A stretch of 64,000 nt of DNA from Aeoliella mucimassa (lineage in GTDB: Bacteria; Planctomycetota; Planctomycetia; Pirellulales; Lacipirellulaceae), in NCBI RefSeq assembly GCF_007748035.1, contig NZ_CP036278.1:3906001-3970000 (forward strand), written 5' to 3'. A program made the position numbers and the translations under genes. The first letter of the stretch is position 1, and each line of letters starts with the position of its first letter. Positions 1-64,000 of the stretch are shown one piece after another. The notes below the pieces were generated by a model. The model saw only the letters and a program-made list of their open reading frames with translations, was not told the origin of the DNA and did not search any database.

Positions 1-215
1 AGTGGTTCGTCATGAAGGAACTCGACATCCGCGGATCGCGGAACGCGTTGCCGAGCGACTTTGCCGACGTGATCGAGTTGCTGCAAAGCGGGCGGTTTCC
101 GACCGACAGGGTGATTTCGCACCGAGGCTCGCTCGACCAAGCTCCCGGTTTGCTGCAAGCGTGGGCCGAGTCGCCGCGTGAGTTTACCAAGATTCAAATC
201 GACCTGAACGCCTAG
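1..215 (+). CDS. Zinc-type alcohol dehydrogenase family protein, C-terminal fragment
   Basis: The reading frame is open from the left edge (codons from base 3) to TAG at 213-215, so only the last 70 or so residues are visible. They read WFVMKELDIRGSRNALPSDF and then a helix-rich tail ending in REFTKIQIDL. This matches the C-terminal part of the Rossmann and catalytic domain of medium-chain zinc-dependent sugar-alcohol or aldonate dehydrogenases (sorbitol dehydrogenase and L-galactonate oxidoreductase type), where an ELDIRGSRNA strand is characteristic. The zinc-binding residues lie outside the window. It is probably a cytosolic NAD(P)-dependent sugar dehydrogenase, which fits the sugar genes that follow. 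The exact substrate cannot be told. Confidence 0.75.
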   Translation, partial: WFVMKELDIRGSRNALPSDFADVIELLQSGRFPTDRVISHRGSLDQAPGLLQAWAESPREFTKIQIDLNA

Positions 216-242
216 TTTGGTGTTTGAAAGGGCCGACGCTCG

Positions 243-3119
243 CTACTTGGGATTCGGCGGGCGATACCCCTTGGGCAGCGGGACCGGCGCGCCCGACTCG
301 GGAATCTCCCCCTCACGCCCCAGCGCCCAGTAGATCGCGTTCACCAGCAATCGGCGCGAGGGCTCGTCGAGAAAATCACGCGGATGCCCCAGCGACGTGT
401 AAAACACTCGCTGCGTTTGGCCCGTGGCAGTCTGGAGTTCGCGAGTCCACGCCAGCGGTTGCTCCTCGCCGAACTTCGACGCCACCTCTCCAGGCTCTTT
501 AAGCGCGATGCCAGTGAGCAACGGGTGACAATCCGCGGGAAGCGGGTGCGTGGGGGGATCGGTCACGTACAACCACGACGCTAAGGGAAACTCCGGTTTC
601 ATGCCGCGGAGGATGGGGGAGTTCATCGCCGACGCATCGACCTTGGCCATGGAACTAGTCCCATGCCCGTAGTGCGAGATCCAGCGTTGGCCGAGTACCT
701 CGTCGCCAAAACCATTATCGAGATGTTGGTGAGGGCCCGACTCGTACAAGAACGCGTGGCTCGAGGTCCGCAGCCCAATCACCGGTCGGCCCGACGCGAC
801 GTAATCCTCGATCTCCTTCACCTGGGCGTCGGGCAAGGCACGGAACCTCATAAAGAACACAGCCAGATCGGCCTCGCGGAGCGCGCGAAGTCCGGGGATC
901 GAATGGGCGTGGCGATCGCGGTTGCCCTGCTCGTCAACTGAGTACAACACTTTGACTTCGAACCCTGGCAGTTGCTCCAGGATCGAACCAATCATCGGCA
1001 TCGACAGTTCCGATCCGTACTCGTTGTCGCCGGTCACAATGACCACTCGGCTCGGCTTAGGCGTTTTGTCTTGCGGGATACGCCGAACCGTGTACCATGC
1101 CTCGGACGACCAGAGCTTTTCGCCTTGCTCATTGATGGGATCCGCGGTGAGATGCACCACGCGATTTGCTTTTACCCCATCCATCTGCAGTACAACGCTG
1201 CGACGGTCCGCCGAGGCAGTGATTTGCTTGATGGCGAGCGGTTCCAGCTCAAACTTGGGACCACCGTAGTTAGGCGTCGCCCGGTAGGTCCACTGCTCCG
1301 CCAGGTAGTTGCTGGGATCAGCTACCGCACTCTCATCGACGGGTTGCGTGAATCGCACCTCGAAACCTTCGGGTAGCGCGTGGACCGATTCGATGTCGAA
1401 TGGCATCTCGCCGTTGGGCTGCAATCGTTGTAAGCCTTGATAAGTTTTCCGCCCGTCGGGGTCGACCCAATTCCAGGTGGCTGCGTGATCGCCGCCGATG
1501 GCTCCTACGAACAGCGAACCGCCGGGGCCAAACGCCAAGCGGTTGACGCCGCCTTCCATGCCTTGCGTGAACCGAAACGCACAGCCTTGCCAGACGCCAT
1601 CGATCTGCTCGAGGCCAATGCGATTGATGCCGCCGTACTTCACGTCGCCAACGAGCATTTGCCCCGCGAAAGGCCAGCCCTCGGGAACGAGCACCGGCTC
1701 CGAGGGGCTGTTGGCGATTTCGTCTTGCGGCATCCACACGGTCGCTTCGGTTACCGCCGAGGGATTCTTGTCGCGCGTGGCGTCTGGCTGGAACGGTGAT
1801 AGCTCAGCGTGCGCACCGGTGCGATGGAAGAACCCGTAGAACGAGCCATCCTTCACCAGGTTCAACTCGTTGGCCGGCGTGTACTCGCCTTGGTTATCGG
1901 TGACGTAGATCTCGCCATTGGGGCCCCAGCCGAGCCCGTTTGGGGTGCGATGGCCGCCGGTGATGGCTTCGACGTTCTCACCGACAGGAAGCGACAGGTC
2001 GATGCGCCAGACCGAGCCGTGGTTCGGCGGATTCGATTTCAATCCCAGCCCGGTCCCCTTGGCCAAGTAGAGATGCCCTGGATGCCCCCCCTGCCCTGGC
2101 TGATGCAACAAACCAAAACTGAGGGCGTGAAAATCGTTCGACTCCCAACCGCTGGCCACGGTGGTTGCTTGCCATTTGCCTTGCGACTCCAGGCGATCGA
2201 AACGGGTCACCTCCAATCGCTGCGACACGTAAATCGATTCGCCGACCACGCACACGCCGGCCGGTTCGTAGAGTCCCTCGGCAATCTTCTCGCGGCGGAT
2301 ACCCTCGACCTTGCCTTCGGCTCCGTGATACAGCCAAAGCTCGCCATCGGGTTCTTCTTGAGGACTCGGCGCACGGAGTCGGCGGGCGTCGAACGTGGCG
2401 ACGACCAACGTTCCGTCACTCAGCACATCGAGCCCCCCGACAGGAACGTAGTCGTCCGGGGCGCGGATGGTCGCAAGATTGATGCTCGGATGCAGCCCCA
2501 CGACTTTCGCTCCCAATCCAGGGCGATCTTCGTCGCGAGCCAAACGCTTTACCCCAGGACTCGTGGGGCGGAAGTGAAACGCCTGGGCTTGTAGCTCGCT
2601 GGTTGCGATGGAAGTTGGCTCCGATTGCTCTTTCGATTGCATCAGCAGCTCTAGTTCTGGCTTCTGCTTGACAAACAGCGCAGTGCATTCAATGCGGTTC
2701 ACTCCTTGCTTGAGCGACACCTTGGCTTGTAGCCCTCTGCTATTCGGGGGGCTCGCGAATCCACGATCCTCTACCTGCAACGTGCAACGGGCTGCCGTCT
2801 TCAAGGTAAGTTCCACTTGCTGGGCGACCTCCGACTTCAGCAGGCATTCCATCTGCACCAGCAGCGGCCGCTCGACATCGGCGAGATAGGCCTCGTCACC
2901 CGTGATTTTGAACTCGGAGATCGTTTGATCAATGTTCGCACTCTGCCCTGCGGCCAATTGCGGCGAGTCGGACTTCGGCTGCTCGATTCGGTAGACGCGA
3001 AGTCGCACGCCTCGTTCGTACTCTATACCGTCGGTCGGAGCTGGCTCACTCTGCTGAGCTAATGCCGCTGAGCAAAACAGACTCATGGCGACCAAACTGA
3101 GAATTCGAAGTGGTTGCAT
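243..3119 (-). CDS. Secreted beta-propeller plus ThuA-like domain protein
   Basis: A 958-residue exported protein. The preferred start is ATG at 3119, about 9 nt after an AGGTGA ribosome-binding site; a GTG four codons upstream (3131) is also open. The signal peptide is MQPLRILSLVAMSLFCSAAL and is followed by Ala-Gln-Gln. Residues around 50-190 look beta-rich. Residues about 205-560 form an NHL/SMP-30-like propeller (repeated DVLSDGTLVV, PNGLGWGPNGEIYVTD and FGPGGSLFVG motifs) of the type found in planctomycete membrane-bound-dehydrogenase-like proteins. Residues about 690-940 are a ThuA (trehalose-utilisation-like, class I glutamine amidotransferase fold) domain: RVVIVTGDNEYG, VIGLRTSSHAF, VFYTSLGHPRDF. 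ThuA proteins in Rhizobiales act on 3-keto-disaccharides, so a role in periplasmic sugar oxidation or turnover is plausible but inferred. It is transcribed divergently from the DUF1080 gene. Confidence 0.8.
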   Translation of the reverse strand: MQPLRILSLVAMSLFCSAALAQQSEPAPTDGIEYERGVRLRVYRIEQPKSDSPQLAAGQSANIDQTISEFKITGDEAYLADVERPLLVQMECLLKSEVAQQVELTLKTAARCTLQVEDRGFASPPNSRGLQAKVSLKQGVNRIECTALFVKQKPELELLMQSKEQSEPTSIATSELQAQAFHFRPTSPGVKRLARDEDRPGLGAKVVGLHPSINLATIRAPDDYVPVGGLDVLSDGTLVVATFDARRLRAPSPQEEPDGELWLYHGAEGKVEGIRREKIAEGLYEPAGVCVVGESIYVSQRLEVTRFDRLESQGKWQATTVASGWESNDFHALSFGLLHQPGQGGHPGHLYLAKGTGLGLKSNPPNHGSVWRIDLSLPVGENVEAITGGHRTPNGLGWGPNGEIYVTDNQGEYTPANELNLVKDGSFYGFFHRTGAHAELSPFQPDATRDKNPSAVTEATVWMPQDEIANSPSEPVLVPEGWPFAGQMLVGDVKYGGINRIGLEQIDGVWQGCAFRFTQGMEGGVNRLAFGPGGSLFVGAIGGDHAATWNWVDPDGRKTYQGLQRLQPNGEMPFDIESVHALPEGFEVRFTQPVDESAVADPSNYLAEQWTYRATPNYGGPKFELEPLAIKQITASADRRSVVLQMDGVKANRVVHLTADPINEQGEKLWSSEAWYTVRRIPQDKTPKPSRVVIVTGDNEYGSELSMPMIGSILEQLPGFEVKVLYSVDEQGNRDRHAHSIPGLRALREADLAVFFMRFRALPDAQVKEIEDYVASGRPVIGLRTSSHAFLYESGPHQHLDNGFGDEVLGQRWISHYGHGTSSMAKVDASAMNSPILRGMKPEFPLASWLYVTDPPTHPLPADCHPLLTGIALKEPGEVASKFGEEQPLAWTRELQTATGQTQRVFYTSLGHPRDFLDEPSRRLLVNAIYWALGREGEIPESGAPVPLPKGYRPPNPK

Positions 3120-3334
3120 CACGATCGTCACCTATCCATGCAATGGGGGCAGCATTCAGGGGGGATGATTTGGCAAGGATTCTAACACCTTTCGCCAAGC
3201 ATCTCGAATCTATTCGGGGTACTTTCTTCTATTTCTCACTGCACTGCTGTTCCACCGACCAGCAACTCTTGCGTCCCGCTGGTACAATCACACACTAACG
3301 CTGAAATCATTCCACCTCCCCCTTGGAATACACC

Positions 3335-4522
3335 ATGCACCAGCATCGGCGACGCAACTATTTGATACGGTTGGGAATGGCTCTAGCGAGTTTGGCCCTG
3401 TCGCTGTTGATGCTCACTTCCTCAGCGTTCGCCGACGAATCCCTCGAAGAAGGCTTCGCGCCGCTTTGCAATGGGCACGACCTCGAAGGCTGGGTCGCCA
3501 TGCATGGCGGCGACTTCGAAGTGCGCGACGAAATGATTGTCTGCACTGGTCGCAGCAACTGGCCAAGCTGGCTGCGAACCGCCGAGCAGTATGAGAACTT
3601 CATCCTGCGGCTCGAATACAAAACCTACTACGGAGCCGAATCGGGCATCTACTTCTCGGCCCCCCAAGCGGGGCGGGTCGCGGACATCGGCTTCGAGTAC
3701 CAAATCAACGGCACCGGACAGCTCACCCCCTACTCCACTGGAGCGATCGCCGGGGCGTCGGCTCCGCTCGCGCGGGCGAACAATGGTTCGTCGGATCAGG
3801 AGTTTCAGCAACTGGAAATCAAGCTGGACTGGCCAAAACTCGAGGTTCGACTCAACGGTCAGCTAGTGCAAGACGTGAACTGCGAAGAACACCCTCTGCT
3901 GAAATACAAGCAACGCGTCGGGCACCTGGGTTTCGCCTGCCGAGGCAAGCGGGTCGATTTTCGCCATGTTCGCATCAAGCGTCTTCCCAACCAGGTGACG
4001 GATGAATGGAAGCCCATGTTCAACGGAGTCGACCTCAGCGGATGGACCATCAGCGACAAGTGTTCGGCCACGTGGGAAGTTGACGAACAGGGCGTGCTCA
4101 CATCGGCCGATGGACATGGTTACCTTGTTTCGGACGAAGAGTTTTATAACTGCGAATGGAAGTGTTTTATTCAACCGACGCTGCTTGCCAATGGTGGGGT
4201 ATTTTTCGACTGGGTCCCTGACAATGGGCGAGGATTCGAAATTCAGATCGAGGACATCCTCGACAGCAACGATCCAACTGGCAGCATCTACGGTCGAGTG
4301 CGAGCCAGTCAGCTTCCTCGCAAGCAGGGGGAGTGGTCGCTACTGCATGTCGTTCTGCAGGACAATACCTGCATCGTGCGAGTCGATGGGACGACTGTCG
4401 CCGAGAGCAGTAGCATGAATCGCCGCCGGTGGGGACGCATTTCGCTGCAAATGCATCGCAACCAAGAGACGATTCAATGGAAGGACATGATGATCCGCCA
4501 GCTCCCCTCGCCCGCAAAGTAG
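3335..4522 (+). CDS. Secreted protein with two DUF1080 (3-keto-disaccharide hydrolase) domains
   Basis: A 395-residue protein. I chose ATG at 3335 over the in-frame TTG at 3323 because the signal peptide then starts normally (RRRNY followed by the hydrophobic run LGMALASLALSLLMLTSSAF, cleaved near AFA/DE). Domain 1 (about 40-210) opens with FAPLCNGHDLEGWVAMHGGD and domain 2 (about 220-393) with WKPMFNGVDLSGWTISD. These are the FNGxDLxGW openings of the 3-keto-disaccharide hydrolase family, a concanavalin-like fold. Known relatives cleave 3-keto-glycosides produced by a Gfo/Idh/MocA-type oxidoreductase, and such an oxidoreductase lies 2 kb downstream on the other strand. A tandem duplication in one polypeptide suggests one domain may bind rather than cleave. 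It probably acts in the periplasm. Confidence 0.85.
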   Translation: MHQHRRRNYLIRLGMALASLALSLLMLTSSAFADESLEEGFAPLCNGHDLEGWVAMHGGDFEVRDEMIVCTGRSNWPSWLRTAEQYENFILRLEYKTYYGAESGIYFSAPQAGRVADIGFEYQINGTGQLTPYSTGAIAGASAPLARANNGSSDQEFQQLEIKLDWPKLEVRLNGQLVQDVNCEEHPLLKYKQRVGHLGFACRGKRVDFRHVRIKRLPNQVTDEWKPMFNGVDLSGWTISDKCSATWEVDEQGVLTSADGHGYLVSDEEFYNCEWKCFIQPTLLANGGVFFDWVPDNGRGFEIQIEDILDSNDPTGSIYGRVRASQLPRKQGEWSLLHVVLQDNTCIVRVDGTTVAESSSMNRRRWGRISLQMHRNQETIQWKDMMIRQLPSPAK

Positions 4523-4567
4523 CTTGGCTTAGTTCTTATCATCACCTGCAGGCACTTGCGACGAGAA

Positions 4568-6100
4568 TCATCCCTTCAGAGCACTGCGGGCGCGGGCAAC
4601 GAGTTGGTTGTCGGGCGTTTGGGAGCCGCGCATCAGGAACAGATTCGACGCCATGTAGGTGTTCCGCCAATCCGGCGAGAGATGGTAGTAGTCTTCGAGC
4701 ACCGCCGAGCTGAACTTATAGTCGTGGGCGTTATCTCCTTTCATGAAGATCAGCACCCGCGCGGCATCCATCATCTCGCTGGCATCTTGCGATTGATTGA
4801 GATAGCCCAGCATCTTGGACGCGGCCGTCGCTGGCTGCCCATTCAACTCCGAGAAAATCTCCTCGATTGCTCCGGCTCCTTGCTCGGTGGGAACCTCCGG
4901 CTGCAGGTCGTCGATGGAGAGCGACTTCACCGAACCGCGGCCCCCCATCGCGTCGCGGAACATGGCAAGAAACGCGGCGTTCTGCAGCATTAACAGCAAG
5001 CGAGTCTCCTGATCGCCCGACGTTTGGTAAGCAAAGTGCAACGCATTCGTGGTGGTCACTGCGTGCAAGGCGACAATCGCTGGTTGACGCATGAGCAACT
5101 CGCCTGCTGCGACGAACAGCGCGTCCCAAACCGCCTGGGGACTGATCTTGCGATTTAGCAGGTCGACCACTTGCTCGCTCGCCTGCTGCGGTGTTGCGGA
5201 GCGAAGTGTCGCCAGCAGTTCGCGGGTTGCACTCGGCTCGACGATGCCTGCTTGCCAGTCGCTGCGGACCTGCTTGGCGAGTTCGACATTCTGGCGATAC
5301 GGGCGGTCGGCCTCGGCGTCGCGCTGGCTGGGATTGTCGCCTTCGTGCTGAAGCAGCGCGTAGGTGAGCGAGCGAAGCACCGGCTCGGCGTGTTGCCAGC
5401 CGATGCACTGCAGGGTTCTCCAACTATTCGCGACGTAGATCGCCTTATGGCCAATCGAGCGGAAGTCGCGCATGCCGTAGCGGAACAGTAGCTCGTACAC
5501 CTGCATCGCTCCCGTCTGGCGAGCCAGCGCAGCAACCGCAGTGTCGGCCGCGGACACATCCCACTTGTCCATCGCCTCGGTAAACGCGCGGGCCGCTTCG
5601 CTCGGTGCAGGCAAGGCCGACTCGTCGACGCGTTGCATGGTCCAATCCCCCCGCTCCACGACATCGCGCTGGGCGGCGCTCTTGTAGTAGTCGAGCGCCC
5701 AGAAGATGGGGAGCCACCGATGCTCAGGCGGAGACGAAATACTGGCCAGGTGCGCCGAGTTCACTACCAGCACAGTATGAAACTTGTGCCCAACGCTTGG
5801 GCGGGGCTCCACGTTCTTCACGCCGGCCAGGAGCAATCCGGCCAGTAGTTCGCGATAGCTGAGTCCGGTGCGAAGCCGTTCGGCGATGACTTCCAGCAAC
5901 TTTTCGCGAGGGGTCTCCTCGATCAACCGTACGATCGGAGTGATCTCGGGACGGAGTTGCACAAAGTTCGGATCGACTTGGGCCTCGGCCGCAGAGACCG
6001 GCGCCAGCGTACTCAGAAAACCAAGGTCGCCCAATCCCAGAGCGGCACTCGTGGCAACGGTCGATCCGAGAAATGCTCGCCGCGATGGAATGTTTCGCAT
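4568..6100 (-). CDS. Tat-exported protein of unknown function
   Basis: A 510-residue protein that I cannot assign to a characterised family. ATG at 6100 gives a standard twin-arginine signal (MRNIPSRRAFLGSTVATSAA, then a hydrophobic stretch ending PVSAAEA). The mature part is largely alpha-helical and rich in Ala, Leu, His and Trp. Conserved-looking patches include VGHKFHTVLVVNSAHLASIS, WLPIFWALDYYK and VYELLFRYGMRDFRSIGHKA. The several histidines and the Tat route suggest a cofactor- or metal-binding enzyme folded in the cytoplasm, but this is inference. It follows the Gfo/Idh/MocA gene on the same strand, separated by two hairpins, so it may have its own promoter or be a weakly expressed distal gene. 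Confidence 0.7.
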   Translation of the reverse strand: MRNIPSRRAFLGSTVATSAALGLGDLGFLSTLAPVSAAEAQVDPNFVQLRPEITPIVRLIEETPREKLLEVIAERLRTGLSYRELLAGLLLAGVKNVEPRPSVGHKFHTVLVVNSAHLASISSPPEHRWLPIFWALDYYKSAAQRDVVERGDWTMQRVDESALPAPSEAARAFTEAMDKWDVSAADTAVAALARQTGAMQVYELLFRYGMRDFRSIGHKAIYVANSWRTLQCIGWQHAEPVLRSLTYALLQHEGDNPSQRDAEADRPYRQNVELAKQVRSDWQAGIVEPSATRELLATLRSATPQQASEQVVDLLNRKISPQAVWDALFVAAGELLMRQPAIVALHAVTTTNALHFAYQTSGDQETRLLLMLQNAAFLAMFRDAMGGRGSVKSLSIDDLQPEVPTEQGAGAIEEIFSELNGQPATAASKMLGYLNQSQDASEMMDAARVLIFMKGDNAHDYKFSSAVLEDYYHLSPDWRNTYMASNLFLMRGSQTPDNQLVARARSALKG

Positions 6101-6218
6101 GGTGGACTCTCTTTGCTTGCGAAGTTGCTGATGAGTTCCCAACCCTCCGGCTGGATAGTATATCGTAACGTCGTAACGATTGCTGACTAGTCGAGAGCGC
6201 TACGATTGGTGATATCAT

Positions 6219-6258
6219 GCGATGCGAATCGAGTCGAAGCGATGACTATTCGCATCGC
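6219..6258. other. Hairpin with perfect 11-bp arms
   Basis: GCGATGCGAAT at 6219-6229 is the exact reverse complement of ATTCGCATCGC at 6248-6258, with an 18-nt loop. It sits in the 252-bp gap upstream of the Tat-protein gene (start 6100) and about 15 bp from a second, longer hairpin. It has no T-tract on either strand, so it could be an operator or part of a tandem RNA structure rather than a terminator. Confidence 0.5.
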
Positions 6259-6271
6259 ATTTAGCAAGAAG

Positions 6272-6321
6272 CAAGAAACTCCAAGTCGAGTCAACAACAA
6301 GTGCCCGACTGGAGTTTCTTG
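6272..6321 (-). terminator. Hairpin, probable transcription terminator of the oxidoreductase gene
   Basis: CAAGAAACTCCA (6272-6283) pairs perfectly with TGGAGTTTCTTG (6310-6321). After one bulged A the stem continues with GTCG/CGAC, giving about 16 pairs. It begins 31 bp beyond the stop of the Gfo/Idh/MocA gene (6353). Downstream on the minus strand is CTTCTTGC, a weak pyrimidine tract. Position and stem strength support a terminator, although the poor U-tract leaves open an mRNA-stabilising role. Confidence 0.55.
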
Positions 6322-6352
6322 TTTGTCAGCGGAATGCATCCACCACGAATGG

Positions 6353-7750
6353 CTACGAAGGCTGCGTGGTTGCAGTGAGATACTCGGTGTCGCGCACAAT
6401 GCCTGGCATCGGCACCGGGTAACGCCCTTCGCTATCAGGCATCACCGGAGCGGGGCCATCCTTTGAGAAGTTCGGCAAGCCTGGCGCGAACTCGTGCGAG
6501 CAGTTGAGCATTTGCTCGAAAGTGATCTCCTGCCCGGTATGAGCGGCCATGCGTCCCATGCTGGTCACGACGCTAGCTTCCACCCCACGCGGTACTTCGT
6601 TGTACGGCGTGTCTTTCAGAATGGCCTCGACCAGATCGTCCCATTCAAGCTGGTAGGGATTCTGTTCGGGTTGGGGATACGCCCAGACGGTGTCTTTGCG
6701 ATCCTGATTCTGCCCCGAGCAAATCCGCACGCGTCCCGGCGTATGCCCCGAGTGACTCACCACTGCGGAACCTTTGCTGCCATGGGCGATGCTCGACATG
6801 TCGTTCTTACAGCCAGGCATGATGCGGGAATCGAAGTACAGCTTCGCTCCATCTTCGTAGGTGTACTCGATTCCATAGCTGTCGAAGTTCTGGTCGATGT
6901 AGTCGCCGCGGTAATGACGACCGCCGATGCCCATCGCTTTGACCGGCCAGGCGTTCTTCATCCACGACAGTTCGTCGATCTGATGGATATTGAAATCGCT
7001 GAACAACCCACCGCTCGACCAGAGGAAACTGTGGAAGCGTTCGATCTGCCACATCAACTCCTCGCGTCCCTCCGGCTTGGGGGTCGAGAAACAGGTGACT
7101 ACGGGGCCATGCATCCGGTAACCGCGCATCAGGATGATGTCGCCGATCTCACCGTTCGCGATTCGATCGTGCAGTTCGCGTCGGGCGCGGCAGTGACGCA
7201 CCATGAGTCCGACCCCGCACTTCAAGTTATTTTCGCTGGCCTGCTTGGCTAGCTCGAGCAACCTTAGCGAAGTGGGTCCATCGGCCGAGAGCGGCTTCTC
7301 CATGAAGACGTTCACGCCCTTCTCGATGGCATATTGAAAATGAACGCCCCGAAACGCCAGCGGAGTTGCAAAGATGGCAATATCGCCAGGGCGGAGTTGG
7401 TCGAGGGCATGGCGGTAAGCATCGAAACCAACGAATCGCCGATCGGCGGGCACGTCGACCTTATCCGCCTGGTCTGCAAACACCTGGGTAAGGGTGTTGT
7501 AGCTGGAGTTCAAGCGATGGTCGAACACATCGGCCATCGCAACCAGCTTGAGCTTAGCACTTTTCACGTTCAACGCGTCGGCCGCCGCACCGGTGCCACG
7601 CCCGCCACAGCCGACCAGGGCGACCCGAATGGTCGCCTCGCTTCCGTGTTGCGCGAACACATGGCGCGGCACCGTGGACAAAACGGATGCAGCGCCGACC
7701 GTTTTTAGAAAGCCACGTCGGTTAGGATTGCTTGCATTGGGAGTAGCCAT
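6353..7750 (-). CDS. Gfo/Idh/MocA family oxidoreductase with Tat signal
   Basis: A 465-residue NAD(P)-dependent sugar oxidoreductase. The N-terminus NRRGFLKTVGAASVLSTV is a twin-arginine signal. The Rossmann motif VALVGCGGRGTGAA follows at about 43-56. The family's catalytic-site signature VFMEKPLSAD lies near 150, and the C-terminal alpha/beta sheet domain runs from about 165. Tat export fits folding with bound nicotinamide cofactor before secretion, as known for glucose-fructose oxidoreductase. It lies 53 bp after the cytochrome/FGE-like gene on the same strand and is followed by a hairpin terminator candidate. In context with the DUF1080 and xylose-isomerase-like genes, a role in 3-keto-sugar formation or interconversion is likely, but the substrate is unknown. 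Confidence 0.9.
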   Translation of the reverse strand: MATPNASNPNRRGFLKTVGAASVLSTVPRHVFAQHGSEATIRVALVGCGGRGTGAAADALNVKSAKLKLVAMADVFDHRLNSSYNTLTQVFADQADKVDVPADRRFVGFDAYRHALDQLRPGDIAIFATPLAFRGVHFQYAIEKGVNVFMEKPLSADGPTSLRLLELAKQASENNLKCGVGLMVRHCRARRELHDRIANGEIGDIILMRGYRMHGPVVTCFSTPKPEGREELMWQIERFHSFLWSSGGLFSDFNIHQIDELSWMKNAWPVKAMGIGGRHYRGDYIDQNFDSYGIEYTYEDGAKLYFDSRIMPGCKNDMSSIAHGSKGSAVVSHSGHTPGRVRICSGQNQDRKDTVWAYPQPEQNPYQLEWDDLVEAILKDTPYNEVPRGVEASVVTSMGRMAAHTGQEITFEQMLNCSHEFAPGLPNFSKDGPAPVMPDSEGRYPVPMPGIVRDTEYLTATTQPS

Positions 7751-7803
7751 GACCTTGTTACCATTCTGTTTTAGAAGTTGGTTGAACTCTGACGCCTCGC
7801 TGT

Positions 7804-9279
7804 TTACTTGATTTTGCCTGTCGCACTATTCCAATAAGCATCCATCTCTTCCACGGTGGGAATCTTCTGGGGGCGAACCATGCGGAATCCCAACCACATG
7901 GCATCGGTGTGATACCAGATGCTCTTTGGCAATTGAGGATCCTGCTGTTTCCAGGAGGGATCCGATCCACGCCGAACTGCCGAGCGCAGGTTCTCGGGGT
8001 CATCGTCCCAGCCGCCGCCGCGCACGCTCCGCGGATAGAGTTTATCGGGTTTTAGATAGGGATTAGTCGCGCCGCCGGTGAGGCGTTGGTAGTAGTCGGG
8101 CTGGTACTGGTCGGCGGTCCACTCCATGACGTTGCCATGCATGTCGTAGAGTCCCCATGGATTCGGCTTCTTGGTGCCGACCTTCTGATACTGCGCGTCG
8201 CTGTTCTCGTAGTACCACGCGTAGTCATCGAGCAGCGCGGGATCGTCGCCAAACGAGTAGGCAGTGGTCGTTCCAGCCCGGCAGGCGTATTCCCATTCCG
8301 CCTCGGTCGGCAGGCGGTAGAAGTGGCCCGTCTGGGCCGAAAGCCATTGGCAGTACTTGTTGGCTGCATGTTGGGTCATGCTGATAGCCGGGTAGCCCGA
8401 CTGCCCCATGCCGAAGCTCATTTCCATGTAGGGAGCGGTCGGCGCGCTCACCGCGTCGACGATCGTGTGCTTCGTGGGATCGAAATCCTTGCGTTTACCA
8501 TTCTTCTCGCGTTCGACCACCGAGATCATGAACGGCTCGTATTCGTCCCAAGTGACTTCGCACTTGCCCATCCAAAACGGTTCGAGTTTCACCTCACGCT
8601 GCGGCCCCTCGTTCTCGCCATGATTGGGCTCGGTCGCAGGGCTACCCATTTTGAACGTACCGCCTGGGATGGCCTTCATGGCGAACGGAACATTCGTTTG
8701 CGGAACTCGGGATTCGTAATCGACCATCTCCGCCTTGGCGTCGGCCGTAGAGCGCTCGACGATCAAAGCGTGAATCTTCTCGAGAAGCTCCAGGTTATCA
8801 GGCGAACCTTTCACCACGGTTGGTTTGGCCTTGGCGGTGAGGGTGACTCCCTCCGGCCAGTTGGCTCCCTCGGCAATCCACTGCCGCAGTGTTTCGACTT
8901 GCTCTTTGGCGAGTGGACCGACCGCATTGACGGGGGGCATCAAGGAGGCAGCTAACGCACTGACACGAGTGCGGATGTACAGCGAGCTTGCTTCCGGTTC
9001 TTTGGCGACAATCACCGGGCCGTTATCGCCAGACGAGAATGCCTGCTGCTTGGTTGTCAGGTTGAGCCCGCCATCGGGTTCTGCTCCCTGATGGCACGAA
9101 ACACAGTTTTGCTCCAAGATCGGCTGCACGTGCGTCGCAAAGTCGACCACCGCGCGGGCTTCGCCCATCGAGAGACAGATTATCACCATGATCGCAGGCA
9201 TCAGCATTGACCTTGCCACGCGAACTTCAACGCTCCACCTTCCGCTCGCCGCATCACGCATTGTTGCACCATTGCTCAT
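7804..9279 (-). CDS. Cytochrome c domain plus formylglycine-generating-enzyme-like (SUMF1) protein
   Basis: A 491-residue exported protein. The hydrophobic stretch around residues 23-42 (SMLMPAIMVIICLSMGEARA) serves as signal peptide. The mature start VDFATHVQPILEQNC leads into a single haem-binding CVSCH (C59, C62, H63), the planctomycete cytochrome c type domain, ending near WIAEGANWPEG. From about 195 a formylglycine-generating-enzyme fold appears: IPGGTFKMGSPATEPN, FWMGKCEVTWDEYEPF, YRLPTEAEWEYACRAG, DMHGNVMEWTADQY, RSVRGGGWDD. Many planctomycete proteins of this fold are not sulfatase activators, and no sulfatase is adjacent here. I cannot see the paired catalytic cysteines of true FGE (only C at EYACRAG is obvious), so sulfatase activation is doubtful. 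ATG at 9279 is used; ATG at 9261 is an alternative. Confidence 0.85.
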   Translation of the reverse strand: MSNGATMRDAASGRWSVEVRVARSMLMPAIMVIICLSMGEARAVVDFATHVQPILEQNCVSCHQGAEPDGGLNLTTKQQAFSSGDNGPVIVAKEPEASSLYIRTRVSALAASLMPPVNAVGPLAKEQVETLRQWIAEGANWPEGVTLTAKAKPTVVKGSPDNLELLEKIHALIVERSTADAKAEMVDYESRVPQTNVPFAMKAIPGGTFKMGSPATEPNHGENEGPQREVKLEPFWMGKCEVTWDEYEPFMISVVEREKNGKRKDFDPTKHTIVDAVSAPTAPYMEMSFGMGQSGYPAISMTQHAANKYCQWLSAQTGHFYRLPTEAEWEYACRAGTTTAYSFGDDPALLDDYAWYYENSDAQYQKVGTKKPNPWGLYDMHGNVMEWTADQYQPDYYQRLTGGATNPYLKPDKLYPRSVRGGGWDDDPENLRSAVRRGSDPSWKQQDPQLPKSIWYHTDAMWLGFRMVRPQKIPTVEEMDAYWNSATGKIK

Positions 9280-9532
9280 GAGGTAGTGTCACGATCCGAC
9301 ATCCCTGCATCACCGAATTATTGTATCCGCGGGACCAACCAATCACACGCTCTCGGTTGGCATCGCGAAACGACTATTATTCTCGAATCTTTTTGGTTGG
9401 CCGTATTACCATATCCGTAGTAATCTAAACCGGCTCAGGAGGTTCTCAGCTCCGAGTCTTCGCGAAACGATCGAGCAAAGGAATGCCATGTCGGCACCCT
9501 TTGCATCGACCGTGAGCGTCTTGAGTCTGTCA

Positions 9533-10621
9533 TCAAGCGGTTTGCGTCGCATAATCTTCTTGTTGCTGCAGCTCAGGGCACGCGACTCCCATTAAATGAC
9601 TCAGCACCAGCATTTCGAGCGACTCGTAATCACGATCTGCGATCAATTGCTGTGCTTGTTGCTCGGGGAAAGTTCGAGCCTTTTGCACCAGTGCCTCGAA
9701 CACCGCTTTGCTATTGGCCAGATGTTGAGTCGCTCGGCTGGCTTCCTGCGTACGCATGGCCTTTACGTCGAGGCCGATGTACCGCCCGGTGTCGAAGTAG
9801 CGGGCTTCTTCCAGCACTCGAACCTGATTGAACGCGGCCCGCAGGTTGGCGCTACCGAACGACTTGTCCTGATCGAACTTCAGACCATTCTGATCGTTGA
9901 GGTGCACGCTCCACAGCTTGTCGTTGCCAAGAGCAAAGGCCATTTCGTCCGACGGATCCAGACCAGCTAGCTGAGCGTGGGCGGTTTCGATGAGTCCCCC
10001 GACCCGCTGTGGATCGCAGGTTCGCTCGGCCAGCGCCAGCGCGTGCCCGATGGTCGGCACGTACGCTTGATCCATCGGCTCGTTTGGCTTTGGTTCGATA
10101 GCAATCCGAATCGTCGGGTCGTGCTGCAGCATCGTGTTGATCGCTTCGACCAAGCGGTCGTAGGCCACGCGGGCCGACTTCGACTCGCGAATGTAGGTAC
10201 CTTCTCGTGCTAACCAGAGCACCACCAAGTCGGTGCCCATGAGCTTGGCAATGTCGACTGCTTTCTTCGACCGCTCCACTCCCCATCGGCGAACCTCTGG
10301 ATCATTGGCGGTAAGGCCGCCGTCGATTCCCCGTGGGTCTTCCCACAACCGCGGAGCAACGAACTCGGCTTCCAGCCCTTCCGACTCTAGCAGCCGCCGC
10401 ATCTCTTTGGCTTCAGCCTGGATCTCGTCCCACGACTTGTCTTCGAGATCCGCGACGGCATCGTCATCATGCAACTGAACACCATCGAAACCGAGTCGTT
10501 TATAGACAGCGATCTTCGCGGCAAAGTCGACCGAGTCGCGCACCGTGGGGCCAAACGGGTCGGCACCTTCGTGGATGTTCCAAGGCCCGAACGAAAACTT
10601 ATAGTCTGCCTGGCTAGTCAT
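9533..10621 (-). CDS. Xylose-isomerase-like TIM-barrel sugar isomerase
   Basis: A 362-residue cytosolic protein with no signal peptide, starting at ATG 10621 with AGGA about 9 nt upstream. The FSFGPWNIHEGADPFGPTVR opening, LGFDGVQLHDDD, LVVLWLAREGTY, IAIEPKPNEP (metal-binding Glu), IETAHAQLAGL and SVHLNDQNG with a downstream Asp cluster are those of class I xylose isomerases (actinobacterial type). It is somewhat shorter than the usual 385-395 residues. It likely interconverts an aldose and a ketose using two divalent metals. It lies 57 bp downstream of the PfkB kinase gene in the same direction, which supports an isomerase-kinase operon. Whether xylose is the substrate cannot be decided. Confidence 0.85.
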   Translation of the reverse strand: MTSQADYKFSFGPWNIHEGADPFGPTVRDSVDFAAKIAVYKRLGFDGVQLHDDDAVADLEDKSWDEIQAEAKEMRRLLESEGLEAEFVAPRLWEDPRGIDGGLTANDPEVRRWGVERSKKAVDIAKLMGTDLVVLWLAREGTYIRESKSARVAYDRLVEAINTMLQHDPTIRIAIEPKPNEPMDQAYVPTIGHALALAERTCDPQRVGGLIETAHAQLAGLDPSDEMAFALGNDKLWSVHLNDQNGLKFDQDKSFGSANLRAAFNQVRVLEEARYFDTGRYIGLDVKAMRTQEASRATQHLANSKAVFEALVQKARTFPEQQAQQLIADRDYESLEMLVLSHLMGVACPELQQQEDYATQTA

Positions 10622-10678
10622 TGCTTCATTTCCTATGACGGATGAGTCGGTATCGTAACTACTTGTATTTAACAGTTC

Positions 10679-11653
10679 TCACATCGATGCTTCGGGGGTC
10701 GGCACGCCGGCTAGTTGGCAAGCGTCGCTCAGATCGAGCAGCCCCGCTTGGGCGCCGATTTGGGTCACGCAGCTCGCTCCAGCAGCAGCACCAAGCTTCG
10801 CCGCGTTGGTGCAATCCATTCCGCGTAGGCGACCTCCGAGGAACGCCCCCAGAAAGCAATCGCCCGCTCCCGTGGTGTCGACCACCTTGCCAGGCGGTTC
10901 GACCGCCGCGATCGCCTGCAGCTGGCCCGGACGCTCACTGACCACCACTCCGTCGGCACCGAGTTTTACTCCGACGACGCCTGCGGCTCCAAAGTCGCGG
11001 AACGCGGCAATCATAGCTGCGGGATCCGACTCGCCGGTCTGGGCGTAGGCTTCCTCTTTGCTCGGGAAGTAATAGTCGAGCCACGGCAAACAGGGCTTCA
11101 GCAGCTCAACGTCGCCGCCGCTGCCGGCTGGCTCGAGCGCGGTCAGGCAACCGGCTTCTCTCGCCTGCCGAAACAAACTCGGAAGCTCCTTCTCCAACTC
11201 AGGGAGTAGCGCCAGGTAGCCGACGAGCAGCAGCTTCGTGTTTGTCAGTAAATCAGAGTGAATCTGAACGGTCTTCAAGTCATATTGTTCAAGCACTCCA
11301 ACGTGATGCCCGAACGAGCGTTGCCCGCTCTCGTCGACCAGCACAATCGAAGTGCTAGTTGATCCCTCGGTCGCGACCACCGACTCGACTTCGATCCCGA
11401 GCGACTGCATCCGCTCGCGAAGCATCTCGCCCCAAACGTCGTTCCCAACCACGGTTAACGCCGAGACTCGCATGCCGTGTCGAGCGAGCACTGCTCCGCA
11501 GTTCGCAACAATGCCGCCTGCGTGCACCGAGAGCGGTGAGGTCTTGAAGAGCTTGCCGCCGCCGATGGCTTGCTGCAGCTCTACCGGCTTGACCACGATG
11601 TCGAGCACCGCGGTGCCGCAGACTAATACGTCGATACTACGCTGCTCACACAT
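10679..11653 (-). CDS. PfkB-family carbohydrate kinase
   Basis: A 324-residue sugar kinase of the ribokinase fold. ATG at 11653 (MCEQRSIDVLVCG) is preferred; an in-frame start 13 codons upstream adds an unconserved tail. Visible are the N-terminal substrate region (HAGGIVANCGAVLARHGMR), VVGNDVWGEMLRERM, and the C-terminal signature DTTGAGDCFLGAFLGG holding the catalytic Asp and the anion-hole glycines. It would phosphorylate a ketose or related sugar with ATP, consistent with the isomerase gene 57 bp downstream. It is divergent from the AraC regulator at 11853, so the 199-bp gap probably holds both promoters and the regulator's site. Confidence 0.88.
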   Translation of the reverse strand: MCEQRSIDVLVCGTAVLDIVVKPVELQQAIGGGKLFKTSPLSVHAGGIVANCGAVLARHGMRVSALTVVGNDVWGEMLRERMQSLGIEVESVVATEGSTSTSIVLVDESGQRSFGHHVGVLEQYDLKTVQIHSDLLTNTKLLLVGYLALLPELEKELPSLFRQAREAGCLTALEPAGSGGDVELLKPCLPWLDYYFPSKEEAYAQTGESDPAAMIAAFRDFGAAGVVGVKLGADGVVVSERPGQLQAIAAVEPPGKVVDTTGAGDCFLGAFLGGRLRGMDCTNAAKLGAAAGASCVTQIGAQAGLLDLSDACQLAGVPTPEASM

Positions 11654-11852
11654 GCCCCAGCCGCCTGTCGGGTGCAGAGTTGATGGTTCCAAACGATGTT
11701 CTCAGCCTAGGGGTTGAAGCGGGCGGTTTCTACCAAAATCATCCCAATCATGGTGGTATCGTACGCAACAGCTTGAGTTTTTCGCGTCGCAGAACGACAA
11801 TACTACTACAACGCCCCCAAACCGCTGGCGTACTCCCTCGCAGGCGACCACC

Positions 11853-12770
11853 ATGCAGCTTGTTGTCGAAACCCAACTCAGCAGCCCTACCGAGTCGCTT
11901 CGACTGCTGCGATGGGACCGCACCGTCGGCGAGGTGGAATTGGTCGGCGCAAACAACACCTGCGAGCGGATTCACGGCCTCGGCAGTCAGCTTCACCTGC
12001 ACGACGACGCCGAACTCACGTTTGTTGCCGCCGGCGAAGGGCGATTGTTCGCCGGCGACTTCATCGGCCCGTTCCAAGGTCCCGAGCTGCTGCTCGTTTC
12101 GCCGAACGTGCCGCACTGCTGGCAAGCGATAGGCCCCACCCGCGGCATGGCGGTTCAGTTCTCGATCGACGATCGCCGCCCGCTTGCGCAGCTCCCAGAG
12201 TTTGCCGAGTTTGCCCGCACCATCCGCACTGCCGGGCGGGTGTATCGGTTTCGCGATCCAGCGGCCAGCAGTTTGCTGCCGATCTTCGAAGCCATGGCCG
12301 AAGCGTCCGACTTGGGCCGACTGCAGCAGTTGTTTCGACTGCTGGCGAAGGTCGAACAGCTGATCGACGGGGCCGTCCCCCTGTCCGAGAAAGCATACGG
12401 CGGCAACGTTCGCACGGTCCACTTTCGCGCCATTCAGGAAGCCATCTCGCAGATCACTCAGCACTATTCCGAGCCTCTCGAGTTGCAGGAAATGGTCGAA
12501 CTTTCGGGCTTGTCGCGCACCTGCTTCTCCCAAGAGTTCAAGCGAATTACCGGGCGGACGTTCGTCGCGTTTGTGAACGAGGTGCGCGTCGACGCAGTCT
12601 GTCGAGAGCTGATGCAAACCGAAAAAACCATTGCCGATATCGCCTTTTGCTGTGGATTCGCCAACTTATCGAACTTCAACCGGGTGTTTCGACAGACCAA
12701 GGGAGTCTCGCCGCTTGAGTACCGCAAGCACGAGCTGCAGCGTGCCCATCGACGGACGCCAGCAAGTTGA
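11853..12770 (+). CDS. AraC-family transcriptional regulator
   Basis: A 305-residue regulator. The N-terminal half is a cupin-type sensor (LHLHDDAELTFVAAGEGRLF and LLVSPNVPHCWQ, typical of sugar-sensing AraC proteins of the RhaS/XylS-like cupin class). The C-terminal 100 residues carry two helix-turn-helix motifs: LELQEMVELSGLSRTCFSQE and TIADIAFCCGFANLSNFNRV, followed by FRQTKGVSPLEYR. It is divergently transcribed from the PfkB kinase/isomerase pair, the standard arrangement for a local activator of that sugar operon. The ligand is unknown. Confidence 0.9.
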   Translation: MQLVVETQLSSPTESLRLLRWDRTVGEVELVGANNTCERIHGLGSQLHLHDDAELTFVAAGEGRLFAGDFIGPFQGPELLLVSPNVPHCWQAIGPTRGMAVQFSIDDRRPLAQLPEFAEFARTIRTAGRVYRFRDPAASSLLPIFEAMAEASDLGRLQQLFRLLAKVEQLIDGAVPLSEKAYGGNVRTVHFRAIQEAISQITQHYSEPLELQEMVELSGLSRTCFSQEFKRITGRTFVAFVNEVRVDAVCRELMQTEKTIADIAFCCGFANLSNFNRVFRQTKGVSPLEYRKHELQRAHRRTPAS

Positions 12771-12934
12771 GCTCGCTGCTCATCATCCACTACTTTCGCC
12801 CCACAGGGCTGGGTACTGCGATCTATCGAAATAGCTACCCGTGGGGAAATAATTTGGCATTCACTCTCGCGCCCGCTATATTGAAACCCTTGACTAGCCA
12901 TGGTTAAAACGACAACGACGTTGAGGCAACATCT

Positions 12935-15900
12935 ATGAGATTCGGGAAGGGTGCGCTTGCTCACCACAATTTCAAGTCGGTGGGTCGGTTCGAGAAACTC
13001 GAACCACGATACACGTTGTCGACTACGCCGCTTATCACCGAGTTCATGGCGAGCAACGATAGCACCCTGTTCGACGGCGATGGCAACGCTTCGGACTGGA
13101 TCGAGCTGTACAACCCCACTGCCGAGTCGATTGATCTGACCGGCTGGCACCTGACCGATCGCTCGAACGACTTGGATAAGTGGACTTTTCCCAACGTCGC
13201 GCAGTCGGTGATCGGCCCCGGGGAATTCCTGGTGGTGTTTGCTTCGGGCCAGGATGACGATGCCTACATCGACCCGGGCGGCGCACTGCATACCAACTTC
13301 GCCCTGAACGCAGGGGGCGAGTACCTGGCACTCAGCGACCCATCTTCGGCGATCGTCCACGAGTTCACTCCCGAGTATCCCGAGCAGACCGAAGACTATT
13401 CGTATGGCATCGAGATGGCGTCGTACGACCAGACCTTCGTCGACCGCGACTCTCCCATGTCGTACTGGGTACCGACCCATGGCGATTTGGGAACCACCTG
13501 GACCGAACCGTTGTTCGACAATTCGACCTGGGATACTGGCACCTCCGGCATCGGCTACGAGAACAGTCCCGGTTCGTTGGTAGACTATTCGAGCCTGATC
13601 GACACAACAATCCCCTCGGGCACCACTTCGGTCTATACGCGATTTGAGTTCAACCTCGCCGACCCAAGCACGCTCAACTCGTTGACCTTGCGGATGTTGT
13701 TCGACGATGGGTTTGCCGCCTACCTCAATGGCGAGTTGATCGCCGAGCAGTTTGCTCCCAATGTGCTGCAATGGAATTCGGTCGCAACCGGCCAACGAGG
13801 GGACTCCGTTGTGGTCGAAGATTTTGTCGACTTCGATATCTCCAGTTACCTTCCTCAACTGGTCGCCGGCGACAACGTGCTGTCGATCCAAGGTTTGAAT
13901 CTCTCCAATAGCTCCGACATGGTGATGATGGCCGAACTCGTCGGCGGGGTGAGTGGAGAAATCGGCGATTCGGTAAAGGTCGGTTACTTCGACAATCCGA
14001 CTCCGGGGTTTGCCAATGGGCAAGCGTTTGATGGCTTCGTCGAGGACACGAAGTTCAGCCACGATCGCGGGTTCTATAATTCTCCGTTCAACTTGCAGAT
14101 CACTTCTGCGACCACCGACGCGACCATCGTTTACACGACCGATGGATCGACTCCGATGGTCGACGAGAACATGAACATTCTCAACGGCATCGAATACACC
14201 GGCGCGGTGAATATCTCCGCCACCTCGGTCATCAGGGCTGCTGCGTTCAAGCTTGGTTTTGAGCCGACGAATGCCGATACGCAGACCTATCTGTTCCTGT
14301 CCGATGTTGTCGCTCAATCTCCTACCGGGTCGGCCCCCTCTGGGTTCCCCAGTGGTTCGGTCAACGGACAGGTGTTCGACTATGGCATGGATCCCAACAT
14401 TGTGAACAGTGCTACCTGGGGGCCGCAACTCCAAGATGCACTGAGCGATATCCCGTCGATCTCGCTGGTCACCGACTCGGATAATCTGTTTGACTCCTCC
14501 AGCGGCATTTACGTGAATGCGGAAGGGCGTGGCCGCGCCTGGGAACGCCCCACCTCGATCGAATTGATCAACGGCGACGGCACCACCGGCTTTCAGACCG
14601 ACGCAGGCTTGCGGATTCGGGGTGGCTTCAGTCGCGGCGACTTTAACCCCAAGCACTCGTTCCGTCTGTTTTTCCGTAGCGAGTACGGCGACGGCAAGCT
14701 CAACTTCCCCTTGTTCGGCGAAGAGGGAGCCGACGAGTTCGACGCGTTCGATCTGCGAACTGCCCAGAACTACGCGTGGAGTAACGACACATTTAACAAC
14801 GAGAACCACAACACGTTCCTCCGCGATATTTTCTCGCGCGACCTGCAAGGCGAGATGGGGCAAGCCTACACCCGCGGCGACTACTACCACCTGTATATCA
14901 ACGGGGTGTACTGGGGCCTGTACCAGACGGAGGAACGCCCGGAGGCCGATTTTGCTTCCACGTACTACGGCGGAACCGATGAAGACTGGGACGCGGTAAA
15001 GGCCAGCGGAGCCGTCATCGAAGCGACCGATGGCAATCTTGATGCCTGGAACACGTTGTCGACTCTGGTGAATGCGGGATTCGAAACCGACGAGGCCTAC
15101 TACTCGATCCAAGGCCTGAACACCGATGGCACCGAGAACCCCGCACTCGAAAAACACATTGACGTCGACAACCTGATCGACTTCATGATCAGTGTTAACT
15201 ACACCGCGAACCGCGACATGCCGCTTACGCTTGGCAATAACGCACCGAACAACTTTTGGACGATTCGCCCTCAGGATGGCAGCCAAGGCTGGATGTGGAT
15301 TGCCCACGACAGCGAACACTCGATGGGTGCCCAGGATCACAATGTCTACTACAACGGCACCAACGACATTTCGGTCGGCACTTCTCCCTCGAATCTGAAC
15401 CCTCGCTACATCCATCAGCAACTCACCGAACATGAAGAATACCGTGTTCGCTTTGCCGATCGGGTGCAGCAGTTGTTCTTCAATGACGGGCCGCTGACCA
15501 TCGATAACGCCCAGGCGATGCTCGACGCGCGGGCTGCGCAGATCGACATGGCCATCATCGCCGAATCGGCTCGCTGGGGTGACCAGCACAACGAACCAGC
15601 GAAGACCAAAGATACCTGGCTGGCCGAAGTCGACTGGCTTCGCAATACCTTCCTCTTGCAGCGCGGCAACATTGTCCTGCAGCAGTTCCGCAGCCAAGGC
15701 TGGCTGCCCGACACCAATCACGACGCCCCCTCGTTCAGCCAGTTTGGTGGAATCCTCTCGGCCGAAGAGACGCTGTCGATTAGCAACAGCGAAGCTTCTG
15801 GCACCATTTACTACACCCTCGATGGCTCCGACCCACGATTGCCAGGGGGTGGAGTGAATGAGAACGCGCAGGAATACGTCCGCTCGCTGTCGCTTGCGAG

Positions 15901-17212
15901 TAATAGCACCGTGACTGCGCGACTGTACCGCGATGGGGAATGGTCGGCCATGATCCAGGCCGATTTCACCCTCGCCGACGCACCGGCCGACAACACCAAC
16001 TTGCGGGTGACTGAAATCCATTACAACCCAGTCGGTCCCACGAGCACCGAACTGGCGCTCGGTTTCGAAGATGGCGACCAGTTCGAGTTCATTGAACTGC
16101 AAAACATCTCGAACGAGACCATCTCGCTCGATGGGGTCCGTTTCGTGCAAACGCCGGTCGGTAATAGTCTCGAGGGCATCTCGTTTGAGTTTGGTTTGCA
16201 AACCTTGCAACCGGGCGAGTACGCGGTGCTCGTCAAAAACCTCGCAGCATTTCAGCAGCGATACGGCACCAGCATCCCCATCGCCGGGACGTTCGATGGA
16301 AACCTCTCCAATGGCGGCGAGACACTCACCTTGCGCGACGCCCAAGGCGGCACCATCCAATCGTTCGCCTATCAGGATGGCAACGACCCCGGCGAGGAAG
16401 CCTGGCCGACCGCAGCGGATGGCGATGGCCCTTCGCTGGTAGTGCTCGACACGGCCGGCGACTACAGCGACGGCGCGAACTGGATGGCATCGAGCACCGC
16501 CGATGGCTCGCCCGGCAGCGATGGCACCACCCCGCAGCTGGCTGGCGATTACAACTCCGACAACGTGGTTGATCTCGACGATTATCACGTTTGGAAATCC
16601 TCCTTTGGTCAATCGGTCACGATCGGCACCGGCGCCGACGGCAATGCGGATGGCATCGTCAACCTCGGCGACTACACCATCTGGCGCGACAACCTCGGCG
16701 CGTCGCTGCCAGTTGCTGCGGTGGTGGCACCTAGCGATTCGGCATCGACAACCACCACTACCAACTCGACAGCACCAACAACCTCGACTGCTACGGTCGA
16801 AAGCTCCAGCTCCAGCTCCAGCGAAACCGCTTCGCCAGCGATCACTGCGAAGACCGCAACCGCTGCAGTCGAACAACCAACGAACGCGAGTGCCATCTCC
16901 GATAGTTCGGCGGCCACCGATTCGGCGCTGGTCGACTGGAGCGACCAACCGCAACGCCCACCAGTGGCGTTCTGGGCGCAGCGGACTCGCGCATTGCGGG
17001 AGGTCGAACGTCGCCCGGTTGTCGACGACTCGGCGAAAGCCAACTTCCGTTCGGCCAAGCAGGTGTTCGACGACGCTATCTACCAGCTAGCGACCGATCA
17101 GGCCGAATCGCACCGGCCGACTAGGCGGACCAGCGAGTCTCCACTCGACCAGTCGACCCCCATCGAGCCCACGCTCGACGCGAAAGACCAGGCGTTCGAG
17201 ATCAGCAGCTGA
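12935..17212 (+). CDS. Large surface protein: lamin-tail, chitobiase-C-like, CotH kinase-like and dockerin-like domains
   Basis: A 1425-residue protein, ATG at 12935 with a GAGG site 9 nt upstream. The N-terminus carries KFEKLEPRYTLS-type sequence (here FEKLEPRYTLS), a motif I know from the start of many exported planctomycete proteins, instead of a clear signal peptide. In order: lamin-tail domain (about 30-150, ITEFMASNDS, DWIELYN), beta domain (150-345), CHB_HEX_C-like repeat (385-455, TIVYTTDGSTP), CotH domain (about 505-860, GLRIRGGFSR, HSFRLFFRSEYG, WGLYQTEERPE, WIAHDSEHS), a second CHB_HEX_C-like repeat (about 945-1010), a second lamin-tail domain (about 1020-1160), dockerin-like EF repeats (about 1200-1260, GDYNSDNVVDLDDY, GNADGIVNLGDY) and a Ser/Thr-rich tail. 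There is no PEP-CTERM anchor. CotH proteins include spore-coat protein kinases; the role here is unknown, perhaps extracellular matrix or cell-wall modification. Confidence 0.88.
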   Translation: MRFGKGALAHHNFKSVGRFEKLEPRYTLSTTPLITEFMASNDSTLFDGDGNASDWIELYNPTAESIDLTGWHLTDRSNDLDKWTFPNVAQSVIGPGEFLVVFASGQDDDAYIDPGGALHTNFALNAGGEYLALSDPSSAIVHEFTPEYPEQTEDYSYGIEMASYDQTFVDRDSPMSYWVPTHGDLGTTWTEPLFDNSTWDTGTSGIGYENSPGSLVDYSSLIDTTIPSGTTSVYTRFEFNLADPSTLNSLTLRMLFDDGFAAYLNGELIAEQFAPNVLQWNSVATGQRGDSVVVEDFVDFDISSYLPQLVAGDNVLSIQGLNLSNSSDMVMMAELVGGVSGEIGDSVKVGYFDNPTPGFANGQAFDGFVEDTKFSHDRGFYNSPFNLQITSATTDATIVYTTDGSTPMVDENMNILNGIEYTGAVNISATSVIRAAAFKLGFEPTNADTQTYLFLSDVVAQSPTGSAPSGFPSGSVNGQVFDYGMDPNIVNSATWGPQLQDALSDIPSISLVTDSDNLFDSSSGIYVNAEGRGRAWERPTSIELINGDGTTGFQTDAGLRIRGGFSRGDFNPKHSFRLFFRSEYGDGKLNFPLFGEEGADEFDAFDLRTAQNYAWSNDTFNNENHNTFLRDIFSRDLQGEMGQAYTRGDYYHLYINGVYWGLYQTEERPEADFASTYYGGTDEDWDAVKASGAVIEATDGNLDAWNTLSTLVNAGFETDEAYYSIQGLNTDGTENPALEKHIDVDNLIDFMISVNYTANRDMPLTLGNNAPNNFWTIRPQDGSQGWMWIAHDSEHSMGAQDHNVYYNGTNDISVGTSPSNLNPRYIHQQLTEHEEYRVRFADRVQQLFFNDGPLTIDNAQAMLDARAAQIDMAIIAESARWGDQHNEPAKTKDTWLAEVDWLRNTFLLQRGNIVLQQFRSQGWLPDTNHDAPSFSQFGGILSAEETLSISNSEASGTIYYTLDGSDPRLPGGGVNENAQEYVRSLSLASNSTVTARLYRDGEWSAMIQADFTLADAPADNTNLRVTEIHYNPVGPTSTELALGFEDGDQFEFIELQNISNETISLDGVRFVQTPVGNSLEGISFEFGLQTLQPGEYAVLVKNLAAFQQRYGTSIPIAGTFDGNLSNGGETLTLRDAQGGTIQSFAYQDGNDPGEEAWPTAADGDGPSLVVLDTAGDYSDGANWMASSTADGSPGSDGTTPQLAGDYNSDNVVDLDDYHVWKSSFGQSVTIGTGADGNADGIVNLGDYTIWRDNLGASLPVAAVVAPSDSASTTTTTNSTAPTTSTATVESSSSSSSETASPAITAKTATAAVEQPTNASAISDSSAATDSALVDWSDQPQRPPVAFWAQRTRALREVERRPVVDDSAKANFRSAKQVFDDAIYQLATDQAESHRPTRRTSESPLDQSTPIEPTLDAKDQAFEISS

Positions 17213-17213
17213 G

Positions 17214-17698
17214 GATAGATTCCCAATTTTCCCACCGATGGAAAAATTGAAACTACGCCCACTCTATAAAACCAGTGGTTTTCGCGCCCGAATAGATTCC
17301 CATTTCCCAAAACGCATCGGCTGGGAATCTATTTTCGCAGTGGGAATCAATCGCAAGTCGTTTGCCTGTATGCATTTACATCAACACCTCCGTTGAAAGT
17401 GCCCAAAATAGATTCCCACGCATGGGAAAGTATTTTGGTTGGGAGTTAGGAGTTGGACGTTGGAAGAGGTCGTAGGGTGGGACCAGAAGCTTCCAGCGAT
17501 GCAGCCCCACCATCGCTTTACCACGCGCGCAGCAGCCAACGCCCACGCCAGCACCCCTTCGCCTGCGCGTCGCTAGTCGTTCGAGTCCAAAACAAGCATC
17601 ACATCTCGCAATCCTCCAATCACTAAAAAGCCAACAGCCGATAGCCTCACACACCTGTTCATTAGATCACATTCAGTGGCCATTTCCCAGCATAAACT
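17214..17698 (+). repeat. Dispersed multi-hairpin intergenic repeat, copy 1
   Basis: About 485 bp closely related to 47229-47730 in the same orientation; identity by eye is well over 80% in the first 230 bp and patchier after. It starts two bases after the CotH stop and ends about 80 bp before the 3' end of the convergent sialidase gene. Three hairpins are built on the motif GATTCCCA/TGGGAATC: 17224-17249 (11-bp arms, one mismatch, CCGA loop), 17291-17333 (perfect 12-bp arms AATAGATTCCCA / TGGGAATCTATT) and 17403-17438 (16-bp arms with mismatches). Blocks shared later include GAAGCTTCCAG, a CGCGCAGCAG segment, TTCGCCTGCGCGTCG, and a 3' end with TTCATTAGATCAC and GGCCATTTCCCAGCA. No coding sequence is supported. 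It may act as a bidirectional terminator here. Confidence 0.8.
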
Positions 17699-17776
17699 GT
17701 GGATAATCGGCAACCGCGGGATTCACGGCCCTTTTTCCAGAATGGATGCCCATGCGACGTGTGAAGCGCCTCTCGT

Positions 17777-19924
17777 TCAGCGCCGAAATCCCATCGCACG
17801 CCCCCGCAGCAGCAGCAAGGCTCCTCCCACGAGCACTAGCGACTCCGGTTCCGGAACAACCGCACCAGAGAGCGATCCTTGGCCGTGGACCGATTCAAAC
17901 AGTTCCCGAAACGCCAGGAAATCTTCGAAACCAACTTGGCCACTCTGATCGAAATCGCCGAGCTGCAACTGCTCGTCTTCGGCTAACGCGGAAGTGTCGA
18001 ACCGAAAGTTGTTTTTGAGTTCCACCCAATCGGCCAGGTCAAGCACTCCGTCGCGGTTGAGGTCGCCGAGCACTGGCGGCAGGCCGATACCAGTGTCGTG
18101 CACCACCGCATCGAACGTGGTGCCCATTCGCAGACCATCAAGCAGCCAATCGGCGTTGCTGCCGGTACGAATGGCAAGCTGCTGAATCGTACCATCGATG
18201 TTGGCGGTGATGTCGCCGACCAGTTGCCACTCGATCTCGGCTTCGCTGGCTGGCACTTCCTTCGGGTCGTCGTACCAAGCGAGAAAGAGTTGATCGAAGT
18301 GCTGGTTCTGGGTGTCATCATTCGTTGCCAGCTTGGCTAGCAGCAGGTAGGTGGAATCGAGCGCCAGCGTGTTGCTGGGGGAACTGACCGTTCCACCGAC
18401 ATGGTTGATAAAGAAATTCTCGCTGCTGCCGACCCCGAACGCGGCCTTTGTCACACCGGCGCTATCTTGCAAGAGGATATCGAGGTACTCGCTGCCCCCA
18501 TTATCACCATCCCTGCTGTCGTGCTGAACGAACAGCGAGAAATAGTGACCGCCATGTTGGTTGAGGTCGATCGAACCAGTGCCGAGCGATCGCGACATCG
18601 CCGCATCGCGGAGACGAACGTGCTGCCCGTCGTCCTCGGTGAGAAAACCGGGAAACTCCAACACGCCTGGCACCACAGCCGCCCCCGAGTGCGTCCACGC
18701 CCCGCTCCACCCGACGCCGCCCCGAAAGGGATCGATCTGGTTGCCGAATCCGTCGTAGTGCGACATCCCCGTGGGATGATCAGCTTTCTCTAACTCAGCC
18801 AGGTCGAAATGCACGTAGCGGATAGTGTTGTGATTGACTTCGTAAACCAGCCCGATAGTTCCATCGGGCATCCGATTGATTACCGAATAGGCGGCGGAGC
18901 CGCTTTCGATTTGCACCGGGTTGATGAAGGTGTTGCCTTCGTCGTAGCTTGTCCAGACTCCGATGTTGGAACGACTGTTGCCGCTGCCTGCGGGATCGCC
19001 CAATGGAGCGGAGAAGAGGATACGATCGCGATCCTCCCCCGCCCGTTGAGCGGAGTATCGAATCAACCCGCTGTCGACCGCGGTGACCGGAATCTCGCCA
19101 GCGAAGGCATCAACCCAGGTATCGCCTCCGTCGTGGCTGATCGAACGATTACGCCCCGATCCACTGCGACGCGCATCCCACAGCAGATCGCCATTGGTAA
19201 GCTCCACCACTTCCGATTCGTCGGCGTAATTCGGCGTGAAGCCACTGCCGTGGGTCCAGGTGAGCCCACCGTCGTCGCTGTAAATCGACACGCCGCGATA
19301 GGAAGGTGGTCGCACATGCCCGGGCATCAACAGTCGTCCGTTGCGCTCCGGGGCAGAGTCTTGCCATTGCAACTGAATGCCAACCCCCGGGCCAGTGTTG
19401 AGGGAGCTCCAGTTTCGCTCTTTCACCTGAGCATTGATATTCATCGGGCCCGACCACGTAAGCCCGTTGTCGGTGCTCGTTTGGTGAAAGATCACCGACG
19501 AGTTGTCTCCCAGACCAGCAGGCACGCACGCTTGGCCACACAAGGTAGGCCATTGCGCGTATTGCAAGTGAATGGTGCCGGAGTCACTATCGACGACGAC
19601 TCGGGGATCGGAGTAATCGAAGCCGGAGGTCGCGTGCAGCACTTGAAGGTCGGACCACGTTAGGCCGCCATCGGTGCTGCGCTTGAACACCATCTCGATA
19701 TCGCCAGGCGCACCGGGGTCGGCCCCGCCGGGACGCCCTTCGGCAAACAATAGCAGCGAACCATCCGGCGCGACGGTAAAACCCGGGATCCGATAAACAC
19801 TAAAGCCTTCCACGCCTGCAGTCAGCACATTTCTCTGCAGCAGGATTTCGGCTATCGCAGGCTTGTCGCCACACAGTAGTGCATGCAGCGTGAGCAGAGC
19901 CACTGCCCAACGAACTTGAAACAC
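17777..19924 (-). CDS. Exo-alpha-sialidase with dockerin-like repeats and PEP-CTERM anchor
   Basis: A 715-residue secreted sialidase (GH33 type), GTG start at 19924 preceded by a strong GAGGAGAGG site. Signal peptide MFQVRWAVALLTLHALLCG. The catalytic propeller (about 30-400) shows the arginine-bearing YRIPG motif and Asp boxes STDGGLTWS, STDNGLTWS, SDDGGLTWT, SHDGGDTWV and a degenerate one (SYDEGNTF). A LamG-like beta domain follows (about 415-600), then paired dockerin-like EF repeats (GDLNRDGVLDLADW, GDFDQSGQVGFEDF) and the sorting tail VVPEPESLVLVGGALLLLRG with terminal basic residues. It should release terminal sialic acids from glycoconjugates at the cell surface, feeding the nan genes at 28-33 kb. 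It lies 101 bp downstream of the first polyprotein gene and is probably co-transcribed. Confidence 0.9.
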   Translation of the reverse strand: MFQVRWAVALLTLHALLCGDKPAIAEILLQRNVLTAGVEGFSVYRIPGFTVAPDGSLLLFAEGRPGGADPGAPGDIEMVFKRSTDGGLTWSDLQVLHATSGFDYSDPRVVVDSDSGTIHLQYAQWPTLCGQACVPAGLGDNSSVIFHQTSTDNGLTWSGPMNINAQVKERNWSSLNTGPGVGIQLQWQDSAPERNGRLLMPGHVRPPSYRGVSIYSDDGGLTWTHGSGFTPNYADESEVVELTNGDLLWDARRSGSGRNRSISHDGGDTWVDAFAGEIPVTAVDSGLIRYSAQRAGEDRDRILFSAPLGDPAGSGNSRSNIGVWTSYDEGNTFINPVQIESGSAAYSVINRMPDGTIGLVYEVNHNTIRYVHFDLAELEKADHPTGMSHYDGFGNQIDPFRGGVGWSGAWTHSGAAVVPGVLEFPGFLTEDDGQHVRLRDAAMSRSLGTGSIDLNQHGGHYFSLFVQHDSRDGDNGGSEYLDILLQDSAGVTKAAFGVGSSENFFINHVGGTVSSPSNTLALDSTYLLLAKLATNDDTQNQHFDQLFLAWYDDPKEVPASEAEIEWQLVGDITANIDGTIQQLAIRTGSNADWLLDGLRMGTTFDAVVHDTGIGLPPVLGDLNRDGVLDLADWVELKNNFRFDTSALAEDEQLQLGDFDQSGQVGFEDFLAFRELFESVHGQGSLSGAVVPEPESLVLVGGALLLLRGRAMGFRR

Positions 19925-20025
19925 GATTGCCTCTCCTCTATTCCAACGGAACCACGCACCACAGCACTAGCCAGTAATAGCTACTGCGGTTGGAGCTCAC
20001 TTTCATTCCTTACGAATGGTTTGGA

Positions 20026-23000
20026 TTACACCGACATCGTCGCACGATGGCGGGCAGATCGGGCCCAGGCGACGAAACCGAGCAGCAGACAGAGCGTGAG
20101 CGTCATGGCCTTCGGTTCGGGAACCGCTGCGCCGTTGAGCAGGGCAAAATTGAATCCGCCGGCTCCCGACGCGGTGAGGCTTTCGTGCAGGATGAACGCG
20201 TCGCGGAGGTCGACGATGCCATCGTAGTTCAGGTCGCCCTCTTGGCGGCTATTCCAGTCGCCGATGCGGACACCGTTGAATGTCTGCTGCTGCCGCCAGA
20301 AGCTGACGAACGCAGCTTCGTCGGCGGCATCGGCCAAGCCGCCACTCAAGTCGACATCGCCTGGGTCCGTGATGCCTAGCGTTGTTAGCTGCTGGGCGAT
20401 CCAATCGCTGGTGGTCCCCAGATCGAGCCCTCCCCAGTCTTGCCCGTCGGCATTCAGCACGATCGGCGTGGGATCGGGGCCGCCGGAGTTGGTGCCTCCC
20501 ACTGCGTTGTCGGCTCCCAGTTGGTTGCTATTGTCGCCCCACAGAAAGAGCCTGACGTCGTCGAGGGTCCCGTTGTAGTGGTTGGTGAATCCTCCACTTC
20601 CGTCGCCGCTGGCTCCGACGACAAGGGGTCCTGCATCGGCAAAGTAAGAGGCGGCATTCGTGAAGACCGCGGTTCCGTTGATGATTAACGTACCGCCGCT
20701 GGCTCCACCGGATGGGCGAGTGATCTCCATCACATGGGCCCAACCATTCTCGTCGAGCGTGTCGGCGACCGGTACCTCGGTGTCAAACCGCGCCCCGCGA
20801 TAGATCAGTTCCCAGTTACCTTCGGCCGAAATTCCGATGCCATGCTGATTGGCATCGCTAATCAACGTTTGACTGGCGGTTCCCAGGGCGGCTTGGTTCG
20901 GCTGTGCCCACAACTGGATGCCATGCGTAAAGATCCCCTCGTAGTTGTGTGGAAACACATACGGAGCGGGGCCGGGGAAAAACGTGCTGTTATCCCACAT
21001 CTGCGAGGGAGCATTCAGGCTGATGGCGGTGCTAAGTGCGTCGGAAGTACCGTTGAACTGCGCGCCGAGATCCGACGACAACGCACCAGGGCGGCTACTG
21101 ACGCTCACGTAGGTCGGCGAACCGTTGACTTCCAGGTCCTGTAGGTCCCCCGCCCCCAGGGTTCCAGCGCTATCGTAGGTGGCACCGCTCATCGATGTGC
21201 CGTGCGAAGCCGATTCGTCGGGATCGTCGCCGAAGTCGTACTGACGATCAATCTGCACCGCGTAAGAGGATGTGGATACGCAAACCAAGCACACACACGC
21301 GGCGAAAGCTATCGCCCGCGACGCTCGGCGGCAAGACAGCAGTGCCATGCCGACTACCAGCAACAACGCGGCGGTTGGTTCGGGGACTGCAACTGATTGA
21401 GCAGTGATGGCCCCGCTCGCACTGTTGCCAAATCGCTCTTTCCAGTAGGTGTAATCCGACATGGTTACTCCTCCTCCGTCACCATTGTTGTTGATTGCCG
21501 ACTCGTCTCCCGCACCGAGATTGTCGCGCCACACGGTGTAGTCGCCAAGGTTCACGACACCATCGCCATTGAAGTCGCCTTGCACGTTCACGGAGGTCAC
21601 GTACTCGATCACGGCCGAAAGCTCTTCGCCCGATACGGTGCTCAACGTCAAGGCAAGATCGCGCTCGCCTTCTGGCGTGGTGGTATCGAACAGGTTGCCG
21701 AGCGAGAGATTGGTAGATTCCGTGAACGTAGTGAAGGTGGTCAAATGCCCTTCGGCGACCTCGGTGGTGCTCGGGGTCCCCAGGACCTCAAAGCCGATGC
21801 CATCATCGGCTGTCATCGATGCGTCGCCGATGCCTTGGCTTTCGAGACTCGTCAAGTTCTCGGGGATCAATTGCCCCAGCGCACTGGTGAGTGAGTAGCC
21901 GGTGATATCGAAATCGAACAGGTCGTCGCCAAACAGGGTAATGTTACCGGTGGTGGTGTTGACCCGCGCTCCAATGTCCGCCTGCGCGAGAATCTCCACT
22001 TCGTCCACCGCCACGAAAGCGTTGGAGGCATCGACTCCGTCGTAAGCGAACGTGATAAAGAGTTGATCGCCCGCGTTCACGGTTCCACTATTGAACGCGA
22101 GAGTCGTTCGCTGATCGTCGTAGGAGTCGTCGATGGTTCCCTCAATGCTGGCATCGAAGTCGCCTTGAGCGGTGAAGGCCTGAGGTCCACCAACCACGCT
22201 GGTGGCCGAGGCGAACGACTGGCCGACCAGCAAATCGTACGTGCCGGTGGCCGTCCGGGTGGCGTTGAACGTTTCGGTAACGAAAGCCGCACTGAACGTG
22301 TAATCGGTGTTGCTCAAGAATCCTTCGGCTTGCGTGATGCCACGACTATCGAGACCACTACCAGCGGCAGCGTTCGCCGCGCTGGCGATCCACAACCGTG
22401 TACCACCGTAGTTGGGGGTATCGAAAATGCGATCGGCATTCGGCGCGGTACCGTTGCCGTTATGGGTCCAGTTGCCGGTGGGGGAGAAATCGGAAGGATC
22501 GGTCAGCGGGTAAGCTTGGAAGTCGTCTGAGAAGATGGCAACCGGCACCTGAGCGGTAGCATTGGTGGCCAGCATAGCACCACACGCGAGAGTCAGGCCC
22601 AGCAGGCACACCGCCCGGCGTCGCATGGCAAAGCCCACCACTCCCACCACGGCTGAGAGCCAAGTCGCTGGTTCCGGAACAGCCGCACCGGATACCGCCG
22701 CGGCGAAGGCCCCGGGACCGTTCGCTGCATCGTAAAGGGTACGAAACGCGTTGAAGTCGCCAAAATCGGAGGCCCCATCGCCATTCAGGTCGCCTGCCAA
22801 GTAGGCCGACACTTGGGTAAATCCTGTCACGTCGCTTCCGTAAACGGACTTAAACTTTTGCCAGTCGACGAGATCGATGTCCCCATCCGGGCCATCGTTG
22901 ACACTCGCCCCCGCCAGGTCGCCGAAAGCGAACGCTTGATCGTCGTTTCCGGTATAGACCAGTTGAAAGTCGGTTCCACTGTTTAGAACGGTCCCATCGT

Positions 23001-24060
23001 CGAGCAATAACTCCAGCTGGACGTCCTCGAACGGACTTTGGGTCCAGACGTTACCAAAGTTCCACGAACCGGTTCCCGCGAGTAAGTCGCCGCCGTCGCC
23101 GGAACCGGAAGTCGTGAAGACCGCTTCGGAAAGGTCGGTAGTAACACCTGCGGCCGTGGTGACCGTCCAATTATCGTTGTCGTTAGCTAGTTGCGATCCG
23201 GAGGCCTGCTGAATCCACCCAGTCTGCGTGAGCCCGCCCGCTTCGCTAAGAAGCGAGTAGCCAACAATGTTCGCGACGGGGGTGCCGGTGGTATTGGTAA
23301 GCGTAATGTTGCCTGTGCTGCGATCGATGGTAACGACCGTAGCTCCCTGATCCGAAGTGGGCGAGTACGCGCCGGTCATGTCGTAGCGGACGTACTCGAT
23401 GTCGAAACTCTCCCCAAATCCACCAAAAGTGCTTCCCGCGACACTCGTGCAACAGTCGCCAAAGATCAGTCGCGTACTGCCGGTGGTGGCCTGTGGAGCC
23501 ACTCCCACTAGGGGAGTTAACTGTACCGCGTCGCGAAAGTAATGATAGGCGTTCGCACTGGCATCGTAGACTAGACGGAAATCATGAAAGGCATCGGTGT
23601 TGCTACTCGATTCATAAACGGTTCCCGCAAAACTCATCACCGCATTCTCGCGAATCGTGAGTATGTCGCGATTCCCATTCAAAGCGGCCCAAATCACAAA
23701 CCCACCGTTGCCAGTACCAGTGGAACCGACCTTAGCGCGAACCTCGACGGTCCAGCTTCCGCTGCCAAGCTCCCAAGGGGTAGAGCCAGTGTCTTGCTGA
23801 AGCCAGCCGTTCGTGTCGTCGTAGGTCAAGGTTACGTTCGAACCATTGAGCAAGAGATCGTCATCCTCAGCGCCGCCGGCCGTTGCCCAACCGTTGATGG
23901 CAGCAGTGCCATCAAAGATCTGATCGCCGGTGTACTGATTGTCAAAAGCACTCGACAGCACATTGAAGCCATCGAAGGCAGCCCAGAGCGAGACACTTCC
24001 TGACATTGCGAAAGGCAATACAAGTGCCGCTGTCATTACTCGAATTCGACTAACCAACAT
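20026..24060 (-). CDS. Three-module PEP-CTERM polyprotein 1
   Basis: 1344 residues with no stop codon. ATG at 24060 is chosen because GAGGAG lies 9 nt upstream; the in-frame ATG at 24069 abuts the site. Numbering from 24069: module 1 (1-about 484) has a signal peptide, a LamG-like domain, a beta domain opening VVTIDRSTGNITLTN, dockerin-like repeats (GDLNGDGASDFGDF) and [23 protein letters not shown] with FAMRRR. Module 2 starts at once with the signal MRRRAVCLLGLTLAC (Met482, codon 22624-22626), then a DFQAYPLTDP-type domain, a second TTGNITL beta domain, dockerin-like repeats and VPEPTAALLLVVGMALL plus CRRASR (895-918). Module 3 begins with AIAFAACVCLVCVSTSSYA without an ATG at the junction, then a LamG-like domain, dockerin-like repeats and a final VPEP (1316) tail. 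Membrane topology alternates correctly. Probably an exosortase-processed surface polyprotein within the sialic-acid locus. Confidence 0.85.
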   Translation of the reverse strand: MLVSRIRVMTAALVLPFAMSGSVSLWAAFDGFNVLSSAFDNQYTGDQIFDGTAAINGWATAGGAEDDDLLLNGSNVTLTYDDTNGWLQQDTGSTPWELGSGSWTVEVRAKVGSTGTGNGGFVIWAALNGNRDILTIRENAVMSFAGTVYESSSNTDAFHDFRLVYDASANAYHYFRDAVQLTPLVGVAPQATTGSTRLIFGDCCTSVAGSTFGGFGESFDIEYVRYDMTGAYSPTSDQGATVVTIDRSTGNITLTNTTGTPVANIVGYSLLSEAGGLTQTGWIQQASGSQLANDNDNWTVTTAAGVTTDLSEAVFTTSGSGDGGDLLAGTGSWNFGNVWTQSPFEDVQLELLLDDGTVLNSGTDFQLVYTGNDDQAFAFGDLAGASVNDGPDGDIDLVDWQKFKSVYGSDVTGFTQVSAYLAGDLNGDGASDFGDFNAFRTLYDAANGPGAFAAAVSGAAVPEPATWLSAVVGVVGFAMRRRAVCLLGLTLACGAMLATNATAQVPVAIFSDDFQAYPLTDPSDFSPTGNWTHNGNGTAPNADRIFDTPNYGGTRLWIASAANAAAGSGLDSRGITQAEGFLSNTDYTFSAAFVTETFNATRTATGTYDLLVGQSFASATSVVGGPQAFTAQGDFDASIEGTIDDSYDDQRTTLAFNSGTVNAGDQLFITFAYDGVDASNAFVAVDEVEILAQADIGARVNTTTGNITLFGDDLFDFDITGYSLTSALGQLIPENLTSLESQGIGDASMTADDGIGFEVLGTPSTTEVAEGHLTTFTTFTESTNLSLGNLFDTTTPEGERDLALTLSTVSGEELSAVIEYVTSVNVQGDFNGDGVVNLGDYTVWRDNLGAGDESAINNNGDGGGVTMSDYTYWKERFGNSASGAITAQSVAVPEPTAALLLVVGMALLSCRRASRAIAFAACVCLVCVSTSSYAVQIDRQYDFGDDPDESASHGTSMSGATYDSAGTLGAGDLQDLEVNGSPTYVSVSSRPGALSSDLGAQFNGTSDALSTAISLNAPSQMWDNSTFFPGPAPYVFPHNYEGIFTHGIQLWAQPNQAALGTASQTLISDANQHGIGISAEGNWELIYRGARFDTEVPVADTLDENGWAHVMEITRPSGGASGGTLIINGTAVFTNAASYFADAGPLVVGASGDGSGGFTNHYNGTLDDVRLFLWGDNSNQLGADNAVGGTNSGGPDPTPIVLNADGQDWGGLDLGTTSDWIAQQLTTLGITDPGDVDLSGGLADAADEAAFVSFWRQQQTFNGVRIGDWNSRQEGDLNYDGIVDLRDAFILHESLTASGAGGFNFALLNGAAVPEPKAMTLTLCLLLGFVAWARSARHRATMSV

Positions 24061-24215
24061 CTGAGTCATCTCCTCGTGATGAAATAAGCTTCAATCCAAT
24101 TAAGTGCTGACTACCTTCGGCACATCATCGATTGCTTGGCGGGCAGCGCAACGTCACTCGCCTGCACACTGCCATGCCAGAACACCCCATAGCTACTACT
24201 CGATGGCCTGCGAGC

Positions 24216-24251
24216 CTTGCCGTCGCGTTGCTGCCCGAACGCGACGGCAAG
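24216..24251. other. Perfect 14-bp stem hairpin between PEP-CTERM gene and polyprotein 1
   Basis: CTTGCCGTCGCGTT (24216-24229) and AACGCGACGGCAAG (24238-24251) are exact reverse complements with an 8-nt loop. It lies about 50 bp after the stop of the free-standing PEP-CTERM gene and about 155 bp before the polyprotein 1 start, both on the minus strand. There is no T-tract on either side, so it is more likely an mRNA-stability or partial-readthrough element than a full intrinsic terminator. Confidence 0.55.
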
Positions 24252-24299
24252 AAGCTCCACTTGCCCACACATTCTTTAGCCAGTGCCTCCACCGCTCGC

Positions 24300-24980
24300 C
24301 TAAACGCGACGACGCACTACGACCACAACACCAGTGAGTGCGGCGCCGAGAAGCAGCAAGGCGGAAGGCTCCGGAATGGTTGAAATCGACACGTTGTCGA
24401 TCCCGACAAAGGCTGAGGAACTATCGGTGCCACTGAAGGCAATCGAGATCGTCAAGTTGCCCCCTACGCCAGAGTCAAAGTACTGAGTCGTTAATTGATC
24501 TTCGTACGAGTTGCTATCATTGGGAGTCGCTCCGTCGGCATCGTCGCCGCGAGCGACGAATGATTGGGGACCACCGATAAGGCTGGCACCTTCGATCAAC
24601 AGGTCGTAAGTACCGGTTGCTGTTCGATTGCCACTGAAGGTTTCGGTCACGAGCGCTGCCGAAAACTCGTAAGTCGTGCTCGGATCGAGTTCAATCGTGG
24701 CGGTGCTATCGATGCCGGTTCCGGCCGCAGCGTTCGCGGAACTCGCGATCCAGAGTCTAGTGCCACCATAGTTACCCGTATCGAACAATCGGCTGGCGTT
24801 CGAGCCACTGCCGTTGCCATTGTGCACCCAGTTGGCCATGACCGCGGGATCGGCCGCGGGATCCGACTCGAAGTCTTCAAAGAAAATCGTTGCAGCCGAC
24901 GCAGTTCCGACCGCAACACTGCTAGCCATCGCTAGGGTCGTGAGAAACAGAACAACATACCGCTTGAGATTCACAATCAT
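24300..24980 (-). CDS. PEP-CTERM protein, free-standing paralogue of polyprotein 1 module 2
   Basis: A 226-residue secreted protein. ATG at 24980 has a perfect GGAGG site 8 nt upstream; longer in-frame starts lack one. The signal peptide is LKRYVVLFLTTLAMASSVAV to TASA. The mature part (NWVHNGNGSGSNASRLFDTG, NYGGTRLWIASSANAAAGTG, TYEFSAALVTETFSGNRTAT, GTYDLLIEG) matches residues about 510-695 of polyprotein 1 almost motif for motif. The tail is IPEPSALLLLGAALTGVVVV plus RRR. It looks like a carbohydrate-binding beta-sandwich; the ligand is unknown. It is the first gene after the operator candidate at 25118-25145 and upstream of polyprotein 1 in the same direction. Confidence 0.85.
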   Translation of the reverse strand: MIVNLKRYVVLFLTTLAMASSVAVGTASAATIFFEDFESDPAADPAVMANWVHNGNGSGSNASRLFDTGNYGGTRLWIASSANAAAGTGIDSTATIELDPSTTYEFSAALVTETFSGNRTATGTYDLLIEGASLIGGPQSFVARGDDADGATPNDSNSYEDQLTTQYFDSGVGGNLTISIAFSGTDSSSAFVGIDNVSISTIPEPSALLLLGAALTGVVVVVRRRV

Positions 24981-25117
24981 TAGACGCACCTCCAGGGAGA
25001 ACTCATGAGCCTGTACGTGAGAGAAGAGAAATCCGGCAACGCGAAGCAACAGTCGTCCCTCGACCGTCAATTCACGGGCGTATTATGTGGTTAGCCCCAA
25101 AAAGAAGCTTAGGAAAT

Positions 25118-25145
25118 GGCGCAATAATTGTCAGGATTTGCGCAA
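25118..25145 (-). promoter_or_regulatory. Operator candidate, site 1 (XylR-type regulator)
   Basis: Read on the minus strand the site is TTGCGCAAAT, 2 variable bases, TGACAAT, 2 variable bases, TTGCGCC. The 28-bp site at 26468-26495 is the same at 23 of 28 positions, in the opposite orientation. TTGCGC recurs with a 21-bp period (two helical turns), typical of AraC-type direct-repeat binding; the sequence is also roughly palindromic (GCGCAA...TTGCGC). It lies about 140 bp upstream of the PEP-CTERM gene start at 24980 and next to the regulator gene. Confidence 0.65.
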
Positions 25146-25199
25146 ACGAGTGGAACACCCTTGATATGCAAGCCTACGCGACACCGCATTGGTGCGACC

Positions 25200-26405
25200 T
25201 CATTGGGGCCCGGGAAGCACATCCATTTGGAATTGATGTCGATATTCGCTGGGGGTAACGCCAACTTCTTTGCGAAACAAACTGCTGAAGACTTGCCTGC
25301 TATTGAAGCCGCAAGCAAACACCACACTAGTGATCGAGTCGGTGGTCTCGGCCAGCAGTTTCTTGGCTAGTTCGAGCCGCACCCGTCGCAATTCCAAGGC
25401 CGGTGTTCGGCCCACCATGGTGCGAAACCGAGTTTCCAAAGTACGTCGAGATATCGCGATGTGCTCTGAGATATCGCTTACTTCGATCGGCAAGTGCGCG
25501 TTCTCGCGAATGTACTTGAGCGCCTCGCGCACGTCCTCATCATCCACCGCGAGCACATCAGTCGACTGCCGAACCGCGACACCGACCGGCGGAAAAAAGG
25601 TGACCATCGACTCCACCGGTCTGCCCGACATCGCTGCGTCGAGTCGCAAAGCCGCTTCGTACCCAATGCGCTCCGCGGGTTGCACAACCGCCGATAAGTG
25701 AGGGACCGTCGACTCGCAAATCAAGGGGTCGTCATTCACCCCCATCACGGCAATCTCGTCGGGAACCTCGAAACCGCTCTCGAGAGCCACTTCCGCAACA
25801 AGCCTGGAGAGCGCCGAGTTCGGCGTACAGACTCCCAACGGTTTCTTTGCCTTCTGCAAGGCGTTGGCAATCGCTTTCAGATCGGGGCGGTAGTGCCCCG
25901 AAGAATCGGCAGCGACCACCTCGTGGACTGCGATCTTCAGCAACTGGCAATGATGCCCTGCTTCGGTTACCGCCTTCATGAAGGCTTCGGACCGCTGCTG
26001 TTCGCTATGCCAGCGAAGTTCACCGACAAACAGAAACTGCTTCAGACCACATTGCATCAAGTGCTCGGCGGCGAGCGAACCGATGGCCAGATTGTCGCAC
26101 GCAACCGTTGCAAACCGGTGATCGATGATGCGAGAGCCAGCATTGACCACCGGTACGCCTGCGTTCAGCAGAATCTTCAGGTGCTCTTGACTATTAATCA
26201 CAGCGATCAAGCCGTCGCCTTTCCAGTTGGCGACTTCTTCCCACTGCAACAGGGGATACTGCCCCTCGCCCTGGATACGCCAATGACGATTCACGCGGAG
26301 AAATCGGTACACGCCACGCGTGATGCCGCGCATGAACTCCTGCCCGGTCTGCAAAATCAGGCCGACTCGAAACACTGGTCGTTGCAGAGTGGAATCAGCG
26401 GGCAT
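25200..26405 (-). CDS. XylR-type regulator: LacI/periplasmic-binding-like sensor plus AraC HTH
   Basis: A 401-residue regulator. Residues about 12-275 form a LacI-type sugar-binding sensor (VGLILQTGQEFMRGITRGVY, ATVACDNLAIGSLAAEHL, EIAVMGVNDDPLICESTVP, LSAVVQPAERIGYEAA) without an N-terminal LacI HTH. Residues about 290-390 carry an AraC double HTH (IEVSDISEHIAISRRTLETR, SITSVVFACGFNSRQVFSSL, VGVTPSEYRHQF). This is the layout of E. coli XylR. It sits between two opposed gene sets with sialic-acid functions, and a matching 28-bp motif lies on each side of it. I infer it is the sialic-acid regulon regulator, binding a sugar ligand such as ManNAc or Neu5Ac; the ligand is not shown by sequence. 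Confidence 0.88.
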   Translation of the reverse strand: MPADSTLQRPVFRVGLILQTGQEFMRGITRGVYRFLRVNRHWRIQGEGQYPLLQWEEVANWKGDGLIAVINSQEHLKILLNAGVPVVNAGSRIIDHRFATVACDNLAIGSLAAEHLMQCGLKQFLFVGELRWHSEQQRSEAFMKAVTEAGHHCQLLKIAVHEVVAADSSGHYRPDLKAIANALQKAKKPLGVCTPNSALSRLVAEVALESGFEVPDEIAVMGVNDDPLICESTVPHLSAVVQPAERIGYEAALRLDAAMSGRPVESMVTFFPPVGVAVRQSTDVLAVDDEDVREALKYIRENAHLPIEVSDISEHIAISRRTLETRFRTMVGRTPALELRRVRLELAKKLLAETTDSITSVVFACGFNSRQVFSSLFRKEVGVTPSEYRHQFQMDVLPGPQ

Positions 26406-26467
26406 GTTGGTTCTTCACCGAGGAATACGACCAGAAAACCTACACCATACACAGCAAGCTTCAGGCA

Positions 26468-26495
26468 TTGCGCAAATTATGACAATATTTGCGTC
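26468..26495 (+). promoter_or_regulatory. Operator candidate, site 2 (XylR-type regulator)
   Basis: TTGCGCAAAT, 2 bases, TGACAAT, 2 bases, TTGCGTC on the plus strand, matching site 1 at 25118-25145. TTGCG repeats at a 21-bp spacing. It lies 63 bp upstream of the divergent regulator start (26405) and about 205 bp upstream of the DUF1559 gene that opens the sialic-acid catabolic genes, so it could control both directions including autoregulation. Confidence 0.65.
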
Positions 26496-26700
26496 GATTC
26501 TCAAGCATTCTTTTCGCCCGTTTGGCAAACTACTTTCCGTTGCGAGCAGCTTCGTCATGATTGGCGTCACTCCGCTCACTTTGATGAATGCTACTTCAAC
26601 GCTTCGGACATTGTCGCAGCTCGACTCGATTGGCCTACTTGGACGTGCAGCCTATCCATTTTCTCGACTTCAAGGGTTTCCTGTTATAGGGACGTTCGCT

Positions 26701-27720
26701 ATGAAACGATTTCGCTCTCGCTTGAAGACAACGGTCCGCAACGCATTCACGCTGGTGGAGTTGCTGGTAGTGATCGCCATCATCGGCATCCTGGTTGCCT
26801 TGCTGCTACCGGCAGTTCAGTCGGCCCGAGAAGCCGCTCGACGCAGCCAGTGTCAGAACAACTTCCACCAGATTGGCGTCGCTCTGCACAATTACCATGC
26901 AACCCATGGCGAGTTCCCCGAAGGACAGATCAACGAACTCACGCCGACCTACTATCATGCTCCAGGATGGGGAGCGAAACTGCTCCCTTACATCGAGCAA
27001 ACGAACGCCTTCGATGGTTTTGCCGATGGGGCGAAAGGCAACGTCATCGATCCCGGCATGCGAGAAATCGGCGGGCTACTCATCGAAGCCTTTTTGTGCC
27101 CGAGTGATCCTTCCGACACCAAGTGGGTGGAGGTCTCCAGTGGCTACAACGTGGGGCCAGGGCCCAACGACGACTGCCGCCGCAGTAACATGGCTGGCGT
27201 GGCAGGGGCGTTTCTGTGGATCGAAGATGGCACGATCTCGAAGTGTCGCAAGAACGCCCGCGGCATGCTAATCAACAAGCGTGCCCTTAAAGTGAAAGAC
27301 TGCACCGATGGTACCAGCAGCACCTTGATCGTTGGTGAGGTCACCGGTGGTAAGGGGCGACACCCTTCGTTTGGCGAAGCGTGGATTGGCCACACCTGGG
27401 TTGGCTGGAACCTGCAAGACGTGAGTCGCGGTATCAACCCCTTTGGTTCGCTCCCCGGCGGGCGCGACGATGGCTTGGATCCGTTTGATGGTGATGGAGG
27501 CAATCGCCACCAAGAGTACTACACCGAGGTGGGATTCTCAAGTTTCCATCCAGGCGGATGCCACTTTCTGTTCACCGACGGAAGTGTTCGGTTCCTGGAC
27601 GAAGACATCAATCAAGACGTGTTGCACGCGTTCGCCACGCGGGCCGACGGCGAAGCCATCTCCGACGACACGGCGATCGGCATCATCGGCCCAGATGTAG
27701 TTGGGCCTCCTGTTCGCTAA
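26701..27720 (+). CDS. DUF1559 domain-containing prepilin-like protein 1
   Basis: A 339-residue protein. I chose ATG at 26701 because it gives the standard short basic leader (MKRFRSRLKTTVRNAFTLVE); the frame is open further upstream but that extension has no family resemblance and crosses the promoter region. [15 protein letters not shown] is a type IV prepilin N-methylation signal, followed by [14 protein letters not shown] and the DUF1559 (SBP_bac_10) domain with LPYIEQTNAF, FLCPSDPS and, near the C-terminus, FHPGGCHFLFTDGSVRFLDE. DUF1559 proteins are abundant in planctomycetes and proposed to form pseudopilus-like or surface structures; the function is unproven. It is the first gene of the right-hand nan transcription unit. 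Confidence 0.88.
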   Translation: MKRFRSRLKTTVRNAFTLVELLVVIAIIGILVALLLPAVQSAREAARRSQCQNNFHQIGVALHNYHATHGEFPEGQINELTPTYYHAPGWGAKLLPYIEQTNAFDGFADGAKGNVIDPGMREIGGLLIEAFLCPSDPSDTKWVEVSSGYNVGPGPNDDCRRSNMAGVAGAFLWIEDGTISKCRKNARGMLINKRALKVKDCTDGTSSTLIVGEVTGGKGRHPSFGEAWIGHTWVGWNLQDVSRGINPFGSLPGGRDDGLDPFDGDGGNRHQEYYTEVGFSSFHPGGCHFLFTDGSVRFLDEDINQDVLHAFATRADGEAISDDTAIGIIGPDVVGPPVR

Positions 27721-27780
27721 TCTCCACGGCCGCTACTCGCTAACAGTGATACCGCCCTGCACTTTCACACGTTCGATGCC

Positions 27781-28236
27781 ATGCATTCTAACAACGACCT
27801 TCCGATGACCTCTGTTTACCGACTGCTTGGAGCAGCTTGCCTGGCGCTAGCGTTCTCTACCGGATGTGGAAAATCGGGCGGACTCGACAAAGTCGTCGTC
27901 GAAGGCGATGTAACCTACGATGGCAACCCAGTGCAGAATGGCGAGATTCGCTTCCATCCCATCGAAGGAACCGAAGGTCCGGTGTCGGGGGCTCCGATCG
28001 TCGATGGCCACTATCGTGCGGTCGCGAAAGGTGGCGTGCCCGTGGGAAAACACTCAGTGCAAATCGAGGCCTACGACACCACTGGCAATGGCGGAAGTAG
28101 CGAGATGGTCGCCGGCGGAAGAACCGGCGCACGCGTTAACTACCTGCCAGACAAGTACCATCGCACGAGCGAGCTGACCGTGGAAATCACGGGAGACAGC
28201 AGTCAGACCACCGAAGACTTTAACCTCGAGAAGTAA
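27781..28236 (+). CDS. Small lipoprotein with carboxypeptidase-regulatory-like domain
   Basis: 151 residues from ATG 27781; ATG at 27805 gives a tidier lipoprotein signal (MTSVYRLLGAACLALAF then STGC) and is equally likely. After the lipobox cysteine comes a single transthyretin-like beta domain with VVVEGDVTYDGNPVQNGEIR, a family seen next to DUF1559 genes in planctomycetes. The counterpart at 35563-36171 has a related YKGRPLNGATVEFEP segment, also next to a DUF1559 gene. It may partner the DUF1559 protein at the membrane. It lies 60 bp downstream of DUF1559 and 127 bp upstream of the lyase gene. Confidence 0.8.
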   Translation: MHSNNDLPMTSVYRLLGAACLALAFSTGCGKSGGLDKVVVEGDVTYDGNPVQNGEIRFHPIEGTEGPVSGAPIVDGHYRAVAKGGVPVGKHSVQIEAYDTTGNGGSSEMVAGGRTGARVNYLPDKYHRTSELTVEITGDSSQTTEDFNLEK

Positions 28237-28363
28237 GCCTTCACTGGCTTACGTACCCTCGGCGTATCCACACGATCAAACAGACACCTTTCCATCGAAT
28301 CGATGCGACACTCAATTCGCTGTTTTACAGCAGCGGAATATTACCGTTTTGATAGGTTGATTC

Positions 28364-29359
28364 ATGCCAGTTTCTTTAATCGCTCCGCCCCCCACGCTGT
28401 TCAACGACCAAGGTCAGATCGACCTGCGACAGCTCGACAAGCTTGCCGCCCACCTGAGTCGATCGGGTGTGTCGGGGGTGTTTGTGTGTGGATCCACCGG
28501 CGAAGGCATGTCGCTTTCGGTTCGCGAGCGGATGGAAATCACCGAAGCATGGGCCGAAGCCGCCCCCAACCATGGCTTAAGGACCATCGCTCAGGTCGGC
28601 GCGAACAGCCAACGCGATGCCATCGACCTTGCTGCCCATGCGGGGTCGCTTGGTCTCGATGCCATCTCGGCCCATGCACCCTGCTATTTCCGGCCGAAGT
28701 CGGTCTCTGAACTCATTGGTTTCTTCGCCCCGGTGGCCGGCGCGGCTCCCAATACTCCATTCTACTACTACGATATCCCCCAGCTGACCGGCGTCGACCT
28801 GCCGACCACCCAGTTCCTGGAAACCGCCCCCGCGCGCATTCCTTCGTTGGCAGGCGTCAAGTACACCAATCCCAATCTGGCGCAGCTGCAAGAATGTTTG
28901 CACGTAGACCAAGGGCGATTCGACCTATTTTATGGCAACGACGATTCGCTGCTCGCTGGCTACGCCTTGGGTGCCCCCAGCGCGATTGGCAGCACCTACA
29001 ACTACATGGCTCCCCACGCCCATCGCATTGTGCAAGCCTTCGACGAGGGGAACATCGCGCTGGCCCGCGCTTTGCAACTGAAAACCGTGGAAGTCGTCAA
29101 CATCCTCTCAGAGTACGGATACCTGGTCGCCGCCAAGGCCGTGATGCAGCTGTTCGATATCGACTGCGGAGGAGTCCGCGAGCCGCTTCAGAAGTTGCAT
29201 CCGAATCAAAAGGGCGAGATCATTCAACGCCTGGTCGATATTGGATTTCCATTCGACGATACCACTTCGTACGAGCCATCGAACAATCACAAAGCTCCCG
29301 TTCCGGCTACGCACTGGAATCGCGACGGCGCCAACTCCAAGACTCAGGCGTCCTCGTAG
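28364..29359 (+). CDS. nanA: N-acetylneuraminate lyase (dihydrodipicolinate-synthase family)
   Basis: A 331-residue class I aldolase of the DapA/NanA superfamily, cytosolic. The substrate-binding GSTGEG motif (about 44-49) has Ser-Thr where dihydrodipicolinate synthases have Thr-Thr, as in neuraminate lyases. Tyr136 in YDIP and the Schiff-base Lys166 in GVKYT are in the expected positions. It cleaves N-acetylneuraminate to N-acetylmannosamine and pyruvate. The neighbours are decisive: NanM-like/symporter fusion, AGE epimerase and a sialidase follow in the same direction. The C-terminal 30 residues (after about 300) are longer than usual and polar. Other 2-keto-sugar-acid aldolases are possible from the fold alone, but the context argues for Neu5Ac. 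Confidence 0.88.
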   Translation: MPVSLIAPPPTLFNDQGQIDLRQLDKLAAHLSRSGVSGVFVCGSTGEGMSLSVRERMEITEAWAEAAPNHGLRTIAQVGANSQRDAIDLAAHAGSLGLDAISAHAPCYFRPKSVSELIGFFAPVAGAAPNTPFYYYDIPQLTGVDLPTTQFLETAPARIPSLAGVKYTNPNLAQLQECLHVDQGRFDLFYGNDDSLLAGYALGAPSAIGSTYNYMAPHAHRIVQAFDEGNIALARALQLKTVEVVNILSEYGYLVAAKAVMQLFDIDCGGVREPLQKLHPNQKGEIIQRLVDIGFPFDDTTSYEPSNNHKAPVPATHWNRDGANSKTQASS

Positions 29360-29417
29360 AAGATCCACACGACAGTCGCACCGGCAATAGCAGCATACAT
29401 CTTTCCATCGATGGACC

Positions 29418-32156
29418 ATGGTGAACTCGCATCTTACTCTCCTCTGGTGTTGTCGTGTGGCGACCAGATGCATGCTTGCCAGCGTTCTCTTTGGATTCAT
29501 GAGTCATGGTTCCGCCGATATCGTCTGGCAACAGTTGCCACCTTTACCCGACGATCATGGTTTCGGCGGGCCTGCGGTGGGTGTGCACAACGATGCCTTG
29601 ATCGTCGCCGGCGGGGCAAACTTCCCGGACGGACCACCTTGGGCCGGTGACCCCAAGCAATGGCACGACACGATCTTCGTGCTCACCCACACCGCCGAAG
29701 GCCAACCGGCCGATGCATGGCTCGTGGGTGGACAATTGCCCAAACGCATTGCCTATGGTGCCGCTGTGAGTTGTCCCAGCGGACTGCTCCTCGTCGGCGG
29801 CGAAGAAGATGGCACCCCAATTCGAGACGTCTACCGATTGACCTGGACCCCAGTTGCTCAGCAGGTGCAGGTCGAGTCGCTTCCACCGCTGCCTGAACCG
29901 GTAAGCTACTTGTCGGGTGGATTGATCGGCTCGACAGTGTTCGTCGCCGGTGCGGTACGTTCGGACGGTTCAGATCGGCTCGACAAAAAAGTCTTCTGGT
30001 CGCTCAACCTTGATCACGCCGACGATTCTCCCGCCCCCACCTGGAACAAAGACTTGCCAGCCTACCCAGGTTCAGCGCGACACAAGTGCGTGGTCGCAGT
30101 ACAGCAACTCGGTTCCGGACAGGAAAACCTGTTTGTCATCAGCGGTTCGAATCCTCGCTTTCAACCCGATGGTTCGCCCGACCTCGAGCATTTTGAACAC
30201 TTCACCGACGCGTATCGTTACGATCCGCTTGCGAACCAGTGGTTTCGTATCGCCGATTTGCCGGTGGTTCCGGACCCACGAAAAACCGTGGATGCTTCTC
30301 CGTTCGCCCAATCTCGCTGGCCAGTCGCTGCAGGCGTGGGAGTGGGAATTGGCCAGAGTCATCTGCTCGTGCTGAGCGGGTCGACCGGCAGGTACATTAC
30401 ACTTCCTCTCGACGAGCGGCCGGCGTTTCCCAATACGGTACTCGCTTATCACACGATCACCGATACATGGTCGGTCGCCGAGCCGATGCCATTGGGGGTA
30501 GTCACTACCGGTATCACTCGCTGGGGCGATCGCTTCGTGATCCCCAGTGGCGAAATTAAACCGGGTGTGCGAACCAATAAGGTGCAGGCTTTTGCGATCG
30601 AGAGCTCCACCGCCAGCTTTGGAATGCTCAACTACTCGGTGCTTGGCGTTTATTTGCTCGGCATGCTCGCGGTAGGTGGCTTTTTTGCCACTCGCATGAA
30701 GACCACCGACGATTACTTTCGCGGCGGCCAGCGAGTTCCCTTCTGGGTCGCCGGGCTCAGCATCTTTGCCACGATGCTAAGTTCCATTACGTTTATCGCC
30801 TTGCCTGCGAAGGCCTACGCGACCGATTGGAAGTACTACCTTGCCCAGCTCACGATTTTGCCCATCGCTCTGATCGTGGTCTACTTGGTGATACCCTTCT
30901 TCCGCGGCATCGATGCCACGAGTGCCTACGAGTATCTGGAACGCCGCTTCAGTAAGCCGGTGCGGATGCTTGCCAGCCTGCAATTCATCTTGTTTCAGCT
31001 GGCCCGCATGGCGATCGTCATGTACCTGCCCGCGTTGGCGCTGGCGGCGATCACCCCGCTTTCGATTTTGGAGTGTGTGATCTTGATGGGTGTCTTGAGC
31101 GTGATCTATTGCACGCTTGGCGGTGTGGAAGCGGTGGTTTGGACCGATGCCATTCAGACACTCGTGCTGCTCGGCGGTTTGCTTGTCGCATTGGGCATCG
31201 TCGTGTTCAATGTCGAGGGAGGTCTTTCGACCACGGTCGATACTGCGGTACGAGATGGAAAGCTCCATCTGGCCGATCTCGATTTCTCCTGGGGTAGCTG
31301 GGCGACAACTACGGTTTGGGTGGTGCTGCTTGGCCAGTTTTTCGGTTCCCTTTACTCTTACACGGCCGATCAAGCGGTCGTGCAGCGCTACCTGACCACC
31401 AAAGACGAAGCCGACGCCCGCAAGGCGATGTGGACCACTGCCTGGATGGGCGTATTTGGTAGCAGCCTGTTTTTTGCGATGGGTTCTGCCTTGTACGTGT
31501 TCTACAAGGCCCATCCAGCGCTGCTCGACGTCGGCATGCGAAACGACTCGGTACTTCCGCTGTTTATCGCCAATCAACTGCCCGCTGGCATTGCCGGTTT
31601 AGTAGTCGCAGGCGTATTTGCCGCCGCCCAGTCGACGATTTCCACCAGCATGAACAGCACCGCAACCGCCATCGTGACCGACTTTTGCATGCCGCTGCAT
31701 ATCTGTCGCACCGATTCCGGCTATTTGCGACTGGCCCGCGTCGTCACCGCTTCGATCGGCATTGCCGGCACCTTGACCGCTTGCTGGCTAACCATGGTCG
31801 GCAGCGCCATGGCGATCGACGCGTTCATCTCGATCATCGGGCTCTTCGGTGGAGCTGTGTGTGGACTGTTCATGCTCGGCATGCTCACCCACCAAGGCAA
31901 CGCCGTGGGGGGACTCGTCGGTGCGTTGGCCGGCTTCGCGGTGGTGCTGTGGATCATGCTCGATGAGTCGCTCGCTATCAACCGGTTCCTCTACGCCGGG
32001 ATTGGCACCATCACCACATTCCTAGTAGGTTACGTGGTAAGCCGCCTCACCGGAGGGGCTAGGCAGACCATGCCTACCGGCTTGACCGTGTACGACCGCA
32101 CGCCTGCCCCTCACACCCCCCCACAAGCGTCGTTGCTCGAGCACGCCTCCAGATGA
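29418..32156 (+). CDS. Fusion of NanM-like kelch sialate mutarotase and sodium:solute symporter
   Basis: 912 residues. A signal-like N-terminus (around MLASVLFGFMSHGSA) precedes a kelch propeller (about 35-395) with GGANFPDG, GLLLVGGEEDGTPIRDVY and LLVLSGSTGRY, the cyclically permuted N-acetylneuraminate epimerase (NanM) type. From about residue 400 a sodium/solute symporter follows (NYSVLGVYLLGMLAVGGFF, TTDDYFRGGQRVPFWVAGLS, TLGGVEAVVWTDAIQTLVLL, with about 13 membrane segments), ending near 890 in a short polar tail. NanM converts alpha- to beta-Neu5Ac in the periplasm, so fusing it to a NanT-like importer would couple mutarotation to uptake. ATG at 29418 is used; ATG at 29472 would shorten the signal. 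The last bases overlap the AGE gene (ATGA), implying translational coupling. Confidence 0.88.
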   Translation: MVNSHLTLLWCCRVATRCMLASVLFGFMSHGSADIVWQQLPPLPDDHGFGGPAVGVHNDALIVAGGANFPDGPPWAGDPKQWHDTIFVLTHTAEGQPADAWLVGGQLPKRIAYGAAVSCPSGLLLVGGEEDGTPIRDVYRLTWTPVAQQVQVESLPPLPEPVSYLSGGLIGSTVFVAGAVRSDGSDRLDKKVFWSLNLDHADDSPAPTWNKDLPAYPGSARHKCVVAVQQLGSGQENLFVISGSNPRFQPDGSPDLEHFEHFTDAYRYDPLANQWFRIADLPVVPDPRKTVDASPFAQSRWPVAAGVGVGIGQSHLLVLSGSTGRYITLPLDERPAFPNTVLAYHTITDTWSVAEPMPLGVVTTGITRWGDRFVIPSGEIKPGVRTNKVQAFAIESSTASFGMLNYSVLGVYLLGMLAVGGFFATRMKTTDDYFRGGQRVPFWVAGLSIFATMLSSITFIALPAKAYATDWKYYLAQLTILPIALIVVYLVIPFFRGIDATSAYEYLERRFSKPVRMLASLQFILFQLARMAIVMYLPALALAAITPLSILECVILMGVLSVIYCTLGGVEAVVWTDAIQTLVLLGGLLVALGIVVFNVEGGLSTTVDTAVRDGKLHLADLDFSWGSWATTTVWVVLLGQFFGSLYSYTADQAVVQRYLTTKDEADARKAMWTTAWMGVFGSSLFFAMGSALYVFYKAHPALLDVGMRNDSVLPLFIANQLPAGIAGLVVAGVFAAAQSTISTSMNSTATAIVTDFCMPLHICRTDSGYLRLARVVTASIGIAGTLTACWLTMVGSAMAIDAFISIIGLFGGAVCGLFMLGMLTHQGNAVGGLVGALAGFAVVLWIMLDESLAINRFLYAGIGTITTFLVGYVVSRLTGGARQTMPTGLTVYDRTPAPHTPPQASLLEHASR

Positions 32157-33379
32157 ACACCGCCCACCAACAACACCTGACACGAATCTACCGCGACGGT
32201 CTGCTGGAAGACGTGCTTCCCTTCTGGACCACCCACGCGGTCGATCATGAATCGGGAGGCTTCCTCACAGCCCTCGATCGAGACGGAACCGTTATCGACA
32301 CCGACAAAGGGGTTTGGCAACAAGCCCGCTTCACCTGGCTGTTGGGCGAGCTGACCAATTGCGAGCTACTGCGAGACAATCCCTCACGGGACATATGGCT
32401 TGAGCTTGCAAGGCACGGGGCCGATTTCCTCACCAAACATTGCTTCGATCCGGCAGATGGCCGAATGTGGTTCCACGTCACTCGCAACGGGCAGCCGATC
32501 CGCAAGCGCCGCTACGCGTTCTCCGAGAGCTTTGCTGCGATTGCCTATGGCGAGCTAGCCCAAACGCTCCACTCCGATGAGTATGCAGCTAAGGCAACGC
32601 AGGCTTTCCAGCGGTTCATCACCCACTCGCTGACCCCGCCGGCCGATCAGGCGAAGTACACCCAGGTGCGTCCGACCCGATCGCTCGGTTTCCCAATGAT
32701 CACGATCAACACGGCGCAGCAGCTGAGAGATTCCATCGGCTTGGAGGTCGCCAACGAGTGGATTGATCGCAGCATCGAAGACATCGAGCGGTATCACCTG
32801 AAAGCAGACATTCAATGCGTGATGGAAACTGTCAGCGACACCGGTGAGATCATCAATCACTTCGACGGTCGCACGCTGAATCCTGGGCATGCCATCGAGG
32901 GCGCCTGGTTCATCATGCTCGAAGGGCGTCATCGCCACGACTCACGACTCGTGGAGTTGGGATGCACCATGCTCGACTGGATGTGGCAACGTGGCTGGGA
33001 CAACGAATATGGCGGAATGCTTTATTTCACCGATGTCTATCACCTACCGGTTCAGGAATACTGGCACGACATGAAATTCTGGTGGCCGCACAACGAAACA
33101 ATCATTGCCACCTTGGCCGCCTACCTGCTGACCGGCGACGAAAAGTACGCGCAGTGGCATCAGCTCGTCCATGACTGGTCGTACCGGCACTTCCCCGATC
33201 CACAGCATGGCGAATGGTTTGGTTACTTACACCGAGATGGGCGACTGAGCGTGCCGCTCAAAGGCAACCTCTGGAAAGGTCCGTTTCACCTGCCACGTAT
33301 GCTGCTAACCTGCTGGAAGCTACTCGAGGATTCAGCACACAACGAAACCACCAAAGTGCTCGACAGCAAGCGTCCCTAA
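32153..33379 (+). CDS. N-acylglucosamine 2-epimerase (AGE) family protein
   Basis: A 408-residue cytosolic (alpha/alpha)6-barrel protein of normal family length. The conserved AGE motifs are present: ESGGFLTALDRDG near the N-terminus, KGVWQQARFTWL, NPGHAIEGAWFIM (catalytic-site His and Glu) and the C-terminal WWPHNETIIA. In this context it converts N-acetylmannosamine, the lyase product, into N-acetylglucosamine, replacing NanE. No ManNAc kinase is visible, so the route would be lyase, epimerase, then GlcNAc catabolism encoded elsewhere. The ATG overlaps the symporter stop by 4 bases. Confidence 0.9.
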   Translation: MNTAHQQHLTRIYRDGLLEDVLPFWTTHAVDHESGGFLTALDRDGTVIDTDKGVWQQARFTWLLGELTNCELLRDNPSRDIWLELARHGADFLTKHCFDPADGRMWFHVTRNGQPIRKRRYAFSESFAAIAYGELAQTLHSDEYAAKATQAFQRFITHSLTPPADQAKYTQVRPTRSLGFPMITINTAQQLRDSIGLEVANEWIDRSIEDIERYHLKADIQCVMETVSDTGEIINHFDGRTLNPGHAIEGAWFIMLEGRHRHDSRLVELGCTMLDWMWQRGWDNEYGGMLYFTDVYHLPVQEYWHDMKFWWPHNETIIATLAAYLLTGDEKYAQWHQLVHDWSYRHFPDPQHGEWFGYLHRDGRLSVPLKGNLWKGPFHLPRMLLTCWKLLEDSAHNETTKVLDSKRP

Positions 33380-33402
33380 TCCATTATCCCGACGAGATCA
33401 TC

Positions 33403-35508
33403 ATGCGCACCTTTGCAAAGGCTCTCATCACGCTCACGCTGTTGTTGGGGCTTGCCATGGCGGTTCGCAGCAGTATCGCCACCGAAACACCTCGTAGTGA
33501 AGCACATACGACAACCAAAGAGATCGCGGGCGACGAGAGGTTCGAAGGCTTGCCGCTTGGAGAGGTCCAGGGATGGAGGACACCGACCGGCCTCTGGAGC
33601 TGCGATGCGGGGAATGCCGCAATCATCTCCGAGCATGTGCGTACCGGCGAACGAAGCTTGAGAATACTTGGAGGGAACAATCGAAGTATCCAGTTGGAAG
33701 CTACATCGGAAACCAAGTCCCCCAAGATTCTCAGTTTCTGGGCGGAGCGGTGGACGGCCCGCAATCCCTTCCGGTTTCGCATCGAGCAGCAACTGCAAGG
33801 CGAGTGGATAGAGATCTACAAGGGCGACAACAAGATCCGAGTCGGTGGATTCCTCACTCACGTCGAGGTCCCCCTGCGTCAAGCCGAGCGGATTGTGGTT
33901 CGCATGTTGCTAACGACCCCTGACTCGACCGGACTACTGATCGACGATGTCGATCTTGTGGACGTAAAGCCGATGGTGGCAACCGGCATCACCGTCGATC
34001 AACCGACGCTGCCGGCGTTATGCAGAGCGCAGTGGAGTGCGATCACTCGCATCTGCGTCAACGTGGATGGCACTCAGGAACTAGCTCCGTCGCTTACCAG
34101 CCTGCAACTCTCTGCCGCTGGTACGACTGATCTTGGGGATATCGCCAAAGTACAGGTCTTCTATACCGGTAATGACTCCTCAGTCTCCGCTAGCGGCAAT
34201 CCTAACGCCTTCGCAGCAGCTACCCCGTTCGGCGAGGAACACCAGCCTGCTGAGTTAGTCACTATCCAAGGCGAGCAACCGCTTACTTCGGGAGCCAACT
34301 ATTTTTGGGTTGCCTACCAGTTAGATGAAACGGCAAACATCGACCATCGAGTGAACTCCGTGCTCACCAAGGCTCAACTGTCCGATGGTGCGAGTCTGAC
34401 TCCAAACTCTCCCGCTACACTTACTGGTCAGCGAATGGGCGTGGCGGTGCGCCGACGTGGTGACGATGGGGTGCACACCTACCGCATTCCCGGCTTGGCG
34501 ACTACCAACCAGGGGACGTTCATCGGTGTCTACGACATTCGTCGGCGTAGCGGGCGCGACTTGCCTGGCGACATCGACGTCGGCATGTCGCGGAGCACCG
34601 ACGGTGGTCAGACGTGGGAGCCGATGAAGGTGATCATGGACATGGGCGACGCGCCGAAGTGGCTGTACGACGGTATAGGCGACCCCGCAGTATTAGTCGA
34701 TCGTACTACCAACACGATATGGGTCGCTGCACTGTGGAGTCACGGCAACCGCGCCTGGCATGGTTCGCAACCAGGCGTTGATCCACAGCAAACCGGGCAG
34801 CTGATGCTTGTCCGCAGCGACGACGATGGCCGCAGCTGGTCGGAACCGATCAACATCACCGAACAGGTCAAGCTGCCCGAGTGGTGCCTGCTGCTGCAAG
34901 GTCCTGGCAAGGGCATCACGATGCAAGATGGTACCCTGGTGTTCGCGGCTCAGTTTCAAGACACAAACGCGAATCGCCGGCTGCCGCGGTCGACGATTCT
35001 GTACAGCCGCGACCATGGCGATAGCTGGAATATCGGAACCGGTGCGTTCGACGACACCACCGAAGCCCAGGTGGTCGAAGTAGAGCCGGGCGTGTTGATG
35101 CTGAACTGTCGCTACAACCGGGAGCCTCGGCGGGTGGTCGCGATCTCAACCGACCTGGGCCAAACCTGGCACGAGCATTCGTCGTCGCGTTCCACGCTGA
35201 TCGAACCACGTGCCTGCATGGCGAGTCTGCTGCAGGGTAATAGCATAAAACAAGATTCAGCGGCTGGCTGGCTGTTCTTCTCCAATCCCAATCATCTCAC
35301 CAGTCGCCGACGGATGACGATCAAAGCGAGCAACGATGCTGGCGTTACTTGGGATCCTGCTCACCAAGTGCTTCTCGACGAGAATCCCTCGGCCGGCTAC
35401 TCTTGCTTGTCGATAATCGATCGCGACACGATTGGCATCCTCTACGAAGGAAGTCAGGCACACATGACCTTTCAGCGGGTGAAGCTCGCAGACATTATCT
35501 CTCCATGA
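33403..35508 (+). CDS. Exo-alpha-sialidase, secreted
   Basis: 701 residues from ATG 33403 (MRTFAKALITLTLLLGLAMA, a clear signal peptide); the upstream extension of the frame overlaps the AGE gene and is not supported. After a beta-sandwich region (about 45-210) comes an N-terminal BNR-neuraminidase-associated domain (about 215-350, SLQLSAAGTTDLGDIAKVQV, TSGANYFWVAYQLDETANID) and the GH33 catalytic propeller (about 350-700) with YRIPG, RRRSGRDLPGDIDV, and Asp boxes STDGGQTWE, SDDDGRSWS, SRDHGDSWN and STDLGQTWH. Unlike the sialidase at 17777-19924 it has no PEP-CTERM tail, so it is probably periplasmic or released. It lies 23 bp after the AGE gene and completes the nan operon. Confidence 0.9.
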   Translation: MRTFAKALITLTLLLGLAMAVRSSIATETPRSEAHTTTKEIAGDERFEGLPLGEVQGWRTPTGLWSCDAGNAAIISEHVRTGERSLRILGGNNRSIQLEATSETKSPKILSFWAERWTARNPFRFRIEQQLQGEWIEIYKGDNKIRVGGFLTHVEVPLRQAERIVVRMLLTTPDSTGLLIDDVDLVDVKPMVATGITVDQPTLPALCRAQWSAITRICVNVDGTQELAPSLTSLQLSAAGTTDLGDIAKVQVFYTGNDSSVSASGNPNAFAAATPFGEEHQPAELVTIQGEQPLTSGANYFWVAYQLDETANIDHRVNSVLTKAQLSDGASLTPNSPATLTGQRMGVAVRRRGDDGVHTYRIPGLATTNQGTFIGVYDIRRRSGRDLPGDIDVGMSRSTDGGQTWEPMKVIMDMGDAPKWLYDGIGDPAVLVDRTTNTIWVAALWSHGNRAWHGSQPGVDPQQTGQLMLVRSDDDGRSWSEPINITEQVKLPEWCLLLQGPGKGITMQDGTLVFAAQFQDTNANRRLPRSTILYSRDHGDSWNIGTGAFDDTTEAQVVEVEPGVLMLNCRYNREPRRVVAISTDLGQTWHEHSSSRSTLIEPRACMASLLQGNSIKQDSAAGWLFFSNPNHLTSRRRMTIKASNDAGVTWDPAHQVLLDENPSAGYSCLSIIDRDTIGILYEGSQAHMTFQRVKLADIISP

Positions 35509-35562
35509 TCATCTACTAATGAGTGTCTTATGTTTGACCTCGCTTCTGTGAATTGGACGCTG

Positions 35563-36171
35563 CTATAGTTTGAGCACTACTTCCCTGACCGTCGGACTGA
35601 CTGCCGCGCCGAGGGTGGTGGAATCGTTGTACTTCGCTTCGAGATCGATGCTTGGATGGGTGATTCGCACCTTATAGAACCCCAGATGCACGGCCGGCAG
35701 GTCTTGCATGTCGTCGGGCAGATACTGCTTGTCGATGCTCATCCGTGCCCGACCCGATTCGTCGGTTACACCAGTGCAAGGCTGGATGCTTCCGCCCATG
35801 AACGACTCGGGTTCGAACTCCACGGTCGCGCCATTTAGCGGACGCCCTTTGTACATCACGCTGCAACTAAGGGAACGGAGCCCTGCGCCGCGGTCGGCCC
35901 ACAGCTCGAACTCGGGTTCGATCTCGGCAACGGTCAAAGCCCCATCGCCATCTTTGTCTAACTCACCGACCATACCGGAGAGGGCGGGATAGGCCTTTAG
36001 CTCTTTGGCGGAGAGCTTTTGGTCGCCATCCACATCGGCATCGCTCACCGCCTGCTGGGCGGAGTCCGCAGGGTCCCAGTCGGGTTTCGACACCGCCGGC
36101 GGACGATCGAGACACCCCGCAGCGACACCCAACAGCACGCCCAGGCAGAGAAAGTAACGATGTAGTTGCAT
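35563..36171 (-). CDS. Small EF-hand lipoprotein with transthyretin-like domain
   Basis: 202 residues from ATG 36171 (MQLHRYFLCLGVLLGVAAGC; lipobox GVAAGC). Two EF-hand-like calcium loops follow (DADVDGDQKLSAKEL, DKDGDGALTVAEIE), then a beta domain with VMYKGRPLNGATVEFEPESF related to the lipoprotein at 27781-28236. It ends the minus-strand cassette, 62 bp after the second DUF1559 gene, convergent with the sialidase at 35508. Its lipid anchoring is inferred from the lipobox, calcium binding from the loops. Function unknown, perhaps an accessory of the DUF1559 protein. Confidence 0.8.
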   Translation of the reverse strand: MQLHRYFLCLGVLLGVAAGCLDRPPAVSKPDWDPADSAQQAVSDADVDGDQKLSAKELKAYPALSGMVGELDKDGDGALTVAEIEPEFELWADRGAGLRSLSCSVMYKGRPLNGATVEFEPESFMGGSIQPCTGVTDESGRARMSIDKQYLPDDMQDLPAVHLGFYKVRITHPSIDLEAKYNDSTTLGAAVSPTVREVVLKL

Positions 36172-36233
36172 GGCTATTCTTACGGTCGAATAAGTCAGAA
36201 CGTGAAACGGCAACAGCTGAAGCGAACACCGAA

Positions 36234-37253
36234 TTACCGGACAGGGCCCCCGCCGATCGTAGGTGGTCCCTCGTCGCCGATACGTCCATCAGCCCGTTCG
36301 CCGCCGTTCAGGTAGGCTGCCCTGGTGATGTCGTAGGCAATGAGCGTCACCGACCCGTCGCAGAGAGCCATGTGCATGCCGGCAGGATGAGGACTGCCGA
36401 AGCCTTCGACATTCTGCCAGTTTTCGCGATCCTGCTGCGGAGGAATCACCTGGTCGAGGTTCGTGTTGTTGGAACTGACCCACCGCACCGTATCGGTGTC
36501 GTAGCCGACGTACATCGACAGATTGTCGCCGGGTGGATCGTTGAGTTGATAGTTCTGCGGTTGGATGTACTTCTCGCCCACCAGGTAGGTGTGGGTGAGA
36601 CCATCGGTAATCGATCGCAGGGCGACTTCGCTCCGCTTGAAGCCAACGCCGGTGTACTGCGATGGTTCGGGCCAGTTGAAATTCTCCGCCTGAGCCAGCG
36701 ACGAAGGAGCGGCCAGACTCCCAAAGCGAGAACCACCATTGATCGCGTAGTCGGAGCGCATCACCACGTCGGCCTGGCTGGCATTGATGATCGTCGTCAG
36801 CGGCGTTTGCCATGGTTTCAACAGGCTGGGAGGTCGGCGGCTAGGGCAATTGAATCCATCGATGATGGTCTGACAGACTTGCGCTGCAGCGTCGCGTTTC
36901 TGCTGACCGGTTAAACCAGCACCAATGTCGCGAACATTGCCCGCTTCGATGTATGGAAGAATACTGTAGATCCATCCTCCAGGTTGACTTGCGCCATATC
37001 CCAGGTCGGGATCGCCAACCCAGTTCCAATGCCATCCCGCGCTCGGCAGAAAACCATGCGTGTCCTCATGGCTCAACGAGGCCAAAGCAATCTGCTTTAA
37101 GTTATTCTTGCATTGAGTCCGGCGGGCCGCTTCGCGGGCGGACTGCACTGCTGGCAGTAACAGAGCAACCAAGATGCCGATAATGGCAATGACGACCAAT
37201 AGTTCGACGAGCGTAAATGCCGCTGGTCGATCAGAAGCTTCGCGTCGAAACAT
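36234..37253 (-). CDS. DUF1559 domain-containing prepilin-like protein 2
   Basis: 339 residues, the same length as the protein at 26701-27720. ATG at 37253 has a GAAGGAG site about 8 nt upstream; an upstream in-frame start lacks one. The prepilin-type signal [15 protein letters not shown] follows an 11-residue polar leader. [37 protein letters not shown] and the C-terminal [20 protein letters not shown] identify DUF1559. It lies 52 bp after polyprotein 2 and is followed by the EF-hand lipoprotein, mirroring the DUF1559-lipoprotein pair of the nan locus. Confidence 0.88.
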
Positions 37254-37305
37254 AGCAATGACTCCTTCAGGTTTTGCTCTCGCTGACACTCTGCAAGCAA
37301 ACAAA

Positions 37306-40300
37306 CTACCGCCGGGTGCGGTAGCCAACGATCAAGCCGCAGGTTGTCAGAAGTCCGATGGTCAGAATGGAGGACGGTTCAGGAACGTTACTGGCCGCCA
37401 GCAACGCGCCGAGGGATAAGTTCTCGCTATTAGGATGATTCCGGGAGAGTAACTCCCAGTCGGTCAGCGATACGCGACCGTCGTGATCGAAATCGCCCCA
37501 GCCCCAGGTCTCCCAATCGCCGACGCGTACGCTATTGTGAGTTCCCTGCAGAACTTTCTCGCGTAGCCAACCATCAACAAAGGCAGAGACGTCGTCGCTG
37601 CTGGCCGGGCCGAGGCCATTGCCGTTGACGACGCCATCGCGGTTCACGTCGCCAGCGAGCAGGGTGCCATTGAGCGGACCCGCAGCAATCTGACTAGCAA
37701 TCCATTCGTTGTCGGAGAACAGATCAAACGTCCCGTAGTCTTGTCCCCCCTGGCTCGAATTATCGCCATACACGTACATTTCCACGTCGTCGATCACGCC
37801 TTGGAAGAAGTTGCCATACACGGGAGGAGTCGCGTCGGGAATCTCAGAGGCTCCGATAACCAGTGAATTGGAGGAGGTGGTGATTCCGCTCGCAGAGAAG
37901 TCGACAATGGTATCGTTGTTCGCCGACACTGCGATACCATCGATGTAAACCACGCTGTAAGTGTTACGAATCGTTCCGGTGCCTGGCACGACCGTGGGGG
38001 TGCCTTCGTCACTAGAGGGATAGTTCTGGTGCATGTAGTGATACCAGGTGTTCGCGGCCGGCACGCTTACCGTTGCCGGCACGGGGGCAATGCCATCGTC
38101 GCCGTTTCCGTGCTGCGAGTTGGTTTGGGTCCACTGCCCTGCGGAGTTAATAGCAACGCCGCCGGTGAGGATTGTGTCGTACATGATCTGCTGATACGAA
38201 CCGGTCAATTTCTCCGGATAAACCCAGCCTTGACTCCCATGTCCAAGAATGCCGGTGTAGTTGTCAGGCGTGTTCGAAGTTTCCGGAAAGTTGAGCGACA
38301 CCCCCTGCAGGCGGTCGTCGACGCCATCGAATCGGGCGCCCCAGCCAGAGCGTCCGACGCCGATCGCTCCGACGTTCTGATAGGTCGGGCCAAACACATC
38401 GAGATCGGCATACGTTCCGGTGCCGTTGCCGATGGTGTCGGCCGTGTCGCCACTGGGAAGCGGCGCGGAATTGTTGGTCCCCATCTCGACACCAGAGTTA
38501 GGATTCTCCAGGCTATCGTCGCCAAGCTGATAGAAGCGGTCGTTGGTAACCGCCGCCTGGGCGTCGCTGCCCGCAAACGCCCAAGCGACGATCCCACTGA
38601 CTAACAGTACGGATGCAATGATCGAGAAGCGAGACGATTTCGCTCGCTTGAACAACAACACAACTCCGCTGGCAAGCATCATCAGAACTCCTGCGTGGGG
38701 TTCTGGAACTGCGCTGGTGTCGAGCGAGCCCGACGCGGTGTAATTCACTCCGCCTTGTACGAAGTTTGCTCCGCCGCCGACCAGGTGGTACTCGAAGATC
38801 AAGTTGGCAGCTCCACCAGGAGAGAAAGCATTGCCCAGGCTGTAGTCGGCATCCACCGGCATCTCAAACCCGTTCTCCGCCAGCACGGCTTCAAATAGAA
38901 TCGACGACGACACGCTGTCGCCCTCCTCCCAACCAAGACCATCGCCAGCAGGTCCACTACCGTCAACGTCCTGATCTTGCAGGCTGAACCAACCACCGTC
39001 GCCGGAAGTGGCTCCGAAGTTGGCTTTCCAGTACTCGTAGTCGAATTGATCGACGTCGCCGTCGGGGGTACCACTCATGTCGTCGCCGGTGCCATCGCCT
39101 GCGGGCCCGTTGCTACCGAGGTTGTCGCGCCACACGGTGTAGTCGGCCAGGTTCGTGGTTCCATCGCTGTTGTAATCGCCAGGTGCAGCGGACCCCACCA
39201 CCAAGTCCCCCTCGGGGCTGCGGATTTCGTAGTAGTCGATCGCCACGGGTGCGCCGGTGTTGTTCTGCAGGCGAACCGCACCGGTAGTGCTGTCGACTAC
39301 CAACTCCAATTGGTTAGGCAATCCATCGTCGAGGAAACCTTCGAGCGTGATTCCGTCGTACGTTGCGTAGGCACCGCCGCCGGGCATGTTGGTCTGGTAG
39401 ACACTCACCGTGTAGTTGCCCGCGCCGAGCGAAACCGCGCTCACATCAAACTCTACGGAGTGATACGCGGGGGCGACTCCGTAGTCTTCGGCCGCGGTGC
39501 CCGTCACTGGACTGGCAAGGCTTCCGCCGCTCAGCTCGAAAATCAGATCCGAAGTGAACGACTGGTCCTGCTGACCGGTGTTATTGGTGTGTCCCGACGC
39601 GACGGTCAACGTCGTCAGATCCCACCCCGAACTCAGCGAGAAGTCGAAACTATACCCTCGCTTCGAAGTGGTGCGATCGGAGTCAACGTTATGGTTGCGG
39701 CTGAGATAGACCACATCAGGATTCGCATAAGCACCTGCACCATTTTGGGTTTGGGCGAACCCACCTAGAGTGCCGCTGTCGCCGGTGCTGATGGCTGTGA
39801 GCCCAGAGATCGAGGAGACCGACGCGGCGGTACTCCAGTCGTTGATGTTGAGTGTGCTACTACCGTTGGTGTTGTCGGTATTGCCCGAGAAGATGAACGC
39901 CCCGGTGTTGGCATCGAAGGCCGAGCTGAACACGACTTCATCTTGAGCAACCGCACTGAGCGTGGTGGCAACCACCGCGGCTACGGCTGCGATCATGGTT
40001 AGTGGATTTGGCAAACTCATGGCATTCTTTCTGATATTCAACCGAGCGCGAGGTGTAACCCAAAGGTTCGAGCGGCAGGCAACCATCAGCAGTGCGCCGC
40101 CGAGGAGCATCGTGAGCCAGGTAGCAGGCTCCGGCACCGGCTGCGACAAGGCCGCAAATGCCGCGGCCCCGTTGGCGGCGATGTACGCATCTTTGAAAGC
40201 AAGGAAATCGAGCCGGTCGACATCGAAATCGCTGTCGCTGTCGCCAGCCTGGAAAAGCTGTGCGACCGAAGAGGTGGGCGAGAGCATTCCGCTATTGAGA

Positions 40301-41502
40301 TTGCCCCGCAGCACCAGCCAGTCGGCCGCGTCGACGGTGCCATCGGCATTCAGGTCGGCCGCGTCGATTGCTGCACCGTCGTTGCCGACGAACGATACGA
40401 TGGTCGGCAACAACGAACCATCGGCCAAGAGCAGCTCGATTTGCAGGTCTTCGCTGGGGTTGCCGATCCAGGCGCCAGCTTCGCCCAGGCGAAGGGTGCC
40501 CGGGTTGTTGAGGTTTCCGCCGTTGATGCTGGCTTCGGAAAAATCGGTGGTGCTACCAGGATCGGACAAAACGAACCACTCTTCGTTAGCGTCGATCGAT
40601 TCGTCGCCGCTCTGGTCGTAGTTGTCCGACACGGTCTGCCAGGCCGATTGATCGAGGGCCCCCACCGCGGATGTGATCGAGTACCCTTTAATGGCAACCG
40701 GCGATTCCGTCATGTTCACCAGGTCGATGGTGCCTGTCGTTCGGTCGATCTGAAGTACTGGGTGCGGAACAGGAACCGGATCGGTTGTGATTTGAATCGC
40801 ATTCACGGCTCCCCGCCCTGGAGACGAAAACATATCGAGTGTAAAGGTCGAGGAGGTGAGTCCACTGAAGACCACATAGTTTTCTTGGCTGCCGGTGGCG
40901 GGACTGAACTCCACGTCGTTCCCTTCGACAAACAATCCGTCGAAGGTTCCTCCGTCGTCGATCGACTTGGTGGTGCCGCCAACGGTGATCAGAAAACGAC
41001 GATTAATCTGGTCGGCATCCGAGTAGACAATCACGTTGTAACCGGTGTTCGTAAACGCCGAGCCGAGTCCACTGATGGTCAAGTTGCCGACGTCTTCGGG
41101 ACCATCGCCATCGGCCCCGTCGAAGCTCAAATATGAGTGCATGAAGTCGCGATTGGGCGACTTGGGAGCCAGTATGCCGGTGACCGCAAAGTTGTTCCCC
41201 ACGTAGGCAGTCCCCAAGGACGAGGTAAACGTCGCCGCGGCTGCCCCGGAACTGTCGTTCACCGAAATCGCCCCCGTGGTCGCATCGGCCAGGTTGCCGA
41301 ACTCAAAACCGATGTTGTTCCAATTGGTAGCCGGCACAATGCCCGCCGCATCCGCAGCATCGACCGTGTAGTTCTCCTGATCGGCCGCTGTGGTTTGATG
41401 CAGATTGATGCTCACGGTGATCGCCTGCGAGGATGCACCCCCGAGAATGGCAGCGGCACATCCACACAAGATGGCACCAGCGTGTCTTGCGAAAGCAGTC
41501 AT
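37306..41502 (-). CDS. Three-module PEP-CTERM polyprotein 2
   Basis: 1398 residues from ATG 41502, chosen for the AAGGA site upstream and the signal [20 protein letters not shown]; the longer frame would overlap the sulfatase gene. Numbering from the longest frame (41613): module A (38-about 530) has a beta domain, an [12 protein letters not shown] domain, dockerin-like repeats ([13 protein letters not shown]) and [18 protein letters not shown] (493-510) plus basic residues. Module B has its own signal (Met532, [20 protein letters not shown]), a domain nearly matching the free-standing protein at 43675-44427, a [14 protein letters not shown] domain, [14 protein letters not shown] repeats and [19 protein letters not shown] plus FKRAK (969-991). 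Module C starts with [17 protein letters not shown], then a LamG-like domain, EF repeats and [13 protein letters not shown] (1410 on). Start is 11 bp after the sulfatase stop. Layout parallels polyprotein 1. Confidence 0.85.
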
Positions 41503-41513
41503 GATGTCGATCC

Positions 41514-43523
41514 TTACCAAGGTGACGTTGGAGAAACAGAGAGGGCTGGCTTGCTGCGACTTACGGTAGGGGTTGCAAGCTCTGAACCACTGGAACGCCG
41601 ATGCGTCCAACAAGCGATGCCCGCTGTTCCCAAGGTGAAAAGTACGGCAGTGCTCGGCTCTGGCACGCGCGCCGAATCCGCTGCAAAAGCGTTGGCTCCG
41701 TTCGCTTCGTTGTAGGCCGATTTGAAAAGCAAAAAGTCGTAGCGGTCGATCACCAGATCGAAGTTCAAGTCGCCCTGGTCTTCGGCCTCGATGCGGTTAC
41801 TGGCGATGATCGATTGATTCATCGCAGGTCGAAACAGCAACCAGTCGTCGATGGTAATCTGGTCGTCGTTGTTCAAATCGCCGAGCACGTGGTGAATCAC
41901 GCTCGGCAGCTCGGCCAATTCACCCGTCGCACGAACGATTGGCAGCTGAGCGTCGACCTCGTCGAGATAAGCGACCATCGCGTTACAAAGGTCGCGAAGC
42001 GTATTGGGATGCGTCTCGGCCAGGTTCGTTGTTTCGCCGAGGTCGTTCGTGAGGTCGTAGAGTTCCAGCCGAGGATCGGGACCTTGGCCGTCGAGTTGAC
42101 CGTCGCCGTAGAAATAAGTCAGGCGATAGTCCCCTTTGCGAATTGCTGTAAACGGCTCGACCCCAGCGGGAGTACTAAAACTGGTCCATTGGTGCGGGTA
42201 GTGGAATACGATCTCGCCTTCGCGTTCGAAGGTCTCCGCGCCGCTGAGGAGCGGCGTTAGATCGTTGCCATCGATCAGGCGATTCCCTAGATTGTCCACG
42301 ACATACTGCTGCGAGTTCGGCACTCCGGCGACCGACAGCAGTGTGGGAAAGAAGTCGTCGCTAATGACGGGAGTGTCACTCGTCGAGCCCGGTGCAATCG
42401 GCAACGAAGCATGCAACGGCTCCGCGCCCGCCTGCTGGCCAGCCCAGGCGACGATCATCGGCACGCGGGTGCCTCCTTCGTAGGCGGTGCCTTTGCCGCT
42501 GCGGACGGGACGATTATGGTTGTTCGCACTGTAGTCGACCGAGACATTCTCGCCTGCGAGGGTCTCGACGGTTTGCACCCCACTGGTGTTTCGCGAACTA
42601 TAGGACAAGCCGCCGTTGTCGGACATGAATAACACCAGCGTGTTGTCGGCCACGCCTTCGGCTTCGAGATTGTCGAGGATGTCGCCGAGACTTTTATCCA
42701 TCGAGGCAATCATCGCCGCGTAGTCGTCTTCGGGATTCGGCCGGCCGATGCTTTGGTAGTCGCCGACGATGGTCGGATCGCCCTGCCCTCCAATCGGTGC
42801 ATGGATGGCGTAGTGGGCCATGTTGATAAAGAACGGAACCTGATCGTCGACCGCCTGATCGATTACCGCGTTGGCTTCGGCCGTTAGTGCGGTGGTGATG
42901 TAGTCGCCTTCGCCGTACGCGCCGAGGTTTGGCATGGTCGACGCAGGGAATGGCCCAAAGTACCGCCCGCCGCTCCCTTGGCCATCGGGCGTGCCGATTT
43001 GGCTTCCGCCGCGGTTAATCTCGAAGCCCAGCGTCGTTGGATCGGAGCCGGACGTGCCAGCCGCGCCGAAGTGGGCCTTCCCCACATGGGCAGTGCGATA
43101 CCCGGCATTGCTTAGAATGGTTGGTAGCGTCGCATTGCCATCGCGAGGTTGCAGCCCGACGGTATTCCAATCGGGCGATCGCAACACGGAGTTCTGCGAG
43201 ATGCCATGCCCGATCCAATCGCTAATCCGCGACCGCGCGGGGTTCTGGCCGGTCATGAGACTCGTGCGCGTCGGACTGCAGACCGGACTGGCTGCGTAGG
43301 CGTTGGTGAATTTCATGCCCTGGGCGGCGAGCCGCTCCATGTTGGGCGTGTTGTACAGGTCGTTCCACACAGTGCGGCTGCTATGAAACTCAACCGACGT
43401 GTCTTGCCATCCCATGTCGTCGACGAGAAACAGCACAATGTTTGGCTGTTGGGCGTTGGTCGCGCACGCTGATCCCACCACGAGGAGTAGCATGACGACG
43501 AGACGACTAATTAGGGATAGCAT
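41514..43523 (-). CDS. Sulfatase with dockerin-like repeats and PEP-CTERM segment
   Basis: 669 residues from ATG 43523 (MLSLISRLVVMLLLVVGSAC, signal ending near ATNAQQ). NIVLFLVDDMGWQDTS holds the metal-binding aspartates and PVCSPTRTSLMTG the formylglycine motif C-x-P-x-R (Cys82). Further alkaline-phosphatase-fold motifs include HVGKAHFGA and FMSDNGGLS. Arylsulfatase domain spans about 25-540, then dockerin-like repeats (GDLNNDDQITIDDW, GDLNFDLVIDRYDF) and RVPEPSTAVLFTLGTAGIAC. Unusually about 28 residues follow the membrane segment (WTHRRSSGSEL onward). It should desulfate a sulfated glycan at the cell surface. It sits between the free-standing PEP-CTERM gene and polyprotein 2, as the sialidase does in the other cassette, though the order differs. 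Confidence 0.9.
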   Translation of the reverse strand: MLSLISRLVVMLLLVVGSACATNAQQPNIVLFLVDDMGWQDTSVEFHSSRTVWNDLYNTPNMERLAAQGMKFTNAYAASPVCSPTRTSLMTGQNPARSRISDWIGHGISQNSVLRSPDWNTVGLQPRDGNATLPTILSNAGYRTAHVGKAHFGAAGTSGSDPTTLGFEINRGGSQIGTPDGQGSGGRYFGPFPASTMPNLGAYGEGDYITTALTAEANAVIDQAVDDQVPFFINMAHYAIHAPIGGQGDPTIVGDYQSIGRPNPEDDYAAMIASMDKSLGDILDNLEAEGVADNTLVLFMSDNGGLSYSSRNTSGVQTVETLAGENVSVDYSANNHNRPVRSGKGTAYEGGTRVPMIVAWAGQQAGAEPLHASLPIAPGSTSDTPVISDDFFPTLLSVAGVPNSQQYVVDNLGNRLIDGNDLTPLLSGAETFEREGEIVFHYPHQWTSFSTPAGVEPFTAIRKGDYRLTYFYGDGQLDGQGPDPRLELYDLTNDLGETTNLAETHPNTLRDLCNAMVAYLDEVDAQLPIVRATGELAELPSVIHHVLGDLNNDDQITIDDWLLFRPAMNQSIIASNRIEAEDQGDLNFDLVIDRYDFLLFKSAYNEANGANAFAADSARVPEPSTAVLFTLGTAGIACWTHRRSSGSELATPTVSRSKPALSVSPTSPW

Positions 43524-43674
43524 ATCGGGTCCGCGCTGTTCTGATCGTCGCAAAAGAATAACTGAAAAGCTGCGCAGGATACCTACCCTGCACTCTCCGT
43601 CGAATCGAAGCTTCGGCCGCGGACTCTCCATCGAGCGTCCGCGCCATGATTCATCCATCGCGTGGCAGCTCCTG

Positions 43675-44427
43675 CTACCGACGCTTTACGAGCCCAATGC
43701 CGCAGACCACGAGTCCCACTGCCAAGCACAGCGTTCCAGGCTCGGGGACTGCTTCGAGGGTGATGCCGTTGTACATGGCGTAGGCACCACCGCCGGGCAT
43801 GTTGGTTTGATAGACATCCAGCGTATAAGTGCCGGCCCCCAAGGCCACGCCCGACAGGTCGAACGTCACCTCGTGGTAATCGGGCAGTGTGCCATAGTCT
43901 TCCGTCGACACTCCGGTAATCGAGCTAGCCAAGGATCCGCCGGAGAGTTCGAACACGAGATCCGACGCAAACGCTTGATCCTGCAATGCTGTGTTGTTCG
44001 TATGCCCAGACACTACGGTGAGTTCGATCAGCTCTTGATCGGAATCCAGCGTGAAATCCAGGCTGTAGCCGCGCTGCGAGGTGCTGCGGTCGGAGTCGGT
44101 GTTGTGATTGCGAGAAAGATACAGATTGTCAGGGTTTGCGTAGGGACGATCTCCACCGCCGAGTTGAGCAAAGCCGCCGAGGGTTCCGCTGTCGCCAGTG
44201 CTGATGGCTGTGAGGTCCGATATAGTGGACACCGTCGAGTCGAGTGACCAATCGTTGATCGTTACCGTGCTGCTTCCGGTCGTGTTGTCGGTGTTATCAG
44301 GCAGCACCGCGGCTCCAGAGTTGCCATCGAAGTCGGAAGTAAACAGGATTTTTCCGGCGTTCGCCGGCTCGCTGCTTACCAGGAACATCAGGCCAAGCAC
44401 GAAGTAACTGATCTTTCTCAAGTTCAT
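43675..44427 (-). CDS. PEP-CTERM protein, free-standing paralogue of polyprotein 2 module B
   Basis: 250 residues from ATG 44427, with a GAGGAG site 9 nt upstream. Signal: MNLRKISYFVLGLMFLVSSE to PANA. The mature part ([79 protein letters not shown]) matches polyprotein 2 module B (about 563-757) closely. Tail VPEPGTLCLAVGLVVCGIGL plus KRR. A beta-sandwich of unknown ligand, exposed on the surface. It is separated from the FecR-like gene by 158 bp and followed by the sulfatase gene. Confidence 0.85.
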   Translation of the reverse strand: MNLRKISYFVLGLMFLVSSEPANAGKILFTSDFDGNSGAAVLPDNTDNTTGSSTVTINDWSLDSTVSTISDLTAISTGDSGTLGGFAQLGGGDRPYANPDNLYLSRNHNTDSDRSTSQRGYSLDFTLDSDQELIELTVVSGHTNNTALQDQAFASDLVFELSGGSLASSITGVSTEDYGTLPDYHEVTFDLSGVALGAGTYTLDVYQTNMPGGGAYAMYNGITLEAVPEPGTLCLAVGLVVCGIGLVKRR

Positions 44428-44585
44428 TGGTCGACTCCTCAGTTGCAAATAGCTGAAAATCAAAGATGAAAAGCAGGCCCCACTGACAAGACGTGCATCT
44501 GCGCACTCATAAACGGCGCGAACGCGACGGATTCAACGCACAATCTGTAAAATTATTCTTATTGGGTTACCTGATACCTAGGGTT

Positions 44586-46450
44586 TCACGGAGTCAGCAC
44601 ATCCACCGCGTATTTTTTGCCTAAGTAAACGGCCACATCACGTGTGTCGCTGTCGCTGAGTGCGGTGTTGTAGATGGCAATCTCGGCAATGTCGCCGACA
44701 AAATAAGCCTTCGAGTTGTAATGGCATCCAATTGTCTTGGACGATCGAATCCCAACCGACACCGAGGCTTCGCCGGTACTGACCAACTCTCCATTTTGGT
44801 ACATCCGTGCTTCCCCTTGGCTATGGTCGTACACATACGCTAGCACCACCGCAGCACTTCCCATAAATACACGGCTCTCAGCGGCAACATCCACCCCGTT
44901 ACCATCCCCCGAGCCTGAAAACACTCGCCCCCGAAGCGTTTGGTTCTCGGTGCACTCCAGCACGATGTGTGGCGGCCCATGATAGTTCAACAGATGCAAT
45001 CCAAACTGCGTGCTGGCTTTTGCTAACGGCTGGGCTTTGACGAAATCGATTTGAGTCACCACAAACACGCTTTGGTTGTCGGCGGTGGTGAAGGGATTGG
45101 TCGCCATCTCCGTTGTTTTGCCGTCGAATCGCAGCGCGGGCTTACCACCAATGGCATCGGCAATCCAAAGCGGTTGTTTAGCTTGTTCTGGCTGCCAGGC
45201 GTCGTCGGCCATCGAGTTGTCGCCGACTCGCAAATCGCCCCACGCCCACACGCGATCGTCTTGGTCTTTGCCCACGATGCCATCGGCCGCGAGCCACAGC
45301 ACCAAGTCGTCGGTCACCGGCGGGAACCGATCGGGATATGGGCCGTTGGGATAGTGGATTTTTGCCGTTTCCGCGACACTGCGGACAAAGCGTTCTTCAT
45401 TCAGGTTGTCGATCAGCTGCACCCCGCCACGGCTACTGCACTCTGCGGAGTCGCCTGCGATTAAGTTCGAGGCGTGTAGCTCGTCTGCATCGGAGGACTG
45501 CTCGCCTGAGCTGGTTAACTCAATCTCACCTTCAAACACGTGGACCGACAATGCTTGATCGCGTACGTCGCAAACCACACCAAACTCGGTGCCCAAGTCC
45601 CGCACGGTTCCACCGAGGGTTTCGATGGTAAGATTCGCCTCGGCGTAAGGCATCCGCCCCACGACTCGCCCGGAATCGAACCGCAACCGATCTCCACTCA
45701 TCACCCGAAACCTGGCGGGGGCTTCCACCACTAGTTGTGCACCACTTTGCGTCTCAAGCTCCACGACTCCTGCGGAGAGCTTCAATGGACCTTCCGGAAG
45801 CGGATCGCCAACTGGCAACATGGCATCAGGTATCTCCCACTTCGCGTCGACCGAGTCGGTGATCCACGCCAGGTATGTCGGTGCTGGCACTGCCGACTCT
45901 TCGGCGACAGGCCCAGGATTTACAGGCGACTCTTGATTCGCCATGAACTGCGAGACGCCGAGGTAAGCCGCGATCACCAAAGCCGCCGCTACTGCATAGG
46001 CCAGGCTTCGCGGAATCTCAATCGGCTCGGGCCGGCGGTTGACGCGACGCTTCGCGATTTTCTCCATGCGCCGGCGACGTTCCTCTTCAGCCATTGCTAC
46101 TTCGGCATCGCGGCGCCGTTGCTCCGCTCGTTTTCTTGCTTCGATCTCCTGATCTTCCTCCAGCAGGTCGGCGATGCCCGCCAGGCGACCATCGAGTTTG
46201 CCTTCGATCTCTTCCGGCTCTTCCAGGTCGAGTGCGATTTCATCAGCAATCGACTCCGGCAGACTCCGTCCACTCAGCTCGTGTCGCAACAGCTGTGCGT
46301 GGCGAGATAGTCGCTATAGAACTGCCGCAACTCGCGATGCTCCAGCAGCAGTTCGTTGAGTTCTGCCACCTGGTCGGGGCGGAGTCCGCTGCCGAGCAGG
46401 TCGATCAACAAAGCCTGCAATTGCTGTTTGGGCCCGTTCGGCTTGTCCAT
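44586..46450 (-). pseudogene. FecR-type anti-sigma/LamG protein gene with a frameshift near its start
   Basis: The natural start is ATG 46450 (MDKPNGPKQQLQALLIDLLG) with AAGGA 8 nt upstream and 14 bp after the sigma-factor stop. This frame runs through LLLEHRELRQFYSDYLATH and stops at 46274. The rest, in the frame shifted by -1, begins AQLLRHELSGRSLPES and continues to 44586: a coiled, charged cytoplasmic region, one membrane segment (SLAYAVAAALVIAAYLGVSQ), a FecR domain (GGTVRDLGTEFGVVCDV) and a LamG-like domain (DDLVLWLAADGIVG to AEIAIYNTALSDSDTRDVAV). Joined, it makes a standard planctomycete FecR-LamG protein of about 620 residues. Loss of a 4-bp ACGC/GCAC-type repeat unit near 46295 would explain the shift. 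It may be a real mutation or a sequencing error; restart at TTG 46289 is conceivable. Confidence 0.7.
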
Positions 46451-46464
46451 CTCGGCGTCCTTTC

Positions 46465-46980
46465 TCACGTACGATCTTGCGACAAGCGATACCGAATGCA
46501 CTTGGCCAAATCCGCACGCATGCGATAAAGCTCCTGCGACAGTGCAGCCGCGGTACGCCCTACCTCCTTGGCCAAGTTGGCCACGGCGGTTCCACTGTAG
46601 CGGCGCTCGAGCAACTCACGACGCGCCCGCGAGAGATTGCCCAAGCACTTTCGCAAATCGGCCTTGGCCGCGTCGGGTTCGCGGACAAACTCGCTCTCTT
46701 CCTGCGTTAGCTGGGCGACCAGCTCATCGCTCAAAATCACCCGGTTCCGGGCGAGCTCCTTGCGGAATCCTCGAACCTCGAACTGAGCGACCTGCTTGGC
46801 CCACGCCCAAAAGTCGGTGCCTGTCTGAAATTGCGACTGTTTGCGTAGCAACACGACGTTAGTTCGCTGCACCAGATCGTCCGCATCTTCGCAGTTGGCC
46901 ACGAGCGACAGGATGTACCCATACAAGCGAGGCTGCATCTCGATCAAGCAGGTCACAAATTCTTCGTCTCTTTGCAACAT
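46465..46980 (-). CDS. ECF RNA polymerase sigma factor (planctomycete type)
   Basis: 171 residues from ATG 46980, chosen for an AAGGA site and the usual length; an in-frame start at 47013 exists. Region 2 (about 5-75: MQPRLYGYILSLVANCEDAD, DLVQRTNVVLLRKQSQF, DFWAWAKQVAQFEVRGFRK) and region 4 (about 115-170: LSRARRELLERRYSGTAVAN, LAKEVGRTAAALSQELYRMR) are present. It matches the Rhodopirellula/Verrucomicrobium ECF family that is normally paired with a FecR-like membrane protein, which follows 14 bp downstream. It may drive the sulfatase/polyprotein cassette beyond it. Confidence 0.88.
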   Translation of the reverse strand: MLQRDEEFVTCLIEMQPRLYGYILSLVANCEDADDLVQRTNVVLLRKQSQFQTGTDFWAWAKQVAQFEVRGFRKELARNRVILSDELVAQLTQEESEFVREPDAAKADLRKCLGNLSRARRELLERRYSGTAVANLAKEVGRTAAALSQELYRMRADLAKCIRYRLSQDRT

Positions 46981-47228
46981 GGAGCGAGGATTCCTTGGAT
47001 GAGACACTAGCAAACTGTGACTCTGGAGAGACTACGAATGAGACTTGCGTTAGATCCCCCCGCCTCGACGGGTAGGCTTCTCTAGAAGACGGCGCAGCCA
47101 GGTGCGATCTAACGGACATTTTTCCGAATTCTATCCGGTTTATGACTCGACTGGTTAGCAGTGCAAGCGAGGAAGACTCGGCAAGCTTCCAGCGATGCCA
47201 AATCCTCCCCCAACCAAGCGATGCTCGC

Positions 47229-47730
47229 GATAGATTCCCAATTTTCCCACCGATGGGAAAATTGAATCTTCACGCACTCTACAAAACCAGTGCTTTTCGG
47301 CTGCGAATAGATTCCCATTCCCAAAAACGCATCGAGTGGGAATCTATTTTCGAGCGGGGAAACAATCGCAAGTCGTTTACCAATAGAGAGTTACATCAAC
47401 ACCTCCGCGATAGTTGCCCAAAATAGATTCCCACCCATGGGAAACTATTTTGGTTGGAAGTTGGGGGTTGGGAGTTCTGAATGCGGAATGTCATGCCGAG
47501 GGAAGCTTCCAGCCTACTGCTTACAGCCTAAAGCCTACAGCTTTAACAACCGCGCAGCAGCGAACGGCCACGCGGGCAACCATTCGCCTGCGCGTCGATA
47601 CTGGCATTCAATAAAACACTCACACTGCTAGCTCATTCCATTCTCCAACAACGAACGACTGACCACGAACAACAGATAACACACACATGTTCATTAGATC
47701 ACCCTCAGTGGCCATTTCCCAGCAAAAACT
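47229..47730 (+). repeat. Dispersed multi-hairpin intergenic repeat, copy 2
   Basis: About 500 bp, same orientation as copy 1 (17214-17698). Three hairpins: 47239-47264 (perfect 11-bp arms CAATTTTCCCA/TGGGAAAATTG, CCGA loop), 47306-47348 (perfect 12-bp arms AATAGATTCCCA/TGGGAATCTATT) and 47418-47453 (16-bp arms, one mismatch). The 3' end TTCATTAGATCACCCTCAGT with GGCCATTTCCCAGCA matches copy 1. It lies between the sigma-factor gene and a small membrane-protein gene. No convincing gene is inside. Candidate small non-autonomous mobile element, REP-like unit or structured RNA. Confidence 0.8.
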
Positions 47731-47841
47731 TGCGAACTTCGGCCACTTTCAGTGCATTTCCAAGGCGACCACGCTCGCTAGATTTTCTGAACCAGGAGTT
47801 AGACAGAACATGGATGGGCAACATGCATTAGAATCGAGCGA

Positions 47842-48225
47842 ATGGCAAATCCCTACCAATCCCCATCGACGTCAGGTACCCAGCCAGAGAAACGGCGCTG
47901 GCGCGTTGCGTGGGGAAAGGGGCTCGCGATGGGAGCATGCACGTGGCTGCTGGTGAGCTTCGCCGCTTGGGCGCGCTATGGCCGATTCGGGGAACTATTC
48001 GGAGAGGGAAGTCCCGAATTCGAGATCTACTGCTTCTTGCTCGCCCCGCTGCACCTGCTCACCACGACACTCTCATTACCATCGGCTGGGTACCCGATGT
48101 ACCTGCTGAAGCTCGCCTCGGGAGTGCTGATGCACGCGATGTTCTGGATTGCGGTGCTCACCTGGTACCAAAGCAGGAGATCGCGAGTCGCTACCACGTT
48201 GCAGCGGGCTGAACAAACGCGGTAG
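47842..48225 (+). CDS. Small membrane protein with NPYQSP N-terminus
   Basis: 127 residues from ATG 47842. MANPYQSP is an N-terminal signature I associate with many planctomycete membrane proteins. A basic stretch (QPEKRRWRVAWGKG) precedes three predicted membrane segments: about 28-43 (LAMGACTWLLVSFAAW), about 62-80 (IYCFLLAPLHLLTTTLSL) and about 90-110 (LKLASGVLMHAMFWIAVLTW), then a basic tail. No catalytic motif. Function unknown. A strong terminator lies 30 bp after the stop. Confidence 0.7.
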   Translation: MANPYQSPSTSGTQPEKRRWRVAWGKGLAMGACTWLLVSFAAWARYGRFGELFGEGSPEFEIYCFLLAPLHLLTTTLSLPSAGYPMYLLKLASGVLMHAMFWIAVLTWYQSRRSRVATTLQRAEQTR

Positions 48226-48255
48226 CGGAGCTGGCGACTTTAAGACCAAGCATAA

Positions 48256-48285
48256 AAAAGGTCCGTGGCGAACCACGGACCTTTT
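48256..48285. terminator. Bidirectional intrinsic terminator
   Basis: AAAAGGTCCGTGG (48256-48268), loop CGAA, CCACGGACCTTTT (48273-48285): a perfect 13-bp GC-rich stem closed by A-T runs, so it has a U-tract in both directions. It sits between the convergent genes 47842-48225 and 48322-48957 and should stop both. Confidence 0.9.
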
Positions 48286-48321
48286 GGTATTGAGACATCG
48301 AATCCAGAAAGCAGTGAGGTG

Positions 48322-48957
48322 CTATCGTTTACGGCGGTAAGCCACGACAGCCCCAACCAGGCCAAGTCCCGTCCAAACCAGCATGGTCGCCGGTTCGGGG
48401 ATGGTGTCATTAGCGATCCTGTTGAAACCACGAATGTGAGAGAGCCCTCCGCCATTTGAACTTGTTAAGAACTCGGCAGGCAACACAAAGTCATAGCCTC
48501 CGTTGCCGTTCTCAGCAGCGGCCCAATCATCAGCATCCAGACGCCAAACAATGATGGCTTCGTTCCCATACTTGCCAGTGATGTACTCGTATCTCTGGGA
48601 AACGGTTTGATTGGCACTCCCTGTAGTGCGTACCAACTGCTGGACTGCGGCAGGGAGACTGCTGAAAGTGTTCGCACTTCGATAGTAGCTTTGATCGTCG
48701 TCGAAATCATCAACATCGCCAACGAGGATCACGTTGCCAGGGGCAATGGTCGTCAGCGTGATGAGATTGTTGATGTAGTCATCGGTGTTGGACGGAGGTA
48801 TTCCGTCATCGATGACGCCAACCGTAAATGCATCATTTGCGGTAATGGCGCTGCCAGCCCCATTCCAAGTGGGAGCCTTGAGTTGAAGGCTCGCTTCGGT
48901 ATTAGCGGCTAAGCCGATGATGGCAACCGCTACACAACATGCTCGTATAACCTGCAT
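48322..48957 (-). CDS. PEP-CTERM sorting-domain protein
   Basis: 211 residues from ATG 48957 with GGGGA about 8 nt upstream. Signal MQVIRACCVAVAIIGLAANT to EAS. The mature domain contains an Asp-rich patch (GDVDDFDDDQSYYRS) that could bind calcium, and YEYITGKYGNEAIIVWRLDA. The tail is IPEPATMLVWTGLGLVGAVV plus YRRKR, an exosortase-type anchor. It has no close relative elsewhere in the window and no dockerin-like repeat. Role unknown. Its promoter side faces the IS630 element 144 bp away. Confidence 0.8.
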   Translation of the reverse strand: MQVIRACCVAVAIIGLAANTEASLQLKAPTWNGAGSAITANDAFTVGVIDDGIPPSNTDDYINNLITLTTIAPGNVILVGDVDDFDDDQSYYRSANTFSSLPAAVQQLVRTTGSANQTVSQRYEYITGKYGNEAIIVWRLDADDWAAAENGNGGYDFVLPAEFLTSSNGGGLSHIRGFNRIANDTIPEPATMLVWTGLGLVGAVVAYRRKR

Positions 48958-49144
48958 CGTTCTATCCCCATATCCTCGATTGATTTGAATTGGAAGTTGG
49001 TCCGAAATCAGCACACACGCAAACGCACACGCATCTCTAACTAACTTCCACGAGGTGCAACCAAGAGTTCATCCCCATGAACGTCGCACTGAAGCAAGCT
49101 AGTACGTCTTTCCTGAAATCCATTCCGCTGCTATATGCTGCGGA

Positions 49145-50244
49145 ATGAAAAAGCACATTGTTTGCCTGGACCACCAGGCCCGTGGAGGTTTGGAGCAGCT
49201 AGCACGCTCAGGCGCCCGCGCGGCGCAAGTGGTGCGTCGCTGCCAGATATTATTGAAATCGGACTCGGGATGCACCGACGAAGAGATCGCCGAGCATGTG
49301 GGCTGCACGACGCGCAACGTCCGAGCCGTCCGAAAGCGGTTCTGCGAAGAGGGCGTCCAGCGGGCGGTGTACGATGCGCCTCGCTCGGGCCGCCCCCCAG
49401 AGTTCACCAAGCGGCAGCAGCAACAGGTAATCGCCCTGGCGTGCAGCGAGCCGCCCGAGGGACGGGCTCGCTGGACGCTGGAATTGTTGTGCGAGCACGC
49501 GGTGAAGGAAGGCTTCGTCGATTCGCTCAGCGTGACGGAGGTCTCGCTGTGGCTCAAGGAACACGACCTGAAGCCGTGGCGAAAAAAACTTGGTGCGTGC
49601 CCAAGCTGAACGACGAGTTCTGTGAGCGGATGGAGGACGTCCTCGAGCAGTACGAGAAGCCGCTCGACCCGAACGAGCCGGTCGTCTGCCTCGACGAGCA
49701 GCCCTATCAGAGGGTCGACGACGCGCGGCCGCCCGAGCCCGCGGCACCCGGCAAGATCGCGAAGCAGGACTACGAGTACCGCCGCTGCGGAACCTGCAGC
49801 GTGTTCGTGGCGGTCGAGCCGAAGGCGGGCAAGCGATTCGTTCAGGCCAAGCGTCACCGCAAGCGAGCCGACTTCGCCCGGTTCGTCCGCGACCTCTTGA
49901 AGCGCTATCCCGACGCAGAGCGGGTTCATCTGGTGATGGACAACCTCAACACGCACAACGAGAAGTCGTTGATCGAAACCTTTGGCGAGGAGGCGGCTCG
50001 GCCAATGCTGGAGCGGATTGTGTGGCATTTTACCCCCAAGCATGCCAGTTGGCTCAACATGGCCGAGATCGAAATCTCGGCCATACAGCGACAATGCCTG
50101 GGACGTCGGTTGGCTTCGCTCGACAAGGTTCAAAGCGAACTCTCCCACTGTTCACGCGACCGCAATCGGAAGAAAATCAAAATCAATTGGACCTTCCATC
50201 GAAAAGACGCCAAACGCGTCTTCCCTGAACTCTATAGGAAATGA
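49145..50244 (+). CDS. IS630-family DDE transposase (two frames joined by -1 frameshift)
   Basis: Frame 1 starts at ATG 49145 and holds the helix-turn-helix DNA-binding half (CTDEEIAEHVGCTTRNVRAV, GVQRAVYDAPRSGRPPEFTK), stopping at 49609 after KPWRKKLGACPS. A -1 shift at the A7 run (49582-49588) continues KPWRKKTWCVPKLNDEFCER into the catalytic DDE half: VVCLDEQPYQ (first Asp), HLVMDNLNTHN (second Asp) and ASWLNMAEIEISAIQRQCLG (Glu). The joined product is about 366 residues, normal for the family. Frameshifting of this kind is known in IS630 elements. Ends lie 43 and 17 bp outside the gene. Confidence 0.85.
49582..49588 (+). promoter_or_regulatory. Slippery A7 site for -1 ribosomal frameshifting
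   Basis: In the first frame the codons read cgA AAA AAA ctt, so the seven adenines form an A_AAA_AAA heptamer in the correct phase. A -1 slip makes the next codon ACT (Thr), giving the continuous transposase motif RKKTWCVP. No pseudoknot was evaluated. Confidence 0.75.
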
Positions 50245-50263
50245 CTTCCGGGACGACGTACTA

Positions 50264-50912
50264 GTAGCCTTGCTCCCCGCCAAGAACTCTTCGTCACAAA
50301 CGACACACAGCACCGCGCGAATCTCATCCACGGCATTCCCCCCCAGGAGTAGTCGGCTATCAGCAGTTCAAGCAGCTCGCCGGATTTTCGGCATCCCGAA
50401 AGCTGCGGTTTCACTCATCATCATAGGAATATCCATCCAGCAATGCCAGCGGAAGCCCGAAAAATCGGAAAGAAAAATCCCCTGAACAGGTGGGTCCGCT
50501 CCAGGGCGCGGCGGCTCTTGCGCGAGCGACAAAAGTGCACATGACCGCTGTCCTTTCTTTAGGAGCGATGATTCCCATGCAAAACTTGAATCATGCAAGC
50601 GAATCCGCGAGGCAACCCCCAGTGCTTTCCACCTACTGGACGCCACACAACAGCTAGCGAACAGGTGCACGATGGATTGCCAGCAGTGGAGTTAGTCGCT
50701 CCCTCGACCATCCAATTTGTGGTGACCATAGCCCATTTCCTGTGGTTTTCTGGCGCTGATCCATCGGGACGGAGCGATAGCCGTCGGCCATCGTCCGCGG
50801 AAATTCTTGGCAACCACCATGCATTTATCAGGTAGCATTCTGCATATTGCCGAAGCATAATTGCGGTTCGAAACTATTGTGAGTTGCTATTGATTACGGT
50901 AATTTCACTTCC
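50264..50912. other. Gene-free stretch right of IS630
   Basis: About 650 bp without a supported gene. Short open frames exist on both strands (for example minus 50559-50858), but none has family-like motifs, a ribosome-binding site or a sensible signal. The last 60 bp, AT-rich, probably hold the promoter of the Cys/His-rich gene. Confidence 0.5.
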
Positions 50913-51296
50913 ATGTTGAGCTCACGTACCATCCATATTCTTCGCCTGCTACTTGCCGTGGCCGTACTCCACTTGGTGGGTGCGTGCCCCTGTGGCTGCC
51001 TGGAGCAGAATACCTGGTATCAAGCGATGGTCTCGCTCAGCAAGCAAGTTGGCGTCGAAATTCCGAGTGATACCCCCTGCGAAGACGAGGCGGATTGCCA
51101 TCAACAGATGGCGATGATCACCAGTGGTCAATCGTCCGTGTTGGATTGCCAACATGCTCATTCGCTATGGACGATTGCGACCACTCTTCCTTGCCTTGCA
51201 TTAGAACCAGCTACCGGCGCCGACCGGCTAGTTGCTTTCTGCTTGAGTCCCTGCCTGGACCATTCTCTAACGATGCTGCAAGTGATGCGGCTGTGA
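50913..51296 (+). CDS. Small exported Cys/His-rich protein upstream of metal-efflux genes
   Basis: 127 residues. Signal peptide SSRTIHILRLLLAVAVLHLV to GA, then CPCGC, TPCEDEADCHQQM, DCQHAHS, LPC, FCLSPCLDHS. The nine or so cysteines plus histidines and methionines in a short exported protein suggest metal binding. I know no named family for it. It lies 180 bp upstream of the RND adaptor gene in the same direction, so a periplasmic metal sensor, chaperone or scavenger for the efflux pump is plausible but inferred. A disulfide-rich secreted peptide without metal function is the alternative. Confidence 0.6.
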   Translation: MLSSRTIHILRLLLAVAVLHLVGACPCGCLEQNTWYQAMVSLSKQVGVEIPSDTPCEDEADCHQQMAMITSGQSSVLDCQHAHSLWTIATTLPCLALEPATGADRLVAFCLSPCLDHSLTMLQVMRL

Positions 51297-51476
51297 TTTT
51301 GCGCGCTGACGTTTCGCCAATCGCTCTGAAGGCGGTCGACGAACGTCCTCTTTACTGCTTTCGGATGCACTCTTTCCGAGTGCGCTAGCGCGACCATTCT
51401 CTCCAATATCCATCGGCATCAACTGCTGAAACAGCAGCGTGCATGGCAGAGAATTCAAGTTCATAAGGCTATCAGA

Positions 51477-52922
51477 ATGAAGAAGTTTTGGATTCTAACG
51501 GGAGCTGCCTGCGTTGTTGCAGCGCTGATTTACTTGTATGCGTTTCATTGGCGAGAGCCTGCGGGGCTGGATGACTCGAATCACAACCTCGCCGAGTTAT
51601 CCCAACCAACGGGTCTGCATCTACATGCTGCTGAAAGGCAAGCAGCCGGCATCGAACTGCGCCCCCTCGAACACCGCGAACTGCAAACCACACGCACCTT
51701 ACCAGGACGCCTGGTATACGACGCCAACAAGCATGTTGCCGTGGTAGCGGCCGCTGCAGGGGTGATCGAATCCGTCCTCGTCCAGCCGGGCGCGAGCGTG
51801 CAGGTGGGTCAACCAATTGCGTTCGTACGCTGCCCAGCGATCGGCTCCGCGCGTAGTGAACTGTTGATGCGTTTGTCGCAACTTGAATTAGTTCAACGAG
51901 AGTTTGAATGGAAAGCAAGAGTTGCCGAAGGGACAGAGAAACTACTCGCGTTAGTCGATGAACGCACACCAGTCGAACAGATTAAAGGTCAACTGACCGA
52001 CCATCTGGTCGGCGACAACCGAGCGACGCTGTTGAATGCTTATAGTCGCATGTTGCTGGCAGAACAGCTTGCCCAATCGGCCATGGATGCCGGGGGGGCT
52101 GCGGTACTTACGGGGCGAGTGGTCAGCGAACGCCGAGCAGAGGCAGAACAATCGGTGGCCGCCCTGGAAGCAGCAGCCGAGCAGGCAAAGTTCGAAGCCC
52201 AACTGGCTCGCGACGTCGCCAAGTCGGAACTCGATGAGGCCCAGCGTCAAGTCGAAGTCGCCCGAAACGAACTAAAGACGTTATTGGGTTTACCTGCTGC
52301 TGGCACTGCAGAGATTGATCTCGTGCCTTCCACCGAGGACATCACCCTTCTGGAAGTAAAGTCGCCCATCGACGGTACGATCGAACGCCGACAGTTCTCG
52401 GCCACCGAGCGTGTTGCCACCGGCGAGGAACTGTTTGTCATCGCCGATACCACAAAACTATGGGTCGAGGCCGACATCCGCGGCGGCGACTGGGGGGCTC
52501 TGGTAGTGAGTGAGGGAGACCCAGTGTGGGTCACCACGCCGGCTACCGGAGAAACTCACTGGGAAGCTCACGTGGTGTATATCGGACGCGAGGTCGATCC
52601 CACCTCGGGTGCGGCACCGCTGGTAGCAGCGATCGAGAATCCAGAAGGAAAGCTTCGTCCCGGGCTGTTCGCCCGCATCGAGGCGCCCACGTCGCCGAAG
52701 GTCGAGGCCTTGGTCGCGCCCAGCGAAGCGGTGGTGGATATGGATGGCCAGCCAACCGTGTTTGTGCCGGCTGGCGACGAGTTCAAACCGGTGGGAGTGA
52801 CCATCGGACGTCGCTTCGACAACCTGGTGGAGATTGTTTCGCCGCTTTCGGCAGGAGACGAGATCGTCGCCTCGGGAGCATTCTTCCTAAAAAGCGAGTT
52901 ACTGCTCGCGGGGGAGGAATAA
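51477..52922 (+). CDS. RND efflux periplasmic adaptor (membrane fusion protein)
   Basis: 481 residues with an N-terminal membrane anchor (KFWILTGAACVVAALIYLYA). After LHLHAAERQAAGIELRPLEH comes the CusB/CzcB-type core: lipoyl halves around AAAGVIESVLVQPGASVQVG and VKSPIDGTIERRQFSATERV, a long alpha-helical coiled coil between them (about 120-270, Ala/Glu/Gln-rich), and beta-barrel and membrane-proximal domains (LWVEADIRGGDWGALVVSEG, GLFARIEAPT). It links the inner-membrane pump encoded next to an outer-membrane channel that is not encoded here. Stop and the pump start are 4 bp apart; the GGAGGAAT in its last codons is the pump's ribosome-binding site. Confidence 0.9.
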   Translation: MKKFWILTGAACVVAALIYLYAFHWREPAGLDDSNHNLAELSQPTGLHLHAAERQAAGIELRPLEHRELQTTRTLPGRLVYDANKHVAVVAAAAGVIESVLVQPGASVQVGQPIAFVRCPAIGSARSELLMRLSQLELVQREFEWKARVAEGTEKLLALVDERTPVEQIKGQLTDHLVGDNRATLLNAYSRMLLAEQLAQSAMDAGGAAVLTGRVVSERRAEAEQSVAALEAAAEQAKFEAQLARDVAKSELDEAQRQVEVARNELKTLLGLPAAGTAEIDLVPSTEDITLLEVKSPIDGTIERRQFSATERVATGEELFVIADTTKLWVEADIRGGDWGALVVSEGDPVWVTTPATGETHWEAHVVYIGREVDPTSGAAPLVAAIENPEGKLRPGLFARIEAPTSPKVEALVAPSEAVVDMDGQPTVFVPAGDEFKPVGVTIGRRFDNLVEIVSPLSAGDEIVASGAFFLKSELLLAGEE

Positions 52923-52926
52923 GTCG

Positions 52927-55900
52927 ATGTTAACGAAACTCATTGAATTTTCACTACGGAATCGTTTCCTCGTGATCGTGGCCACGTTGCTGGTGGCCGG
53001 TGCCGGAGTGCGGAGCGCGCTCAAGCTACCGATCGACGCCGTGCCCGACCTGACAAACACGCAGGTCACCATCATCACCAGCGCCGGGTCGCTACCACCG
53101 GTGGAGGTTGAACGGCAAGTCACCTATCCCGTGGAATGGGCGATGGGCGGCCTGGCCGAAGTGGACGAAGTGCGAAGCGTTTCGAAGTTCGGCCTGTCGG
53201 TGATTACGATCGTTTTCAACGAAGGAACCGACATCTACTTTGCCACCCAACAGGTCAGCCAGCGACTGCAGCAGGCGTCCACCCAGATTCCCTCGCAATA
53301 CGGCCCGCCAGAACTCGGTCCCATGACCACCGCCCTGGGAGAGATTCTGCAATTCGAACTCCGCAGCGATAGTCGCTCGCCGATGGAACTCCGCAGCCTG
53401 CTCGACTGGGACATCTCACCGCGACTACGCGAGGTGGACGGAGTGACGGAAGTCAACTCGATGGGCGGGTTCTACAAGACGTATGAAATCCGCGCCGATC
53501 CCGACCTACTGAACGCCTACGATTTGACGCTGGAGGAGATCTACTCGCGGGTGGAAGCCAGTAACGCCAGCGCCGGCGGTGGCTATGTCGTGCATCACGA
53601 CGAACAACGCTTCATCCGCGGCGAAGCGTTGTTAAAGAGCGAAGACGACATCCGCAACATTGTGATCACCCGCGCGGTGAATGGCTCGCCGCTGCTACTG
53701 GGCGACGTCGCCGAAGTGGTGATCGCCCCTATGGCCCGCCAGGGCGCGGTGAGTCGCGACGGCCGTGGCGAGGCAGTCACCGGGATGGTGATGATGCGAA
53801 TCGGCGAGAACTCGCGGACCGTCGTGTCGCGGGTGAAGGAGCGAATCGCTGCGGTGCAGGATACGCTGCCGGCCGATGTCGAAATCGACATCATCTACGA
53901 TCGCGAAGACTTGATCGGCAGAACTCTGCACACGGTACTCAAGAACCTGGCCGAGGGGGGCGCGCTGGTAGCCATCGTGTTGCTCGTGACTCTCGGTAGC
54001 CTGCGGGCGGGTTTGATCGTCGCGCTGGCCATTCCCCTGTCGATGCTGTTCGCGTCGAACCTGATGCTGGCCCTTGGCGTTTCCGCCAGCTTGATGAGTT
54101 TGGGAGCCATCGATTTTGGCCTGGTTGTCGACTCGTCGGTCATCATGGTCGAAAACTGCGTTCGCCGACTCTCCGGCGGGAACGTCCGAAGCCGTCTGGC
54201 GGTGATTCGCGACGCGGCCATCGAAGTTCGCGGCCCCACCATGTTCGGTGAGTTAATCATCGCCGTGGTGTACGTGCCAGTGCTGATGCTCGAAGGGACC
54301 GAGGGCAAACTATTTCGCCCCATGGCGATGACCGTGCTGTTCGCGTTGTTTGGTTCGCTGATTCTTTCGCTCACGTTGATGCCAGCCTTGGCTTCACTCT
54401 CGCTGCCCAAAGAAGTGAAGGATCACGAGCTGTGGCCGATACGCATGCTGAAGAAGATCTACCTGCCTACGGTCCGCCTGGCAGTCGCTAAACCGGTAAT
54501 AACCGTTGTGGCCGCGTTGGCCATCCTGGCAGCCAGCGTGCCAGTGGCCCTGAATCTAGGCGCGGAGTTCATGCCTCGCTTGAACGAAGGCGACTTGCTG
54601 GTCGAGGCGATCCGCTTGCCCACTGCCTCGCTCGAAGGGGCCGAACAAATGGCCGAGCTGATTGAAACAAGTCTGCTCACGCTGCCCGAAGTAAAAACCG
54701 TGTTCTGCAAAACGGGGCGTCCTGAGATTGCCAACGATGTGATGGGTGTTCATCAAACCGATGTGTGGGTGATGCTCAAACGTCCTGAAGAGTGGCCCAT
54801 GGAGAAGTCCCGTGATGAGTTAATCGAAGAGATGGAACTGGTGCTTAACGAAACCGTTCCGGGCGTTGCTTTTGGTTTCACCCAGCCCATCGAAATGCGA
54901 GTCGACGAACTCGTCGCCGGGGTCAAGGCAGATGTCGCTATCCTGCTCTACGGCGACGATCTCGCAAAGCTGGCCAGTCTGTCCAAGGAAATCGAGTCCG
55001 AATTGCGCGGCATCGAAGGCGCCGCCGACGTGAAGGCCGACATCCAGTCGACTCTTGCTACGCTTACCATCGAACCACGCCGCGAAGCCCTGGCCCGCTA
55101 TGGCGTGGACGCGGCCGAAGTGATGGACGTGGTCGCGGCCATCGGAGGACGCGATGTTGGTCAACTACTCGACGGACGGGCGCGTTATCCGATTCGCGTT
55201 CGCTTGCCGGAAGCCTGGCGTGAAGAAACCGAGTTGCTGGCTCAACTCCCGGTCGCCAAAGCGGGTGGTAAACCCGTGCCGCTAGGCGAGTTGGCCGAGA
55301 TTCGTCTCGAAGAGACACCTCCTACCGTCGAGCACGACAATGGCCGGCGTCGCACGTTCGTCTCGGCCAACGTGCGGGGACGCGACGTAGCAAGCTTTGT
55401 CAACGAGGCACAGCAGCGTATCGATAAAAACATCACCTTGCCCCCCAACTATGAGTTGGACTGGGGCGGCGACTTCGAGAACCTGCAATCAGCGAGCCGG
55501 CGATTGCTGTTGATCACACCGATCGTGCTGCTGCTGATCTTCATGCTGCTGCATGCGAGTTTTGGTTCCGCCCAACTGGCCTCGTTGATCTTCCTCTGTG
55601 TTCCGTTCGCTGCTAGCGGCGGCATCTTCGCGCTGGCCATGCGTGAGATGCCGTTCAGTATCGCTGCCGGCGTTGGATTCATCGCGTTGTTTGGTGTCGC
55701 TGTGCTCAATGGACTGGTGTGGACCAGCGACGCGGAGCGACGGCGAAAGGAAGGAGTGCCGGCCAAAGAAGCTTCTGGCCTTGCGGCCAACAGCCGATTC
55801 CGCCCGGTGCTGATGACCGCGATGGTAGCAAGTTTGGGGTTCCTGCCAATGGCTCTCTCGCACAGCGACGGCGCTGAAATTCAACGCCCCCTGGCAACCG

Positions 55901-56013
55901 TGGTTATCGGTGGACTGATCACCAGTTCGTTGCTCACTTGCGTTGTGATACCGGCCGTGTACCCGTGGTTTGCACCTCGCCAAGTGCACCCCGAAGCGAA
56001 AGCCTTGAGTTAG
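52927..56013 (+). CDS. Heavy-metal efflux RND transporter (CusA/CzcA family)
   Basis: 1028 residues, normal length for HME-RND pumps, with 12 expected membrane segments and two large periplasmic loops. Motifs: SLRNRFLVIVATLLVAGAGV (TM1), PIDAVPDLTNTQVTI, the proton-relay signature DFGLVVDSSVIMVENCVRRL (about 396-415), PIVLLLIFMLLHASFGS and GFIALFGVAVLNGLVW. The DFGxxVD form is what I recall for divalent-cation pumps (Co/Zn/Cd/Ni) rather than Cu/Ag pumps, so zinc or cobalt is the better guess. It is driven by the proton gradient and pairs with the adaptor encoded directly upstream. The C-terminus is intact just before a truncated integrase. Confidence 0.92.
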   Translation: MLTKLIEFSLRNRFLVIVATLLVAGAGVRSALKLPIDAVPDLTNTQVTIITSAGSLPPVEVERQVTYPVEWAMGGLAEVDEVRSVSKFGLSVITIVFNEGTDIYFATQQVSQRLQQASTQIPSQYGPPELGPMTTALGEILQFELRSDSRSPMELRSLLDWDISPRLREVDGVTEVNSMGGFYKTYEIRADPDLLNAYDLTLEEIYSRVEASNASAGGGYVVHHDEQRFIRGEALLKSEDDIRNIVITRAVNGSPLLLGDVAEVVIAPMARQGAVSRDGRGEAVTGMVMMRIGENSRTVVSRVKERIAAVQDTLPADVEIDIIYDREDLIGRTLHTVLKNLAEGGALVAIVLLVTLGSLRAGLIVALAIPLSMLFASNLMLALGVSASLMSLGAIDFGLVVDSSVIMVENCVRRLSGGNVRSRLAVIRDAAIEVRGPTMFGELIIAVVYVPVLMLEGTEGKLFRPMAMTVLFALFGSLILSLTLMPALASLSLPKEVKDHELWPIRMLKKIYLPTVRLAVAKPVITVVAALAILAASVPVALNLGAEFMPRLNEGDLLVEAIRLPTASLEGAEQMAELIETSLLTLPEVKTVFCKTGRPEIANDVMGVHQTDVWVMLKRPEEWPMEKSRDELIEEMELVLNETVPGVAFGFTQPIEMRVDELVAGVKADVAILLYGDDLAKLASLSKEIESELRGIEGAADVKADIQSTLATLTIEPRREALARYGVDAAEVMDVVAAIGGRDVGQLLDGRARYPIRVRLPEAWREETELLAQLPVAKAGGKPVPLGELAEIRLEETPPTVEHDNGRRRTFVSANVRGRDVASFVNEAQQRIDKNITLPPNYELDWGGDFENLQSASRRLLLITPIVLLLIFMLLHASFGSAQLASLIFLCVPFAASGGIFALAMREMPFSIAAGVGFIALFGVAVLNGLVWTSDAERRRKEGVPAKEASGLAANSRFRPVLMTAMVASLGFLPMALSHSDGAEIQRPLATVVIGGLITSSLLTCVVIPAVYPWFAPRQVHPEAKALS

Positions 56014-56026
56014 AAGAGACCTGCTT

Positions 56027-56926
56027 TTGATTGTTACCATCGCCGACCTGAACACCGGCAGGGTATCGGCGTTCGCGGCGGAGTTGCGGAAGCCGAAGAC
56101 CGTCGAGTTGAAGGACGGCGACACCGAAGAACGCAAGGTATCGGAAGCAACCGTTACTTCCCACCTGCGACACCTGAAAGCGGTAGCACGCTGGGCACAC
56201 AACCAGGAGTTACTTCCCAAGGTGCCGAAGTTCGACATGCCACGCAAGGCGAGCGGGGCTCAGAGAATGAAGGGACGACCGATTACCCTTGAAGAGTTCG
56301 AGCGGATGATTGAAGCCACTGCGGGGGTGGTTGGTGAAAATGCTGCAGAGTCGTGGAAGCTATTGTTGCGTGGACTCTGGACCAGCGGATTGCGGCTGAG
56401 CGAGTGCGTCAACCTGCGGTGGGACTATACCCCAGATGGACTATGCGTGGTGCTGAATGGCAAGCAAAGCGTGCTGGCGTTCGATGCTGGCTCGCAGAAG
56501 TCTGGACGGGTGCAGCATGTGCCACTGGCACCGGAGGCGGTAGAGCTGCTGGAGCCTTTGCAACGCAAGGCAGGCTTTGTGTTCAACCCACAGCGGAGGA
56601 ACGGCACCCCGATGGCTCGGCATGCACTCAAGATAGGTAAAACCATATCGAAAATCGGCAAGGCTGCTGGCGTGGTAACCGATCCCGCGAAGAAGAAGAC
56701 CGCAACGGCTCACGACCTGCGGCGAGCGTTCGGCTCGCGGTGGAGCAAGCTTGTCATGCCAGCGGCTCTAAAGGACCTGATGCGACATTCGAGCATCGAA
56801 ACCACTATGACCTATTACGTCCAACAGTCGGCACAGGTGGCAGCGGCGGAACTATGGGACGTTCGAGGTACCACTTTAGGTACCAACGCAGACAAAGAGA
56901 CTGCCGAAGAACAAAAAACCACTTAA
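56027..56926 (+). pseudogene. Tyrosine recombinase lacking its N-terminus
   Basis: About 299 residues from a doubtful TTG at 56027; an in-frame TGA lies at 56006-56008. It begins mid-domain (TIADLNTGRVSAFAAELRKP), so roughly 60-80 N-terminal residues of the arm/core-binding region are missing. The catalytic domain is complete: Arg in TSGLRLSECVNLRW, Lys in GSQKSGRVQHVPL, HDLRRAFGSRW, and MRHSSIETTMTYYVQ with the Tyr nucleophile. It starts 13 bp after the metal-pump stop and ends 7 bp from the 3' end of tRNA-Lys, the usual location of an island integrase. It looks like the remnant of an island or prophage integrase. Confidence 0.75.
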
Positions 56927-56932
56927 AACAAG

Positions 56933-57005
<73 letters not shown>

Positions 57006-57031
57006 ATGGGTATCCGATTGGGTAATCCAGT

Positions 57032-57037
57032 ATTATA
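57032..57037 (-). promoter_or_regulatory. Probable -10 box of tRNA-Lys
   Basis: A perfect TATAAT on the minus strand, 27 bp upstream of the tRNA 5' end (57005). The -35 region is poor (TTTTCC about 17 bp further upstream), so the assignment rests mainly on the -10 box and distance. Confidence 0.5.
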
Positions 57038-57055
57038 TAGATAATGAGCTGCAGG

Positions 57056-57093
57056 AAAAGTGCCCGCTCGAGACTGTATTATTCGGCACTTTT
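57056..57093. other. Inverted repeat between the two tRNA genes
   Basis: AAAAGTGCC (57056-57064) and GGCACTTTT (57085-57093) are exact reverse complements, with a 20-nt loop. The T4 on the outer side of each arm would allow a weak terminator in either direction. It overlaps the place where the tRNA-Lys -35 box should be. Confidence 0.4.
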
Positions 57094-57200
57094 GGTAATG
57101 CGGCTGCAGGTTAATCTCAAGGACCCGCGGAGCCGATGTATGGTTCATTGCGTGAACTTTTTCTCGCAAACTGGTGTCCTAATGGATGGCTAGCACCGGG

Positions 57201-57229
57201 TTGACAGAAATGCCTCGATGCGTCATCTT
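57201..57229 (+). promoter_or_regulatory. Probable promoter of tRNA-Met
   Basis: A consensus TTGACA at 57201-57206 followed after 17 bp by CATCTT (57224-57229, a weak -10). The tRNA starts 20 bp further on, a normal leader length. Confidence 0.45.
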
Positions 57230-57249
57230 GCGAGGTTTAACAGCCATCT

Positions 57250-57323
57250 GGCGGAGTAGCTCAGTCGGTTAGAGCAGCGGAATCATAATCCGCGTGTCGG
57301 GGGTTCGAATCCCTCCTCCGCTA
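57250..57323 (+). tRNA. tRNA-Met(CAT), elongator type
   Basis: 74 nt. Acceptor GGCGGAG with CTCCGCT (first pair G-U); D arm GCTC/GAGC; anticodon stem GCGGA/TCCGC around loop ATCATAA, anticodon CAT; T arm GGGGG TTCGAAT CCCTC. CCA is not encoded. The stem pattern fits elongator Met; tRNA-Ile with modified CAT cannot be strictly excluded from sequence. Its 3' half is overlapped on the other strand by the integrase gene, so it is the likely integration site of the island to the right. Confidence 0.93.
57283..57323 (+). other. Probable island attachment site in the 3' half of tRNA-Met
   Basis: The integrase frame on the minus strand runs to a stop at 57283 inside the tRNA, so the last 13 or so codons (QVAEEGFEPPTRGL region) are antisense to the tRNA anticodon-to-3' end. 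Integrases with their 3' end in a tRNA typically use that tRNA 3' end as att site. The exact att core and the second copy are not visible; the other end lies beyond the window. Confidence 0.5.
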
Positions 57324-58545
57324 CTTGGGTATTTTCCATAATACCCACCACTTCCGAGAAACTCGTGTTTTCCCGAACGGAATGAACTGACTGCAATCTC
57401 TTTTGCGAGTCGTGACGGGTTGACACGGGCGTTCGCGTCCCCAGTTTATCCCCAGCTTCGACTGCCATCTTGAAGTGGCCATCGGTTACAATCAGATAGT
57501 GTTTGTGAGCGATGGTAGGCGTGTTTCCCAACCAGGCACAAACCACATATGTCGGATAGATCTGTTCCAGCTCAGTCTGCCGGCTGGAGCGGCAGTTCTG
57601 GAAGGGCTTGGGCCACGGTTCGGTACCAGCACGACGAATGATCTTTCTGAAGGTCGTTCCAAGATTTTTGTCTGCCTTACCTCCTAACATTGGAACGACC
57701 CAAGTCTTGTCAGCATCCTCACTGAAATAAGCGTCATCAAGAAATGGCCGAAGTTCCGGAAAGATCGGAACGACACGTGTTTCTTTACCATACCGCCTCG
57801 TCTTTGGACTGGTGATCGTGAACCGATCTGCATCCCAGTGAATGTCACACCACTTTAGTAAGGCGATTTCGGATGAACATCTCAACCCCCCATACCTTGC
57901 CAGAGAGAGAACAAGTCGCCATTGCCAGTTTGGGCACTTTTCCAAAACACGCCCGATTACGTCACGCGAGAGAAAAACCCTGCGTTCGTTATTCGTGGCT
58001 TTACCAACAGTCACACCATCAAAGGGATTTCTTTCGATGAGGCCTTGGCGGAACGCATGACGAAAGAATTGGGCCGCTATTTGGCACTCTTTTTGCGCCG
58101 TAGCTGGAGCGAGTCGAGTTAACAGCCATCTTGCGTAATCATCGGCACTGCCAGGTGTTACAACTTCAACTTTCACATCACCGAAGAACTCAATCAACCT
58201 GGCTCTAGCGTTCCTGAACTTCCCTAAGCGGCGCTCGGTTACATCAGATCGCCCAACGATGTAACTGTCGATATAGGATGCCAGAGCCCCTGCTTTCACT
58301 CTCGGCTCAACAAGTCCTTCCTCGGCTAGCAACTCGAACAATGCGTCGTCCCAGTCAGCCAGCCAATTTGAGACGTCTCGACTGAGTGGGAGGTTACAGC
58401 GCCGCTCGTGGAGAAGCGTATCTATATTATTTGCGAACCGCACTGCAGCCTTCTTTGAAACTTCCCCCAGTGCAAACGTCTTCTTTTCTTTATTGACGTA
58501 GGCGACCACTCGCGTTGAACGTGCACGATACTCGATACTGGCCAT
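57283..58545 (-). CDS. int: Tyrosine-type site-specific recombinase (island integrase)
   Basis: 420 residues from ATG 58545. N-terminal arm-type region (VVAYVNKEKKTFALGEVSKK), SAM-like core-binding domain (about 85-180) and catalytic domain (about 190-380). Catalytic Arg in ARYGGLRCSSEIALLKW, Lys in SPKTRRYGKETRVVPI, second Arg in FQNCRSSRQTELEQ, then VVCAWLGNTPTIAHKHYL with the Tyr nucleophile. The first His of the usual HxxR box is replaced (NCRSSR), as I remember for planctomycete integrases. The C-terminus (about 13 residues, ending EGFEPPTRGL) is encoded by the complement of the tRNA-Met 3' half, so it was set by the insertion site. It would catalyse excision and integration of the island. 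Confidence 0.88.
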   Translation of the reverse strand: MASIEYRARSTRVVAYVNKEKKTFALGEVSKKAAVRFANNIDTLLHERRCNLPLSRDVSNWLADWDDALFELLAEEGLVEPRVKAGALASYIDSYIVGRSDVTERRLGKFRNARARLIEFFGDVKVEVVTPGSADDYARWLLTRLAPATAQKECQIAAQFFRHAFRQGLIERNPFDGVTVGKATNNERRVFLSRDVIGRVLEKCPNWQWRLVLSLARYGGLRCSSEIALLKWCDIHWDADRFTITSPKTRRYGKETRVVPIFPELRPFLDDAYFSEDADKTWVVPMLGGKADKNLGTTFRKIIRRAGTEPWPKPFQNCRSSRQTELEQIYPTYVVCAWLGNTPTIAHKHYLIVTDGHFKMAVEAGDKLGTRTPVSTRHDSQKRLQSVHSVRENTSFSEVVGIMENTQVAEEGFEPPTRGL

Positions 58546-58693
58546 GTAGTAATTCCCCGTGTTCTAGAGGTTGTCCCTGGGTGAGATATGAAAGAATTCA
58601 TTGCCTCGGAGAGTTAAGTACTTCTATCATCACCTGCCATATCACTTGTGTTACAATCGTTAAGTAGGCTAGCAAGAGTCCCTCGCGTACTGA

Positions 58694-61264
58694 TCACATC
58701 GTCACCTCCATCCCATTTTTGTTTAATATATGCTCAGGAGCGTTCTCATTATCCTCAGTATCGCTGGTCTCTGAAGAGTTGAAAGAGTTTTGAGAATTAA
58801 ACGAGCAGCCTTTGGGTTTCGCATCAACGAAGGCGAGTGGGTTCACATCAAATACTGGCGACGGCGGTCGCCCGGGGCCCTTTTTTTCGATCGGCCGTTC
58901 GCGGATGTAGCCTCGCAAGACAAGTGTCTTTAGTGCAGGGTCAATATCCTCGGCTCTGGGAAATTTCCGCTTACCGTGTTGTTGTGCATCTCGCTTGGTG
59001 AAGTGACTTAGACCATGTCGCTCTATCCATCGTAGAACATATTGCGAACCATCGTTATCATTACTCACTCCGGCACACATCAGGGTCAGCACGGCTTCAG
59101 CATGGGGAACTAGGTAATCGGCTATCTCTATAGCTGCAACTATGGTCGGCATCTCTATTTGTCCTTCAAGACCATGCTCGACACAATGAAGTACAACTGC
59201 AATGCGCAGTGTTGCGCCGGCCAATTTTGCGCCCCAATCTCTGGTGGTTTCCATTAAACCACCATCGCCTAGCATTTCCTCGATCTCAGCTTCCCACCCC
59301 TGGAAATGTGCGTCTGCGTGTGAATCAAGTTCCAGTGTGATTTCTCCCTCGGTTGAAAGTAATCGACGAACAGTTTGCCGGTACGCTTCTCGTATAACAT
59401 CTGATACCGGTGCAGGTGCGATTTCTCGCTGACCGATCCAGCTTCGCGGAGCCGCATACAGAAAACGGGCCAAGAGGCCTCTTCCACGAAATGCCGTATT
59501 ATCTGCCAGCCCCTCAATAACCGCCGGCTGAATCGCATATGCACAAGTCAACGCAGGCCTTTCTACCGAAACGCTCTTGCGGCTGACACGATCTGTAATT
59601 AGGTCATCACCTGAGTGCCCCATCAGGTATACACCGAACTGAGGCATACCACTTTTGGAATAGAGACCAGCAATAAGGTCGAACACTCCTCCTTCGGGGG
59701 ACATGCTGGCTATGCGTCCGCCTTGTTCAGCTAGCATTATTCCAAGTTTTTCAGCTGTCGCATCATCGACAAGTAACCGGGGTAGAACCGGCTCGGGAAG
59801 ATTAGCAAGGCCCACGGATAAATCCCCTGCCTCTTCCCTAGCCAAAATATCCCCCTTTTCAGCAGATACCTTCTCTAGCTTCCTGAGCCTGGCTTCATCC
59901 TGACGTCTCGCAGATTGCATACGGGCTACCTCTGGCATGCTAGCCTCTATTAGCTCTGTTTCTACGTCACGCAAAGGTTTGATTGCATCGGAGAAAACAG
60001 CAGACTTGCGATTGCCAGGTTCAAGCAATACTGCCGTAAATAGATTGACAGGCTCACGCCAGCCCGGTCGCGGCTCCACTACCACTCGCCGAGCGATTCC
60101 AACAGCACAAACCGAAAGGGCCAAGAGAGCCGCCAGATCTGCAGGTGTTTGAGTAGCGTGAGACTCAGCTTCTACCCAGTTTCTTAAGACTTCGGGCAGC
60201 ATAGCAGTCGGGAATTCAGGTAGATAAAGTACGTCAAAAGGTTGGATTTCCGGCCAAGGTTGTGCTTCAAGCGTCCACAACGGTGTGGCTTCAGCCAACC
60301 GCTTCAATTCCTCTCGTGTACCCCCGGCCGCTATCCAGTCACTGACGTCACCTTTTGGTTGCAAACCAGGTAAATTAACAACTCGAACCGACTGCGCGAT
60401 ACTCTGAAGAGATTGAGCAACTTGCTGTGCGTGGTTTTGGCCATGTTCATCATTGTCGGGAAGCACGACGACTTTTCTTCCGGCGAGGAACTTGGCATGT
60501 TCCCCTGTCCATTTTCCCGCTCCGCCTGAATTACAGGTAGCTAACACTCCCAATCGGGCAAGATTGTCAACATCCTTCTCTCCCTCTACCACCATAACTG
60601 CCTTTGAAGACTTGGCAATTAGATCGGGTAGATTGTAAGGAACGACACGTACCCCTTTAACACTCCATTCCCATCTTCCCCTACCAGCTGGTCGTCGTTG
60701 CCGAAAGTCCTTTGGCTCGTATCTCAGGGCTTGAAAGAGTAATTTGCCAGCTTCATCTCGATAGCTATACTTCGCGACGATGCGTGGCTTGGCGTTGTTC
60801 TTTACCTTGCTGGGATTGTGTGGTTCACAAATCTTGGGCATTAAGTCCACGACACGCAGGCCGACCGCGGAACAAATGGCCTCGACGTCGCAGCCGGCGT
60901 GGCATCTTACAAGAGCACGTCCGTCTTCTCCTTCGCCCACCGAAAGACTCGCTCGCCGGTCTTCGTGCGCTGGGCAGCGTGCAGACCACGCATTACCTGA
61001 TCTCTTAGAGTCTAAAAGCTTACTCAACAGAAGCTCAACGGGAGACATCTTTCCCCCTTTAGCTATCCTGGTTTCCTGAGTTAACCATGCCTGCAGCTCG
61101 GCTACCGGGTACAGTACAGTTTTTCGCTTGCCATCGCCAATGCGGAGGCAAGGAATCGGTCCACGAGGGGCGGTGAGTCCCCATAACGTTCTGGGAGATA
61201 TCCCGAGTGCCCTCGCCGCTTCGCGGGGTCGTAGTGATAAGGATTCAATCGGTTCTGGAGGCAT
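58694..61264 (-). CDS. HTH plus primase/TOPRIM plus DUF3987 replication protein
   Basis: 856 residues from ATG 61264, chosen because GGAG lies 9 nt upstream; in-frame ATGs at 61270 and 61279 are less well placed. Residues about 5-65 form an excisionase/MerR-like HTH (LRPREAARALGISPRTLWGL). About 80-135 is a primase zinc finger (CPAHEDRRASLSVGE, RCHAGCD). About 215-300 is a TOPRIM domain (VMVVEGEKDVDNL, VVVLPDNDEHGQNH). From about 340 a DUF3987 region follows (FPTAMLPEVLRNWVEAESHA, LLEPGNRKSAVFSDA in place of a Walker A), with a C-terminal winged-helix-like part (WIERHGLSHFTKRDAQQHGK). Such proteins start replication of mobile elements. The HTH is usually a separate protein; the fusion is unusual. 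Confidence 0.8.
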   Translation of the reverse strand: MPPEPIESLSLRPREAARALGISPRTLWGLTAPRGPIPCLRIGDGKRKTVLYPVAELQAWLTQETRIAKGGKMSPVELLLSKLLDSKRSGNAWSARCPAHEDRRASLSVGEGEDGRALVRCHAGCDVEAICSAVGLRVVDLMPKICEPHNPSKVKNNAKPRIVAKYSYRDEAGKLLFQALRYEPKDFRQRRPAGRGRWEWSVKGVRVVPYNLPDLIAKSSKAVMVVEGEKDVDNLARLGVLATCNSGGAGKWTGEHAKFLAGRKVVVLPDNDEHGQNHAQQVAQSLQSIAQSVRVVNLPGLQPKGDVSDWIAAGGTREELKRLAEATPLWTLEAQPWPEIQPFDVLYLPEFPTAMLPEVLRNWVEAESHATQTPADLAALLALSVCAVGIARRVVVEPRPGWREPVNLFTAVLLEPGNRKSAVFSDAIKPLRDVETELIEASMPEVARMQSARRQDEARLRKLEKVSAEKGDILAREEAGDLSVGLANLPEPVLPRLLVDDATAEKLGIMLAEQGGRIASMSPEGGVFDLIAGLYSKSGMPQFGVYLMGHSGDDLITDRVSRKSVSVERPALTCAYAIQPAVIEGLADNTAFRGRGLLARFLYAAPRSWIGQREIAPAPVSDVIREAYRQTVRRLLSTEGEITLELDSHADAHFQGWEAEIEEMLGDGGLMETTRDWGAKLAGATLRIAVVLHCVEHGLEGQIEMPTIVAAIEIADYLVPHAEAVLTLMCAGVSNDNDGSQYVLRWIERHGLSHFTKRDAQQHGKRKFPRAEDIDPALKTLVLRGYIRERPIEKKGPGRPPSPVFDVNPLAFVDAKPKGCSFNSQNSFNSSETSDTEDNENAPEHILNKNGMEVTM

Positions 61265-61471
61265 TACCATATACTCCATAAGTCGCTAGCGACCGACCAT
61301 CACGCGATGGTTCCCGGTGGCTCGCACACAGAGAAGTATCAGGGAGTGGAGAGAACATGCGTTGCCAATTAACGATGGACAATCATATGTTGAACCGCAG
61401 AATTCAGCATTTTTCGGCCGTAAATAGCATGAAAAAGTATCGAATTAACAACGGATCAACAAAAATCAATG

Positions 61472-62389
61472 CTACTTTGCCTTTCTGTAGGCAGCCGCTA
61501 ATTCAAGAATCTTGGGCGAGTCCGCGCGGTAAAGATAGCGAGGGCTATTCGGTCGAGGATCCCTGACTTCGTGCCAGGATCCATCTCCCAGGCTGACTCT
61601 CCATCGCATCAGCTTTTGCAGAAATGCTTGCCGTCGCTCTGGGGCTATCCCCAGTGATTCTGCAAGTTCAACGCCACCAAGGAAGCCAGGCTGGAAATCG
61701 ATGCTACGGTCCCACTCCTCCTTTGCCGCCAGGGCGTCAAGTGGTTGCGGGCTCATTGGCACAGTTTCATCCGCAGCTGAGTTTGGCAGTTCAAGTTTGT
61801 TGTCGAAGTTGCGTATCAGCGATAGATTACTCGGATTAGGGTCCTGTTCAGATTCGCCGATCGCTTGCTTGTGCCCCTCAGGTATTACCAAGGTATCCGA
61901 CTGCAGCAAATGGGTTTCAAACATCGCCAGTTCGCGAGGTGACAACTCGACTGTGTTTTTGTCAGCAAGAACTTGCTGAATGAAGTTGCTCATACCGGTT
62001 TCACTTTGCTGCTGTCTGTGAGCTCCTACTAAAGTTCCACTACCTCGCGCAATACCATACCGGAGAATCACTTGCAGGTAGTTTAGTGGCCATGCAAGAT
62101 ATTGATTTGGTCTCCACTGACCTTCTACTTGTAGCCAGCCTGTGCATCTTTCCCACAGATCAAAGTCAGTTCGATCTTCGCCGAACCGCTTACGCAGCAA
62201 GTACCGCAACACTTGCCAATCCTTAATCCGTTCTGGATTGTCTCCGGAAGCGCAAATGGCAATCTGCAGATCAGCGACCTTCCCCTTCGGTGAACGACAA
62301 TAAAGGCATGCTCCATGCTCATGCTCTATATCGTCATCGTCGAGAGGACGACCACAAAACACGCACGACAATGGCGTGGTTGGCTCCAT
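61472..62389 (-). CDS. Zinc-ribbon protein of unknown function (island gene)
   Basis: 305 residues from ATG 62389; a longer frame to 62479 lacks support. A treble-clef/zinc-ribbon-like pair CVFCGRPL and CLYCRSPKG lies at about 8-32. The rest contains an aromatic segment (DFDLWERCTGWLQVEGQWRP, NQYLAWPLNYLQVILRYG) and a C-terminal helical region (GVELAESLGIAPERRQAFLQ, KLMRWRVSLGDGSWHEVRDP) that could be a winged-helix DNA-binding unit. I do not recognise the family. It is upstream of, and co-directional with, the primase gene, so a replication or regulation accessory role is likely. Confidence 0.6.
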   Translation of the reverse strand: MEPTTPLSCVFCGRPLDDDDIEHEHGACLYCRSPKGKVADLQIAICASGDNPERIKDWQVLRYLLRKRFGEDRTDFDLWERCTGWLQVEGQWRPNQYLAWPLNYLQVILRYGIARGSGTLVGAHRQQQSETGMSNFIQQVLADKNTVELSPRELAMFETHLLQSDTLVIPEGHKQAIGESEQDPNPSNLSLIRNFDNKLELPNSAADETVPMSPQPLDALAAKEEWDRSIDFQPGFLGGVELAESLGIAPERRQAFLQKLMRWRVSLGDGSWHEVRDPRPNSPRYLYRADSPKILELAAAYRKAK

Positions 62390-63475
62390 TATGTTTTTGC
62401 CTTTGATTCGAGGGCCGGTTGGGGCTGTGCAAGCTAAAAGGCAAAGAAAAGCCTGCTTCGCCCCAAGCCGATGGTCCAACTGGTTTGCAACCCAGTTGAA
62501 CTTCCCTCTGGTACAGCCTAGTTAGCAGTGATTCCAGCCTGTCCAGATTGAACAGGGTTGAACTACTTCATTGGCCCCCCTGAAGCGACTGCTTCACTTC
62601 CCCAGCTATTCTACTGAACTTCGCCTTGAACGTCTGCCCATTCAGTCCGCGATTTCTTCCGCTCCTCCAGCCTTACCATTAGCTTTTCAGCATTGCCGCA
62701 GCTCTACTGTTCGACGCAACACGCTAAAGCTTGCTCCATCCTTAGTTTCACGCTATAAGCTGCCAGTAGTGGCAGACAGAAGCAATCCAGGAAATGCCAG
62801 CGAAGTGTTTGTTGCATTCTTGTTTACCCACCCAAAACCCATAAATTTGCTTCGCTATACTGCTCGTCAGCCTTGCAGATGACCTATCTAGCGAGCCACA
62901 CGGGCTGCAAGAACTCTAGCTGCTCCCCAAAGAGCCAGCTCACTTCCAGTCCGCCTGCATGTGCCGTCGTATTTGACTGCAGCCTATGTCAGTATCTCTG
63001 CTATGCAGACGTCCCTAGACGTACGACTTCGCCGAAATCTGGAGTAAATCCCAAGATGACAGTAATCAGCGAGTACGCGGCCCGCTTGATTGATTCCCTT
63101 ACAGCATGGGCTCCGTCTCAGCCTCGACTACAGCAGCCAAGCGTTGTCCAAGTGATACTATTACAGCGGGTGGTAAGGTATTGGGCTGGCCAAACTAAAG
63201 AAAGCATATACGGAACTTGTACCAATCGAGGCGACAGAAGAGCAACTAAGGGAGCAGCGGAAGTATTGCCAATAACAGTCTTTGCCTATGTCCGATATGG
63301 TTGGGATAAAGCAACGATATGATTAGAGGCATCGCAATCCCCCCCTAGAACAACAGGGTCAATCTAGTTCAAAACTTTCCGCCACGGTTCAATGAACAGA
63401 TTATCAATTGGATACACTAACTCAAATAGCCCACATTCCTTGTAAGCCTATTAGCACAAGCTATAGGGCTTAGGC
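62390..63475. other. Gene-poor 1.1-kb stretch upstream of cas3
   Basis: Open frames at 62571-62882 and 62873-63322 (plus) have no ribosome-binding site, no family motifs and low-complexity composition, so I do not call them. No CRISPR repeat array is visible. The right end holds the cas3 promoter candidate. The stretch separates the minus-strand replication genes from plus-strand cas genes and may hold divergent control sites. Confidence 0.45.
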
Positions 63476-63503
63476 TTGATATTGGTGGTCTTATTGTGAT
63501 AAC
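63476..63503 (+). promoter_or_regulatory. Promoter candidate for the cas operon
   Basis: TTGATA (63476-63481), 16-bp spacer, GATAAC (63498-63503), 31 bp upstream of the cas3 ATG. A GGGGTGGGG run just before the start may serve as ribosome-binding site. Confidence 0.4.
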
Positions 63504-63534
63504 GTAGGTCAATGCTCGGATTTGGGGTGGGGCC

Positions 63535-64000
63535 ATGCCAAGAAGTGACGTCAGATATGCTCATTCACTGCCAGGTCGACCTGAAGAAGAATGGGAGATA
63601 CTCTCAGTTCATCTGAACAACGTTTCTAAACTGGCGTCCAACTTTGCATCATATATCGGTGCTAGGGAATGGGGGGCTCTAGTTGGGAAGTGGCATGACC
63701 TAGGCAAGTATTCAGATGCATTTCAGTGCTACCTTCGCACAGATCAAGGAGAAGAAGCTCACCTTGAACATGCATCAGGACGTGTCGATCATTCCACTGC
63801 GGGGGCTCAGTATGCACACATAAGCGTTCAGCGTTTTGGACGACTATTGGCCTATGTCGTTGCAGGCCATCACGCGGGGCTTGCTGATTCCGTAAAGCTG
63901 ACTGAGCGACTTATCAAGGATGTAGAGCCATGGCAAGCGTTCGCTGCATCAGAGTTGTTAACGCCGCCATTACTTGAGTCTCCTCCTCTCACCCTGAGCC
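63535..64000 (+). CDS. cas3: CRISPR-associated Cas3, HD nuclease domain (partial, runs off the window)
   Basis: An open frame from ATG 63535 to the right edge (155 codons, no stop). The translation begins MPRSDVRYAHSLPGRPEEEW and shows all HD-nuclease marks of Cas3: the first His in SVHLNNVSKLASNFA, the HD pair in GKWHDLGKYSDAFQ, VDHSTAGAQYA, and LAYVVAGHHAGLADS. Cas3 HD domains are metal-dependent ssDNA nucleases joined to a SF2 helicase, which would follow beyond the window. AHSLPGRP and the HDLGK context resemble type I systems, I-C being my first guess, but subtype needs the next genes. It probably opens the cas operon on the tRNA-Met island. Confidence 0.85.
   Translation, partial: MPRSDVRYAHSLPGRPEEEWEILSVHLNNVSKLASNFASYIGAREWGALVGKWHDLGKYSDAFQCYLRTDQGEEAHLEHASGRVDHSTAGAQYAHISVQRFGRLLAYVVAGHHAGLADSVKLTERLIKDVEPWQAFAASELLTPPLLESPPLTLS

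Follow-up and report, generated by a model that had tools for sequence, protein, structure and literature searches.

Multi-unit PEP-CTERM reading frames of Aeoliella mucimassa as candidate secretory polyproteins

A single reading frame of Aeoliella mucimassa, here called polyprotein 1, joins three PEP-CTERM units without an intervening stop codon, and frames of this kind recur in the same genome and in related genera. Judging from its motifs, we propose with a probability of roughly 0.7 that the frame encodes a secretory polyprotein, whose VPEP motifs would each be cut by exosortase and whose internal signals would each be cut by signal peptidase. We also think it rather probable that this planctomycete family makes surface proteins on a large scale as secretory polyproteins, in many glycan loci, with alternating exosortase and signal peptidase sites and products in equal amounts. 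Glycan binding on the cell surface is the most likely role of the released units; to our knowledge, glycan capture in these bacteria is poorly understood.

The three-unit frame and its locus

Polyprotein 1 lies in the window (the whole stretch of DNA that was analysed, 64,000 nucleotides), where it runs on the minus strand from an ATG at 24069 to a stop codon at 20028-20026 and encodes 1347 amino acids with zero internal stops. The claim of the first-pass annotation that 20026-24060 holds three PEP-CTERM units in one frame was thereby confirmed; the annotation had left the strand unstated, and it is in fact the minus strand. A plus-strand reading of 20026-24060 was rejected because of many stops. 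Each of the three units comprises a signal peptide, domains, a VPEP, a hydrophobic helix and a basic tail, with signal peptides and helices called by hydrophobicity and charge or by eye, and candidate cleavage sites called by motif. The features of the frame and of the surrounding locus are as follows.

20026..24069, minus strand: polyprotein 1, three PEP-CTERM units (reading of the frame; PEP-CTERM Pfam match)
23980..24069 (end approximate), minus strand: predicted N-terminal signal peptide of unit 1 (first 30 residues, by eye)
22669..22680, minus strand: internal VPEP site 1 (codons 22680-22669), end of unit 1 (sequence reading)
22552..22668, minus strand: junction 1, with hydrophobic helix, RRR, second hydrophobic stretch, ATA site and ATG 22626 (sequence reading)
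21376..22551, minus strand: unit 2 mature region up to VPEP site 2 (codons 21387-21376) (sequence reading)
21259..21375, minus strand: junction 2, with hydrophobic helix, RRASR, second hydrophobic stretch, SYA site and ATG 21348 (sequence reading)
20113..21258, minus strand: unit 3, conserved domain and dockerin-like repeats, ending in VPEP (codons 20124-20113) (alignment A1; family search)
20029..20112, minus strand: terminal PEP-CTERM helix and basic tail (sequence reading)
17777..19924, minus strand: sialidase-like (BNR) gene, downstream of polyprotein 1 (domain match)
24300..25070, minus strand: stand-alone single PEP-CTERM gene (sequence comparison)
25200..26405, minus strand: XylR/AraC-type regulator (locus annotation)
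26320..27720, plus strand: DUF1559 pseudopilin-like gene, listed start possibly too early (locus annotation)
28364..35508, plus strand: DHDPS-family (NanA-like) gene, NanM-SSF fusion, GlcNAc 2-epimerase and second sialidase (locus annotation)
37306..41613, minus strand: polyprotein 2, a second three-unit frame of 1435 amino acids (VPEP from 40137, 38709 and 37386)

Both junctions match the sequences quoted in the first-pass annotation, and each contains an in-frame ATG, of which the one at 22626 had been pointed out there. The SYA of junction 2 is not a strict AxA. The PEP motif, hydrophobic helix and basic tail expected of a PEP-CTERM substrate are all present; the last PEP site has the usual C-terminal placement, whereas two of the three sites are internal. 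The frame likewise has the makings of a polyprotein, namely several complete proteins in an unbroken frame with protease sites between them in the form of motifs (VPEP and AxA-like).

The PEP-CTERM Pfam model matched two stretches of polyprotein 1 with 20.8 bits, against a cut-off of 20.7. For Dockerin_1 the score was 22.7 bits, slightly below the cut-off of 22.9, so that 'dockerin-like' is an apt term for its repeats; polyprotein 2 scored 27.2 bits with the same model. A sequence search of the PDB with unit 3 returned dockerins as top matches, and the remaining few matches at E ≤1 also fell on the dockerin-like C-terminal part of the unit-3 model. Structure predictions from three-row alignments had low confidence, with mean pLDDT values of 42.4 for unit 3 and 33.4 for unit 1.

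Polyprotein 1 adjoins a sialic-acid degradation locus. The product of the stand-alone gene at 24300..25070 is 52% identical to residues 484-695 of polyprotein 1, which span junction 1 and the start of unit 2. DUF1559-like genes were also found near other multi-unit frames in a neighbour survey without background control; such genes are common in planctomycetes.

Multi-unit frames in the genome and in relatives

In the A. mucimassa genome, multi-unit frames number at least 23, polyprotein 2 among them, and hold 37 internal junctions; 12 of the frames have at least three units and at least 11 have two. The total is given as a lower bound because of one extra candidate, G000:C1:3477079, a stop-free match to positions 1-48 of the 49 in the junction model. 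Exosortase genes are represented in the genome by four PF09721 matches above the cut-off, in three frames.

The first-pass annotation had suggested looking for multi-unit PEP-CTERM frames in relatives, and profile searches found many of them in related genera, with two to five units each. Of 43 genomes of the bacterial family, 21 carry unit 3 joined to a unit upstream of it, by our reading of the search, and these fall in 11 of the 14 genera; a fused unit 3 was not seen in the other 22 family genomes, several of which are incomplete. The junction-model search gave no match at E ≤1e-8 in 16 of the 43. Some relatives carry the units split between separate genes (1+2, 2+1 or 1+1+1), and here units 1 and 2 were paired with their fused counterparts by position.

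Beyond the bacterial family, the search with the unit-3 family gave a match in 31 of 392 genomes of the phylum, one of them this genome; none of the other phylum genomes matches over the whole model (best E 2e-12). The junction model matched 116 of 294 phylum genomes at E ≤0.01. At E ≤1e-8 it gave 15 rows outside this genome, two of which (in G119 and G202) span the full length with no stop; the model derives from the family of the host, and other layouts may therefore have been missed.

Junction properties, proposed processing and alternatives

In the processing that we propose, the first signal peptide would bring the chain into the Sec pathway and the first VPEP helix would act as a stop-transfer sequence, so that its basic tail stays cytoplasmic. 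That basic stretch would also open the next signal peptide, which would re-enter the membrane and export unit 2, with the cycle repeating for unit 3. Cuts by exosortase at every VPEP and by signal peptidase at every AxA-like site would remove short helical hairpins, and three surface proteins would result in equal amounts. The unit architecture, the alternation in topology and the interpretation as a polyprotein had all been put forward from the sequence of the frame, and they are now backed by conservation across genera, junctions lacking a start, the retention of VPEP and AxA-like sites and the existence of split forms.

Junctions were gathered by looking for a PEP motif in frames free of stops, and the absence of stops and presence of PEP in the collection are therefore partly search conditions. 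Beside 139 junctions with PEP, only two degenerate ones were seen in the long frames (PEH in L115 and PEG in L128). The distance from PEP to the basic residues is 16.5±1.3 at internal sites (n=138) and 16.3±1.6 at terminal sites (n=115). The junction loop holds on average 4.2 R/K and 0.2 D/E, compared to 0.2 R/K and 0.6 D/E before the PEP. In a positional count over 80 unit-3 domains (63 fused, 17 unfused), a strict AxA stands ahead of the mature domain in 46 of the 63 fused copies, being absent from the scored interval in the other 17, and in 10 of the 17 unfused copies, among which at least three have a wrong anchor and two begin longer chains. Given the spacing, which is as at terminal sites, and the retained AxA-like sites, the internal PEP sites look functional.

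The topology would fit equally well with a chain that stays uncut, in which each PEP helix and the following signal-like helix form a membrane hairpin anchor within one protein with three external domains, and the loop is indeed short and basic. Yet a plain hairpin requires neither VPEP nor AxA, and both are kept at the internal sites. Together with the terminal-like spacing of the internal PEP sites and the occurrence of the units as separate genes in some relatives, this makes an uncut chain unlikely in our view. Separate proteins might instead arise by coupled initiation at in-frame internal starts, in which case the missing stops would yield a minor read-through form only. Both junctions of polyprotein 1 offer an ATG, and by our rule an ATG able to give a basic n-region is present in 74 of 138 junctions; however, the other 64 lack an ATG usable for restart, and 14 of the 138 have no ATG, GTG or TTG at all. 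Moreover, as no junction has a stop, a ribosome arriving from upstream must continue into the next unit, and we consider internal initiation quite improbable as an explanation of the frames.

Partial processing, with only one of the two proteases acting internally, would leave the PEP helix as an anchor if signal peptidase worked alone, or the second signal attached if exosortase did; both motifs are kept at the internal sites, and we give these two forms together very little credence. Sequencing or assembly error, or decay of genes with lost stops, would need a single base change per stop and could point to the degenerate copy L128 and to L137 with its one in-phase stop, but it is hardly credible against at least 23 such frames in a one-contig genome plus many in relatives, junction dN/dS values of 0.30-0.40 at dS 0.9-1.3 (three of five pairs, the others not being computable) and linkers that are compact, unlike translated intergenic DNA.

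Precedents and origin of the fusions

According to Haft 2006 (PMC1569441), the PEP-CTERM region lies near the C-terminus 'virtually without exception', and oddly placed copies may be non-functional; the earlier remark that proteins usually finish with this domain is in line with it. Polyprotein 1 resembles the exosortase substrates described there in its VPEP, helix, basic tail and signal peptide, in the presence of a genomic exosortase and in its many paralogs, but differs in that two of its three tails are internal. Sorting tags regarded as C-terminal by definition seem to serve here as internal cut sites, reused across a bacterial family.

The nearest tested precedent for an internal cut is archaeal. 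HVO_0405 of Haloferax volcanii is, according to two reports (PMC7157517, PMC9263693), a gene-fusion product with a central motif-helix-basic signal and an ArtA-dependent cut, and archaeosortases are described as exosortase-like in a third (PMC11980579). It shares with polyprotein 1 the fusion around a central sorting signal. However, HVO_0405 is described as a strain-specific archaeal fusion, whereas many frames of two to five units occur across genera here, and each internal site is followed by a new signal-like stretch; HVO_0405 is compared on the cut site alone. Literature searches confined to CC-licensed papers turned up no account of a PEP-CTERM polyprotein in bacteria. Within that scope this agrees with the assertion that such a protein is undescribed, which the archaeal protein qualifies as a partial precedent.

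If the secretory polyprotein reading is true, exosortase would be shown to act on internal sites in bacteria, and because cleavage would shift the substrate by tens of kilodaltons, its activity would be readable on gels, as with HVO_0405 for archaeosortase. The reading also suggests that each locus delivers several surface proteins in a coordinated way. A bacterial parallel is the Bradyrhizobium cytochrome b/c1 polyprotein FbcH, which is encoded in one frame and whose internal signal peptide is cleaved by signal peptidase, as proposed here, but it has one junction and no sorting-signal protease. The structural polyprotein of flaviviruses has a stop-transfer helix followed directly by a signal helix, as in our frames, although proteins and hosts are unrelated and the likeness is one of layout only.

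The unit-3 tree has 77 rows (62 fused, 15 unfused), three of the 80 scored domains being excluded by a length filter and the omission of L139. Its starred branches force at least five state changes between fused and unfused forms, and the fewest possible is seven; the proportion of 62 in 77 is no rate, because regions were chosen from the best rows of the unit-3 family search. Junctions evolve faster than domains. Chance or error as the origin of the arrangement was rejected, as it is conserved in the genome and in relatives. Simple stop loss with translation of intergenic DNA was rejected as a general account because fused junctions are compact, the next hydrophobic core following VPEP at a median distance of 28 residues (IQR 25-35, n=138), whereas in the loci sampled the 67 tandem PEP-CTERM pairs that are unfused lie a median of 70 codons apart (IQR 57-92) and evenly spread over the three phases (22/23/22). 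Stop loss may still account for a few long junctions that contain an inner ATG, such as those in L088 and L103.

Frame and junctions of polyprotein 1

The first-pass annotation described one frame at 20026-24060 holding three PEP-CTERM units. We found a single frame of three units, located on the minus strand and starting at ATG 24069; on the plus strand the same coordinates contain many stops. The features concerned are as follows (L, G and C numbers below denote fetched regions, genomes and contigs).

24069-20026, minus strand: polyprotein 1, from ATG 24069 to the stop codon at 20028-20026 (1347 aa, from translation)
From 22680, 21387 and 20124, minus strand: its VPEP sites, read from the sequence
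37306-41613: polyprotein 2, the other three-unit frame of the window

At both junctions VPEP is followed by a hydrophobic helix, a basic stretch, a second hydrophobic stretch and a new mature domain. As first proposed, the basic tail runs directly into the next signal-like stretch without a stop. This second hydrophobic stretch has a signal-peptidase-like end, ATA in junction 1 and, in place of a strict AxA, SYA in junction 2. The PEP-CTERM Pfam match scores 20.8 bits against a cut-off of 20.7, and the dockerin match falls just under its cut-off. Unit 3 also matches dockerins best in the PDB; structure prediction gave no usable fold for it.

Taken alone, polyprotein 1 could possibly be translated from internal starts, because both of its junctions hold an in-frame ATG (22626 and 21348). 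Under a rule set by us, 64 of 138 junctions have no in-frame ATG giving a basic n-region, and 14 of the 138 have no such ATG, GTG or TTG. The fused junctions are also compact: VPEP and the next hydrophobic core are a median of 28 residues apart. In the fetched regions, unfused tandem pairs (n = 67) have a median of 70 codons, a gap of 92 nt and phases of 22/23/22; the junctions are thus not merely translated intergenic DNA.

The best reading of polyprotein 1 is a secretory polyprotein, putatively cut by exosortase and signal peptidase in turn, the two enzymes acting alternately along the chain. Since the search required PEP, finding it at 139/139 internal sites is not independent evidence; inspection of long frames lacking a site revealed two degenerate junctions, PEH (L115) and PEG (L128). 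Counted from PEP, the first basic residue lies equally far away at internal (16.5±1.3, n = 138) and terminal sites (16.3±1.6, n = 115), and the junction loop averages 4.2 basic and 0.2 acidic residues. A strict AxA precedes the mature start in 46/63 fused and 10/17 unfused unit-3 copies, some of the latter wrongly anchored. In three pairs of relatives (dS 0.9 to 1.3) dN/dS was 0.30 to 0.40 for junctions and 0.08 to 0.19 for domains; junction dS was saturated in two of the five pairs compared.

Exosortases and precedent

The A. mucimassa genome has three exosortase frames. One is fused to a long TPR-like region (1740 aa in total; L172:226-5448, minus strand; G000:C1:1480225-1485447) and adjoins two small genes with tails of the VPEM..ILSW type rather than VPEP, which are perhaps its own substrates.

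That PEP-CTERM normally ends a protein agrees with Haft 2006 (PMC1569441), where it is placed "virtually without exception" close to the C-terminus and misplaced copies are said to be possibly non-functional. The archaeal HVO_0405, as described in PMC7157517 and PMC9263693, arose by fusion of two genes and likewise has a non-terminal sorting site; its central site is cut in an ArtA-dependent manner, whereas cutting is predicted here. Unlike HVO_0405, the A. mucimassa form is bacterial, repeated, conserved and multi-unit. In the openly licensed literature, represented mostly by titles and abstract openings, we found no description of a bacterial PEP-CTERM polyprotein. The earlier statement that such polyproteins are not described appears to hold, within that literature, for the bacterial form; the principle of an internal cut has an archaeal precedent, and the bacterial, repeated, conserved, multi-unit form appears new.

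Multi-unit frames in the genome, family and phylum

In the 6.6 Mb single-contig A. mucimassa genome, a protein search with polyprotein 1 matched 12 long frames (1278 to 1512 aa), one of which is polyprotein 1. The fetched regions hold 12 frames with at least three PEP-CTERM units (one with five) and six with two; the junction model and further regions added five two-unit frames, giving at least 23 multi-unit frames with 37 internal junctions. PEP-CTERM is common there regardless, with at least 150 sites over the cut-off. In the five-unit frame (L038, G000:C1:3722254-3726789) two junctions are almost identical, so a unit looks to have been duplicated in-frame recently.

A search of relatives, suggested at first pass, revealed multi-unit chains in many genomes of the family Lacipirellulaceae. 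The unit-3 model matched all 43 family genomes, several weakly, and 60 fetched family regions contained 102 internal junctions in 56 frames. By manual reading, 21/43 genomes and 11/14 genera have a unit 3 joined in frame to a unit upstream of it; no fused unit 3 was seen in the other 22, several of them incomplete. At E up to 1e-8 the junction model gave 88 rows from 27/43 family genomes, of which 70 (manual count) are stop-free and reach model position 43 or beyond. Outside the family (294 phylum genomes, same threshold) two full-length stop-free junctions were found, in G119 and G202, and these look independent in origin. In the G119 chain (L170, G119:C36) the first unit resembles a sulfatase on visual inspection, and another PEP-CTERM unit comes after it.

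Split arrays, with leading units equated to those of fused arrays by position and not homology, comprise a lone first gene before two fused units (L106, L109, L117), two fused units before a lone unit 3 (L141, L143) and three separate consecutive genes (L142). In L137 (G029:C172) units 2 and 3 share one phase and are separated by a stop codon that precedes the next start by 12 bases; this array is an intermediate between the fused and split states. In a tree built from 77 unit-3 domains, 62 of them fused and 15 unfused, there are at least seven changes between these states, at least five of them forced by well supported branches, and wholly fused clades of 18 and 11 rows. Unit 3 of polyprotein 1 clusters (97*) with L103 and L119, both fused copies from other genera, one from each of two.

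Genomic context

The neighbourhood of polyprotein 1 contains two sialidase-like genes, a GlcNAc 2-epimerase, a DHDPS-family gene and a NanM-SSF fusion, together with an XylR/AraC-type regulator and a DUF1559 pseudopilin-like gene. These gene families suggest a locus for sialic-acid use; the units probably serve in surface glycan capture. The fusion (29418-32156, plus strand) joins a NanM-like kelch domain and a sodium:solute symporter in a single frame. L145 is the L103 contig in its named record (JAJRWS010000042.1, from a Planctomycetota MAG) and retains neighbours: sialidase (51%), XylR-type regulator (61%), epimerase (68%), DUF1559 (46%) and 106 residues of the NanM-SSF gene (48%). No match to the DHDPS-family gene was present in the 17.9 kb of L145 examined. 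Among 20 own-genome regions, not all with a fused frame, matches to DUF1559 (19/20), FecR-like (8/20), sulfatase-like (6/20) and XylR-type genes (3/20) are counts without a background control.

Elsewhere in the window, a CotH-kinase/lamin-tail protein of 1425 aa (12935-17212, plus strand) lies opposite a 1496-aa open frame (12464-16954, minus strand) that is probably spurious, and one stretch of a transposase-like frame (49135-50244, plus strand) is found again elsewhere in the genome, within a frame of L041.
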